A stretch of 64,000 bases of DNA from Agaricus subrufescens (taxonomy: Eukaryota; Basidiomycota; Agaricomycetes; Agaricales; Agaricaceae): NCBI GenBank assembly GCA_029945375.1, contig JAQOTE010000014.1:124001-188000 (forward strand). The letters are read 5' to 3'. Under the pieces are notes generated by a model, which saw nothing but the letters and a program-made list of their open reading frames with translations, did no database searches and had not been told where the DNA came from. Every line of letters begins with the position of its first letter. Positions within the stretch are counted from its first letter, which is position 1. This document shows, one piece after another, positions 1-64,000 of the stretch. A program made the position numbers and the translations under genes.

Positions 1-2
1 TT

Positions 3-1196
3 TCCGGGTTTAGCATTGTTGTTGGATTGGTTACCGGGGGACGATGATTGCGATTGCGAATTGTTTTTGCCGGAATTTGCGGGTTTGTTCTTCTGCTTTT
101 GTTGCGGGTTGGAGTCCTTCAAAGTGGATTGCTTGTTGGCACGGTTCCGTTCGCGATGGCATTCCCAGTGGCGGTTGTCGATGTGCATAGCCAGGTCCCG
201 TGATTCCCGAAGAGTGGAAGGTTTGTCGGTTGGGAGTGAGGAAAGGACGTCCTGGATGCGATCGGGAAGGTCACGATAATAGCGATGGACCAAAACTGAA
301 TCCGGCCAGTGAAGACACAATGCGAGATGAGCAAAGGAGACATTATACTTGTTGATGTGGTTGTTAGCGGACATGGTAAGATGCTCAATCTCTTCCGCAG
401 CCTCGTTTACCGGATCCAAGGAACCAAAATTGGAGACAAGTTCATCAACGAACAAGTCCCAGTCATTATACCAGGGAACTAATTCCCATATCGGATTCTC
501 CTCGAGAGTTGTTTGAAACCAAGTTTGAGCGGAACCGGAAAGATAAGAGAGGGCGAAGGAAACCTTTGTGTGTTGCGACGGAAATTGATTCGGATTAGCC
601 TTGAAGTAGAGGCGGCACTGAAAGATGAATTCGTTGAGCTTGTGAGGTTCCTTGCCGTTGAATGAAGTCGGTTCCTTGATCACAACTTTAGGAGTTTTGG
701 CGGGAGGTTGCAAAGAGTTCCGAGTGAGTGTATCTGAGATAGTTGATAGGAGGTTGGCTAGAACGTGATTCGGAACGTGTTGACCGTCTTCATCATCATC
801 TCCATCCTCTTCTCCATCTCCATCCCCATCTCCCGGATCTCCACCTCCATCTCCACCTCCGTCGTCACCATCACCACCACCATCTCTTCCCTTACCCTTT
901 TCCCTTCCACCCGATCCATCGTAAGTTCCGGGGTTCCGGTGAGTACCAGGAACGTCGGAAACAGGAGTACCCTCCTGAGAGCGACCAGGGGGTACTGATT
1001 GAGAACCTTCCCAGTCTTGAGGGGTGCGAGAACCCGAACCGGAAACTCGGTGAGACATGTCAGGGGTTTTGGAAACAGGGGTATGAGAATCCGAAGTTTT
1101 CGCGGAACTGCGAGGTTTAGGTTGACGAGCAGGGGGAAGTGGAATGTCGCCAGGAGGAGTACCAGATGCGAAAGTAACACTGCAAGTGTGACTCAT
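3..1196 (-). CDS. Gag of a Ty3-type retrotransposon (3' end outside window)
   Basis: Open frame of about 398 codons from an ATG at 1196 on the minus strand to the window edge, without a stop. The N-terminal third is low-complexity Ser/Pro, followed by a long Gly/Asp/Glu-rich run (about 780-900). A retrotransposon Gag core follows, containing the landmarks FNGKEPHKL, GSAQTWF and FGSLDP, and then a Gln/Asn/Ser-rich tail. No zinc knuckle is reached before the edge. The LTR lies directly upstream at 1242-1622, as expected for a 5' LTR and short leader. Gag would form the cytoplasmic particle. The uninterrupted frame contrasts with most other elements here and suggests a younger copy. Pol is presumably beyond the left edge. 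Confidence 0.82.
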   Translation of the reverse strand, partial: MSHTCSVTFASGTPPGDIPLPPARQPKPRSSAKTSDSHTPVSKTPDMSHRVSGSGSRTPQDWEGSQSVPPGRSQEGTPVSDVPGTHRNPGTYDGSGGREKGKGRDGGGDGDDGGGDGGGDPGDGDGDGEEDGDDDEDGQHVPNHVLANLLSTISDTLTRNSLQPPAKTPKVVIKEPTSFNGKEPHKLNEFIFQCRLYFKANPNQFPSQHTKVSFALSYLSGSAQTWFQTTLEENPIWELVPWYNDWDLFVDELVSNFGSLDPVNEAAEEIEHLTMSANNHINKYNVSFAHLALCLHWPDSVLVHRYYRDLPDRIQDVLSSLPTDKPSTLRESRDLAMHIDNRHWECHRERNRANKQSTLKDSNPQQKQKNKPANSGKNNSQSQSSSPGNQSNNNAKPG

Positions 1197-1241
1197 ACAA
1201 AAGCAAAGTGTGGAACCAGCTGGAGCGGGAGTCTGAAATAC
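1188..1241 (-). other. Leader between LTR and Gag ATG
   Basis: Short leader separating the LTR end (CA complement at 1242) from the Gag start at 1196. No tRNA-complementary primer site starting with TGG abuts the LTR, so a conventional primer site is not evident. Self-priming as in Tf1/sushi elements is a possibility, not shown. The last 18 bases (1188-1205) recur inverted at 1623-1640, just beyond the other LTR end. Confidence 0.5.
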
Positions 1242-1622
1242 TGTTAAGACTACGACCGCAGAGTCAGAACTAGGCGGTTCTGATTTGGGGATAGGCATTG
1301 GCCTCAGCGACGCAAAGGCGCACTGTGCCCTCCAGCGGGTTCCGGATGCCTAGAAAGCGATAGCGGAATAGAACGCGAGTTGCGGAACGCTTAGCGGGAA
1401 GATAGGAATCGAGAGGGAATAGAATCTAAGTTGATTTCAGACTGAGGAATAGATACAGGAATGCGGAACTTATATACGAAGATATACAGGAGTAAATTAC
1501 GGAAAAGGAATAGTTCCGGAAAATAGAAATAGGAATTGGAATAGAGATATAGCAATCACATCGCAATAGGGATGAGTACCGATCCAGATACAGTCGTGTT
1601 GGCCATTGGAAAGTTACGGCCC
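1242..1622 (-). repeat. 5' LTR of the Gag element at 3-1196
   Basis: About 380 bp on the minus strand, ending in CA next to the leader. It is recognised by a second, diverged copy at 2341-2722. The two copies differ mainly where this one has CpG and the other has TpG or CpA. The outer end is fixed only by loss of similarity at about 1622. Confidence 0.75.
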
Positions 1623-2300
1623 TGCTTTTGTATGAGTCACTGTCAAGGTGGTATAACACCTACCACTGAAAATAGGCAATATCATCAAAATCTCGGATCA
1701 ATCTATATTTGGAACAGCCACAACACTGCTTTGTCATTTTCTCCATTTCAAACTTAAAATCCCTTTTGTTTCATAGTGCCTTCAGACTGCTGACTTGTAC
1801 CATTCCATATCAAATGCCATCTCGGTGGCCATTATAACTTTAAATTCAAAAATCTATGACTTCAAATATTTAATCTTTCGCACTCAAAAACTCCTTAAGT
1901 ATTGTCCTCGTGAATGTTCTTTTTGTCTCAATAATTCCTATTAGTTTAGTTCTCATTTCTCCAGTCACAGTTGATTCAAAAACAAAATTTATATTAAAAT
2001 TTACGGGTAGATACACTATCATTCCTATTTCCATTTAGTCTTCTCTCATATTTCTCCAAATTTCTTCGAGTTTCCTTAATAACTCATATCAAACAGGTAT
2101 ATAATGAACTCATGTACAGTAGAAATGTATCGAATTATCACCCCCTTCTTGAAACTCTAAATCTATCCTGCTCAAAAAACTCTTATATCTCTCTCCAAAA
2201 TCCTTGAGACAGTTATTTCTTGGTTTGAAGTCTAACGAAGGTCGTAGATCATCATTCCTTCTCCTTGTTTTGTCTCAGAGACACTTCCTTGCTCTTCATT
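1623..2300. other. AT-rich spacer with inverted leader fragment
   Basis: Bases 1623-1640 match the complement of the element's leader and Gag start (1188-1205) perfectly over 18 bp, so the LTR is flanked by an inverted repeat. The rest is AT-rich. I see no open frame of note and no recognisable element. Confidence 0.55.
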
Positions 2301-2722
2301 GCACTTGCAGTGTTACTTTCACATCTGGTACTCTTCCTGGTGTCAGGACTATGACTGCAGAGTTGGAACTAGGCGACTCCAATTGATGGATAGGTGTTGG
2401 CCTCAGCAACGCAAAGGCGCACTGTGCCCTCCAGCAAGCTCTGGATGCCTAGAGAGTGATAGTGGAATAGAATGTGAGTTGCAGAAAGCTTAGTGGAAAG
2501 ATAGGAATCAAGAGGGGATAAGATCTAAGTTGATTTCAGACTGAGGAATAGATACAGGAATGCAAAACTTATATACAAAGGTGTACAGGAGTAAAGTATG
2601 GAAAAGGAATAGTTCTGGATAATAGAAATAGGAATTGGAATAGAGATATAGCAATTGCATTGCAATAGGAACAAGTACTGATCTGGATACAGTCACATTG
2701 GCTGTTGGAAAGTTATGGCCCA
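2301..2722. repeat. Rearranged LTR copy joined to an inverted Gag-start fragment
   Basis: Bases 2341-2722 are a minus-strand copy of the LTR at 1242-1622 with heavy CpG loss. Bases 2301-2340 match the first codons of the Gag ORF but lie on the plus strand, opposite to the LTR they abut. An intact element cannot have that arrangement, so this is a rearranged relic. Confidence 0.65.
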
Positions 2723-2750
2723 CATTGCATTGGTTGTAGAGTGACTGCGG

Positions 2751-4134
2751 TGAAGAGACTAGATTGGTGTAAATGTGGAAAATAAAATATAAAAAAATAT
2801 AAAATCGAATGCAAATGCAACCCTTTGAATTACACCGAGTCTCGAGTGCGGTTTGTGGGGAGAATAAATCAGAAAGAAAGTGAAAGTAAGCGTCTCAATT
2901 AAGTATTAAATGAAAATAGGGGTAGAATAGAAATGTGAAACAAGTCTCGACTGAATAGAGACCTCTTCCAGACCTATGCCATTTCGATTAGAACCTTCGT
3001 GATGAGTGGCTAAGCTCGCGACGACTGTCCTCAATAGGATGGGTTAGACACCTATCTAGGAGGGGTAGCGAGTCCGCCCTAGTGATGCCTCAACAAACTT
3101 GGAGAGCCTTGAACTGCCTTCGTGCTTCAAGACAGACTGCAAGACAAGTCAAGCTAGCACCAAATGCTATCGCGATCCTATTAGGCCAGTGAAGATACTC
3201 TCTCAAGCAGAACACAAGACCTTCTGAGTTGAGAAAGAACTTTAAGAAATGCTTAGAACACTGCGAAGTTTAACCAAACTTGATTTCACTCGCACAGCGC
3301 TTGGGCAAAGATTCGATGCCGAACCTCGTCCTCGACTGGCAACTATATACGATACACAATAAAAAAAAACTGAGACAAAATAAACAAATATGAAACAGAT
3401 AACCAAGTCCGTATCCAGCACTGAATGGGTATAGTCTCCTCGACTCATCTTTCCCCACCAATCAACAGTCTTGACTATTCAGTCTCCTCGACCAAACATT
3501 GCACTTGCCTAATCTCCTGCTCCCCATTGGCTAACGAGCTTCCAACCCTAAGCCCTAGTCTAGAAACTCTCGAGGCGCATCCCCCACTGATTGTCCCATC
3601 AATAAGATGTCCTTGATTAGACTATGCTTCTATCTTGCCTTTAGTTGCTTTGAGATTATCACTATTTCCACCTGATCCAGAGTCTCGACCAACAATTCAA
3701 CAGTCTTGCTTCAGGTTAATTCAGTCTCGAGATGTGTAAGTCGTCTACTTCCTAGCCCTTTCCTTATTAGGCAGGTAGTAGTTACAGATTTGGTTTAGCA
3801 TAAGGTCCGCTGAAGGAACCGCATTCTGCTAAGTCCTCAAGCCATCCTATAGCCAGTCTCAATGATAATTCCCAATAAAGTCTCTCTAGACTCAGCCTCA
3901 ATACTTCCATCTTAAAGTCCTCGAATGCGATTATATTTCCCCTAGCAGTACAGTTTTCCTACTAGGAATCGCGGATGCAATCTTGACTGTCCCCTAGATC
4001 AACCTTTCTTCACACATGCCCTCGCCTGAGATTATCTCTAACTGGGTGATCAATTGTTCATTCCCAAACTTAATACGTACACCTAACTGCATTAAACGTA
4101 TATTTTCACGCATAAAACGGCTGGGGCGGTAACA
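2751..4134 (-). repeat. 3' LTR of the giant Ty3 element
   Basis: 1384 bp, TG...CA. It aligns through its length with 24743-24950 plus 30622-31815, the copy split by a copia insertion. Differences are mainly C/T and G/A. The right copy has extra units of an AAAAATAT repeat near its end, accounting for its greater length. Confidence 0.9.
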
Positions 4135-4147
4135 TCTCCCCCCCACT
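4135..4147 (-). promoter_or_regulatory. Polypurine tract of the giant Ty3 element
   Basis: Plus-strand TCTCCCCCCCACT, a purine run on the minus strand, directly abuts the LTR start at 4134. This is the position where plus-strand DNA synthesis is primed in LTR retrotransposons. Confidence 0.75.
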
Positions 4148-4668
4148 ATGAAATGACTGTCCTCAGTCATACCAGACTTCATCTCGGAACTAAACTGATC
4201 ATCCCCAATGTCTGGCTGGACTTCAATTTCACCCCTCGACGAGCACTCGCCCTTGGCAGTGGTGGATCTCCCGCTCCGGACATCACTGGCAGCTATTAAT
4301 ATCACTACCACCTTGTTCTCCCGGAATGGCAATTGCCGTGCTTCTTTTCTGATCGTCCCAGACCACGCATTACTAAATTTAGCGCGATCTTCTGATCACT
4401 TTCCAAAGGTGAGGTTTAAACTTCCTCAACTTCTTTTTTGTTTTGCTGACCCTGCCTCATTTTTTCTTTGGGGCATCAGCAGCCAATGGCTCATTCCGTG
4501 CTACCACTGCTGACATAGCGTGCTGGCGCGATCTAGTGAGTCTTGCCTTTTTTGTCTCCACCCTGCGGATCTTGACCTCGCTAATAGGGTATCTTTGACT
4601 GACGCCAAGCTCTGGCCCCCCTTAAAAGCAGACCTTGCCCCCCCCACTTTGGTTTCTTTCTCCCCATC
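4148..4668 (-). other. 3' tail of the giant element
   Basis: The minus-strand frame at 4140-4330 encodes a short tail with the pattern F-S-E...E-D-S-H-F. The same pattern recurs at 16150-16210 (F-S-E...E-D-V-C-F). Beyond that I see only the upstream region of the plus-strand gene starting at 4669. Confidence 0.4.
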
Positions 4669-6008
4669 ATGTCCTCCTCGCCTCCCCAGCTGCCCCCCGA
4701 GATAGCCATCACTGCTATCCTCGACAAGGTGGAATGGGGTGCGCATTTTCCGTCCGACGTCCTTCTCCGGCATTCCGAACATTTTTGCGCTCTGCTGGCC
4801 TACCGAAAGATTCAGCAGCCGGAGGAATCATTGTCCACATCTCCATCCAGCACTCCGCAGACTATCTTACCGACTTTGCCCTTGGCCGTTCGCCCTTTGT
4901 CTACCCCTCTGGTGCCTTCCGTCCTCCTGGCCATCGCTCGTACTCCGATGCCAGCGCAATGTTTGCAGCCTGCCTCTTTCCGTTCTCCGTCTTCTCGTCT
5001 TCTGACTCCTGCCATTCTTGCAGCTCCCTCGACTTCCTCAGCTTCGGCTCAGACTCCTCATCAACCCCCTCCTCGCCGATCTCTTGGTGAGTGGCCCATA
5101 GCTCGGGCATGATGTCTCTTTGCTGCTGTTTGCGCTTCTAATATCACAGTGGCTCGAATCACAGCTCAAGTGGCGTCAGAGGCTCCTCGGCCTAATCTAG
5201 CGGAGGTTCATGTCCCGCCTAATCCCGCTGCTAGTTCAACTGCTGGTTCCACTTGTCGTGGCAAGACCAAATCTCCTGCCACCAAACACCAGCGTCTGCG
5301 TTCTCCGTCGCCTAAAAATACCCCCGAGGTAGTTCCTAAAATTGAGAAGATTTCTCCAATCAAAGCTGCGGCACCTGCCCATTCTCCACGCCCTGGCTCT
5401 GGCAAGTGTCTGGCTCGCAAAACTACTGGTAGTAAATTCCAGGCTGGCTCTTATACTGCCGTCGTTGAAATCACCTCCTCCTCATCGTCTTCTGAGCCTG
5501 ATCCTGTCTTCATCAGCGACGAGGAAAGCGAAAGCGATGACGAAGATGAAGTGGTTCAAGAGGACGAACTCGACGATTCCGATGTCGACATGGAAAAGCC
5601 CTCCTCCAAAAAACGTAAACTGGCCGCCTCTCGTTGTAAGCCTGCACCTCCTTCCAAGGCTGCCCTGGCAACTCGTTCTTGAACTACTCGATCAAAGCAA
5701 TCCAAGACGGTCAAGACTCCTGCAACCGTCGATTCTGATGGTTCAGAGGAACCTTGTGGTACAGGCTTTACACTTTCTCCCTCTCTTCTACTAATCTGCA
5801 TTTCCTAGTTCGCACCAATACTTCTTTAACTCATCAACTTGGTCTTGCTCCCAGTGCTCCTTATCTCGATGGTCTGGCTACACATTTCGCCGTCTCCTAT
5901 GATCTGGTATGCCACCTTTTAACTCCTTCCCTTTTCTTTTTCTAAACATCTTTTCTTAGTATTCCCCTTGTTCTGCCAACTGTCTTAACTGCATGCATGT
6001 CACAGATT
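4669..6008 (+). pseudogene. Antisense multi-exon gene within the Ty3 element, 5' part
   Basis: Exons 4669-5086, 5150-5758, 5809-5906 and 5960-6008. Introns have GT-AG ends and the frame is kept across each junction. The protein starts MSSSPPQLPPEIA, is Ser/Pro-rich, then has a serine run, a strongly acidic stretch and a basic patch (KKRK). It ends in a Cys cluster, PCSANCLNC. One in-frame TGA at 5680-5682 stands where CGA would give Arg. The exon ends exactly at a solo-LTR insertion (target duplication AGATT at 6004-6008) and resumes at 14545. The gene runs antisense to gag-pol inside the same LTR pair. I recognise no domain; a zinc-binding or Gag-like nucleic-acid binder is a guess. Confidence 0.55.
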
Positions 6009-6372
6009 TGGAAGATTACGTTATATCTTACCAACGGCTGATTCGATTCCTACGAATCGGGCACCGTTGGAAAGCCCTGATCAAACCGTTTCTACTGATA
6101 TCCATATCATCCGAAACGGCCCAGTAGTTGTTGAGATATTCAACGTTCTTTATTCTCTGTGCCATAAGTTAGAAGACCTTAATTACCTAATTGTTCTAGA
6201 GCAGTCCAGACCATTCTATAACATTCTAGAACCTTCTAGAATGTTTTCTATCACATCATTATTGCACCATTACCCAGAGTAACCCAGAGTAACTCAGAGT
6301 AGTAAAGGGATTATTCCTATTGGTTGGTTATTATTAGAGTAGCTAAACTTAGATACATAATTAGTCATGACT

Positions 6373-6829
6373 TGTTAAAGTCAGACTACTGACTTCCCCC
6401 GAATACCCATCACACATTAAACATCCGGGACTCTATTATAACGTCTGACTAAGTCCCCACACATAGTAGGAACAATTAGAACGTTCCAGATCATTCTTGG
6501 AACGCATATCCGGAATTCTACTAAGCTACTAGTAGACCCTCATTAATATTCCGACCAATCGTCTCGAGCTGCTTATGCTGCTCGAGATTAATGTCTACCT
6601 TGCACCACATCTTATGAGACGATCTACTCGTCACTTTATCTATATCAAACTTATGCTACATGTATATAAGCTCTATGTTATGAATATGAAAGACAGCTTG
6701 AATATCTCTCACATATTTCGTCTACAATCTATCTGAAAGACTTACAAAGTTCTATTCAGTATATCTATATTCTCTACAGGTGTGTAATCGAGTCCCTGCC
6801 ATTGCGCAAGCTACGGTGCTGTTTCGACA
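6373..6829 (+). repeat. 5' LTR of copia element
   Basis: 457 bp, TGTTAAAG...TTCGACA, with a TATATAAG box at 6663-6670. It differs from the 3' LTR at six positions by eye, all C/T or G/A changes inside CpG. Confidence 0.95.
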
Positions 6830-6841
6830 GGTTATGGGCCC
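6830..6841 (+). promoter_or_regulatory. Primer binding site, half-tRNA type
   Basis: GGTTATGGGCCC follows the 5' LTR directly. It is complementary to the anticodon-arm region of eukaryotic initiator methionine tRNA (GGGCCCATAACC), the internal priming site known for Drosophila copia. The same 12 bases abut the LTR of the other copia element (30361-30372, minus strand). Confidence 0.75.
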
Positions 6842-7025
6842 CGATGGGCCGATTGGGACTCTACAGATCATGACCCAATGATAGACATCTCTTTATCAGA
6901 TCGTCGATCTCGGAATCCGCTTCCCAAGGAAGCATTGCCTGTATCGTAATGCCGACATTCAATTGTTCGGCACAAATGGGAATAGTTGATATACCTCATC
7001 ACATTCTCGTTCCTTTGTTCTATTT

Positions 7026-8737
7026 TTGAGACAAAGCAATAATGCTGATACTCGCCGTTCTCTACAGATGGCCAATACTACTTCTGGTGTATCAGCGAGC
7101 ATCCCTGAGCTCACCGGCATTAACTACGCCGAGTGGAACATCAAGATGCGCGCCTTTTTGCAGTCACACAATCTCTGGGGATATCCCTCAGGATCCGTGG
7201 CTTCACCCACCAATGCAGACGAACTTGCCGAGTGGAAAGGCAAGGATGAACAAGCCGCCGGTTTCATCACCCTACGACTTCATTCATCCTTATTGCATCA
7301 TGTCTCCACCAATACCACTAGCAAAGTCCTTTGGGACACCCTCCTTGCTTCGTATGGAACTCCGGGAACGGCTCTCATTTATTCCGAGTTCCAGAATATC
7401 ATGCGCATGAGAATTGCCAGTGATAGAGATCCTACTCCGGACTTAAACAGTCTCAGAGCATCCTTCAGCCGTCTCACTGCAGCAGACTCCAAATACACGA
7501 TCGCCAAAGAGCTGCAAGTGATGATCTTACTCGCTGCCTTGCCTTCCGATTGGGATGGAGTTTCCTCCACCATCCTAGCTACCACAAAGTCATCCGACTT
7601 AAATTTCGATCATGTTGCGGTAGCAATCAAGGAAGAATTCGTTCAGCGGTCTTCCTCTGCTCAATCGGCATCCGTTTCCCGGATCTCAGGTCTCAAACGC
7701 AAGGGTGATTATAACCCACACTGGAATAACCAGAAAGGGAATTTTAAAGCTGGCTCCAAGGATCATGCTGGAGATAACCGGTTAAATAATCACCACAACA
7801 ATTCTCGTGGTGGTAAACGATTCAATGGGAGAGGATTGTACCGCGGACGTGGAAATAATCGGGGAAGAAAGAACCAACACAACCAACATGGAGAATCGCA
7901 TCAACATCACTCTCATACAGTTTACACTCCAGACGTCGAGTTCGCCTCTCCTGCTGCCTTCCATACCCTCTTTCCTACTCCCTCGACCGCGGACCTTCCA
8001 TCCCACTATCACCCCTCGCTCACAGCGCATGAGATTCGCCTCCGCAAGCTTAGGGCTACCCGAGCTCAAAGGAAGTCTCGCTCCACCTCCATCCTCTCTA
8101 ACGACTCGTCTGGACTTGGAGCACTGATTGACCGCATCTTCCCCGGTCCTCAGCCAAGCCCTACTTCTTCTCACTCTTCACTTCCTCTAATAGAAAGACT
8201 TTCATCATCTCCACCAAATTCCTATATTGATCATCGACAACTGCAACCATTTCCGGAAATCACTTCCATTCCTTTATCAGAGGAAGTTGATAATGCCAAT
8301 GTTGCATATGTTGATAATAATGATCAAAGCGAGGATGATGAGATGAACAGAGAGGCCCCTATTCAACCTCCTTGGGTCAATGTCAACGATGATGACGCTG
8401 TAATCATCGGTGATGAGGAGGAACAAGGGGAATTCTCATCTGAGATCGGTCCCTCTGATTCAGAGGAAGCGAGCAGTGACTCAGAGGATGTGGTCACCAG
8501 ACATCTCGAAGAACCGTCATTCACCTCTGAACCTGACGTTCCAGGAGCGTTCGTAACGGTTGACACTTTCAATGAAGCTAGTGAAGTGATCGCAGCAAAC
8601 GCATATGATATGCAAGTGTCACCTTTGTATCACCAATGTGCTGGTACTTATGATTGCCATCTACAGACCTGTCTACTACGACGACGAGGAAGACTATTGC
8701 TTCCCAATCGTCTCACCCGACATTCAGATGTAGACTA
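7026..8737 (+). pseudogene. Copia Gag
   Basis: The open frame covers the Gag of the copia element. The ATG at 7068 (MANTTSGVSA) may be the real start, because the 14 preceding residues look like leader. It has a UBN2/copia Gag-type core (GINYAEWNIKMRAFL at the start, LPSDWDGV later), then an Arg/Gly and His/Asn-rich segment likely to bind RNA. A long acidic Ser-rich region follows. No CCHC knuckle is visible in this part. The frame is cut at 8737 by the TIR element; residues read beyond that point to 8822 belong to the insertion. Confidence 0.85.
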
Positions 8738-9083
8738 CAGTGGGCAACAAAACCTTTCCAATGTTTTGTATATTTGTAAAGAACATGCTATAGCAGTCCA
8801 AATAAATTGTGTAAAATCATGAAAATATACAGGAAGGTACATCAGCATCTTGTTTACATGTATGTACAATCCTGTGGCTGTGCTTTGGATTTAAGTTCAG
8901 TTTCAAGAGGGTTTAAGATTGAGGACCATTGGAAAGGTTTTGTTGCTGCTCATTTCAAAGACAGAAAAGGCTAAGTGCTGGAGCTTGCAATGATGTTTGT
9001 CAGTTGAAAGTGTTACATAATATTATTCTTATGTTGCTTTCACTATCCTGTGACATGTCACACCTGTTATGTCACACCAAACC
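8738..9083 (+). repeat. Left terminal inverted repeat
   Basis: 346 bp, pairing with 9979-10324. Similarity ends abruptly after ACACCAAACC. Inner bases include a short palindromic GTGACATGTCAC. Confidence 0.88.
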
Positions 9084-9978
9084 ACACCAAACCACTTCAA
9101 ATATTTGAAAAACATTTGTTTATTATTATATAAGAAATTATTATTTAATAAATATCTTTAATTATAATTTTGTATCTGGTCTCAGAAAAAGTTAGCTTGG
9201 AACATAATCACACTTATATGATATGATTAGACCAGTTTCAGCTGTTTTTGTAGATGTTTTTCAATGTATAGTTTTATTTAAACATTATATTATCTACTTT
9301 TTGATCACAAATTTCTGGATTCCTAGGTGGTTCTCATTCTAAAATTTACTATAGGAGCCCCTAGTGTTCTAATCTTTAATTCTGTTACCCCTAGGGTGTA
9401 GTCAAATGTTTCAGTGTACCTGGAAACAGCTTGCAATGTTAGCTTAACATGATAGAATCAAGGGTACACATGTGGACTTATAAAAAACAAGTTTTAATGG
9501 ACTAAATAATCATGTCATAGGCCTAATATACTAGAATAAGTACCTTGTAACAAAGTCAATATAGTTCAATAGTAAGAATAAGAAGAAAAAGGCTAAATCA
9601 AAATGGCATATAGAGATAAAGTAATTTACAAGAGGTAATACAGTTATCTGCAACTGTACACTCAGTAACTGAATGGAAATTGCTATGGATATTATATATA
9701 GAGTAAATGCTCATGTTTTGAAAGTAAATCTGAGATGCTAGCATTCAAGCAGCTTTCAAAATTTGACATAAAAAAAGAAGAACTTGTATTTTCTAGTGAA
9801 AAATGGTACAAATACACTGGGAATGATCAATAAAATAGCCCCAAGATGTCATGCACATACTTTTGAATAATAAATAGCCCATTTGCACACAAGTAGGCAA
9901 CTTTAACCTAGGTACAAGATGAGAAGACTTCAAAGTTTCAAGCAATAGGAGACTTAGACTATTTTCCAAATTACAGGG

Positions 9979-10324
9979 GGTTTGGTGTGACATAACAGGT
10001 GTGACATGTCACAGGATAGTGAAAGCAACATGAGAATATCATTATGTAACACTTTCAGCTGACAAACATCATTGCAAGCCCTAGCTATTAGCCTTTTCCA
10101 TCTTTGAAATGAGCAGCAACAAAACCTTTCCAATGGTCCTCAATCTTAACCCCTCTTGAAACTGAACTTAAATCCAAAGCATAGCCACAAGATTGTACAT
10201 ACATGTAAACAAGATGCTGATGTACCTTCCTGTATATTCTCACAAATTTACACAATTTATTTGGACTGCTATAGCATGTTCTTTACAAATGTACAAAACA
10301 TTGGAAAGGTTTTGTTGTCCACTG
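9979..10324 (-). repeat. Right terminal inverted repeat
   Basis: Reverse complement of 8738-9083 with scattered substitutions. The first 45 or so residues of the frame that opens at 10193 are translated from this repeat and are not part of copia Pol. Confidence 0.88.
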
Positions 10325-10326
10325 TA

Positions 10327-13300
10327 TCTTAAAGGCATATCAAAATGTACAAACAGCTTAGATTTTAACGTAGCAAAACCTGCGCAAATATATGGTGATT
10401 CTTCTTATCACACATGCTATTTATGCGAAAACAACCAAATATGCGATCGTGCATGTTGGCTATTTGACTCTGGGGCGTCTTCACACTTTACATTCAGACG
10501 TGATGATTTCATTGAATATGAAAAGCTATCTAAGCCTATAGTTGTTGAAACCGCCAATAAAAGCGCTCCATTGGAAATCATTGGAATGGGAACAGTTGTG
10601 ATCAAACATGAGGTGCATCAGAATGGACAGCGTATCCCACGTACTTCACAACTCTGGCCTGTCATGCACATGCCAGGATCATCCCAGCGACTTATGTCCA
10701 TTGGACAACTAGCGAAGGATGGCTTGACTATCACTTCAAATGCTCAAAACACGACCGTCTATGACATGACTGGAAATCCGGTTTTTGTTGCTCTAAAAGG
10801 AAGCGGAAAAGGAACCTTACATTACCTAGACTCCAAAATTCTTCAGAGTAAGGAACTAGGGATGGTCGGGAATATCACCGTTGATCACATTCACACTTGG
10901 CATAGAAGGTTTGGACATCCTTCAACAAAAATCCTTCGCCATGCACCTCAGCATGTGAAAGGAATGCCGGATCAATTGCGTGATAACGTCAAGGATCGGA
11001 TCTGTTCAGGGTGCACGCTAGGAAAAATGACGCAGAAGTCTTTCCCTGAGTCCACCAAAAGGGCCAAAGGACCCTTGGAACTGATACATTCGGATTTGAT
11101 CAAATTTCCGACACTATCTTATCACCGCTATAAGTGGGTAGTCATCTTTTATGATGATTTCTCGTCATATGTCCATGTGGCATTCCTTAAGGAAAAATCG
11201 GGTACGTTTGGGGCATTCAAAATTTTTAAATCTATCGTCGAAAATGCCCTGAACCTAAAGATCAAACGTTTTTGTACCGATCGAGGGGGAGAATTTTTAT
11301 CTAACTCCTTCCAATCTTTCCTTAAAGACAACGGAATCCTACATGAGACAAGCGCAGCAGACATCCATCAGCAAAATGGACGTGCTGAGCACATGATACG
11401 TACTTTACGAGAAAAATCCCAATGCTTACGATTGGATGCCTCATTACCCGAGTCATACTGGGAGTTTGCACTTGAAACGGCAGTACATCTCCACAATCGC
11501 ACCCCGCTTACCAGGAGAAACTGGATTACTCCTTTTGAATTATGGAGTAGCAACAAACCAGATGTATCATACCTGAGGGTTTTTGGCTGCGCTGCATACG
11601 TTTTCATTCCACCGAATCAGCGACAGAACAAATTATCGCCATCCTCAGAACCGATGGTCTTCATCGGATATGAGCCCGGTTCGAAAGCATATTGTTTCAT
11701 GCGAATGCAAAAGGGAAATTCCATTCATGTTGGACCGACAGCCCTGTTTGATGAGAATTGGTTTCCTCAATCCTCAGATAAACCCCGACCTGGGTTTGGA
11801 CAACTCAGAGACGACATACCTGCTAACCTGGGGGACACTGATCAATTGATCATGGATCCACCGATTCATACATTTCCTTCGAATCGCCCATCCAATGATC
11901 ATGTCCCCAATAATAGCGGTACTAAGTCTCCGACAACGCCCAAAACACCACAAAAACAAACAAGGGGGAGAGCTGACAGCAAAGTGTCACCACCTGGAAA
12001 GCCAGAACCAAAACGAGTCTTACCTCGTAAAATCACCTTCGCACCCATCAACAACGAGACCACCACACGCCGAGCAGAATGAGAACCTTCTCCTACACCC
12101 CCTGCTCGTGTATTACGCCCTCGTCATACCATTCGTCCTCCACAAAGACTTGGGAATGTACATGGTGATAGACATGTCCCAGTCAATATTTTGGGTAACC
12201 GAGAAGATAATCTTCCTGAAACGAGTCTAGAACATGCAGACATCTCTAAACTCGTTCAAGAAGGGGGAGGATCATTTATTAATCATCTTCTTTCGGTTGC
12301 TCATAACGCTGAAGCTGAATACACACCCCAAACATTCAAAGATGTTTTGAAATTACCAGAACATCTTAAAAATGAATGGCTTCAAGGTGCTTGTAAAGAG
12401 GAACTTGAGGCGTTAAGGACTTGAGGTGTCTATGAGTTAGTAGCTCTACCCAAAAACAGAACTGCGATTAAGAATCGCTGGGTTTTCAATGTGAAGTCTG
12501 ATGGCAGAAAAAGAGCTCGCCTAGTGGCAAAAGGATTTTCCCAGGTTGAGGGTGTCGACTTTGACGAATTATTCTCTCCGGTTGTACGGTTTGAGACTGT
12601 GCGCTTATTACTTTCACTAGCTGCTCTTGAGGACTGGGATCTCGAGGCACTAGACATGAAAACTGCTTTTCTCTATGGAAAATTAGATGAAGAGATTTAT
12701 ATGCAACAACTGGAAGGATTCCCCATACCTGGAAAAGAACATCTCGTATGGAGATTACATAGAGCTCTCTATGGCCTAAAACAAGCCAGCTTAGCCTGGT
12801 GGCGCGAAATGAATGCGTCAATGAAATTACTAGGCTTTAGGAGAATATCTTCGGATGCTGGAGTGTTCATGTACCAAGATGGAAAGGCAATCGTCATTGT
12901 TATCGTTTACGTTGACGATGCTCTATTCATGGGCAATGACCGTAAACTCCTCATGTCAAAGAAAGCCGAATTCATGCAGAGATGGGAGTGCCGTGATTTG
13001 GGAAGTGCGATAGAATTCCTGGGAATGAGGATAACAAGAGACAGGAAAAAGTGAATACTATATCTTGACCAACGAACTTACCTTGACAAAGTTCTTGATC
13101 GCTTCAACATATCCCATAAACCCACAAATACACCTTTACCTGCCGGCTACAAACCACTACCCAATCCTACACACTCCGATGTCGAAACCCGTCGACGCTT
13201 TCAGCAGATTATCGGATCCCTGCTGTACATTATGCTCGGAACTAGACCTGATATCGCATATGCGGTTATCAAATTGTCACAGTTCAGTGCAGAGCCCACT

Positions 13301-13858
13301 CACGATCATATAGATAAGGCACTCTATGTTTGTCGTTATCTCTTGAGAACATCCAATTATGCGCTAGTGTTTGATGGAGGATCAAATGAAGGATTACTTT
13401 CATATTGTGACTCAGACTGGGCATCTGACCCAATAATGCATCGATCAACAACGGGTTATCTAATCACTTTGGCTGGCGGACCGATCTCCTGGTTGAGTAG
13501 GAGACAAAAGACAGTCGCTCTGTCTTCAACAGAGGCCGAGTATATGGCCATGTCCGATTGCAGCCGTCAAGTGATCTGGATCCAATCGCTTCTTCGAGAA
13601 CTTGGATTTCACTTGCCTTCGGTTCCCATTTACGGAGATAACCAAGGATCAATATTCTTAGCATCGAACCCTGTTCAGGAACGCCGAACCAAACATATTG
13701 ACGTTCGGTTCCACTATCTCCGTGAATGTATTGAAGAAGGCAAGATCGAGGCAATCCATGTAGATGGTAATGAGAATCCTGCAGATCTCTTTACTAAGTC
13801 ACTGGCCCTCGAGAAATTTAATAAGTTCAGAGGATGATTAGGAATGGAGTTCTATTAA
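10327..13858 (+). pseudogene. Copia Pol: protease, integrase, RT, RNase H
   Basis: Continues the Gag frame after the TIR element. Protease motif DSGASSHF lies at about 10465. The zinc-binding GAG-pre-integrase segment (HTWHRRFGHPS) is near 10890. The integrase core has DRGGEF at about 11280 and GRAEH near 11380. RT has FDELFSPVVR and the catalytic YVDD near 12910. RNase H (SDSDWASD, STEAEYMA) lies at 13400-13560. All parts are in one frame, broken only by TGA at 12080-12082, 12422-12424 and 13052-13054, each where CGA would fit. A further TGA at 13835 may also be Arg, with TAA at 13856 the natural end. Confidence 0.92.
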
Positions 13859-13900
13859 ACTCGACATTCCGTTTTTCCTACTATCTGTAGCGAGGGGGAG

Positions 13901-14357
13901 TGTTAAAGTCAGACTACTGACTTCCCCCGAATACCCATCACACATTAAACATCCGGGACTCTATTATAACGTCTGACTAAGTCCCCACACATAGTAGGAA
14001 CAATTAGAACGTTCCAGATCATTCTTGGAACGCATATCCGGAATTCTACTAAGCTACTAGTAGACCCTCATTAATATTCCGACCAATCGTCTTGAGCTGC
14101 TTATGCTGCTTGAGATTAATGTCTACCTCGCACCACATCTTATGAGACAATCTACTTGTCACTTTATCTATATCAAACTTATGCTACATGTATATAAGCT
14201 CTATGTTATGAATATGAAAGACAGCTCGAATATCTCTCACATATTTCGTCTACAATCTATCTGAAAGACTTACAAAGTTCTATTCAGTATATCTATATTC
14301 TCTACAGGTGTGTAATCGAGTCCCTGCCATTGCGCAAGCTACGGTGCTGTTTCGACA
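13901..14357 (+). repeat. 3' LTR of copia element
   Basis: 457 bp, same ends as the 5' LTR, preceded by a purine run at 13892-13900. It is followed by TGACT, completing the target duplication. Confidence 0.95.
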
Positions 14358-14544
14358 TGACTAGAGTCCCTGGGGTCATTGGTAGTGTCCCGGGTCCTTC
14401 TCAGATGTGTATATAAGTAGCTTGTCTTGGTGTCCTTAAGACCCAGACTTAACAACATCAGTTGTGCTTTGTCATCTCATCTCTCTGCTTATCTAAGATC
14501 ACTGCTCTTTCCCCATTTATCTTTCAAGGTTACTTAGGTAAGCA

Positions 14545-15594
14545 AGATTTGTGATAATGCGCAACTTCCGCTTGCTGTGCACCACAGACAACCCCATCAA
14601 ACATCACCGTGGAGAGTCTGCTGAGGATGCCCAGCGTTGTGTCGATGCCCTCATCACTGGCGTCGAGTGTGATCAGTGCGACCATGACCGCACCGGCCAC
14701 TGCAGCAAAACCAAACCCCCTGCCTTGCGTCAATTTGCAGCTGAGCTGTGCCACGCACCTACATTTATCATGGGAAATGGTACACCTGCCACCTTTTTGC
14801 TTTTAACTCTTCTCCCTTACTGACTTTATCCAGGACTCTGCATTTGCAATTGCAACCTCGACGTCACCCACTACCAGATCCAAGGCTTGGAGTGACAGCT
14901 CAGCCTCGCTGTCTCCCACTATCATTCGCTCGTTGTCGAGAGCGCCATCAACTTCCTTGCGGCTTATCACTATCATGACAAAAAGCCTGAGTTCTGGATT
15001 GAGGCCCAGCTTGTTTCTGACATTGAAGGGTTTGAAACACTGCTTGCTGATGCCGAGCAGATTGTCAGCTACAATGAGCGCACTCTCACCGCCTCCGATC
15101 TTCCTGCTTACGATGTTGAGGCGCTCGACACTCTCTCCAGTCCACGTCGCTCCGAAAACCTCCTCATCTCTGGTCGCACACTGTACAATTCTTTCCGCCA
15201 CTTCGGCAAGTGGATGGGCGAAAAGCCCTTCCTCGTCAAAGATCAGCAGCCTCTCGTTCAACCCTCCTGGTGGGACTGTCACGTCGCAGCCTGTGACAAG
15301 GCCGGCATCCCGCCATCTACTTGCGCTAACCCTCAATTCTCCAAGGCGTTCGACAACTACCTCCGCACCCCTCTGATGATGGTGCCTGAACCGGCAGCCA
15401 TCCCTACCAAGCCCAACTCGCCCACTCGATCTCCTGCTGGAGCTGCCCCGTCTACGCCTTCTGGGCAAATGATGCAGACTCCTCTTTCGCCAACCTCCCC
15501 TAGCGCTATGGACGTCGAGGCCTCTCTCCAGCCAACCTCGCCCAGCAACACCAATGGTTGAGTGGCTGCCTTCTCCGAGGGTGTCAAGGGGTAG
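14545..15594 (+). pseudogene. Antisense multi-exon gene within the Ty3 element, 3' part
   Basis: Continues the gene begun at 4669 beyond the solo LTR. Exons are about 14545-14779 and 14834-15594, with a GT-AG intron between them in frame. The first exon has a Cys/His cluster (CDQCDHDRTGHC). The second has an alpha-helical segment and a Ser/Pro tail. TGA codons at 14896 and 15559 fall where CGA would be read. If the second is Arg, the frame ends ten codons later at TAG 15592-15594. The exact join to exon 5960-6008 is unclear: the two frames do not connect directly, so another intron or an indel is needed. Function is unknown. Confidence 0.5.
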
Positions 15595-16135
15595 GCGTGT
15601 TGATTGGGTACTCGATCGGTGGTGGCGGTTGTCCTCTGTTTTGTGTTTCTTTTATATATCCACCTTGAACATTGTTTTTCTGTTTTTTCTCTCTTTTTCT
15701 TGAACTTTTTCTCACTAGTCTTATCTTGCATTAGTGCTTTACTACTTCTTAATTGCATGTAGTTAGCCCTCGTTTCTCTTCAGACTAGTTCTTCTCTCAT
15801 CTTGTTCTCTTCTTGCCTTGTTGTTTCCTCATCCTGTAGTAGCATCGTGCTACCATATCTCGTTTCCAAAAAATCCCCACTCAATGTTATGTTGATTTCA
15901 TTTCTGCGACTCTTTTACTACTGAGTGTGAATTCCCGATCTAAAACAATAAGCGGTTGTGTTCTCGTTCTGCGCCAGCCTATAAATAACCCGATCAATCA
16001 CAGCTTATTTATAGATCTGCCCCAGATTCTGTTAGAGTAGCCCTGTCTTGTAACGTTGCCTCGGCACAACACCTCGCCTAATAGAACCTGTTTTTAATCC
16101 CCTGATTTCTGAGTTAAAACCGATCCGAGACGCAT
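15595..16135. other. Non-coding region between the two antisense genes
   Basis: Pyrimidine-rich 3' sequence of the preceding gene, then an AT-rich stretch. At 15981-16015 it has TATAAATAA followed by its inverted copy TTATTTATA, so TATA-like boxes face both ways. No coding frame is convincing. Confidence 0.4.
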
Positions 16136-16254
16136 TGCTCTCCCCCTCACTATGGAAACAGACGTCCTCATCGATCACCGCTCTCACTTCAGAAAAAAAT
16201 TTTTCCTCGATCACACCCTTGATGCATTCTCGACGAATATAAGTTCTCCGTAGA
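16136..16254 (-). repeat. Second copy of the element-tail motif
   Basis: CTCCCCCTCACTATG resembles the polypurine-tract region at 4137-4152, and GTCCTCA follows in both. The minus-strand peptide (F-S-E...E-D-V-C-F) parallels the tail at 4148. It may be a remnant of another Ty3 tail or an internal duplication. No recognisable LTR follows it. Confidence 0.4.
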
Positions 16255-17579
16255 ATGTCTCGCCGCCTAACCATGTGTCTCAACTGTAGTCTGCATCAGC
16301 TTCAATTGTACAACAATTCCAATCCTTTCTGTTGCGGACGCGGAGGCTGAGGCCATGGTAGGGGTTTATTACGAGGTGGTCTCGGTCGAGGGAGGGGTCT
16401 ATCCCCTTCCTATAATTTCTCCCACTATCGCAATAGCATCTCGCCCTACTTTGACAGTAGCTCTTCAGACGAGGATTGCCATACCACTCCCATGCCTACT
16501 GAACCATCGCTCCCCACTAAACAGGCATACGAGGAGGCTGTACATCTCCTTGACGCGGAAATCTCATCTTATTTCCACCACTTCAATCATCAACACACTA
16601 GTCCTGCTGTTGCCCAGAGTTTGGCTGGTCCACTCGAGGCAGCGGGAAGTTTTCTGGTACCCCTCCTTCTCTCCTCAACTGAATCATTCTGTGCTCACAA
16701 CATCCTAGACTTCTCTTCTGCAGGCCCTGCAGTGCTACACTGTTGCTCAGTCTTCTAGTGAAATGCAACAGCTCCTCGCTCGTTCCAAAAGCATGTATGA
16801 ATCCTACGCTAACTTCCGAGGCAAGGGTCACAAGCAACCCGCAGTTTTCAACGAGTTGTGTACTATGCTCAGCGCTGTAGATTGCAATCTCGGAAACAGC
16901 AAACAAGGTCCCCCTACAAAGCCAGCTGCAGAACGTGACGACTCTACTGGTCGAGGCACTTCTGAACCTCTGGCCAAGAAGGTAAGATCAGCCAACTTTC
17001 CACTCTCGCTTTTCCATACCAGCCTATTCTAGAGGCATCGAACTATTCCTCAACTTCCTCCAGACAGCTCAGAGTCCTCCGAGGACGAAGTAGAGTCCCA
17101 GACTATAGTCGAGGCTGCGACACTACTCCAGCCTTCCACTTCTCTAAACGTATGCGCCTTCATCTCACACTCATTCATGCTAATCCACACCCTCAGATGG
17201 AGGTAGACAGCGAAGCCATTCCTCCCCCATCCTCAGACAGTCCTGGACCTGCCTCTCTTCACAGTGCAGCGCCGATAACTCAAAACATCACTGGGCCCAC
17301 TATCCTAGGCGACCAAGATCAAGTTATGCAGACTCGCCCTTGTAGCAACTCTATGTCCGCGACTGTAAGCTTCCTGTCCGGAACTGATGTTCTCGGACCT
17401 CACTTCTTTTTCTTTCCTAGGACCTATATCCTGGCACAGCGCAAATGGTACGCATTTTCCACATGCTGCCCCCTGGCTCCGAAATCCAGCGAGAACACTA
17501 TCTCAATGCCCTCCGATTACAGCCTCGGGAACGTCCACCCATTTTGAACGTTATCTCAGCTGCTACTGGTGTGTCCTAG
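16255..17579 (+). pseudogene. Second antisense spliced gene, RGG-box protein
   Basis: Five exons (16255-16656, 16724-16981, 17033-17149, 17197-17364, 17421-17579). All introns are phase 0 with GT-AG ends, giving about 265 codons. The N-terminus has an Arg/Gly stretch (HGRGLLRGG), typical of RNA binding. A helical middle and Ser/Glu-rich acidic part follow. The last exon contains HMLPPGSEIQREHYLNAL. One TGA, at 16351, sits where CGA would fit. It ends at TAG 17577. An alternative donor at 17569 would add an exon to about 17735 that overlaps the Pol end on the opposite strand. It lies antisense to gag-pol inside the giant element; no domain match is known to me. Confidence 0.55.
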
Positions 17580-18938
17580 ACTCTTTTCACCTTCACTTAT
17601 TCTAATTCTCTTCTCAGCTGACACCAAATCAATAGTCTCGACTGGGTCCTCCAACAGTTCTAACTCCTCTTCACTCGTATCCAACAGCCTAATGATCGCG
17701 TGGGAATACTCGAGTCTCTCCCTCGCCAGGTAAGGAATAACCCGGAATGCAGCCACTTTATTTTGCCATACCGAGCCATCCATCTCAGCCAGAACATATG
17801 CTCCCCCTTTCAACCTTTGAACCACTACCATGGGTCCGAGATATCGAGGTTTTATTTTCCTATTGGCTGACATTTCGATCGCGGAATTCTTCACCAGGAC
17901 CAAGCTCCCTGCCTCCAGATCATATTCCCTAATCCTCACTTTCACATCTTCCTCCAATTTCAAAGCTCAATCAACTTTTTCCTTTGTCAACCTTGCTCTC
18001 ATTTGCTCCACATGTTTAACATGTTTAGCCAGTGCGAGAGCCCTTAGACCGATCAACTCCGCAGTCTCGACAAATTGATCAGGATATTTCACCAACCAAG
18101 TCGCCTCGACTACGTCCAAAGGTATCATAGGATGAGCCCCAGTAACCATGAAGTAGGGAGAACATCCTGTCCCCTTCTTTACAGTAATCCTGTCCGCCCA
18201 CATAACTTGATGTAGGTGCCAAAACCACTTTTTTACTTCACTGTCTGTAGCCTTGTATAACATCTGCCGTACATCCCAATGGGGCCTCTCGACAATGCCA
18301 TTAGCCCTCGAGTTATATGGCGAGATTGTTACACCCCTAATTCCATATTTATCCTCGAGCCACCTCACCGCTTTCCTAAACGGCGAGCCATTGTCTGTGA
18401 CTATTTTCACAAGACTGCCCCATCGACAGATTATGTCCTCGAATAGCCATTGACCAATTGATTTTGCGTCCTCGGTTCTCAACGCTCTTGCCTCCATCCA
18501 TGACGAAAGTCCACATCTGCCATGCACAATGTATTTACAACCATTTGAGGCAGGTGTCATGTGTACTGTGTCCGCATGCAAAACTTGAAAGATCAAGGGA
18601 GTATGCGTAACCACTGGTGGCAACTCCATTGCCATCTTTTGCCGCACCTGACATAAGTGACATGAACAAACGTACCAGCTAACGTTGGCTTCCATCTCGG
18701 GCCACCAAAACCATTGACTGATCAGTCTTGACGTAGCATACACTCCTTGATGCCCCAATTTGTCGTGACATTCCCTCATGATTTCCATCCTATTTTCTAT
18801 CTTGATCACCAACTGAGCATAATCATCCCCTGGTCTTTGATGATACAACTTCCCATCTTTATCTAACCAGAAGTTCGAGGCCGCTCTTGACAATTTCGCC
18901 TCCTCGATTGTAAGTCGATCTTTTGGTAATCTCTCCAC
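17556..18938 (-). pseudogene. Ty3 integrase
   Basis: One frame with a single TGA (17967-17969). The HHCC zinc domain (HDKLGHQ...CSCHLC) is at about 18790-18650. The catalytic core has LHADTVH, VTDNGSPF and ANGIVERPH, supplying D, D and E. The C-terminal part has the basic strand region KPRYLGPMVVV seen in Ty3 integrases. Integrase would insert the cDNA into the chromosome. Catalytic residues look intact; the stop codon breaks it. Confidence 0.88.
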
Positions 18939-19943
18939 TCAATGAACAATCCAGTCTCAGACCTTTCCCAACCAACTGTCCTGTTCTTGAGCCGCAATGG
19001 TCCTGCAATCCTCATTGTAACCATCTTGACCGTTTTCTTCATTTACCGCCTGTTCCTCTTCCTCGATCATTTTCCCAAGGAATACTCGAACTGGTTTGGC
19101 AATGTCTCAATTATTGGATAATCGTCGCTTCTCAGCTATTTCCGCATCTAGACACTTTCTTGCGAAGTCGAGGTCCAATTGATAACTATGGTCCATTGCT
19201 ATCACTTCAGCAAAGAAACCTTTTCTGTCATCTATTTCCTCGACAAAATTGTCTATTGGTAGAGGGCCTTCTTCTCCCTCATTCTCTTTAACCAACTCGA
19301 TCTCTTCTCCGTCATCATCTGACCCATCATCATACTGTCGAGTTGCTTTATCTCCAGGATACCATTTCCTCCGAGACAATCCATCAGGTCCAAAGCCTTT
19401 TCCCTTTCGATGAACCAGTGTGAAGTGGAAATGAGTTCGAATATAAACCACCCAACGATTCACAGTCACGCTGAGTAACTTGCCGGCATTGTTCAACATT
19501 CCATGCAAGTACTTCACATCAGTCTCGACTATGAGATTTCAACATCCTCGAAGTAGATAATTCTCCTCCTTGAGCGCCATGCGCAATCCCACTAACTCTC
19601 GCTTTGGTTGAGAATATTGTTGTTGCCTCGGATCCATTAATATCGAATTAAATTTGATATAATGAATTATTTTTGGCTCCAACTCGTCTCACTGATACAG
19701 GTAATACCCAACAGCCCTCCAAGATGAGTCCACAGCTAACACAATTGGCTGCTCACTTGGAAACCTTGGATTCCTTGTATGAAAACAGTCTCAGATAGCT
19801 TCTTTGATCTCAAGCTGAGCCGCTTTCTCAATTGCGCCCCACTTGAAGGTAACTCCCTTCTTGCAAAGATTATACAAGGGAACTGCCTTCATAACAAAGT
19901 CTCGAATGTGATGTCTACACATTACCGCCATCCCCAAGAAAGC
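18939..19943 (-). pseudogene. Ty3 RNase H and linker
   Basis: RNase H-type motifs: LAVDSSWRAVGYYL near 19740, PKRELVGLRMAL near 19600 and IVETDVKYLHGML near 19510. These give D, E and D. A linker rich in Asp/Glu (about 19350-19250) follows. TGA codons interrupt at several Arg positions (about 19796, 19693, 19542, 19106 and 18940). The frame is the same as RT and integrase. Confidence 0.78.
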
Positions 19944-21410
19944 TCAGATGTCAGTAGTGTTTTCACAGTCACCCCAATTCAAAATTTTCTCGATCGTTTC
20001 CGCTTTCAGCTTTCGCCCTTTATATGAACACTCAAATCCTAGGATAACCACTGTATCTGCACATATCGTCGTTTTAGGTCCCGAGAACGTTCCCCCAGCA
20101 TACTTCATTCGCTGTAGAATATGATTCACGTTTTCCATATGCTTGAACACGAATTTTCTAATCCCCAAATTATCATGCAAGACTTCCGGTACTCCCTTGG
20201 CGTTTTCATATCTAGTCACGGGGCCCCTAATTGGCACATTGTCTATATATGGCAATGTGAACTCGGGAATCTCGTCTCGGAGAATGTAAGTCACATCCTT
20301 GTGAAAGATCGGCACAGAATTAGTCCATCCCATTGGCAAGGTAACCAGGCGTAAGGCCCCGAACAGCGTCTGGAACGTCATTAGGTCCCTCGAACCCTTG
20401 GCAATTTCTCTTTCATTGTAACTCACATACAAATCAAGTATCCCATTACAGGCTCAACCCGCAAAATGCATTGCCAACTCCTCAGTCACGGGTGGTAGCC
20501 CTGAGTGCGCGATCATAACCTCGTTCAAAGGCTCGAGACTGTGCACTAGGTGCAAACTCTTCCCATCCTTTTTAATTACACAGAACCATCTCAACCGATA
20601 AGACGCATTTGAGGGTTTGTATACTCCCGCATTGATCTTTCTCCGGATGATCCTACATACTTCATCATAAACCGCAGGTGGGATTCTCAAGTTTCTCAAA
20701 ACCCAAGGTGTGTGAGGCACAGTAGGAATCTCGACTGAAGGGAAATATTCTTTCTTGAAGCTCCCCCTCTCCGAGTTGTCCCACACGAACGCTTCATTTT
20801 GCGCCATGACTAACCAATGCATCAACTTAACCTCCTCAGGCCATAAAAACCCATCACTATGCGCTTTATCCATTTTTAACATTCACTCCTCGGTATATCT
20901 TCCTGTTGGTACGAACTCAGATGGCCTCCTCAGTAGTTCTGGCATATCTTTTAGAGGATCCCCAATAATATTTCTAACAATTCGAAATTTATCCTGTACT
21001 TCTCCTAGGACAGGCCTGACTTTCAGCGCGACTGGCTTATACTTCTTTGCCAGACAATGCACTAACTCTCAAGGATCACCTGGTTCCTCCAACTCTTCCA
21101 CCGCAACTGATTTATTTCTCAAGTCATGTGGTCTCGACAGTATATTCAGGTACTGCTCAAATGTCTTTTTCTCATCTGAGTCCCCTTTTCTTTCCAAGCT
21201 CTTTGATAGATATAAAAGTTTGAGCTCATCTGTAGTATATGCTTCAGTCTTGATAGGCAAGTACTCCGTTATACTAGCTTCTCTGTTTTCATCCACTTCA
21301 ATTATACAAGCCACCTCTCCTCCATCCCACTCGTCGGAATCCTCGAGGTGAGTTAAAAATTTACTGCTGGCCGAGAGGGAAGTTGTCCTCAGCTGTAAGT
21401 TGGAATACAC
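19944..21410 (-). pseudogene. Ty3 reverse transcriptase with mutated active site
   Basis: Frame shared with RNase H and integrase. It contains the RT entry region (RKINAGVYKPSNASYR near 20620), GALRLVTLPMGWTNSVPIFHKDV near 20350, and the catalytic motif as YIDN rather than YIDD at about 20250. The Asp-to-Asn change is GAC to AAC within a former CpG. TGA codons at about 21068, 20883 and 20451 replace expected Arg. It cannot be active as it stands. Confidence 0.88.
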
Positions 21411-22475
21411 ATTGAGGCTTTAGTCTCGGGGTTTTTCAAATTAAGATACTGTCTTCCGTCTTGATGATTTACGACCTCGCTTGCTGTAACCAAGTCAAAA
21501 GGACGACCCAGTAAGACTCTATATGGTGCCTTCTCAACTACGTGCACCTGAAGCTGTACTGTGAGATCCCCTAAGGTAAACAGCACATTCTTGGCTAGAC
21601 CACACGTCTGAGACACCTGCCCATTGGCCGATTGCATGTTAATTTGCAGGCTTGGATCCCAACTGAGTTTACAGTCCACGGCAGCCTCCCTCGACATCAT
21701 CACAACTTGTGACCCGCTATCTAACAGTGCCTCTTCCTCTCGGACACCATTAATAAGTGTTGGAATGACCATCAATTCAGCTACATCCTTTGCTGAGAGA
21801 CGATTGTGCTCTGCTACCGCAAATATCATAGTCCTCGACTCTTCTGCTGAGTATCAAGTCAACAATTGCAGTACCGGGTCTTTCCCTGTACACATATCCT
21901 CGACCCCACTAGGCTCGACTGATCCCCCAGTACTCATTAATATGTTTACATCAATGACTCTACAGGATCCGCCTTCCTCATCTTCCGAGTCGGTGTTCTC
22001 TTCCATCTCGACTGACTCCGGTACCTCTGCCACTACCTCCTCAATGACTGATACTTCACCAGTAGGTACTCTCTTTTTTGAGATGAGTCCCTTCATGGCT
22101 TCTCGCAGTCAAGGGGCCAACGCCAGAAGTTCCTTCTGCGTGATCATTATATGATTCCCTTCAAACCTCAATAAAAGTTCTGCTATGTCCACACCCTCCT
22201 CAACTTTAGTCTGGTGCTTATATGCTGATCCCCTTTTATTCTCCTTGAAATACTTGGCAGGTAGTGGTGGCACTTCTACTACTGCTTTCAACCCTGGTAC
22301 CTTTCTATAAGGAAACTTCTCGACTCTTGTAGATGAGGTCTCTTTTGCCTTGACTACTTCCTTCTTCTTATTTTTCTGCTTCTCTCCCGGGTTCTCTTTC
22401 CTAGAATCGTCCTTGGTCGCCTTAACACCTCTGAAACTAACCCGTTTTCCAGAGACCGGCTTCGTCACTGGACAT
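21356..22475 (-). pseudogene. Ty3 protease region
   Basis: Frame -1 relative to gag. It starts after the gag terminator and has a Lys-rich linker, then a retropepsin-like domain with LLDSGSQVVM near 21720 and RVLLGRPFDL near 21510. TGA codons at about 22109, 21855 and 21390 match Arg positions. The frame moves by one base into the RT frame at a run of five T near 21356, most likely an indel. The protease would cut the polyprotein. Confidence 0.8.
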
Positions 22476-22487
22476 CCTAAAAAACCG
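22473..22487 (-). promoter_or_regulatory. Possible -1 frameshift site between gag and pol
   Basis: On the minus strand gag ends GTT TTT TAG. Slipping back one base on the six-T run reads TTT TTA GGA and enters the protease frame directly. TTTTTTA is the slip heptamer used by several retroviruses, though here the zero frame is offset by one base from the canonical phase. Confidence 0.45.
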
Positions 22488-24410
22488 AGCCCTGCTCCTT
22501 AGCGGCAGAAAGCAAACTCGATAACTTTCTCAAGAGTGCCTCCTCGCTATCATCTTCACCCTCGACTACAGTCTCGGAGTCTCCCTGTCCAGAACTACCC
22601 ATTGTGTCTGGTATTTTATGCAGTAGAACCTCCATTCCAGCAATCTTCCCTTTCAAACTTTCTAGCTTGAGATCCTTTTTATTTATCCCCTCCTCTCTTT
22701 TCAGAATAGTTGGTGGATTCTCATAAGCAGGACCTATATATCCCATATCCGGCTCCTCATCTGCCGGTTCATAAATCCAGGACGTGACAGTCGCGGGCAT
22801 AAATTTCCTAACACACTCTCGGATATTCCACCCTGCCTCCCACGGAATTGCTGCACCATTCAAGAACCAAATCTTGTTACCATCCGTCTTAATCTTTCCT
22901 TCCTTCTCATCTTGCATCTTATAAGAGCAGGTTGCCCATCTATGGTCCTCGCCACAATAGAAACATCCTTGACGACCTTCTGGTGTGTAATTGTTCTGGA
23001 AAGGTGGTCTCGGATGCGGAGGAAAGTTATCCGGCGGTCTTGATCCTTGGGTAGTGAAACTCAATCTCAATGAGTCGAGACTCCCCTGTAAACTCTTCTG
23101 CTGCATCATCCATAAATCCTTCATCACATTCATCTCTTGTCGCATTTCTTGATGGATAGCTTCTACATCTGCTGATCCCTGAACTGTGGCTGTCATCTCG
23201 TGCTTTGCCGAGCCCCTTGCCTTTGAGGCAGCTTTCTCAGCAGTCAAATCGCTAGACCTAACAAGATTTTTGCTTCCTACTAACTCCACAGCTTTCGAGA
23301 TTACTTCCTTCCAATCATACGGATCCTCATTTCTAGTCTGGACATTTGAGCCAGCATTTCTCAATGTTCCATTCAGAGCTAGCCTTATATTTAGCTGGTC
23401 CCTAAATGTCGAGTTGAGAGACAACACAAACACCTCGACTATCTCTCTATTTGAGATAAGTGCAGGAGGCTTCAAATACTTTTCAGCTATGACCTGGAAT
23501 TTATGCCTGAAAGATAATAGTCGCACACCTCGGCCAAAGTGATAACGCGGAATCTCGAACACAAATCCTTTAAAGCTCCCACCGAGCCTGCTTCTTTTTC
23601 TACAAGCTCAGGGTATTCTGAGTTGAGCGCCTTTCTAAAGTTGCTCCATCTTCCCGTGGACTCTGGAATGGCCAGCCATTCCATTCTAATGTTGTGTGGA
23701 ATGCAGGCTAACGCCCACTTCATCTTCTTGTTCTCATCTGTCAACACGACCGATTCACAAGTCTGGTCGAGGTGCCAAATAAAATCAGGTAATGCATCTA
23801 CATCACCCTCCCATTTTGGCATGCCAGCTGTCATCGGCGCAGGCATCTCCCTTCTAGACATTCTTGGTCTTGCTGCTGGTGGTGGTGGATTTGTAGGGGG
23901 TTTTGGTTGTACAGAAGGCTGGCTCGGAGCCGATGTTCTTTTAGCTTGAGGGGAACTTGTAGGGGCCACGGGTACTGAAACACTGGCTGCGGTGCTCGAG
24001 AACAAAGTCAAGGGAGAGATAGGCTGAGTCGCAGGTACTTTTTCAACTTCTGAGGGCACAGACTCCTCCAGATGAAAAAGGTCTTTCAGTTGTTGTTGGT
24101 ACAAGCTCGGAGCTGGCAGATTAAAAGCTAAACTGGTAGCTGATGACCCCCCTGACTGTCGAGTGAACGGTGATTCTCCGAGACTGATGGAACTCGCGGA
24201 AGGAAGTGGTAAACCCCCCCTAGGTACTATTGGCACTTGAATATGAGGCACAGCTGCACGTCTACTTGGACTGGCTGATCCAATTATAAAGCCCCCTGGA
24301 ACTTCTAATCTCAACTGATCAGAACTCCCAAACAAACTCTCTAATTGCCTTTCCAGAAACAGGTTCTGCTCTGTATCATCTGATGCTCCCTCGGTAGGAA
24401 CTCCCCACAC
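22477..24410 (-). pseudogene. Ty3 Gag
   Basis: Two overlapping frames, 24410-23487 and 23562-22477, form one Gag split by a single frameshift near 23515. The N-terminal half is Ser/Pro-rich. The core has MPKWEGDVDALPDF and the conserved FRHKFQVIAEKYL beyond the shift. A zinc knuckle CFYCGEDHRWATC (C-x2-C-x4-H-x4-C) lies near 22960. The frame likely begins further upstream, with a TGA at about 24490 in an Arg position. It ends at TAG within GGTTTTTTAG, the only non-TGA stop in the element's gag-pol, taken as its natural end. Confidence 0.85.
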
Positions 24411-24742
24411 TTTGCGCGTAAATTCAGGCTCGACTCCTGTCTCGACTTCTAACCCTTGACTCTCTTCTCTCTCCTTTCCTTTTTCTCTTCACTTCTCTTC
24501 CCTAGCTCGCTTCAATGCTAAATCTGGATCCTCGGGGATGGGAATGAGGCTTGAGGCCTGCAAGTTCAAAGTAGCCCTCCCTAATTTCCCTTTTTGCTCC
24601 AGTTTTCTCCGAGACTACGCTCCTGTCCTTTGTCCTTTCCTAGACCACCTCTTTCGAGCTGTATCACAAAGGCTCAAACACAATAAACTCTGAAAAACTT
24701 AATCACTTTCAATCTGAAACTCCCCTCATGGTGGGCTCCAGA
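24411..24742 (-). other. Leader and primer-site candidate of the giant Ty3 element
   Basis: Two bases inside the LTR (minus strand) comes TGGAGCCCACCATGAGG, which begins with TGG as expected for pairing with the CCA end of a tRNA. I could not assign the tRNA. The remainder is leader and probably the 5' part of gag. Confidence 0.5.
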
Positions 24743-24950
24743 TGAAGAGACTAGATTGGTGTGAATGTGGAAAATAAAATATAAAAAATATAAAAAATAT
24801 AAAAAATATAAAATCGAATGTGAATGCAACCCTTTGAATTACACCGAGTCTCGAGTGCAGTTCATGGGGAGAATAAATCAGAAAGAAAGTGAAAGTAAGC
24901 GTCTTGATTAAATATTAAATGAAAATAGGGGTAGAATAGAAATGTGAAAC

Positions 24951-25218
24951 TGTTAATCTAGTGATATGAGATTCTCTGATTGAACGGAAGAAACAACCAT
25001 TGATTAATACCTAGTGATATGACTAGGTACATGTTAGGATGATATACATAACGAGATAAGGGAGGACACATACGATTCTCTGATTGAACGGAAGAAACAA
25101 CCAGAGAATCGGATACGGAAACAATGTCTAATATACTGGACTCGGAGGTCATGTGATTTATGATCATGTCTTTGACCAATGAATACGTTCATCTTTGACC
25201 TAATGAATACATTCAACA
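24951..25218 (-). repeat. 3' LTR of second copia element
   Basis: 268 bp, TGTTAATC...ATTCAACA. It is about 24 bp longer than the partner because a short tail segment (GACC...GAATAC...TTCA) is duplicated at its end. Confidence 0.92.
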
Positions 25219-25337
25219 CACCCAAAAAGAAAGATATGATCAAAAGGAAGAAAAAAAAAAAAAACACAGAAAAACGAATGTAGAGAGGAAGAGAGAGAGA
25301 AAAAACGAGCTGAATAAACAAGAAGAAGGAAGAGGAA

Positions 25338-28300
25338 TCAGGGTAATGGCAATGGTAAAGGTAGCACCCCCAGAGTCTGCCGGTGCTTGGTGAATAAAGG
25401 CGACAGCAGAGGTTTAGTGAAGATATCCGCAGGCATTTCCGTGGTCCGAATCCACTTCGCAGTGAGTTTGCGGCCCATGTATTGGCGCAGGAAATGATGA
25501 TGAACATCAATGTGCTTCGTCCGAGATGTAATCGAATCAGTGGTAGCGATCGTGATGGCAGCAGAGTTATCGCAGAGCGCCGGGTATGAGTCGGGAATGG
25601 GGACGTGGATGAGCAGAAGTAGGGAGTGTAGCCAAAGGGCCTCCTTCACGGCGTGGGCCAAAGCATAGTACTCTGCTTCAGCCGAAGACAAGGCGACAGA
25701 CTTCTGTTTGACAGCAGACCAAGACACAGAGCAACCGGCAAACATAAAACAGAAGCCAGCCACACTCTGCCGCGTCGTCTCATCAGATGCCCAGTCAGAA
25801 TCGGAGAAGCCGACATGCTGAATATATCCGCTAATAGGTTCAGGGAAATCACTGGAATGGCGACCAAAACGCAGAGCATGACGTTTCGAGCCAGCCAGGT
25901 ATCGTAAAACATCCTTCGCTGCAAGCATATGAGTCCGGGAGGGGATAGCGTTGTGTTGACCCAACGCCATACACACATATGCGATATCGGGCCTGGTGCA
26001 AATAGCCAGGTAGAGCAGACTACCCACCAGACTCTGATAAGAGACGGTCAGCTCACTGTCGGGTATCGACGGCAAAGCCCCAGGAGGAGCCGGCTTCTTA
26101 TTGGACAACTGATCATGGATAGGGACAGAGGCTGGAGGTACCGACGACATGTTCCACTTGGAGAGGAGTTCGTCCACAAAATGTTCCTGTGAAAGCCACA
26201 AGGTTTTCTGCAAACGATCTCGAATAATCCGACAGCCGAGATACAACTGAGCCTGTCCAAGATCAACAATAGTCAGGTGTTTCTGAAGTTCACCGATGAA
26301 CCACTTGTACAGCTCAGCACTATTTGAAGCAGTAAGTCCATCGTCGACGTGAACTGGGATATAAAGGCGGAGCGGTTGACCGTTGCGAGGCATGGGGATG
26401 GAGGGATGAGGTGGAGACTGCCATTCGCCGAAGAAGAACGCATGATCAACCTCAAGACGATCGAGGCCTATGGTAATCATAACGGAACGGAGCAACTGAT
26501 AAAACTCATACGCAGCTTGCTTCAAACCATACAGTGCCACCTTCAACTTTAGAACAGAGGTGGGATTGGGTAAAGGGTAACCCGGGATCTGTTTGATGAA
26601 GATATCGCGGTTCAACTTCGCATGTAGGAAAGCCATTTTACAGTCCCAGCTGAACAATTCAAGATCCTGTTCGGCAGCTAAAGCTAGTACCACACGGATA
26701 CTAGCCATCTTGGCCACGGGTGCGTACATTTCTCCGTAATCTTCCGGTCGCTGACTAAAACCCTTAGCAACCAGACGCGCTTTCTCACAGCCCTCCTTCG
26801 GTTTCCCCATCTCATCAAACTTGTACGCATAGACCCATCGCACCGCAATAGCCTTCCGTCCCACTGGTAAATCAGCTTCTTCAAACGCACCCATATCCAC
26901 CAGTCCCTGATGTTCACGATCCATCACAGCCCGGAACATATCCCAATCCCTACGCTTCATCGCTTCCCGAAGAGTATCCGGTGGTTTATCATACCCGAAA
27001 GAAGTCAACATGCAGGAGGGCATAGAAAGGGAAAAAGACTGTGATTGAATGACGATATCTTCACTGAGTGCAGACCCAAAGTGGTTGAACTCAGATAGAT
27101 AATTGTCTTGGAGAATATCGCCAAGTGCACTGTAACTCGTTAGTGATAGCACTTGAGCAGTCTGATATTTCGGTTCGTTCCCGATCTTCCTTCTGCTCCT
27201 CGCATTTGTGCGCCTCTCGATCTCCTTCTGATACTCTTCTCCCTTAGCAGTCCTGATTCTGGAACGAGTAGGTCTTGCACCCCCGGATGATGAAGGCGGC
27301 AAAGTGAGTGGACGAGGTGTACCCAAACGGCCGGGCCGAAGTTCGTCGAATATCACATCATCCGAGAACGAGTAGGACCCAGACAGCGAGCGAACCTGCC
27401 AGCCCTTACGGCCTTCCTCGTAGCCTACAAAGATGGCTTGATATCGGCGAGGGCCAGCTTTGGAACGGCGTTCAGGAGGAATCACAGGATAACAAACGCA
27501 CCCCCATACGCGTAGGTGAGAAAGATCAGGCTTATTCCCAAAAATCATCTCATAAGGCGTCTTTCCAGAAGGGAGTGTCGATGTAGGGAGGCGGTTGCGG
27601 AGATACTGCATAGCCAATACAGCATCCCCCCAGAACTGGTCAGGAAGTCCCGATGCTGCTAGTAGCGTTTGACATCCATCCTCAATTGTGCGGATGAAAC
27701 GCTCCGCCTTGCCATTCTGGTGGTGAGCATAGGGTGCAGTCACCTGTACGTGTATCCCCTGTCAACGGAAATGATCACCAAGGGTACCTTCACACAGTTC
27801 TCGAGCACCATCAGTCCGCACAGATTTCACTGTGGCCCCACATTGTCTAGACAGGAATGCTTCAACAAAGCGGAACGCTTTAACCGCATCGGACTTGTGG
27901 GTAAGAAGAGCAGTGAAGCCGAAATTCGAAAAGTCGTCAATGATGCAGATGGCGTACGAGTGACGGGATGGAGTTTGTACAGGCCAAGGGCCACAGATGT
28001 CCATATGTAAAAGATCACCAATAGCACTGGCTCGATTCCCCTGAAAAGGATGATGGCGTTGCGCACCCTTTCCAATGACACAAGATGGGCAGACTTCACG
28101 TTCAAATGACCCCACATATGAAGTTCCATCCACATATCCACGAGTCAAAGTAGCCCGGGTCGCATCGTTATTGAGGTGACCAAAGCGCTGATGCCATAAG
28201 TCAGGTGTGAGCGTGGGGGACAAGAAAGCCGCAAATGAATCATCGTCACGAGTCATGGACCGAAAGGAATTTATGAAATCACATTTGATGTACGTCAATC

Positions 28301-28814
28301 CGTTCCTGCAGATAGTGGGGATCTTCACTGGGTTCGTGTGGCTAGATATGCTGATCGACAATGAGGCAACTCCGGTGTCATTGAAGGTACAATTTATGCC
28401 TTTCGCCGTCAATCGAGATAGTGACAGTATATTGACAGGGACAGATGGTGCGAACAAACACCCCCGTAGTGTGATACGGATATCTATGTCACCTCTGACC
28501 AGGAGAGTAACATCTCCCCGGCCAAGGATGGGAAGCATCAATTGATTCGCAGTTGATACCGGCAAAGAAAACGATTCATCGATGGATGTGAATGAATCCT
28601 TATTGTGGAATATATGATGTGTAGATCCGGAATCAAGAAGCGCCTCAAACATCCCCATGAAATCATCATCATCGCTGGTGAGGGAGATCTCCGGTGGTGA
28701 CTTATCAGACGTTGAATAGAAAGAAATAGCGAAGTCTGAGTTGATAGAGGTAGGCATAATTACATTCGCTGTGGCATAGTCTTCGTCACCATTAGAGTCC
28801 ATAATAACTTCCAC
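25338..28814 (-). pseudogene. Copia Pol of the second element
   Basis: Frames 28814-27762 and 27743-25338 are the same frame, separated only by TGA at 27762-27764 in an Arg context. Protease LLDSGSTHH is near 28640. The GAG-pre-integrase (LWHQRFGHL) is near 28190. Integrase has HMDICGPW, VRTDGARE and HHQNGKAER. RT is at 27000-26300 with catalytic VDDG near 26350. RNase H (SDSDWASD, SAEAEYYAL, TKHIDVHHHFLR) spans 25800-25500. Catalytic residues all look present. The end at 25338 is a TGA, so the true terminus could lie a little further on. Confidence 0.92.
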
Positions 28815-30205
28815 AACATTTCCGTTTCCACCCCATCGTCTGCTATTCCTTGCTGATCGTCAATTACAGCGTTAACTTGGGGACGTCGGTTGTTGTTTGA
28901 ATTCAAGTTGTTCTGATTCTTGCGACGTTGATTGGAATTCGGATTTGGAACAGAGAGATTATTGCGTTGGGGTATTGTATTTGGTGAACAGTTTGTAGTC
29001 ATGTTGGGATTATTATTGTTCATTGGTGGCTTCCATCCCTTAGCGGTGACTTGATCGAGTAGGTCTTGTACAACTTTGAATACGTAGTGTGTAGGAGTAC
29101 CCGGTTGTTGATTCAAGACCGCAAACGTTGAACATTTCAAAACAAGGGGTGGTCCGGTCGTAGGTAGATTGTTAAAGAAAGTGGAAATGGCAAGGGGAGC
29201 TGGAACTTCGAATCGTGATGCACATATACGGCTATAGTCAGATAGCCATCGATGACAAAAAGCCTGAATATCGCTGTTAATTGGCTTCGCATGCGATAAT
29301 GACTCCCATATTGTCTTCCCTCCGACCCAGTTCCTCATTGAGTACATTCGCTTGAGAAGTAGATATATGTTGCGAGATGAACCTGATGTCGACATGGATA
29401 TTGAACCAGTAACAAGCAGTGAAAGTTTGTTTAGGATAATATGTTTGACCTGACTATCGGCTTGACGCCAGCCAGCCAGATTTTCAAGTTCATCCTGTGT
29501 CGGAGAGGGACCAAGTTGTGGACGGTAGATAGGAACGATGGAAGGATCATATGGATCATTTGTGATATCATAAATGAACCCAATCTGACCAGCGCCTTCA
29601 AGGTATGACCGTAAATTGATGTCCCAAGTATCGAAGTTCGATGTCCCCTCGAGAGCTGCCAGATGTGAAATGCTAGTTACTAAACGATTTGTAGAAGAAT
29701 TAGAAAGGTTGGAAAAATTTGTGACAGGTGCCGAAATGTTAACATGATTCGAAAAAGGTTGGTTGTAAGGAAATTGAATGGGTGGTACATTATGAGGTGG
29801 TTGAACAAAAGGATTTGAAAATGGAAATTGAGGTTGAATGTGTGGAAGCGAATATGGTTGCGAATAAGGCAGTTGGAATGGGTGGTGGTTTGAAATTGAA
29901 GGAAAGTTATTATGAGGAGTTTGATAAATGGGAGTATTGTTTTGAATGTTATGTGAAGGTGTAAAAGAATTGGGTTGAATCGGAACAGGAGAGTTATGAT
30001 ATGAAGGGTTATTATTTATCATGGGGGAAGGAGGACGAAAATTATTATGAAAAGAAGATGAAATTGGCAAGCTCCCTTGGGGCATCTGTATCGTATTTGG
30101 CTGTGGGATTCCATAGTTCTCCGTCATCGACATCAAAGAGGAAATAGATGAATGATCATCTTGTCCTTGAAGTGAATAAAGCAGGAAGCCATGGAGCGAC
30201 GACAT
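28760..30205 (-). CDS. Copia Gag of the second element
   Basis: 481 codons. An Asn/Pro/Gln-rich N-terminal third is followed by a copia Gag-type core (FDTWDINLRSYLEGAG near 29640) and an Asn/Arg-rich tail. No CCHC knuckle is visible. It overlaps Pol in another frame; the frames join near a run of four G (minus strand, 28831-28834). Either an indel occurred there or the pair is read by frameshifting. Confidence 0.85.
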   Translation of the reverse strand: MSSLHGFLLYSLQGQDDHSSISSLMSMTENYGIPQPNTIQMPQGSLPISSSFHNNFRPPSPMINNNPSYHNSPVPIQPNSFTPSHNIQNNTPIYQTPHNNFPSISNHHPFQLPYSQPYSLPHIQPQFPFSNPFVQPPHNVPPIQFPYNQPFSNHVNISAPVTNFSNLSNSSTNRLVTSISHLAALEGTSNFDTWDINLRSYLEGAGQIGFIYDITNDPYDPSIVPIYRPQLGPSPTQDELENLAGWRQADSQVKHIILNKLSLLVTGSISMSTSGSSRNIYLLLKRMYSMRNWVGGKTIWESLSHAKPINSDIQAFCHRWLSDYSRICASRFEVPAPLAISTFFNNLPTTGPPLVLKCSTFAVLNQQPGTPTHYVFKVVQDLLDQVTAKGWKPPMNNNNPNMTTNCSPNTIPQRNNLSVPNPNSNQRRKNQNNLNSNNNRRPQVNAVIDDQQGIADDGVETEMLWKLLWTLMVTKTMPQRM

Positions 30206-30372
30206 GTTGATTGTATGCAGAAAAATATTGAATATATGCGTCCAATCCTTTGTCTCGAAGCCGAAATAAGATATGGATAACCTGCAATAGAAGCCTAATG
30301 GGGTATAGTGGGTTGATAATTCAATTGAATCGTCAAATACTAGAAAAATTTGGTTAGGCGGGGCCCATAACC

Positions 30373-30616
30373 TGTTAATCTAGTGATATGAGATTCTCTG
30401 ATTGAATGGAAGGAACAACCATTGATTAATACCTAGTGATATGACTAGATACAGGTTAGGATGATATACATAACGAGATAAGGGAGGACACATACGATTC
30501 TCTGATTGAACGGAAGAAACAACCAGAGAATCGGATACGGAAACAATGTCTAATATACTGGACTCGGAGGTCATGTGATTTATGATCATGTCTTTGACCA
30601 ATGAATACGTTCAACA
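30373..30616 (-). repeat. 5' LTR of second copia element
   Basis: 244 bp, same ends as 24951-25218. GGTTATGGGCCC, the half-tRNA primer site, directly adjoins it at 30361-30372 on the minus strand. Confidence 0.92.
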
Positions 30617-31815
30617 GAAACAAGTCTTGACTGAATAGAAACCTCTTCCAGACCTATGCCGTTTCGATTAGAACCTTCGCGACGAGTGGCTAAGCTCGCG
30701 ATGACTGTCCTCAATAGAATGGGTTAGACACCTATCTAGGAGGGGTAGCGAGTCCGCCCTAGTGATGCCTCAACAAACTCGGAGAGCCTTGACCTGCCTT
30801 CGCGCTTTGAGACAGACTGCAAGACAAGTTGAGCTAGCACCAAATGCTATCGCAATCCTATTAGACCAGTGAAGATACTCTCTCGAGCAGAACACAAGTC
30901 CTTCCGAGTTGAGAAAGAACTTTAAGAAATGCTTAGAACACTGCGAAGTTTAACCAAACTCGATTTCACTCGCACAGCGCTTGGGCAAAGATTCGATCCC
31001 GAACCTCGTCCTCGACTGGCGACTATATACGATACACAATAAAAAAAAACTGAGACAAAATAAACAAATATGAAACAGATAACCAAGTCCATATCCAGCA
31101 CTGAATGGGTATAGTCTCCTTGACTCATCTTTCTCCACCAATCAACAGTCTCGACTATTCAGTCTCCTTGACCAAACATTGCACTTGTCTAATCTCCCGC
31201 CCCTCATTGGCTAACGAGCTTCCAACCCTAAACCCTAGTCTAGAAACTCTCGAGGCACATCCCCCACTGATTGTCCCGTCAATAAGATGTCCTTGATTAG
31301 ACTATGCTTCTATCTCGCCTTTAGTTGCTTTGAGATTATCACTATTTCCACCTGATCCAGAGTCTCGACCAACAACTCCAACAGTCTCGCTTCAGGTTAA
31401 TTCAGTCTCAAGATGTGTAAGTCGTCTACTTCCTAGCCCTTTCCTTATTAGGCAGGTAGTAGTTATAGATTCGGTTTAGCATAAGGTCCACTGAAGGAAC
31501 CACGTTCCGCTAAGTCCTTGAGCCATCCCATAGCCAGTCTCGATGATAATTCCCAATAAAGTCTCCCTAGACTCAGCCTCAAGACTTCCATTTTAAAGTC
31601 CTCAAACGCAATTATATTTCCCCTAGCAGTACAGTTTTCCTACTAGGAATCGCGGATGCAATCTTGACTGTCCCCTAGATCAACCTCCTTTCACACATGT
31701 CCTTGACCAAGATTATCTCTAACTGGGTGATCGATTGTTCATCCTCGAACTTAATACGTACACCTAACCGCATTAAATGTATATTTTCACGCATAAAACG
31801 GCTGGGGCCATAACA

Positions 31816-33537
31816 CCACCCACAATCACCTTGTCGGCTGAGGATAGCAAGACTGAGGTCGCTGATCTCTTAGGCGGTATGGAAGATGAACCTACATTGC
31901 CAAGATGTTTGCGTAGGATACCAAAGCCGTCAGCGAGAATGCGGGAAAGCCTTGAGGTTCCCCAGACATACACCGAGGTGATGCAACGCTCAGACATTTG
32001 GTTGGAGCTGATGCTGAAAGAGCTGGAAGTCATGAGGGAGAAGAAAGTATACCATTTGGTCCCCCGTCCATCTGAGAAGAACATTGTAAAGTTGAAATGG
32101 GTTTTTGTGAACAAATACGATGAGTCTGGGGGAATTTCTGGAAGGAAGGCACATCTTGTTGCAAAGGGATTCACACAGGTTATTGGGGAAGACTATGACG
32201 AGACCTATGCATCTGTAGCTCGACTGGAATCCGTTCGTATTGTGTGCGCAATTGCAGCCTCCTTGGACCTACGTCTATGGCAAGTCGACTTCGTCTCTGC
32301 CTTTCTGAACAGCAAAAACGTCTTCAAGGTTTACATGGAGCAGCCCCCAGGTTTTGAGGAAGGGGGAGATAACGTCTGGTTACTCCTCAAAATGCTTTAT
32401 GGGACCATGCAGGGTGCACACAACTGGGCACTAACACTTGAAAAAACATACCAACAATACAACTACTACACTTCGAAGGCCAATCCTCAAGTTAGATCCC
32501 ATGTGCAAGAGGATGAAATAACCCTTACCTCAACCTGGACAGACAATATACTGGGTGCTTCAACTACAAAGAGAGGAGAGAGAAAGGCGAAATCAGAGCT
32601 GAAAAGCAGTTACGAACTGAAGGATTTGGGGGCAGCTAAGTTCATCCTTGGAATGAAAATTGACAAAGATGCGAAAACTGGCAGCATAACATTATCCCAG
32701 CAAGCATATAGCGAGAGAGTCCTCGAACGATTCAACATGTCTGATGCAAAACCACACGCAACACCACTTCCCGCAGGTTTGGTCCTATCAATTGAAGACT
32801 CACCAAAACTCAAGGAGGAGATTCAGGATATGAGGGATGTGCCATACAGAGAGGCTTTAGGGTCGCTGATGTGGCTACAGGTTGCCACCAGACCTGATCT
32901 TTTGTTCGCAGTCAACTTACTATCTTGATTTGCCAACAACCCTGGGCGCGCACATTGGAACGCGATGAAGCATGTATTAGGATATCTGAAAGGCACGCTT
33001 GATTATAGAATATTGTACAGCCGGAATTCCAATCTACAACCATTTGGTTACGTAGATTCCAATTTTGCTGGAGACATTGATGGGCGGAGATCAACTGAAG
33101 GGCATATATTCTATGTAGGGGGAGGACTGGTATCATGGATCAGTAAACTTCAGCCAACCATCACACTCTCGACTGTTGAAGCAGAGTATACCGCCTTCAC
33201 CCGTGCCATACAACAAGCGGTTTGGATCAGCAAGTTCATGAGCAAAGTAGGCCTCAAACAGAAGACCCCTGTTAACATTTTTGCCAACAATACTGGAGCT
33301 ATAGCCAACTTGGAGAACTACAAAAATCACAGCCAAACAAAGCATATCGACGTCAAATATCATTTTACGAAGGAGAAGGTTACCTCCGGAGAGGTGGGAT
33401 TCACTTACATCCCAACCGATGAAAATATTGCGGATCTGCTCACTAAACTGCTTCCTAAAGATGCTGTACAAAGGTGCTGCAAAGGTATGGGGTTGTTGAA
33501 GCTGTCCCAAATGTTGAAGCAGGGGGAGTGTTGAACA
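31816..33537 (+). pseudogene. Copia Pol fragment (RT and RNase H), 5'-truncated
   Basis: The open frame begins right at the giant LTR border, so protease and integrase are missing. RT motifs: LKWVFVNKYDE, HLVAKGFTQ, DFVSAFLN and LKMLYGTMQG. The catalytic pair is TDN instead of DD at about 32540, caused by GAT to AAT in a former CpG. RNase H has YVDSNFAGD, TVEAEYTAF and TKHIDVKYHF. One TGA at 32926 in an Arg context splits the frame. It ends in GEC-TGA inside the LTR start, usual for this type. Confidence 0.88.
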
Positions 33538-33880
33538 GGCTTTAACATCAGGTTCGTCTGAACATACTATTTCTATTTTTAACATATCTGCATTTCTATA
33601 TTCTTATCTTTGAACGACCTCTCCTATTTCAAACTTAAATCCGTATATCTATACACATTTCTATTTGATACTGTACAGTTCTTCCCGGCAGGACTTGCCG
33701 TTGTATATCTATGCAGAACTCTATTTGTAACCTCAGTGGACATATTGTTTTCGTCTCACTGAGGTATGTTGATCCTTTATCTACCACACACTGTACTTAC
33801 ATTCAGTTAGCTTGTTATAACTTTAGGTATTAATACAGTGGACATATTGTTTTCTTCTCACTGAGCTTGTTATAACTTTA
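33529..33880 (+). repeat. 3' LTR region of the copia fragment
   Basis: TGTTGAACAGG follows the purine run AGGGGGAG directly. The far end is uncertain. A segment starting CAGTGGACATATTG occurs at about 33735 and again at about 33838, and AGCTTGTTATAACTTTA occurs twice, so the LTR end is partly duplicated in tandem. Confidence 0.6.
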
Positions 33881-33884
33881 ACCA

Positions 33885-36508
33885 TCAAGGATAAAACCCC
33901 CCTACCACTGATCAGTGAAGTCATCAGAAAACTGAAACACACCAAATATTTTAACAAGCTTGACATCATCTGGGGTTACAACAACGTATGAATCAAGGAA
34001 GGAGACAAATGGAAAGGCGCCATCCTCACTAATTGCAGACTCTTCAAACCTATGGTAATGTTCTTTGGAATGTGCAACTCACCAGCTACCTTCTCTCGCT
34101 GGATGACCACCATCTTCCGAGAAATGATCCAAGATGGCTCACTAGTCAACTACATAGACGATTTTGCCATCCCTGCCAACTCCTTGACAGAACTAGAAGA
34201 ACAGACCTTACGTTTCCTAAAAATAGCAGACAAGAACAACCTGTGTTTCAAACAAACCAAATGCGAATTCAATGCAACCCGAATCTCAATGCTCGGAATG
34301 GTCATCAGTGATGGCCAAGCAAGCATGGAAACCGAAAAAGTTGAATCAGTTCAAAGCTGGAAAACACTGACTTGCGTAAAGGACATCAAACAGTTCATAG
34401 GATTTGCGAACTTCTACCAATGTTTCATTCAGGACTTTAGCACTCTCGCTGCACCGCTCAATGCCTTGAAGGGAGGTAAGGTACCAAAACCCTGGAAATG
34501 GACCACCTAAGAACAAAACGCCTTTGAAGCCATCAAGACCGCCATCACCAATGAACCAGTCCTAGCTCTACCTGATAATGAAGGAAAATTCAGACTCAAA
34601 ACTGATGCATCTAACATAGGAATTGGAGCAGTTCTATCTCAAGAACAAGAAGGAAAATGGCACCCAGTTGCCTTCATGTCCAAGGCCCTCACTGACACGG
34701 AAAAGAACTACAGAATCTACGACAAAGAACTCCTCGCCATTGTCAAAGCAATCAAGAATTGGAGACACTACCTACTAGACGCCAAACACCAATTTGAAAT
34801 CTGGACTGATCACAAAAACCTCAAATACTTCCATGAACCACAAAAGCTAAACGCCCACCAAGCCAGATGGTATCTCATGCTCCAAGAATACAATTACTTG
34901 CTCCGACACATCCCCGGCAAAACAAACGTCAAGGCCAATATTCTATCCAGACTCTTCTGACATGAATCCCCTGAAGAAGAAACCCAAACCAAGATGTTCA
35001 AAGACCGCATAATCCTATGAACCCTATCGGAGATCCCCACCTCACTAGAAACCACCATGCTCCTGAACCGAAACTTCTCCATCTCCACAGCCCCAGATAC
35101 CCTAAAACAGATCAGAAACTCCACTCATCAAGAACACCGCGTTACTCAAGAAAGAAACAAAAGACCCGACCAATTCTGGGAAGAAAATGGCGTCACCTAT
35201 CGAAACGGAAAAATCTATGTACCAGACGAACCCAGACTCCAAGAATCTATACTCCTGGACCACCACAATCCACCTGACATTGGACATCCCAGATCTTACC
35301 ACATGCTCGAACTCATAAAACGAACCTTCTGGTGGCCCACAATCAAAACGGACATCAAAAGATTTGTAAAAGGATGTACTGAATGCCAGAAGAACAAGAT
35401 TAACCAACAACCTGGTCACACGTCCCTAAAACCATTACCAATCCCTGAAGCACCATGGCAAGAAATATCCATAGACATGATAGGACCCCTACCTAAATCC
35501 GAGGACCACGATGCCATACTTGTGATAGTTGATTGCTTCTCTAAAATGATCCACCTCATCCCCACCGAAACCTCTCTCATGTCAAAACAACTAGCCAAAA
35601 TCTACAAGAAAGACATCTGGCACATACATGGAATTCCAAAGTGCATCATTAGCAACAGAGGACCTCAGTTTGCTTCCAAATTCATGAAAGAACTATGCTA
35701 CGCCCTAGGAATCAAAAGGAACCTGTCCACTGCCTACCACCCCCAAACTGACAGACAAACCGAAAGGATTAACCAAGAAGTGGAATCTTATCTGCGAAGC
35801 TTTGTCAATTACAAACAAAACAATTGGGCAAAATGGCTTCCCACCACTGAATTCCAATATAACGACAAAACCCACGCCGCAACTAAACAAACCCTGTTCT
35901 TCCTCACTTATGGAATCCACCCTTGGAAAGGAAATCTAACCGTTAACTCGGACAACCCCCTGGTCAATGATTTCACCTCGGAATTAGCCAAAACCCGAAA
36001 CGAAGCACGAGCAGCACTAGAAGAATACAATTCCACCATGTCTGAATGCAGGAATCTGAAGCAGCAAAAGAATCCCTTATTCAATGGAGACTTTGTCTTC
36101 CTAGAAGCAACAAATGTACAATCAAACCGCCCTTTGGGAAAATTTGATAACAAGCGATATGGACCCTTCGAATTTTTGGAACCCATTGGCAAGACATCTT
36201 TCCACCTAAAATTACCTGAAACCTGGGCCATACATGACATTTTCCACTCCTCACTTCTCACCAAATTCAATGAACCCAAATTCAACTGTCAAAAGACTCC
36301 ACCTCCACCCCCACCAGACATTATTAATAATGAGGAAGAATACAAAGTAGAGGAAATCCACGGACATAGGACGAAAGGCCAAGGAACTCAATACCTGGTA
36401 CACTGGAAAGGATACGACAACTCCGAGGATACGTGGCAATCAGCAACTGACCTTGAGAACATACAGGATCTCCTGTCCAAATATAGGAAACATAACAACC
36501 TTCTATGA
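33885..36508 (+). pseudogene. Ty3 chromovirus Pol, 5'-truncated
   Basis: One frame holding RT (from YFNKLDI, with catalytic YIDD near 34155), RNase H (LKTDASNIGIGAVL, KELLAIVKAI), integrase zinc domain (HHNPPDIGH...CTECQ) and integrase core. A C-terminal chromodomain (YLVHWKGYDNSEDTWQ near 36390) marks a chromovirus; such domains bind histone marks and steer integration. The second integrase Asp reads SNRGPQF, Asp-to-Asn by a CpG change. TGA at 33988, 34958 and 35017, and TAA at 34508, interrupt it. Gag, protease and 5' LTR are absent. Confidence 0.9.
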
Positions 36509-36573
36509 CATAAAAAGAAAACCCACAGCCCAACCACCGGTATAGCATCGTCTATTGGTTCGAAGAAGACATC

Positions 36574-36972
36574 ATGAGCACCCAGAACACCGCTGAAACC
36601 ACCACCATCACCCCTGAGCAAGAGGCTTACCATAACCTCATCATCAACTCTTTCCAGAGCTCTGCCAAACGAGAGCTCATCGAGATCTACAGCGCAGTGA
36701 CAGACGTAGACAACAGATATGCTCACACCTATGTCCCACTCATCTACAATTGACCAAAAGGGGTAGAAGCCCTGACCCAGCAGGAGAAGGATCACATGGT
36801 AAAAGTTATGAGGAAAGAGAGGCAGTTGATCAAGAAGATCATGAGAAAGCTACAGATGATGGAAGAGGAATTGAAAGATCTCACCGAGGAGATAAACCCG
36901 AATGCCCATGGATGGGCCGCAAACGGAACATGGGAGAGCGGATGGGAAGCACCGGCCAATGAAAACAACTAG
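36574..36972 (+). pseudogene. Extra sense-strand ORF after Pol, first
   Basis: 132 codons from ATG 36574 to TAG 36970, with one TGA (36751) in an Arg context. The sequence is helical and charged, with a Lys/Glu-rich coiled-coil-like middle. It lies between Pol and the 3' LTR on the same strand. No known domain. Confidence 0.45.
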
Positions 36973-37100
36973 CAACAGTAGGCATTGCCTAATAGGGAGG
37001 AGGAAATAATATAAAATCAAACTGTTTGTCTCCTTTTTGCTATCAAAATCTCCCCACCATTTCCTACTCAAAGTACATTCCCCTCCTTGAAGCTTTAGTT

Positions 37101-38006
37101 ATGGACTCTTCCCTCCCACCACACATCCACGCCCTCTTTGATCAACGCCCTCACGAGGACTATCTCACCTCCGTCTACAACATCAACGAACACCGCACTC
37201 ATCTCCTCCAACTCCTACACTCTCTTGGATATGTCTGAAACCTAGGAAGAAACCTGCATGAAACCGCCACCAACATTCACACCACTTGTCTTAACGCTGT
37301 CCAACCCATCCGCACTGTTGTAGGACACGATGATGAACTCCACAAGGAATTTGGTACTATATTGAAGAACCTCGGACACATCATCCCCATGAATGTCAAA
37401 TATTGTGCTCACCAAATCTGTGTCGGCATCATAAATCATCTCAGCTCCCTTCCCAATGTAGGAAATGAACAAACCTGAAGTGCCGCCAAACGAATGATCA
37501 AGACCTATCAGAAGTTTGCCCCTACCAGACCCACCACCCCTGAGCCACCCAAGGAACCCGAAGAACCACTTCCCATCCCCAACTACACCACTGTCATGCA
37601 TGATTGCATAGACAAAGACCCTGACAAGGAAAACCGTCCCCCAGCACCAACCAAACAAGTTAAAGTTAGCAACATTTGCAAACCCAACATCTTAGACGAA
37701 ATGATTAAATTGAAAACATACCTCCAAGGTATCCCCCCTTTCCCTAAACCAGTTGAATTCTCCCTCCCCTTCAACTATACCTTTGCGCATCCTGGAGAAA
37801 TTGAGCACTGACCCACCTATTGGGCAGTCATCTTATCCGCCCTGTTGATGAACTTCAGAACTGAGGACAAATACAGAGGCAAACAGCTTCGCTTCATCAA
37901 GGCAGGCAATGACAATGCCCCTCACTTCATTGGTTTCAATGAGAAAACCAATAAATGGATGATATCTGACAAGAAGGCCAAATTGTCCATCAATCTCACT
38001 GATTGA
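37101..38006 (+). pseudogene. Extra sense-strand ORF after Pol, second
   Basis: About 301 codons in one frame with TGA at 37236, 37476 and 37809, all where Arg fits. The N-terminal half is helical. A Pro-rich linker (TPEPPKEPEEPLP) is followed by a conserved-looking C-terminal block (AGNDNAPHFIGFNEKTNKW). It sits just before the 3' LTR. Many fungal chromoviruses have no such ORF; I cannot assign a function. Confidence 0.5.
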
Positions 38007-38041
38007 TGCTTCTCACTACTCGAAGCCTGAACAGAGGGTGA

Positions 38042-38337
38042 TGTTACGATCTATTTCTGTTATCGTCCCCCTGACCCAGGACCATATGCTACCACTTCCT
38101 TATCTGTGTACTTGTCTCCCATGTTTACTCAGCACTGTTCCCACCATTAGTCAGACACCTCGGGTACACTTACTCAGCCCAACTTTCCATTTCTATTATT
38201 AGGTGATCAACTCTTCTATAAGTAGTGTAGTTATACTCTGTATGTCTTTACACTTTACCAACCTGCTATATTCCCTTATCGCCCTCAAGTCTTTGCCTTA
38301 AGTTGCAACCTGAGCTAATCACTATAAGGTCATAACA
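38042..38337 (+). repeat. 3' LTR of the chromovirus
   Basis: 296 bp, TGTTACGATC...GTCATAACA, directly after a purine-rich AGAGGGTGA. A TATAAG-type box lies near 38218. The 5' partner is missing, so the boundary rests on TG/CA ends and position. Confidence 0.72.
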
Positions 38338-38558
38338 AAGAGGTCTCTATTCAGTTGAGACTTGTTTCACATTTCTATTCTACCCCTATTTTTATTTAAA
38401 ACTTAATTGAGACTATTACTTTCACTTTCTTTCTGACTTATTCTCCCCACAAACCACACTCAAGACTTGGTGTACAGTATTTCAAAGGGTTGCATTCACA
38501 TTTGATTTTATATTTTTATATTTTATCTTTCCACATTTACACCAATCTAGTCTCTTCA
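38338..38558 (+). repeat. Inverted fragment of the giant Ty3 LTR
   Basis: Reverse complement of about 2751-2970, the terminal part of the giant LTR, with C/T differences. The chromovirus LTR abuts it at AAGAG, so the chromovirus inserted into another copy of the giant LTR. Confidence 0.85.
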
Positions 38559-38575
38559 ACTAGGGATTGAGGATC

Positions 38576-39404
38576 TTTTTTTTTTTTAAATCAAATGATT
38601 TATATACTGGCGCCCGATCGCAGTCCGGTCCTACTACATACATGCAATAGAATTATTTAAGGAGAAAGAGAGAAATCCTAAACCCAAGACGTCATGCCGC
38701 CTTCCAGCTCAAACTATGCATCCTCCATGGCAGGGCTCCAGCAGGTCGCAAGGAAAATGAGGTCGGTATTCCTTCCCCAGATCGAGACAGAGACACGCCC
38801 ATCAGAACTTAAACACCAGACCAGGCCTCTTTCCAGGCAAGGTCTCGCCCCTTCGCCCGCCCTCTAAGACCACTAAGGGAATATCATCCCGAAGTCCCGG
38901 GGTTTCACCCCCCATAAGTGTCAGTTGTTCTATCCGCCAGAAGCCCGGTGGGGAGTACCCAGCTTAACCCAGCAGCATCGACGAGACACCGCCCCCAGAC
39001 CCCAGTCACCCATCGAGACCCCAGAGACAGCAGAACCCGGAACTACAACACTCACCCTTCCAGAGGGACCCCAACCCAGTGTGTCCCGAAAAGCCACTCT
39101 CCTACTCAGGTGAAAACCGCACATGAATCTCTTCCGGCGGCTCCTCGAACAAATATATCCATGGATTATCCTCGAGGTAGACAAGGACCTCCGTGAGGGT
39201 CATAAACCGCTCTTGACATCTGGCCCGCACGAGCGCTTTGCACTCGTTAAGTAAATGATCACGGGTCTGGTTTGCACCAGACCAGCAATAGTGGCAGTAG
39301 GCGGTGATAGAATCGCCCACTTTAAAACGAATCCTGTACTCGGCAGTAGGCCCGTGGTTCAGGATGAGTCTCGTGGCCCTCGCACACATGCGGGGCTCGT
39401 TGAT
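38576..39404 (-). mobile_element. 5'-truncated LINE (non-LTR retrotransposon)
   Basis: 829 bp on the minus strand, ending in a run of 12 A (plus-strand T at 38576-38587). It is flanked by the 16-bp target duplication CTAGGGATTGAGGATC (38560-38575 and 39405-39420). The only coding part is the C-terminal tail of the ORF2 protein. Poly-A, long duplication and 5' truncation are hallmarks of target-primed insertion. Confidence 0.92.
39102..39389 (-). pseudogene. LINE ORF2 C-terminal fragment
   Basis: 95 codons with a Cys/His cluster CHYCWSGANQTRDHLLNEC (C-x2-C-x9-H-x4-C), the terminal zinc motif found after RT in many fungal LINEs. About 500 bp of 3' untranslated sequence separates it from the poly-A. 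Confidence 0.75.
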
Positions 39405-39620
39405 CTAGGGATTGAGGATCAAGACTCCAAGGCAAGGTTGAAGGAGGAGAGAAAGGAATGTAACCTGTGACTTGTAACCCTTGGGTCAAAGACCTTTCTC
39501 TACTCAGTCACTCATTCCTCCCTCAGTAATAGATATTTAAATGTTGTAACACTGACTCTGTTTTCTATTAGAGGGAATGATAATTGGCAAAAATATTTAA
39601 GAACCCTATTTTAAAATCTA

Positions 39621-40985
39621 TTAGTTCTTAGAGAATTCTATCCCCAACTCTTTTAAATCATCCTCTGTGGACCAAGTAGGCAACTCTATCCCCAGCCTCC
39701 TAATGACATCTTTTCTGAAAAAAGATGCATAACATACTCTATACCCACTGTCCCAACCAGAAACTGAGTGGGTCAATAGATTACCACAAAATTGAATAAC
39801 TGTCCCAGGATTGTACTGGAGTATACAACCTAAGTCTGGAAGCTCCAGACTTGCAGTTTCATAACTCCCCAGAGTTAGAACTTGATCATACCAGGACACA
39901 TCACCTAGCTTATCCTTGTGTGGAGGAGTAACTCTATTTGTAATAGAAGTTATCCCAGAAAAAACAGAAGTCCAGGGCTTAGCAAAATCCTCAGTCCTTG
40001 GATTGCTCTGCAGTTTTGAAAGAGCTAGATTGGCTGCTCTATAAAGGGATGGATGTGTCATTGAAAGAAGGTGGTTTAGGAATATTTGAGTGGGACCTAT
40101 TTCTTCTAACCACTCCCTTACCCCAGAATCCGTGTTCTTCCGCATAGAAATAGATGCATTAATATTTGCATTAGGATCATTCTAAAAGGTAGTAGTAGAT
40201 TTAGTATTCAGGATGTAATAGATAGTAAAAAACATACCCCATGACCCTTAGCATACCATCCTGGAGAAAATGTCTCTGTCCCCTTCACTAATGATGCACC
40301 AGGCCCAGTATCTCTAAAAGAGGCTGGATTGGTTCTCCAATTAGAACCAGAGATTGACTTCACCATCATGGGATGGAGTTTTTCAGTAGCCTTAAGAAGT
40401 TCATCCTACAGATATTGAAAGGAATAAATACATATACCATGACAATCAAATCAATAACTCACCTGGTGTACTTTTGAAACAATTCCTGGCAAATACCAGA
40501 CCAGAATCCGCCCAAGGCCATCAACAATAATGGCAGGTTCAGTTAGTTTCCCTACCCTCATAGTAGCAGGTATCATAGAATGAGGCAATATTGATAAAAT
40601 ATCAATATCTATAAGTACTGTGTATAAGATTAATGAGAATGATTGATTATTTTATAGGACCAGTAGTTTTAAAAAAACTCACTTCTATTGTTTATTGCCT
40701 GGTAGAGAACCTTTACCATGAGGCTTTTGTCCTCAGCCTCTGTTTTCCTGGGCCTCCTGGTAGCGCCAGTGAGTTCATTCTTTACAAGACTACAAAGTAT
40801 TCAGTTATACAGTTGTCAGATAACGGAGGGACAGCTTACTGTGAGTTTTCTTTCATATATTCTGCCCTCCTCCTAAGGGCAAATGACATTTCCGCCCTAT
40901 GCCTCTCCTCTTGCCCCAACTGTTTTTTCTTGGTGCGGCTGCGCAATCGTTTGTTCTTTCCATCACTGGTAATGATTCTAGTCAT
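39621..40985 (-). CDS. TET/JBP-like 2-oxoglutarate/Fe(II) dioxygenase
   Basis: Five exons (40985-40840, 40789-40683, 40608-40463, 40405-40238, 40181-39621) with GT-AG introns, all in frame, giving 375 residues and a TAA stop. An upstream in-frame ATG at 41057 is an alternative start. The N-terminus is Lys/Arg-rich. VDGLGRILVWYLPGI near residue 105 is a landmark I associate with fungal TET/JBP proteins. The double-stranded beta-helix has HKD (H277, D279) for iron, H327, and R337 for 2-oxoglutarate. Such enzymes oxidise 5-methylcytosine or thymine in DNA. The family has expanded in mushroom genomes, often with KDZ transposons. No premature stop; it looks functional. The family call is from motifs only. 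Confidence 0.75.
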
Positions 40986-41113
40986 AGTGATAACAAGGCA
41001 ACGTAGGCAGGGGAGAATAGAAGCGACAGAAGTGCAGGCAAAGGAAGATAGAAGCAACAGAAGTGTTCGGGTACAAAAGTTGAACCTTTAATGTCATGTG
41101 ATTTAGTGTACTA

Positions 41114-41540
41114 ATGGATCGATCACGATTTTCAACAATTTCAGGGCTGGAATTGCGGGGAGGTGTCGCTTCGGCTGGTGATCTTCATGCTCCGAGGGAT
41201 TTTGGTGATATGTATGTAGTTTTTCTTTTGTTTCTTAGTTTTTTGTTTTACATTGATTTGTAGGGTGACATCATTGCTTGGATTACAACAGGATGCCGCT
41301 CACACGATGTCAACGACAGATGTCAAATGTCTGGTTCTACGTGCTCGTGAGTATTTCACTGCCTCAGACCATGCATACCTACAGAGAACATGTCCAGAAA
41401 CACAAAGAACCTATTGGCCTGTCCTTTCACAATGTCAGCTCGTGGTTCCTGAATTGTCTAATAATTTCTCATCAAATGCTTGCTATGCACTGGGCTACCA
41501 GAAAAACGAGGAGCCCGCTGCGGGCCTATTTCCCGCGTGA
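41114..41540 (+). CDS. Small hypothetical gene, divergent from the dioxygenase
   Basis: Predicted exons 41114-41211 and 41264-41540 joined by a GT-AG intron in frame, about 125 residues, ending at TGA. It starts 56-128 bp from the dioxygenase start on the opposite strand, so the two might share a promoter. No domain recognised. It could be a fragment of a larger decayed gene. Confidence 0.35.
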
Positions 41541-41970
41541 TTGCCCGCGTCCACCAATATAGTCCACATGGGCAGGGAAAGTCCACAGGCAGCCCGCGTT
41601 AGCAAGAGAGTCCCGTGCCCAGTCCGCGTTGGTCCCTGGCCTGCGTCCAGCCCCCATCCTAGTCCACAAATGTAATTTAGGTGGGTAACTTCGCCCTAAT
41701 GACACGAGTACGACTTGAATTGAACCACTATACACTGGCTCTTGGACCTGAACCACCACGTGGTCAGGTGAGCAGCCCTCCGCCCAGAGGTAGCTGCAGC
41801 GAGTATACCCAGACGAGGTCCTCGCCGACTCCAAATGTGAGTCCCCTGTCTAGCAGGGACCCAAGCAAAGCTGCGAACCTAATAGGTGCAGGGCCAGAGC
41901 GACATGGGTAACATGGAGCCCAAAGGTATAAAACCAAAAGTTGTGAGGAAAGATACATCTACAACACCGC
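41541..41970. promoter_or_regulatory. Intergenic region with TATA box
   Basis: GC-rich, no coding frame of note. GGTATAAAACC at about 41925 lies some 45 bp before the ATG at 41971 and is a plausible core promoter. Confidence 0.4.
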
Positions 41971-42729
41971 ATGTCAACTGAGATGCCATCCTCCAACGGC
42001 AGCATACCCCCCTCTGTGGAGAAACCGAACACCCTCATCTCATCCCCTCTGCCCAAAACACCGACGCCCATGAGCCGGAAGAGGAAGGCTCCCTGCTACA
42101 GCAGCCCCATCCCGCCTAAAGTTCAGATCCTTAACAACTTCAGACCGGAGCCCAACACCCCATGCGAACACGACTTCTGGATCACCGTATGGCACAACGG
42201 CGACAGAGTGAGTAAGGCCAGTACGATCGCAACCTACACCGCTCTAGCAGTCTACAAGAGCATAGGACACGAAGTTATATGCAGGGTCCAGGAAAACAAA
42301 GCGATGTCCATGATTTACGATGACGACCCACTGTGGTTCAAGGTCACACTCTCCCTGCCACCGAGAGCAGCCGCTGAACTCCTGACAACCACGTCAGTCA
42401 AGTCAATCTGCGCGGTGGTAATATTCGCACCCTTCCCATGCACCACGCAGGTCATCAACGTCTCTGACCTCGAGGAGTGGCAAGAGGCTTCCGGAAATGC
42501 TGGAGAGTTTAGAGCGAGGACGGTAGTGAAGAACGGGAGGCCCTACACCTGGAGTTTGAGAAAGTCGATGAGCCTCAACCAGAGTGTGGCTCAGCCTGTT
42601 TCGAAACGTGTTTTGGAAGATTCAATTAATGATAACATCCGAGATGCTGATCTTGCTGATAAACACGGTGCATCGAAGAAAAAAAGGCAGGAAAAAGATC
42701 AACATCGAACGGCAGACGTTGTATCTTAG
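41971..42729 (+). CDS. Hypothetical protein, 252 residues
   Basis: Single open frame with a TATA-like box upstream and a TAG stop. The N-terminal 45 residues are Ser/Pro-rich with a basic patch (SRKRK). A compact middle follows (FWITVWHNGDRVSKAST, then LWFKVTLSLPP). The tail is Lys/Arg/Asp-rich. No transmembrane segment or signal peptide. I do not recognise the family; a retroelement ORF1-like protein is possible. Confidence 0.5.
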   Translation: MSTEMPSSNGSIPPSVEKPNTLISSPLPKTPTPMSRKRKAPCYSSPIPPKVQILNNFRPEPNTPCEHDFWITVWHNGDRVSKASTIATYTALAVYKSIGHEVICRVQENKAMSMIYDDDPLWFKVTLSLPPRAAAELLTTTSVKSICAVVIFAPFPCTTQVINVSDLEEWQEASGNAGEFRARTVVKNGRPYTWSLRKSMSLNQSVAQPVSKRVLEDSINDNIRDADLADKHGASKKKRQEKDQHRTADVVS

Positions 42730-43700
42730 CCTTTGGAAAACAAAACCATTGGGGTTTCATGTTCTACTTGGGCAATGGCCACATCACTAACATAAATTGA
42801 GAATCTATAATCCTCCGGCATGCAGCCCACCTGGCACGAACTTAGTGATTGCACCTGGTATTATGGTGATAATCAGACATACCGTTGACGTGAAGGACCT
42901 GCACAGTCATCATGTTCGAATCGCTAGAAGCGAGGAAGACATACGCCAGGCTAGATAGTAGGTTATTATGCCAGTAGGTGGTGCGCCCAAACTGACACTC
43001 ACACTTTGGACAAGCTGATAGCCTTTTGTGCTTCATATGTACTAATTACCTCCAATGGCTCCCGTTTACTTGCCACACCTATGCAAAGTGCCCTTAACAT
43101 AGGAAGAAATAACAAGGATGAACAAGCTTACCTTAGCCGCTTGCTGTGTGTGACCTTGTTGAATAACAAGCCATTCCAACCTCAACTTCTGGGCAGCACG
43201 CTCCAACGACTTTTCCTCGATATGCGCTCAACCCATAGACTGTAGATCTCCGCGGGGATTTCTGACACGCCACTTTGGTTAGCTGGATCAATCACTGTAG
43301 AAAGCGGAAGAGTACATACTGGTTGCTGTTATAGAGAATGAAGACATAGGCTGTCGTCAACTCTATGTGTCCAGGTTGCCCATGCGTATGGTCAAATAAA
43401 TTTAAACTTCCATCTTTGTGAGTCATTCTACCGTCAGTGTGACAATATCCTGTAAATAAACTCAAGGATTGAAGCACAGGAGCATAGATGTGAGCCTCAC
43501 GGTAATGCTTAAGATATAGTAGGAAGATGACCGAAGCATTAATTGCTTCTCCCTTCTCTGCCCTCCGGCTTGTCAAACGGGGAAGTGTCACCTAGTCCGG
43601 GACGGAAACTGTGGGTTACAAGCCTGTTGATAGCCTGGTATAACACCCCATTAAAGGAATACAGGACAAGTTTTGAGCGCTTCGAATCATGATAGAGTGA
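42730..43700. other. Region with weak minus-strand exon-like frame
   Basis: A minus-strand frame at 43292-43591 (SVIFLLYLKHYREAH, TDGRMTHKDGSLNLFDH) reads like part of a real protein but I could not extend it through convincing splice sites. Nothing else stands out. Confidence 0.25.
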
Positions 43701-45639
43701 AAACTACACACCTCTTTCCATTTGACGAGAAGTATGCAGAGTATTTATGACACACTTCTGACAAAAATTGGGTGGGAACAGGATCATTAGATGTGGAACA
43801 GCGCTGAACCTGGCGCAGCTTCCGCTGAACACAATCAAGCCATGGTTGCGCCAGCATATCCAAAAGCCCGCCGGTGCCTCATCAGCCAACCTCTTCTCTA
43901 CGTCATCTCTATGTTTGCTAGCCTCGGCATTTCCTTGTGAGTGGCCTCTTCTGCTCCATCTCGTGTCGTTTGACCAGACCTGTGTAGTTTGGATATGACC
44001 AAGGGTCAGATTTCTCGTTGCCAACTATGCTTTACCAGGTTTATATCCGGGGTTATGTCTAGCATTATTACCGCCCCTCACCCGACTGAGAACCATTATT
44101 CAAATGTTTGTCCGTTGCAGCATGATGATGATGAAAAGCGCTAAACTACTGAGCAAGAGAGAATCGCTTATATATAGATCCGGGTGTCTTTATAAAAATG
44201 TATACAATCGTCTTATTACCTAGTCAGAAGAGCATGCCGGGTACCTTTCAGGTCTTTATTGTCTGAATCAAGTAAAAGAGGCAAGAAGCATCCGCGCGGA
44301 AGATTTGAGAATTCTTGATATTCCCTATTATCACAGCAAACTAACGGTATTAATACCGTTAGTTTGTGAACATGTAGCCTGTGCAATTCCAACCTTAATC
44401 ATGCAGCCTCCTTCCACCGCTCTCTCCATATTCCTGAAACATGACTTTTGGGCTGACATTCAACAAGCCGAATATGCTTCGGGGACGAAACACTAAAAGG
44501 TACATGGTTGCGAGTCGTTCCCGGGTAGCAAGATGAGTAAGACTGCACATACCGGGCAGTATGCTGATTTGTTTGTCTGTGCGTTATGGTCCATTCATGT
44601 ACAATTTCATAAGTTAATAACGATATGTCGACAACCTCCTTGATTACCAGTTCTTCCTATGCAACTGTCAAGGTGGGGTCTTCCCTAGTATATGTTCTAT
44701 CGGAATCACTGTGGTGTGGCTGACTCTTCATTTAGGTGACGGGAGACATCAGGAAAAAAAGAGTTTTAGTTAATTCAGAGTTGTCAACGGATGTACCATT
44801 ATAGGCGATCTTTGCTGGGATCATACCGTCCTAGATCTCCACTCTAACCAATCCACGAAAAGTCACCACTGAGACGGACGGATCCCGCCCTTCCATTGGG
44901 ATATGGTGAAAGAGTAGTCGTGAACATTCGAACAAGCACGAGATTGGGCATCACAAAGATCGGCAGGCCCTTGCGGTTAGAATGGACTGGGTGGTAGTCC
45001 TAGAATCAAAGTGAGAACTGACGCTAACAGTTTATTTGGATCAATGACACATGTATAATGCCACCAATCCGACTGTCCACCAGCTCAAGAAAAAGTGGAA
45101 GACAAGATAAGGGACAAAGTGAGAAGCAAAGAGACGGCGACAATTTGAAAATATTGGCATGGGGAGGCAACTCTTTGGACTAGACTTCCGACAATAGAGG
45201 ATTGCGATAGAGGCCTGCAAAGTGCTCTGGGTGCCAGGGAGGCATTTGAAGCGAGGGAAACCTGAAACAACGTAGTGGCGTTACTGCATGTCGAAAGCAC
45301 GGGATCTCGGGGAGATATGAGAGAGGAGTAGTGCTCGTTGTGAGGCAGACAAGGCAGGCAGATGAGGTTCTGGCAAAGTTGCTGAGAGAGGGTGTGCAGA
45401 AAGAGAGCGAACTTAGAGAGGTGTGGCTACAGAACGACTGTCGATGAGATTCCCGATGAATCGGATCAATCTGATCGGCCGCATTGGACCGAGTCTCGTA
45501 TTTCCCCATCAACCTTGCGTCAACCCTTTTCTTGTCGTTGCTGCTGTCACCATAGCCGGACTCGGGACGGTGTATAAACGGTATTGTGGTGAGTTTGTTA
45601 GTGCGTGCTTCAAAAACGAGTAGCTCATGCTGAATGTCC
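43701..45639. other. Long region without recognisable genes
   Basis: Only short frames with no family resemblance. It contains the 30-bp palindrome at 44337-44366. Near 45430-45620 a plus-strand frame (FPHQPCVNPFLVVAAVTIAGLGTVY) resembles a membrane segment but is isolated. Confidence 0.35.
44337..44366. repeat. 30-bp perfect palindrome with CGG-N8-CCG
   Basis: CAAACTAACGGTATT is followed immediately by its exact reverse complement. The centre holds CGG and CCG triplets eight bases apart, the layout bound by dimeric Zn2Cys6 fungal regulators. It lies in a gene-poor stretch, so a regulatory role is unproven. Confidence 0.6.
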
Positions 45640-47620
45640 TCGACCAGACTGTCGTTGTAAGTGTAACATAGCCTACATCTGGATTCTCAGCAATAGCTTT
45701 GATATTAGGGAAAGTCTCTCCGCCACTAGAGCCGCCAGGCCCGGTCATGCATCTTACTTCGTCTCGACCCCGGCAACACTGTTCTCGCCATTTGGTTCTC
45801 CTTCCACCCGGCCTCTCAGCTTTACCATACTGAACGCTTGGACGCTGACATGTGGAATACCGGCCGCCCTTTGTTCCCTCATCTCCTGTGGGAGTGTCGC
45901 ACCCGCAACGTGGACCCATCCGACATCATGACAATGCACTTGTCCATAACAACCGTTTAATATTAATGGTATGTGCTACTCAGTTCAAGTGCGGTTGATT
46001 GTTTTACTCATCCTCAGTCAAAGAGCTATGCTTCGCGTCATACTACATCCTCATATTCTATCCTTCATTCTATCCTCGACCAGCAAGCAAAAATTCCCTG
46101 CCAGTTTGGGCGTGAATCAACAACAACAATATGCGAATTCTCCACCTCTCAACGGGGTGCCAATGGTGGCGAACAAGATGTTCATATGTGGTGCCGTTTA
46201 ACAAGGAGATGGAAAGTTCTGGAAAGTTCTGGGCAGAACGAGGACGAGAATCCACCTTTGCTATCGTGCAACTGTAGGTCTGGATTAAAGGAGCTATGGA
46301 AGAGTGAGGTGCGAGATGGAAATGTTGGGTACGCTCATAAAAAAGCTCACGAAATCACCTTTCTGATTCAGGCATATCGAACAGTGAGATCCAAATTGTG
46401 ACATCTGTTCTAACACTGCGATGTTGATCTTGAAAGAGATAGGACCCTGCGCATAGAATCCACATGTTGCCCTTCCTGCCCAGAACTTGGCTACATCGAA
46501 CATTCTGTGGTCCCTGAAGGAACTACTGCATACCATGACATTATGCTGAATTGTATTGATGAATCGATCTTCTTTGGTATGTTGTAACCTTTATATCAAC
46601 TTTCCTCGCTCACTGTTTTCTTAATGGCTAGGATCACAACTGTGGAGGTGCATGTTCTCCGCGAAATGTTTGCTGCCGGAAAACATGATTCGAACATGTT
46701 CTCTCTAATCCAAACTTTCCCTTGTGCACCCCGCACGTACATCGTGACCCTTGTATCAACGGTACCCGCCTCTAGTATCTAGTACCTCCATCCGAGTCCA
46801 CCGGTGGTCGAACGACTCGTCGTGATATCAACCTCGCTCTCCGGGGCACGAGTGAAGTGTCGAAATCTTTTTGGCTACCACCGCTCTTCTCCCATCTTCA
46901 ACCAGCTTCGAGCCTCTGTGGACCTCTGAATTTGCGAATAGTACCCTATCCAGTTGATAGGCTCGACAACGTGACAGGTGACAACAAACCGGGACACTCT
47001 CAGTCACGACAACAGAGAAGTGGTGGACCAAAATTGGCGGTATTATTATCTATAGTACTATGGTCAGCTTTTCCGCCCATGTCCGGGGATAAAGGTCCGA
47101 AAATGAGGAAAAATATAAATTTATTCACGTACAAGAGAGAGGTGTGACGTCCTTGTCACAGGTTCTGCTGGGGTTTCGCTGTTCGACCTGCTCTCTGCCT
47201 CACTGCCACTCAAGAGCTCAAGCACTCAGGTACCCACAATTCACTCTTGAACAAATGCTTATCTAGCTCCATATCGCTTTGCACGATTGTCATTTAGAGA
47301 GGGTTGCTGTGCGACCGGGACTGCCGTTCAAAAGCACGCCACACTATTTTACCGAAGGTGTCGCAAATGTCCGGCTGTGTTTGCCTATTCTGTAGCTAAA
47401 GTCAGCGATATAATATGATGACTATACTGGCAGGCTCTTTACCACACAACCCGTTTCGAAAGGATTTTTTTTTCTATCTGAAAGATACCGAGTTATCGTC
47501 CAGTATGGAAGTTACCTTGAGCTTTGTGTACCAATAATCAACTTGTGCAATCTACCAATCTTGAATGGGTAGATGAGGCTGCATTCCAAGTGGATATGAT
47601 GTTTCGCAACATCGTGAAAA
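45640..47620. repeat. Dispersed duplicated block, copy 1
   Basis: Shares colinear stretches with 54460-55930: TGTAAGTGTAACATAGC, GGTATGTGCTA, AAGCTATGCTT, ACTACATCCT, TGATATCAACCTC and TCAACTTGTG. Copy 1 has about 550 bp (46960-47510) with no counterpart. Both are riddled with stops; I cannot name a parent gene. Confidence 0.6.
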
Positions 47621-48240
47621 GAATTTTCTCTGTAGGGAAGGGTAGAGCAGACTAAGAGGGCTAGATGGCAGGAATAACCTTAGCAGTCAGAAGTACATAT
47701 CTGAAGGACGGTTAGCTGGATTGTAGTATGACCAAAGTCAAATTATTCAGCAACCAATAATCTCTTATATGTCAACAGGTGTGTATTGAAGCAGCCATTT
47801 CGTTTACAAACCAGAAATGTCACAGCTGCTATGTTATTTTATTCGGGTGAAGAGGGGGAACGTACAAATGGTTGGTTCTTAAATAAGATGTCCAATAAGA
47901 TATTTATCCTAATAGTAAGTAATAAAGAAAAACAGAATGGAACTAAGTCGTAAACAGGAGTTAAGATCATGCAAGCTAATAGGTCAACTAGATAACGACA
48001 ACAAAAGGAGGACAATAATACGTATAGGTTGTGTACAATAATCAACCGAGACCTCTCCATAAAAGAAAAGAAAAGGGAGCTCCAGCTTTGAACATAAAGA
48101 AACGAAAGGTGGGGAGATTCAAGCAACGTGGTAGTATCTAGAAAGTAAAACAATGAAGAATGGCCCCGATCGTTTGTTTAGAAAGAGCAATGAGGATAAG
48201 CGGCGTTGTGAGATAATGTGTCCGTGAGGTGTATGCGGCA
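47621..48240. other. AT-rich spacer
   Basis: No coding frame or recognised repeat seen. Confidence 0.4.
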
Positions 48241-48739
48241 TTAGTATGATCCATCGTAGGGCTTATTTCTTGGCTTTGCACAAGGCCACGTCGCAGCATT
48301 ATACTCCGGAGATAAGAAAAAAAATAATGTTAGCAGGTGTATCAGGTAAACAGTTAGGGAGGGCGGCAGAATCGAGAGATTGTTGGACCAAGGAATGAAG
48401 AACTATGTCCGGTATCGAAACGCCGATGAGTCCCAGAGGTGCCAAGTCAACGCCAAAAGAACACAGATGACTTCACAAGTACGAGACCATCGAAGAACAA
48501 CCAACATACTGAAGAATAACTCACCTTCATAGGTGCCAACATGACTCGCAATATAATTTGCGGTCCGAAATTCATTGAGACTGCAGCCAGTATTGATTGA
48601 GTCCTTCCTCTAATAAACCCTTATGTGATTATCAGGATTTCGGTGGGGAGTAATAGCGTTGATATGTCAATTGTCTGCCAATTTGCTGTTATAAACAGAA
48701 GTGAAGGGTCAGTATCGTGTTTTGAATAGCTAAGGATGC

Positions 48740-50110
48740 AGACGTACATGGGATACCCAAGTCCAAAACAATAGACATGGGTTCAACAGGGGTCAACCCC
48801 TGTGCCACGCCTGAACCCCCCTGAGCCTTGGGATCTGTCCCACAGACGCAGCATCCATCTTACACGACGGGTTGCCATCAACACTCCATCAGATGTATCC
48901 GGGACCCAGATCATTCGGATCCGACCAGTACTCAAACCCGAAAACTTTGAGGACCTGAGATAACCAAGCCGCACCAATTCTTGGGACATACCATTGGGAC
49001 CTCATTGGGAACTTGCATCAATCCCGAAGTTGCTCTAGAACCGTGATGACCGTTGGGTGTAGTAAGTGAAGGATTGAAAATGGTTAATGCATTGGTGTTG
49101 TACTCGTAATTGTGAGTGAACGGTGCGAACTGGGCAGACTGAGATGCGAGTTGGGTCACACTAATTGTGCTGTTGATTTCAACTTGAACGATATCGATTT
49201 TGGAGGCTCCGTGACCTTTGGTGTGCACAGAAACCAGGTGGTCTGCGTTGGGGTAAGAACACGTTCTGGGAAACATTAGCTAAAAGTAGAGTATTCAACG
49301 TGAGGCACTTACGATACTGTCTGCCCAGTAACCAACTCAACTTGAAGTTGAACTTTGACCTCGGTTTATTGCAGTGAAGCGCTGCCAGAAGGGTACGACC
49401 GTCGAGACTCGTCTGATTGAGGAATGCCCCCACATCACATGAATCATACGTGTACAGCCACATCCGTCAGTGGTTCCTCTATATCCTGGTGTGGCCTGGT
49501 TTTCCATGCCCAGGCATCCAGTCACTGTTAAAGGCATGGTCAGCTCACACACTACCGAGACGGAGGAAGAGGGTGCTGACATATGCTTTGGAGTTTTTGT
49601 CCGATCCTGGGAGGACGACTTTGACTTTAATATAACCATGGGGAGAGCGGAATTTGTTCCATGATATAAGCGTCCCACTGTGACAGTTCAATGTTGTGAT
49701 TGTCGATGGGAGTGAACAGAGCAATCGAACCTGTTATGCTGGTGATGAAGGAATGAATTGGAAGGACGAAAGCGTGCAGACCAGTACGGTGGGGCCAAAG
49801 TAATAGCACCATCATGGATAGTGATTTGTCAAGGATCATACCGCTCTAAATCCACATTTCGACCATACCAAGACTCAACAGGTTCTCCAAAGATCATTGC
49901 GAGGATAGAATGACCTGCTGTCCTGGTGATGCTCGTCAGAACAGGCGAGTCCGTACTCTTTACTGTCAAAACCAATACGAACTTCTGCTTCTTTGGGGAT
50001 GTCATGACGTATAAGGGTCGGGAAAGCTGAAATAGGACAAGTGACTGTCCTGTGGGAAGAGAGTGAGAAGGATATATGCAAGGAGATTGATCATTTACCT
50101 ACGCGCGTAT
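48740..50110 (-). pseudogene. KRE6/SKN1-like beta-1,6-glucan synthesis protein relic, copy 1
   Basis: Fragments in several frames match the order of KRE6/SKN1 (GH16-like) proteins. Near 49960 is VRIGFDSKEYGLACSDEH then SFYPRNDLW. Near 49450 is WLYTYDSCDVGAFLNQT. Near 49220 is HGASKIDI, and near 49120 FAPFTHNYEYN. Near 48935 is FGFEYWSDPND, and then a nucleophile-less strand region. Family members are membrane proteins of the secretory pathway needed for cell-wall glucan. The membrane anchor and N-terminus are not seen, and frames shift repeatedly. Confidence 0.7.
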
Positions 50111-50789
50111 ACTCTCGATGATCGAACGTTCCTCCATCGGTCATGGACAAATCGCAAGACCGGGTAGAATCATCACAGGTGGTCATGAACGTGGAGAGGG
50201 TGGTGGAAGAACACAACACAAGCAGGGAAAATGAGTGGTAGGCATGCCGAGCGAAGGCGGGGCCAAGACAGATTGGGCGTGGGCTTCTCTATCATGACAA
50301 CTGCGTTCTGCGTGACGTGACAGACCATGTTGATTCTCGTGCCTCAGTGATCTTTGTCCATCATAGGGCTTATTTCTCGGCTTTGCATAAGGCCGCATTG
50401 CAATATCGTGCTCTAGACATAAGAAAACAGAAGGACGTTAGCAGACGTATCAAAAGTACGGCAGTTAGGGAGGGGAACAGAATTGAGAGATTGTTGGGCC
50501 GGAAATGAAAAATTGTTTCTGACATCACGCAGGCCGTTGGGTCCGAGTAGTGCTAAAGTGATGCCGAAAGAGGACAGATAGCTTTACAAGTACAAGACCA
50601 CTGAAAGACCACTGACGAGCTGAAAAACAGCTCACCTTTGTAGATTTTAACATAGTTTGCGGTCCGGTATTCCTTGACACCGCACCCTCTATTGATCGAG
50701 TCCATCCTCTGATCAACCCCTACATAAGTAATCAAGAACTCAGTGGGGAATAATAGCGTTGAGGTGTCAATTGTCTGCCAATTTGCTGT

Positions 50790-52142
50790 TAAAGAGGGGG
50801 GTGAAGACTCAGCATCGTGTTTCGAATAACTAAGGATGCCAACATACATGATATACCCAAGTTCAAAACGATGGACATGAGGTCAACAGGGATCAACGTC
50901 CGCCTGGTGCCTGAACTCCCCTGCGTTGCGGGATCTGGCCCCACAGCAGATGTACCCATCTTATACAACAGTATCCCATCCACACTCCATTGGATATATC
51001 CAGAACCCGGATCATTCGGATCTGACCAGTACTCGAACCGGAAAACCTTGTAGAGTTTTGGTTGAGGAGGTTGCACCAAACCTTGAGACATACCACTCGG
51101 AACTGGCATCAATCCTGAAATAGCTTGCACTAGAGCCGAACCATGATAGCCGTTGGGGGTGGTAAGTGAAGGACCGGTGATAGTTAAGGCATCTGTGTTG
51201 TACTCGTAATTGTGAGTGAATGGTGCGAACTGGGCAGACAGAAATCAGACAGAAATGCGACTTGGGTCACATCGCTTGTTCCATTGATTCCAACTTCAAA
51301 GATATCGATTTTGGAGGCTCCGTGGTCCATGGTATACGCAGAATAGGGATGGTCTGCGTCAAGCAAGAACATGTTCTGGGAAACATCAGCTAAAAGTAGA
51401 GTATCCAAGACGAGGCACTCACGATACTCTCTCCTCCGATAACCAACTCAACTTGAAGTCATAATTTGACCTTATTTTATCGTAGTGAAGCACTGCCATG
51501 GAGGTGAGACCGTTGGGGTTCGTCTGATTGAGAATACCCCCACTTCACATGAATCGTGCGCGTACAGCCACGGCCTGTTGGTGGTTGCTTTATATCTGAG
51601 TTTTGCCAGGTTTTGCATTGTTCAAGCACCAAGCCACTATCAAGGGTATGGTCAGCTCGTGCACTATCAAGGTAGGAAAGAAGATGGTACCGACGTATGC
51701 TTTGGAATTTTTGTCCGATCCTGGGAAGGCGACTTCGACTTTGATGTAACCTTGGGTAAAGTAGAGTTTATTCCATGATTGAAATGTCGTACTGCGGTGA
51801 TCGAGGTTTGCGGGTGCCGGAGGGAGTGAGTGGAGCAGTTGCTGTCCTGGTGGTGCTTGTTAGAGCAGACAAGCCCGTACTCTTTACTGTCGAAACCAAT
51901 ACGAGCTTGCACTTCTTTGGGGGTGTCACAATATATAGGGGTCTGGATGCTCGAACAGGACAAGTGACTATCCTGTGGGAAGAGAGTGAGAAGGATTTGT
52001 ACAAGAAAGTTGATAGTTTACCTTTGCGCGTATGCTCTCGACGATCGAATTGTTTCTCCCTCGGCCAAGGAAAGTCGGAAGACTGGACAGAGCCATTGCA
52101 GGTGGACATGAACGTGGAGAGGGTGGTGGAGGAACGCAACAC
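50790..52142 (-). pseudogene. KRE6/SKN1-like relic, copy 2
   Basis: Parallel to copy 1: PKEVQARIGFDSKEYGLVCSNKH near 51890, HGASKIDIFEV near 51310, FRFEYWSDPNDPGSGYIQWSVDG near 51030, and PVDLMSIVLNLGIS near 50880. The last corresponds to the family's final conserved block. Several frame changes and stops. This copy preserves the C-terminal part better than copy 1. Confidence 0.7.
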
Positions 52143-52290
52143 AAGCAGGGCAAATGAGCGGCAGGCATGCCAAACAAATGCTGGGCGAAGACAGATGGGG
52201 TGTGGGCAAGTTCTCTATACCACTTTGTTCTGCGTGACGTGACAAACCATTTTGATTCATAGTGCCTCAGCGATCTTTGTGCTCTCTGCT

Positions 52291-53450
52291 CCGATCGTTT
52301 TAAACTGAACCAGGAATTTTTGCGCTCGACATTTGTATCTCATTGCCTTTCTTTGGTCCAAAACACAGGGCATGTAGCTGAACACACAAATACCTTTTCT
52401 TCTGCTTGCAGTTTCCCTTTTGTCGCACTGGAGTTTTTCACTTGAACCCATACTGCTTTGTTGCGGGTATGCTAACCGATGCTATGCCTGGTCATCAATT
52501 AACGATGTTCTCAGCAAGCCCCTGGCTCGAGCAATACTGCGTCTGACCCCGTCCCACAACAGGACCTTCCCCCTTGCACGCTGCTCTGCGGTCGTCTCCA
52601 ATCATCAGATTGCTTGCCCATCGGCTCCTTCATCCTCATCCATTCTTTATGCCATGAGTGCCACCCACGTCACAAACCAATACGAGATCCTGTATCTCCT
52701 CCTTCCAATTCACGCACACCCGATGGCCAACCTTTCATTCGACTCACTCTTCAATCTACTTCCGCCCGCCCATCCAACGACTTTTCTATAACATTGGATG
52801 TGTGGCACTCTAGAGTCCTGGCCCACATGTGGGACAGATGTTGGAGAGTAAGTGGTCAGGGGTTAGCTGGAGCACTTAGAACAATAGCGACAAAGATGTG
52901 ATGGAGCTCAATCTGCTGCAGCGTAGCCTGTATGTATGTCGTCGGTCTTTGTCTAGTCCATGTTCGGCTGTCAGACACAAAGTACTGACTTTGAATGGTT
53001 CCAATTAAGGCTTCGAGCATGCTAGCAAGCCAGCCTATTTCAATATAGGTGTATGATTCTCGACCTGCACATATATGCAATGTGCTATATGGTATGAATG
53101 ACCCAGATCGAAATGAGGTTGTATCTCGAAACGGTGGCTGGCGAAGTAGATATGATGGGTACGTCATGTCTATAATGTATGGCTTTGGGCTAAACAGTAT
53201 GGCATGGTTGACAGATCGGCTACCCTTTATCTGACTACTCCAGTAGTTTCTCTGGATATGCGAATACTTTCACAAGTCAAAGAGATAAATGTGAGCATGT
53301 TATGACCACTCCATTTAACCACTACGCTGGACTCGCTGAAAGTAAGGACATAGAGGGAAGGGCAATGTGTCTGGACAAGTCATGGACCAACAATCATGCA
53401 TGCATGAACGGTGTTTCCGATCTAACCCATTAACGTTTCCAACCTTTCAG
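52291..53450. other. Region without recognisable genes
   Basis: Short frames only. Upstream exons of the predicted gene at 53451 may lie here but could not be traced. Confidence 0.35.
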
Positions 53451-53802
53451 GCAGTGTGCATTCGCTGGGCAAATTCATGAACGCCTTCCGTAAACTACTC
53501 GAATACAAGGTAGAAATCGTTGAGGCCAGCGGTATGTCTTTTCTATTTTTTCTGAGATATTAGGCCATCAGTGCTTACTTTTACTTTCGCTAAAGAAAGC
53601 TTCTTGTATGCTACTAGCTCTGTGGCACCAATCTTCCTCTACAATCACATAGACCTTCGAATAATCCAACAGGTTCGTACTTACCTGGCTCAACCTCCTT
53701 ACTTCAATTACTCGCATATATAAGTTAGGTATTGTGTACCCCAAAGGGTTTCAACGTCATTCGTAAATCCGGAAACTTTGGTCTATCAATCCATTCTCTA
53801 TG
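53451..53802 (+). CDS. Three-exon gene fragment, unknown product
   Basis: Exons 53451-53531, 53596-53672 and 53729-53802 are joined by GT-AG introns with the frame kept. The peptide reads HSLGKFMNAFRKLLEYKVEI, then SVAPIFLYNHIDLRII, then TPKGFNVIRKSGNFGL. The consistent splicing suggests a real or recently lost gene. Neither the start nor the stop was found. I do not recognise the family. Confidence 0.4.
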
Positions 53803-54459
53803 GTAAGACCGTGACTTCATCGACTTTGCTGATCATAACTCACCTGCTGGCTTCCTTTTGCCCTCTTCACCCTTTGAGGCCGTCTTTTATCCAACCCTGG
53901 TGGTCTTGGCGTGTGGTTTTACGATTTCCGAAGACAGTGCTAACCGTCATGTTGGATTTTCCACTACTCCATTCACTTTTGCTATGTTTAATTAGGGAGC
54001 ACCTCTGGTGATTTTGCGATTGCATTGTCATACGTTTGTGAGTTGGTGAAACCGCTGCGGATGATCAAGAGTAATACGGTTCAAAATACGAACTTGAGCA
54101 ACGTAGTATATAATATTTGCCAAGGATGTAAAAATCCTATATATGTATTTCCATCAGCGAAAATCAGGTCTCCTGAATAGAGTGTATGACTCACAGTGAA
54201 CTTCGCTCTGCTTAGTTTTGGAACTTCAGAGTTATATATCGTGCACGTGCTCCCGGGGTGGGGTGAGATATTTAATATTTAGCCTTTGTTGACAGCAAAT
54301 CAAGCCGCAGGGAAATCGGCCTTGTTTGTTCTGCCCAACTGTCTGTTTGGACGCCTTACCCTTGGCTATGTATTTCCCCACCTCCTTCAGCCATTTCTTC
54401 CTTTATCAGTGCATGTTTCGGAAATGGCTCACTCATCTTAAGTGACAACTAGTGTTTCC
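53803..54459. other. Region without recognisable genes
   Basis: A short plus-strand frame to 54011 may be the continuation of the preceding gene. The remainder shows nothing. Confidence 0.3.
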
Positions 54460-55930
54460 GGCTAGACGGGTGGCTGCCATTGTAAGTGTAACATAGCATG
54501 GATTTTTTGATAGTAACATTACATTCAGGAGAACTCCGCGCCGCCACCTCGAGAACCAGTCATACGCGTTACTTGATTCCGGCCCGCCCTTTGGTCCTCC
54601 AGCCTCTTGGCTACACATTACCGAGCTCCCAAATGAGAACATGTCGAGCGCCACCTATTAAGCCTGTTTTCAACTCTGTTGTTCTTTCATCTTTCATGAT
54701 CTACGTTGACCTGAGTGTTGCACCGGAGACATGGATCTACCCGACCCGACTAGACACTTGGCGGCTTGACAACAACAGTTTAATGGTATGTGCTATTCAT
54801 TCTAGATACAGTCGATTGTTGACCTGTCGGTACAGATAGTTTTGGTCATCGTCAGTCAGAAAGCTATGCTTTTAACACACTACATCCTGATCACATATTC
54901 TCCATTCCATACTTGGGCGAAAAGGTGTGACGAAGTCCATGTCGATTTGGGTGCGATAATCCAGGAGGTCTATAGGCCAACAATAACGATATGTGTACTT
55001 TACGGCCGGAGAGCATCACATGAGAATTCTCTACTTCGTCCTCAATGCAATCCTAACAGCGGTGATTGGAACATTCAGTATCGACAGAACGATGATCAAA
55101 TTCCACATTCACTGTTGTGCAAGTGCAGGTTTGTATTGGAAGAGCTACTAAGAGGAGTGCTTAGGTGCGAGACGGGATGCTGGGTACACCTGTTATGCTT
55201 TAATGTCAAAGGATATCCAGTAAAGCTGATGAAGTTTGCGCTTCTGTTTCAGGTATATTGGACAAAGTTGAGACTCGAATCGCCACGTTACAGTCGCAAT
55301 AACATGCCTAAGTTGCGTGTGCCCTTTGATGACGGACTCTTTATGAAAGGGGATGGAACTCGCGCACAGGCCTGTGATTGAGTTCAAGCCTTCAGCCAAG
55401 GTCGCTCAATCCTCGCAGCCCCTCCTCAGCAAGTGGGTACATCGAAGATTCTGTAATCCTCAAGGCGACTACTACGTGTATTGATGTAATGTTGACTTTG
55501 TTGGTGAACAGGTCTTCCTCGGTACATTGTGAACTTTATATCAACTATCTTTTTTCACAATATTCCTCATGACCTAGGATTACAAGATACCCATCCCTAG
55601 CATCTAGCGATTCCCCCCACGCTCAAATGACTACCTTCCCATCTATCTGAATTATCATGATATCAACCTCTCCGCTCCCTCGGTTACAAGCGCAAGGTGT
55701 CAAAGCCTTTATGTCCACAGCCGCTCTGCCTATTGGATGCTCTCGTCGCCTCTTCTCCCACCAGCCTCGAGTCACACCTCGAATCTGTAAATTTGTGTAT
55801 AGTGCCTTTGTCCGGTTACTCTGAACTTTGTGTGCCTATAATCAACTTGTGTAATCCGCCAATCTTGAATAGGTAGACGAGGGAGGAATGCATTCCGTGT
55901 GGATACGATGTTTTACGTTAGCTTCCATTC
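54460..55930. repeat. Dispersed duplicated block, copy 2
   Basis: Partner of 45640-47620, about 8.8 kb away in the same orientation, on the other side of the KRE6-like tandem duplication. It lacks the ~550-bp segment present in copy 1. Confidence 0.6.
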
Positions 55931-57055
55931 TTCCTTTTCGAAATGCACCCTTGCAGGGTTGTCACGGTTATGGTGTTTCAAGTTTCAACAATGGAGCTGA
56001 ATAAGTAAGAAAAGCGACATAGCAAGGGCAACTTCCAAGTATATCAGTGCAAACACAGCCGCATCACATCACCCAATCCAAGGTATGTTCTCTCTACTAT
56101 GTGGGTCTGTCAGGATCTGTCACTACGACACAGAATGTCAATCGATAGGGCATACTCGGATTAGAGTCTAGTAATAGAATGATGCGCGCTGTCAGCCAAC
56201 CCTGTATCTTCGATCATGTCATGACATCCCACCTCCCAATGGCATAAAAGCAGCGAACACACGCTTGGAATACCAGCTTTCCCCCCCTCGCTGCAATTTG
56301 CGGCTTCAAATCCATCATCCTGACCTCTACCGAGCGCCCACGGTATGTCAGACTGTATGCTTTTGTTGTCAATAATTCAGCCTTGGGCAAGAGGGATGGG
56401 AGGCTCCCTCCACCGCCCCTTTCTGGTGGCCTGGAGGTATGCTGGAGTATGATTTCCGCCGGTATGGAAACAGTGGGCTGGCTGTACAGAAGGCAATGTG
56501 GGCATTGGGGGATCTTATTTTTTTCTTTGATTGCACGGGCGGCACAGGGACTGTGGTGGTGATGGGGGTGGATGCGCTTGAATGCGTCAAAACTCAAAAG
56601 GTGCATGTTTGGTTTCATCCACCTGTCTTACGCCTCCCCCATTTGATTGATATTTGTTTTTTAGCCATGTTCTTTCCTTTCTGCATTTCACGTTTGTTCT
56701 GGCCATAATCTTTCTTTCAGGCGTCTTATGTTTTTTCTGACATTTATTATCTATCCATTATTATCACTGTTTATTTTTGTTTGTATACTGTATGGTCCGC
56801 TTTCTACTTCTTTCTCACTTATGGTGTAGATCAGCACTGGATCCGTGTTGGCCTACATTATGAGTTTTTCTTAGATAGTTTTCATTCACTTTTACTTTCC
56901 ATACTTTATATTTTAGTGGTTTTTACTTTCTATACTTTATATTTCAGTGGTCTTTTCGTTTTATTGTGACGATTATTCATCATGTGGTCCGATGTAATTT
57001 TTTGCCAGTTGATGGGCCTAACCCTAACCATAAAATAATTAATTGCTGAACATGA
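55931..57055. other. Gene-free region, AT-rich towards the minisatellite
   Basis: No family recognised. CCTAACCCTAACC near 57017 is two telomere-like units next to the minisatellite, too short to mean more. Confidence 0.35.
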
Positions 57056-57700
57056 ACACCCAGCCACCACGGCGCCCCTATCTGCTGCCCGCCATCGCAG
57101 TCTGGCCTCGCTGACACTTGGTGCCACGCACTATGTGCTACACCTGCCGCTACCTTGTTGCCATCCCCTGCCGCTCACCGCACACCACGCCATACAAACA
57201 CCCAGCCACCATTGTGCCATCGCAGTCCGGCCTCACTGACACCTGGTGCCATGCGCTATGTGCTACGCCTGCCGCTACCTTGTTGCCATCCCCTGCCGCC
57301 CACCGCGCACCACACCATACAAACAGCCCAGCCACCATTGTGCCATCGCAGTCCGGCCTCACTGACACTTGGTGCCACGCACTATGTGCTACGCCTGCCG
57401 CTACCTTGTTGCCATCCCCTGCCGCCCACCGCGCACCACACCATAAAACACCCAGCCACCATTGTGCCATCGCAGTCCCGGCCTTGCTGACACCTGGTGC
57501 CATGCGCTATGCACCACGCCTGCCGCTACCTTGTTGCCATCCCCTGCCACCCACCGCCCACCACACCGTACAAACACCCAGCCACCATTGCGCCATTTCG
57601 GTCCAGCCTCGCTGACACTTCACACTACATGCTACGCCTGGCTCACATGAAGGCCCTGCTGCTACCTCGTCGCCATCCCCTGCCACCCATCGCATGCCAC
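57056..57700. repeat. GC-rich minisatellite, ~125-bp unit
   Basis: Units beginning ACACCCAGCCACCATTG start at about 57056, 57198, 57323, 57448 and 57574. The spacing is 142, 125, 125 and 126 bp. Each contains CTGCCGCTACCTTGTTGCC. Apparent long frames across it on both strands are a by-product of the repeat. Confidence 0.85.
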
Positions 57701-57771
57701 CCATTGCATGCCCGCCGTACGAATACTCAGCTGCCACTGCACCCCTGTCCGCCCTACACTATCGTGGTCTA

Positions 57772-58280
57772 GCTGGCAGCCTCACCTCTTGAGCCAGAAG
57801 CATGCGCGCACCTTGGAGCACAGCACCAGCTACCATCTACCATGCCTGATCTGTGGGCAGGAGGTCTAGCTCGTGGGAAGAGGCGGTGGCCCCTTGCTTC
57901 AACTCCAGTAGCTGGCAGCCCCACCCTTTGAGCTAGAAGTGTGTGCAGCCCAGGTGCCATCTACCATGCCCAATTCATGGCAGGAGGTCTAGCTCACACG
58001 CAGGGGCAGCGGCACTCTGCTTCTGCTCGAGACTAGCCCCACCGATGTGCGTCCCCACTCTAGCCTCGCTAGCGGCTCCCCCCCCCCCCTTGAGCTGGAC
58101 GCATACCCGCACCTTGAAGCACGACTCCCTTGGCCCGGCAGCACCCACCCTCATTGGACTGCCACCTTGGACTTCCGCCCAGGACTCTCACCTTGAACCC
58201 TCGACTTTCCCCCTGGACTAGCGCCTTGTACTCCCGACTTTTGCCCTGGACTCCCGCCTTGGACCCTCGCCTTGAAGTGT
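57772..58280. repeat. Second GC-rich repeat block
   Basis: Two imperfect ~135-bp copies (from AGCTGGCAGCC at 57772 and 57909) share CATCTACCATGCC and AGGAGGTCTAGCTC. From about 58160 to 58280 a short unit resembling CCTTGGACTCCCG repeats. Confidence 0.7.
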
Positions 58281-58746
58281 AGAAACCTGTGACTAGGTAA
58301 ATGGATTCTGCCCTTCTGCAAATGAGTAATAAGTACAATAAATCAATAATAATAATAACAATTTATTTCTTTGCATCCCCGTCCAGTCTAGTCCCACCGG
58401 CGCATCTCCTAAATTCATGCTGTCCTTAAGGGGGTATTACGCACCAAAAATACTCTTTTATCCGCATCCGCATCGATCCTCATTGGTCCGTGCCATCCCG
58501 TGCGAGCTCCTCGCCTCTTTCTCATCATTCTGCTTGACTCCTCGTGGGTCCGTGCCTGGCCCTTGCCCGTCTCACCCACCCTATATAGAGTCCACCTAGG
58601 GGGCTGGATCTAAAGTGCCAACAGGAAGCAGTTGATCTTCTGAAAGATAATTGCGGTGGTGGTTGCAGGCAAGTAGACATTATTGTCAATACTGTTTAGG
58701 CTCATTTCAGAATATAATAAGAACAATTAAATTTTCCGAATTGTCG
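58281..58746. other. Intergenic region
   Basis: Short AATAAT microsatellite near 58340, otherwise nothing recognised. It includes the 3' flank of the 1309-residue gene. Confidence 0.4.
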
Positions 58747-61700
58747 CTAACATTCTGAATTCTCACTATCATAGTCCCCACCAACAATACTCTTGTTGTG
58801 GCCCTCATGAATGTTGGGGGTAGGTTTCTTTGTGTGACCATTGCCAACTGCATAGTCTGCCATCTCTTCACCAAAGATTTCCTCTATCGCAAAATATACC
58901 CCATACTCTTCATTTGCTAAGTGATTCATTACCCAATCATACAACCTTTTTAGGTATGCTTCAGGCGTAATGATATAATTTATCTGAAACCTGGGCATAG
59001 TTGTGACATCTGCACTTGTTGCCTCTGCAATCCGCAGCCTAATCATGTTCAACGCATGTATGAATTTTGAAGCTACCAGTCGTCAATCCATCAAATCAAT
59101 CCGGACATTTTAATAAATAACATACTATGTTTAGATGTCCAGGGATCCCCAAAGCCCATGCTGGGGGTGCGGTTTTGTCGTAAAGGGGACGTGTCATCCA
59201 ATATTGCCATGATATAGGTGGTTACCATTGTAATAAATGGCTCTCGTTGTTTCATACCCTTCTTGAGCCCATTGGGTGGTACCCAACGCCAGCTTCGGAT
59301 TGTGCGGTTCACGTCACTTGAACCCATGTCACCAGTTACCTGATATCGAGTCTCCATTGAGATATAGATATTTGGGAGGATTCCAGTGAACAAAATTGCC
59401 CAGACTAGGGCCATGTGATGTCGCCAGTTGTCCTTATCATAATTCTTCTCCGCCCACTCATAAACCTCCACCACATACTTGTGGGAACCTTTTGTTCTAT
59501 ATGCGGCAAGACTTGCATGGGCAATGGACCACTCGCTTGGAAGTACTGTTCTATCCCATAGGCCTTTCATTCCAGACAACTTCATGGGGATGCTCCAAGG
59601 CGTCCCCTTTGCTGCACTAGCTAAATTGGCCGCTGCGTGTTGAATTTGTGTGCCATCGTATGCAGGTCTAGGTAACTGTGCCATATCAATAGACATCCAA
59701 TGGAGATGAGATACAACATGGCGCGTCTTTCTTGCACTTTTTGATGGTGGATGCCAAGGCACAAATTCAACTTTGAGATTCTGCATGGTGATTGATAATA
59801 TATTTGCCATGACCCCCGATAGGTCAGGATCTGGGATCGCAAGAAGGGCGGTTATTTCAGGCATTGCAATTTGCAACGAAGTAATGAAAGCGCCATGTTT
59901 CCACAAGGGAGCGGAGACCAGGGAACCTGGCTGAACAATTTTGATGATTTGTTTTGCAAGTTCTTCATAGGTCAGTGATTCTGTGACATGGACCCCATCT
60001 TCAAGATCGCCTAGAGGGTTTTCGGATACACATGAAAGCAAAGCGGCATATGTGAGAGCATAGCGACCACCATATGATAGGGGATTGCCCTCTTTTGCCC
60101 ACTTTTTTAGGGCAATTTGTCGTGACTCTGCATATTCTGGTCCAGGAGAGCGGGCGCGCTTTTGTTTGAACATGTCATTCTTGACCTTTCGGGTAACAAA
60201 GTTCTTGCAATCATCAATAAAAAGAGATACGCAGTATGCCATGAGCGAGAATGATCTCTTTTCAGACTCATTGGTCTCAGATACAAAAGGTGGGGGTGGT
60301 TTTGAAAGGACAATAGCCATGGCGAGATGGGCATAAAATTGCTGTAGATTCTGTCAGCGCCTATGACATCATTGTCAATCAGAAAAGAAACATACATTGA
60401 AATGTCTTTCATCATAACGAAATAGCTGCGTAGCGCGTGATGAAGAAGGCGGGTTTGATGCATTTTGGCCTATAGGCCAGTTCTGTGCACAAATCTGATA
60501 GTAATTCCCGTTGACAATAACCACAATATCTGGATTAAAACAGGGTAAACCATCTGTAACCAAGGATCTGCCAATCCAGAGTGGTGACATGAGTGATGAG
60601 GCAATGACTGCGGCGTTGCCTGTGTGTAGATAGTTAAGACCACGCTCTACCACAGAACAGAGTTCAACAATTAGCGCATGCTTGAATTTTTTCCTTGGGT
60701 AAAGCGTTGCCCCTTTCGTGAATATGAGGTTCAAGAAGGCTGTTAGAGGAAATGTGGTCCACAAATAGAGGGCTGGAAAGGCCTGATTGACGCAATCTCA
60801 GTAATAAAAAAATCACATTAATCATGAGAACATACAGATGGTCGGAATAGCTCGATATGCGTCTCTAGAACTGTGCGGGTACTTGCATGGTCCCACATAC
60901 GGAGTAAAGGTCCAATAATTTCTTCTATGACAACACTGTGGCAGGTGAAAAGGTGGTGGACAGTACATTAAATCAAAAACTTACGATCCATATCTACGGG
61001 ATGGGTGCAGGGCCATCAAATCTATGCAGTAGACGTTCTCCAGGCGAAGGTCATGATTTAAATCGCTACATGCAATCTTCTGTTGAAATGCATCATGGGG
61101 CATTTGAACTTTGCAAGCGGCAAGAGCAGTATCAGCGCGTTGGACAAAGCTACCACCGGGGATAGCCCACTGGCCAGCCAACGCTGTTGTCACATTGCCA
61201 AGCTGCACGTCATGATGTTGTGTGATTCGACCTCGTGTATGATGCATAATGGAATTATAGCCTTGGGACGATATTGGGCGGATTACGTGAGCGTTCCCAG
61301 ATAAATAATAGGTAGATTCTGGGTCCCTGTCAACCAAGTTGGAAATCAACGGGATGGTTTCATTTGTGTTCCTGAGGTGATTATTGAGTCGCGCAACAAT
61401 GGGGTAGCATGTAGACATTAGTCCTTTGGCCTGAAAGTGTCCTACCGTCCTGAGGCCGGCCTGTGGATAAAAGTGAAAGGGGGTGGAGGCTTGGTGTTCG
61501 GATTCATTGGAATCATCTATCAAGGGGCTAGAGGGGACTAGGGGCGTGGGGGGATTAAAAGCCTGCTGTAGTTTGGCCGCTTTAACAAGAATGCCAAATG
61601 CCTGAGGTGACCCTTCATATGCCGGATCATGAGTGTCAACAATATAGCCACGATCGCTATATACTCGGTTATCATAAACATGTGGGAGAACATCTGCCTT

Positions 61701-62986
61701 GTCAGTGTCCAGAATTTCTTGAACCTGGGTATCTGACAACCGATTTCTGGACTCTGGGTCCAGAGAGTCAAATAGTCCACCGGGATAAGCCCCCATGAGC
61801 CCATCAAAGTCAGCACCATACCAACTATCGACCTCGTTGATCCTTTCTCACAAGTTAGAAACTTAAGAACTAAGAGAGGATGAAACAAACCTGATATGTG
61901 TGGCAAGAGCAACATTAACATAGCAGATACGGGACCAATCTCTGTCTGTATCCCATGTTATTCTTTCTTGAACAAGATTAACTCCTAGTCGGCTGTTTTG
62001 TCCAAAGCGCGAGGTGATACAAATGGGGTATCTGGATGGGAAGAAGCTGTCCTCCTTGTAAGAGTCTGGTGCCTCTGCAACCCAAGTATAGTATTGCGAT
62101 ACAATTGTTCCATCTAGTGACTTAAGATCCTGAAGGTTCAGGTCTAAGTAGCGGTTGCTTTGAAATTTTCAAAATATTTAGAAAATTGGAGAATGCGACA
62201 TTTTTATTATAAAACTTACAATATATTAGACACATTTTCATATTTTGCGTCCATAACATCAGGATACATTTCTGACACCAGGATGTCCCTATAATTCATT
62301 TGTTTCAGGCAATGCACCAGAAACATTTTTGTGTGCCGTTGTTGGGTAAGAGAGAGGCATGTTGTTTTGGAGTGATTGTGATTTGAAGTTGGGGGCGTCT
62401 CAATGTGATGTTGCGCATCTGAATCTTCACGGGGTATAAATGCCAACCATGCGTCTTCTCCTGCACCAGTCTTTCCAATCCTCATCATGGCCCCAACCGG
62501 ATTGAATCCTAGCACAACATGTTTGGTTGTAAAATTACGATGGCTGTCCTTGAGGTCCATTTTGAATGAGAAATTGTGGTGGGTATCCAATGCCAGAATC
62601 ACTGGGGCCAGGCCTAAGCCACGGCTAACACATACAAGCAAGTCCAGATAAGTGGCATCTGTATCCCAGAACATTGTTTTTGAATCCACCGGAACAACAT
62701 GTCGAGATCCATAGACAATCTTGTGACGACTCTGAAGAGTTTGGATGGCCGCTGTGGTGTTGTTGTCCTTGAACATTCTTTCCAGGGTGGAAAGGTCAAT
62801 GTCGCTACAAGCTGCACTACGAAACCTTTGCATTGCAACCTCGTATGAATCTTGTGGACAAAAAAGAGCTGCCGAATAAGCCTCTGTCTGGTCAAATGGA
62901 TCATCAGTATGAAGCTCATCTGGTATTAATCCAATATCAAAGGCGGTATCTAGGGAAGCGCTGCTGGGTGTGACAGTTGCGGGCAT
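58747..62986 (-). CDS. Large unknown protein, 1309 residues, seven exons
   Basis: Exons 62986-62220, 62157-61891, 61842-60985, 60935-60836, 60782-60396, 60350-59126 and 59072-58747. Every intron is GT-AG and 43-62 bp. All phases agree, for 3930 coding bases ending in TAG. No internal stop or shift. Landmarks: FNPVGAMMRIGKTGAGEDAW (exon 1), FPSRYPICITSRFGQNSRL (exon 2), YYLSGNAHVIRPISSQGYNS (exon 3) and WSIPMKLSGMKGLWD (exon 6). No signal peptide, obvious membrane span or known catalytic motif. I do not recognise the family. The intact structure beside decayed repeats suggests selection. Confidence 0.85.
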
Positions 62987-63108
62987 GGTGGCAGTATGGA
63001 CTGGGTTGAAATGGCAATCATAGAATAGTAACGGCAGTTATGTCTAGCACAATTTACGTAGACTGTACGTTTCAGAGGATTCTAAGGTGTAATTAGAAAT
63101 CCAAGTGA

Positions 63109-64000
63109 TTACGGCCCATCTCCTTTTTGCGTGGCCTTACGCTTCTGGACCTTGAGCTTCTGAGGCCTCGGCGGGGCTGATTCTTGAACATTTTTATGCA
63201 ATTAGAGAGCTATCACGGCGCCACAGTGCAAGTCTTACCAGGGCTGCGTATTTCTTGCGGTTTATCTCTTTTAAGACTGGATGAACTTGGCCTTTTTACA
63301 GGTGTTACAACCTTGCCTATTATAAATCATATGACGAAAAACAATTATTCAGTTTAGAAGTTATTGGCTAGCAAGGAGATGACTCACGTTCGGATGAATC
63401 ATAATCAGGCATTTCATTAGAAATAGGGTCATGATCGTCCAACCTATGACTACTTGAGGACGGCACTAATGCTATTAGTTTGCAATGCAAAGCGGACAGA
63501 AGATCGTTATATTCTACCGGGCTCTGTGTTGGTGTCCATTGGTTTTTGGACACGTGTTTGAGTAGCAAAAGTAACTACTGACAATCAAGAATTGAGCACA
63601 TACAACATTATGAAAAAGATGAGAAAAGGACATACCCCTATTAGTATTTTCTGATGAAATCTATGTGAAAGATAAATTATTATATTATAATTACATCGTT
63701 AATAAATAATAATGACTTGCCGTTTCTTCCTGTCTTTGCTTAGTAGAGCCGCCTTTTGCTAAAGAGGCCTATTTGCATTGGTAAGGACGGTAGTTTATCA
63801 AATATGTGAACTCCCTTTTACTTTTTGTTTATCTTTCTTTTTTTTGTCCCCACCGGCCTTCTTCTTTCCTTTCCCTTTGGCATCGGTTTTAGTTTTTGAG
63901 GATTCCTATACATATTGTCAAGTCTAGTGGGTAATTCTCGGAAAACAACAAAGCAGTAACATACAGTCACTTTCACACGATCATCTTCAGTGCGAACCTT
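63109..64000 (-). CDS. Lysine-rich gene, 3' part (start outside window)
   Basis: At least three well-supported 3' exons. One is 63585-63390, containing EYNDLLSALHCKLIALVPSSSSHRLDD. Two short ones are rich in Lys/Arg/Pro (VVTPVKRPSSSSLKRDKPQ and PPRPQKLKVQKRK), ending at TAA 63109-63111. Upstream to the edge there are Lys-rich exon candidates (KGKGKKKAGGDKKKKDK near 63870), but splicing between about 63590 and 63720 could not be settled. The protein is likely nuclear, judging by basic clusters. It ends 122 bp before the start of the 1309-residue gene, same strand. Confidence 0.5.

What the first reader, a model, noticed from the sequence alone, without database searches (positions are those of the whole stretch)
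4135..17735. Spliced genes carried antisense inside a giant Ty3 retrotransposon
Between the Pol end (17556) and the 3' polypurine tract (4135) of one LTR-bounded element lie two plus-strand genes with at least nine GT-AG introns in all. Most junctions keep the frame. Antisense orientation would let introns survive retrotransposition, because the genomic RNA is the other strand and its intron signals are reversed. One protein has Cys clusters and an acidic/basic layout, the other an RGG box; both could bind nucleic acid. Antisense ORFs at this position are known in some plant Ty3 elements (for example Grande, RIRE2). I know of no described fungal family with two spliced ones, but cannot search.
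Basis: partly seen in the sequence, partly recalled or inferred. Interest (0 to 1): 0.82.

Follow-up and report, generated by a model that had tools for sequence, protein, structure and literature searches.

The report
Two spliced antisense genes in retrotransposons
A fungus, probably a mushroom, carries retrotransposons in which two intron-containing genes lie on the strand opposite the usual gag-pol genes; they recur in three families of the element and keep their protein sequence, so they look like real parts of it, though their job is unproven.

Summary
Between pol and the 3' LTR of a minus-strand Ty3 element lie two plus-strand genes: A (4 exons) and B (6 exons), with 8 supported GT-AG introns; a ninth is ambiguous. 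The "giant" size is not native: 5998-14556 is a nested insertion (an LTR fragment holding a Ty1/copia element) that splits gene A. The window copy is decayed: stops in both genes and a 359-nt deletion in gene B.

The module gives 18 long matches in the genome (window included) and recurs in two further families, F2 and F3. Exon lengths change mostly by multiples of three, intron lengths do not. Gene A is under purifying selection (omega 0.15-0.28; 0.89-1.56 in shifted frames). All five gene B introns keep phase and approximate position across the three families. F3 has 21 places with the module, 16 at 100% (rounded); nine copies with readable edges lie at seven sites. The one junction tested is unspliced at 22 places, spliced at none.

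Antisense genes at this position are known in plant Ty3 elements and in Botrytis Boty, so this is a new variant. Transcription and function (probably nuclear accessory proteins) are inferred.

The parts
2751..4134 (-). 3' LTR of the Ty3 element (family F1), followed inward by the polypurine tract (4135 onward, read on the minus strand)
4669..5758 (+). Gene A exon 1 (N-terminal region, acidic stretch, KKRK basic stretch); in-frame stops in this copy
   Evidence: projected by hand from L012
5759..5808 (+). Gene A intron 1 (GT-AG, 50 nt)
   Evidence: projected by hand from L012
5809..5906 (+). Gene A exon 2
   Evidence: projected by hand from L012
5907..5959 (+). Gene A intron 2 (GT-AG)
   Evidence: projected by hand from L012
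5960..5997 (+). Gene A exon 3, first part (Cys cluster), cut by the nested insertion
5998..14556 (.). Nested insertion, not native: LTR fragment of another family (5998-6372 and 14358-14556) holding a Ty1/copia element (6373-14357)
14557..14779 (+). Gene A exon 3, rest (second Cys cluster)
14780..14833 (+). Gene A intron 3 (GT-AG, 54 nt)
   Evidence: row L009
14834..15594 (+). Gene A exon 4 (conserved C-terminal region); in-frame stop in this copy
16255..16656 (+). Gene B exon 1 (RG/RGG-rich N-terminus); in-frame stop in this copy
16724..16981 (+). Gene B exon 2 (intron 1 is 16657-16723)
17033..17149 (+). Gene B exon 3 (a basic KK/RRR stretch spans intron 2, 16982-17032)
17197..17364 (+). Gene B exon 4 (intron 3 is 17150-17196); region of the conserved RxRSNS motif
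17421..17568 (+). Gene B exon 5 (intron 4 is 17365-17420)
17618..17625 (+). Stub of gene B exon 6 (intron 5 is 17569-17617); the rest is missing through a 359-nt deletion relative to L012, also seen in the C2 and C7 relatives
17556..24410 (-). gag-pol of the Ty3 element, interrupted by stops and frame changes in this copy
24743..31815 (-). 5' LTR of the element, interrupted by a second copia element at about 24947-30613

Best explanation
These are two genuine accessory genes of one lineage of fungal (probably basidiomycete) Ty3 retrotransposons, carried on the strand opposite gag-pol between pol and the 3' LTR. Each is expected to be transcribed by RNA polymerase II toward pol, spliced, and translated into a protein with nuclear-type features. 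Protein A has an acidic stretch, a basic stretch and CxxC-type Cys clusters. Protein B has an RG-rich N-terminus, a basic KKRRR-like stretch, an RxRSNS motif and a conserved C-terminus of coiled-coil appearance. They most likely act as nuclear regulatory factors of the element (transcription, RNA handling or integration). Their introns persist because the RNA that is reverse-transcribed is the complementary strand, in which those splice signals do not exist. SHOWN: presence, position, recurrence, codon-level constraint, intron-position agreement, and retention of introns in recent copies at DNA level. INFERRED: transcription, splicing in vivo, nuclear location and biochemical role.
For: Recurrence: 18 matches of about 2.5 kb or more to 14358-17556, window included, a lower bound as 40 of 66 candidates were scored; 16 of the 18 have family pol within 430 nt. 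Structure: 39 of 40 complete gene A introns and 73 of 75 gene B introns read GT-AG (left out: truncated gene B of L025, of whose two introns present one reads GT-CT, and a partial L024 gene A intron). 9 of 11 full-length gene A rows keep the frame in all four exons. Selection: gene A, 21 pairs, omega 0.154-0.282 in the sense frame against 0.89-1.56 in the +1/+2 frames; gene B, 28 pairs, 0.138-0.676. One antisense frame is also low (shared third positions) but has 19-37 stops in the 14 rows counted. The pol 3' part of six copies gives 0.071-0.449 over 15 pairs. Other families: gene A exon 4 at 54-55% and gene B exon 6 at 70-71% in F2; gene B exon 6 at 32% at 20 F3 places. All five gene B introns agree in phase in F1, F2 and F3; F1-F3 positions agree in the same column for three, within 1 for a fourth, within 5 for the fifth; F1-F2 within 9 at that fifth. 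Gene A: all three F1 introns are at the same columns in F2; intron 3 is at the same column in F3, and intron 1 has an F3 counterpart six columns off. F3: 21 places with the module; nine readable copies at 7 distinct sites, all with a matching 4-bp duplication. Unspliced junction 22 places, spliced 0. An older F3-like copy: gene A omega 0.291 against 0.93 and 1.16 in shifted frames.
Against: No RNA evidence could be examined. Neither protein reaches a Pfam cut-off: F1 A and B gave nothing at E up to 1; F2 and F3 gave three weak matches below cut-off (best E 0.04). Protein A had one weak solved-structure match (E 0.58); B was not tried there. So the role rests on motifs alone. Gene B constraint is weaker: in 4 of 28 pairs, all involving L009 or L021, the sense-frame omega exceeds that of the +1 frame, and in a few pairs an antisense frame is lower than the sense frame. 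Gene A introns are less stable: F1 intron 2 is absent in F3, and F2 and F3 each have an extra one; one F2 gene B intron starts with GC. F2 and F3 models were chosen by eye with F1 in view. Two searches found no relative of protein A although that database holds Agaricus bisporus pol at 90% identity; its length limits could hide them. TATA-like boxes were found upstream of F1 B, F2 A, F2 B and F3 A but not F1 A (150 nt looked at) or F3 B (330 nt).
Confidence: 0.8

Rival explanations
1. The function is the antisense RNA, not the proteins: antisense transcription over the 3' end of the element regulates or silences it, and the reading frames are incidental.
For: Antisense noncoding transcripts are known in other retroelements, and dsRNA silencing is discussed for antisense ORFs in PMC7264820 (passages read).
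Against: Amino-acid-level constraint, frame-preserving exon indels with free intron indels, and protein similarity across families.
Confidence: 0.05
2. Capture of two host genes (transduction) by an element.
For: The genes have introns, as host genes do, and lack Pfam similarity to retroelement proteins.
Against: Shared by three families with diverged proteins, so any capture is old. No clearly separate host gene appeared among the hits, though their surroundings were not all inspected. An old capture in the ancestor of F1-F3 fits the failure to find the module in two F4 copies and is not excluded.
Confidence: 0.07
3. The plus-strand coding in the region is an artefact of the nested copia insertion and spurious exon chaining.
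Against: The exons lie outside the nested insertion and are contiguous in sister copies that lack it.
Confidence: 0.01
4. The proteins are structural or envelope-like rather than regulatory.
For: [quoted passage not shown]
Against: Antisense orientation; no obvious membrane segments were noticed by eye in the translations (no prediction was run); both proteins have long acidic and basic low-complexity stretches typical of nuclear proteins (recalled).
Confidence: 0.07

Closest known systems
Boty / BcGypsy1 brtn of Botrytis cinerea (Zhao et al. 2011, Virology 417:248; not read, seen only as cited in passages of PMC7264820, PMC8365987, PMC4227169)
   Same: A fungal LTR element with an additional gene antisense to gag-pol, listed by PMC7264820 among elements with antisense ORFs between pol and 3' LTR.
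   Different: One gene is described, in an ascomycete element whose gag-pol product carries a chromodomain (PMC4227169 passage). Whether brtn has introns or resembles A or B could not be tested.
Plant antisense aORF-3R elements: maize Grande gene23, rice RIRE2, Silene Retand (TRP28 domain, PF04195)
   Same: Long pol-to-3'LTR region with conserved antisense ORFs, proposed regulatory, possibly DNA-binding proteins; nuclear location reported for Grande (PMC7264820 and PMC11963269, passages).
   Different: No PF04195 match here. The word intron does not occur in the main text of either paper, though PMC7264820 recommends looking for antisense and spliced transcripts. Here there are two genes, with 3-4 and 5 introns.
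HTLV-1 HBZ (recalled; named in PMC11963269 passages)
   Same: Antisense, nuclear regulatory gene of an LTR retroelement; its splicing is recalled, not looked up.
   Different: HBZ is a bZIP protein driven from the 3' LTR (recalled). No sequence comparison was made.

Membership tests
Ty3 (Metaviridae) LTR retrotransposon | LTRs, gag, aspartyl protease, RT, RNase H, integrase in Ty3 order | tested here: met
   F3 copy: gag-asp_proteas, RT_RNaseH and Integrase_H2C2 above cut-off, Ty3_capsid below cut-off, RVT_1 and rve not matched at E 0.1, though several database relatives carry PF00078 and PF00665; window RT-containing frame 76% identical to F3; LTR pair
Chromovirus branch of Ty3 | Chromodomain at the integrase C-terminus | tested here: inconclusive
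   No chromodomain match in L041:3149-6700, but the last part of that Pol lies in L039 and was only read by eye
[quoted passage not shown]
   F3: 21 places, 19 of them through the LTR edge; F1: next to pol in 16 of 18 long matches
Plant Retand/Grande antisense aORF-3R | TRP28 domain (PF04195) | tested here: not met
   No PF04195 match at E up to 1 (F1) or 5 (F2 and F3)
Boty brtn | Sequence similarity to BRTN protein | not tested
   Sequence and primary paper not held
Fungal Zn2Cys6 transcription factor | C-x2-C-x6-C-x5-12-C-x2-C-x6-9-C cluster (recalled) | tested here: not met
   Protein A has CxxC-x6/7-C repeats but with a much longer loop, and F2 lacks one Cys (read by eye); no Zn_clus match
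Ty1/copia (nested element at 6373-14357) | RVT_2, rve and copia gag domains between LTRs | tested here: met

The most novel reading that the evidence does not exclude
A lineage of fungal Ty3 retrotransposons carries a conserved two-gene, intron-rich regulatory module on its antisense strand. The introns are kept, rather than merely tolerated, because they mark the coding RNA as a nuclear transcript made from an integrated copy, so that the two proteins are produced only from integrated elements: a provirus-state switch analogous to HTLV HBZ but evolved independently.
Probability: 0.2. Interest if true: 0.85.

Novelty: new variant of a known kind. Interest (0 to 1): 0.62.

Why it matters
LTR retrotransposons normally lose introns because they pass through RNA. 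Here a module of about eight introns has been kept through family divergence and in recent copies, because it sits on the opposite strand. That makes it a clean natural system for asking what antisense accessory genes do, a question that PMC7264820 calls open. Family F3, with many near-identical copies, makes antisense expression and splicing directly testable in a fungus.

Tried and rejected
Rejected: reading 6990-13837 as antisense genes of the element (it is copia gag-pol). Rejected for F1: an extra gene A intron at about 5087-5150 (frame open across it in several copies, acceptor not kept in L012). A homeodomain-like reading frame beside one F3 copy lies outside the LTR edge shared by the copies and is not part of the element.

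Led nowhere: Pfam for A and B, solved structures for A (B not tried), protein homology for A, viral contigs with A and with pol. Structure prediction of a 161-residue piece of gene A from the window alone gave mean pLDDT 41.8 and was not used. The comparison with the older F3-like copy L065 ended with an error in gene B, where that copy is cut short, after the gene A result. For F5 (one copy, 50% RT identity) the presence of the module could not be decided. In two of four F4 copies no module was found, but their pol end and LTR were not identified. The output was cut; the part for L042-L044 was visible. The first edge script used a wrong LTR end and was replaced. By my reading the window element shows no matching target duplication; no script tested it.

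Literature: nine search requests, one turned down for a sign in a term. Answered. No title or abstract start that I saw in these listings describes a spliced or two-gene antisense module in a basidiomycete Ty3 element. Passages only were read of PMC7264820, PMC11963269, PMC8365987, PMC6431247 and PMC4227169. Most subscription papers, including Zhao et al. 2011, are not held.
Full report
WHAT IS THERE. The window lies in an unnamed 44.65-Mb genome in 44 contigs. The minus-strand Ty3 element runs from its 5' LTR (24743 to about 31815, interrupted by a copia element at about 24947-30613) through gag-pol (24410 down to 17556) to the 3' LTR 2751-4134. The two LTRs differ by K2P 0.061 over 1395 sites, 74 transitions and 7 transversions. 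Of the 13.4 kb between pol and the 3' LTR, 8.56 kb (5998-14556) is a nested insertion: an LTR fragment of another family into which a Ty1/copia element (6373-14357) has jumped. Without it the region is about 5 kb, and an F3 relative is 14.3 kb long in all (edges). The element is therefore not giant by itself.

THE TWO GENES. Sister copies without the nested insertion show gene A as four exons (735 codons with stop in L012) and gene B as six exons (447-448 codons in most rows). In the window both are broken: in-frame stops, the nested insertion in exon 3 of A, and a 359-nt deletion relative to L012 that takes nearly all of the last exon of B. Near-identical relatives of the window element on contigs C2 and C7 share its flanks of the nested insertion and look like duplications of one insertion (inferred).

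MORE THAN CHANCE. The genome holds 18 matches of about 2.5 kb or more to 14358-17556, window and the two relatives included; 40 of 66 candidates were scored, so this is a lower bound. 16 of the 18 have pol sequence of the family within 430 nt. In an alignment of 19 rows (single copies or pieces; L021 and L029 are two pieces of one copy), 39 of 40 complete gene A introns and 73 of 75 complete gene B introns read GT-AG. I left out the truncated gene B of L025 (two introns present, one reading GT-CT), a partial gene A intron of L024 and rows without data. 9 of 11 full-length gene A rows keep the frame in all four exons, while intron lengths vary by up to 7 nt. Gene A is free of stops in 4 of those 11 rows, gene B in 4 of 15 rows. 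Pairwise omega (Nei-Gojobori) for gene A is 0.154-0.282 in 21 pairs of 7 rows, while the +1 and +2 frames of the same DNA give 0.89-1.56. Gene B gives 0.138-0.676 in 28 pairs of 8 rows; in 4 of the 28, all involving L009 or L021, the sense frame is higher than the +1 frame, and in a few pairs an antisense frame is lower than the sense frame. The antisense frame whose third positions coincide is low throughout but carries 19-37 stops in the 14 rows counted. The pol 3' part of six copies gives 0.071-0.449 in 15 pairs, so the accessory genes are constrained, on the whole somewhat less than pol.

OTHER FAMILIES. Protein searches of the same genome found gene A exon 4 in F2 at 54-55% identity, and gene B exon 6 at 70-71% in F2 and at 32% at 20 F3 places (E 1.8e-4). 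Over gene A exon 4 the F3 protein is only 21% identical to F1. Reading the stretches beyond pol in F2 (L040) and F3 (L039) gave models open throughout: F2 A with 4 introns and B with 5 (one starting with GC); F3 A with 3 and B with 5. In gene B all five introns agree in phase in the three families. For F1-F3, three fall in the same alignment column, a fourth within one column, the fifth within five; F1-F2 agree exactly in four and within nine columns in that fifth. No random placement in 200,000 reached the F1-F3 agreement, but the F2 and F3 sites were chosen by eye beforehand, with F1 in view, so this is indicative only. In gene A all three F1 introns have F2 counterparts in the same columns; the intron before the C-terminal region is also at the same column in F3; the first F1 intron has an F3 counterpart six columns away; F1 intron 2 is absent in F3; and F2 and F3 each have one more intron in the linker.

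SURVIVAL THROUGH TRANSPOSITION. F3 has 21 places with the antisense region (16 at 100%, 3 at 99%, one at 97%, one at 96%, rounded; two further rows are LTR only; 23 of 120 candidates were scored, so a lower bound). Of ten copies whose edges I fetched, nine could be read and one read N; the nine fall at seven distinct sites, all with a matching 4-bp target duplication. One unspliced gene B junction occurs at 22 places, its spliced form at none, with up to two mismatches; the other junctions were not tested in this way. An older F3-like copy (L065, 88% DNA identity) shows gene A omega 0.291 against 0.93 and 1.16 in shifted frames. So introns passed intact through several transposition events, as the antisense logic predicts.

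WHERE THE MODULE ENDS. An RT search separates this lineage from the other Ty3 elements listed: F3 100%, F2 87%, F1 mostly 71-83%, F4 58-61%, F5 50%, then a fall to about 30% and below (150 of 244 candidates scored). In two of the four F4 copies the DNA similarity between the copies stops about 1.2 kb into the stretch fetched beyond the expected pol end, and the best match to any module protein has E 0.018. I did not identify the F4 pol end or LTR, so the module may be confined to F1-F3, but this is not proven. F5 could not be judged.

WHAT IT DOES. Neither protein reaches a Pfam cut-off. The motif reading (Cys clusters, acidic and basic stretches in A; RG-rich N-terminus, KK/RRR stretch, RxRSNS motif and a conserved C-terminus in B) points to nuclear, nucleic-acid-associated proteins, by inference. 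TATA-like boxes occur upstream of F1 B, F2 A, F2 B and F3 A but were not found for F1 A or F3 B, so separate promoters are plausible but not shown. I favour a regulatory role by analogy with plant antisense accessory proteins, for which nuclear location and possible DNA binding are reported (PMC7264820, PMC11963269; passages).

WHAT IS KNOWN. [quoted passage not shown] known to me only through citing papers). The listings showed no paper on a spliced or two-gene antisense module in a basidiomycete Ty3 element; that library lacks most subscription papers. I therefore call this a new variant of a known kind. A database search with F3 pol returned 1164 proteins (120 listed), the best at 90% identity from Agaricus bisporus var. 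burnettii, so the host is probably a relative and the pol lineage is widespread. Two searches with protein A found nothing, but limits on candidate length and on exon prediction make that weak evidence of absence; protein B was not searched there.

Noticed in passing
L045-L064 (edges of ten F3 copies): Seven of seven distinct F3 insertion sites (nine readable copies) have a 4-bp target duplication with CG in the middle (TCGC, TCGG, CCGC, CCGG, GCGG). CG makes up 3.55% of dinucleotides in the window. This suggests a target preference; 4 bp differs from the 5 bp usual for Ty3 (recalled).
   Followed up: partly
window 17618-17625: A 359-nt deletion relative to L012, also seen in the C2 and C7 relatives, removes nearly all of gene B's last exon next to the pol end.
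   Followed up: yes
window 5998-14556 and about 24947-30613: Two separate copia insertions in one Ty3 element, the first inside an LTR fragment of a further family.
   Followed up: yes
window 31777-32925 and 35057-36505: Beyond the 5' LTR: a copia RVT_2 fragment (its open frame starts inside the LTR end) and a chromodomain-bearing Ty3 integrase, so the region is a nest of elements.
   Followed up: no
L041 46-6700: F3 gag, protease and RT-integrase lie in three successive overlapping frames, each step -1; the protease frame matches DUF4100 above its cut-off.
   Followed up: no
L028 (C8:637549-641793), L030 (C5:84391-88393), L065 (C3:1938501-1944500): L028 and L030 are decaying gene A copies with no F1 pol match close by in the capped list; L065 is an older F3-like copy with gene A and part of gene B.
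   Followed up: partly
L039 about 6400-7500 (minus strand): A host-side reading frame with a homeodomain-like stretch (IRNWYKNQCRK; likeness recalled) beside one F3 insertion.
   Followed up: no
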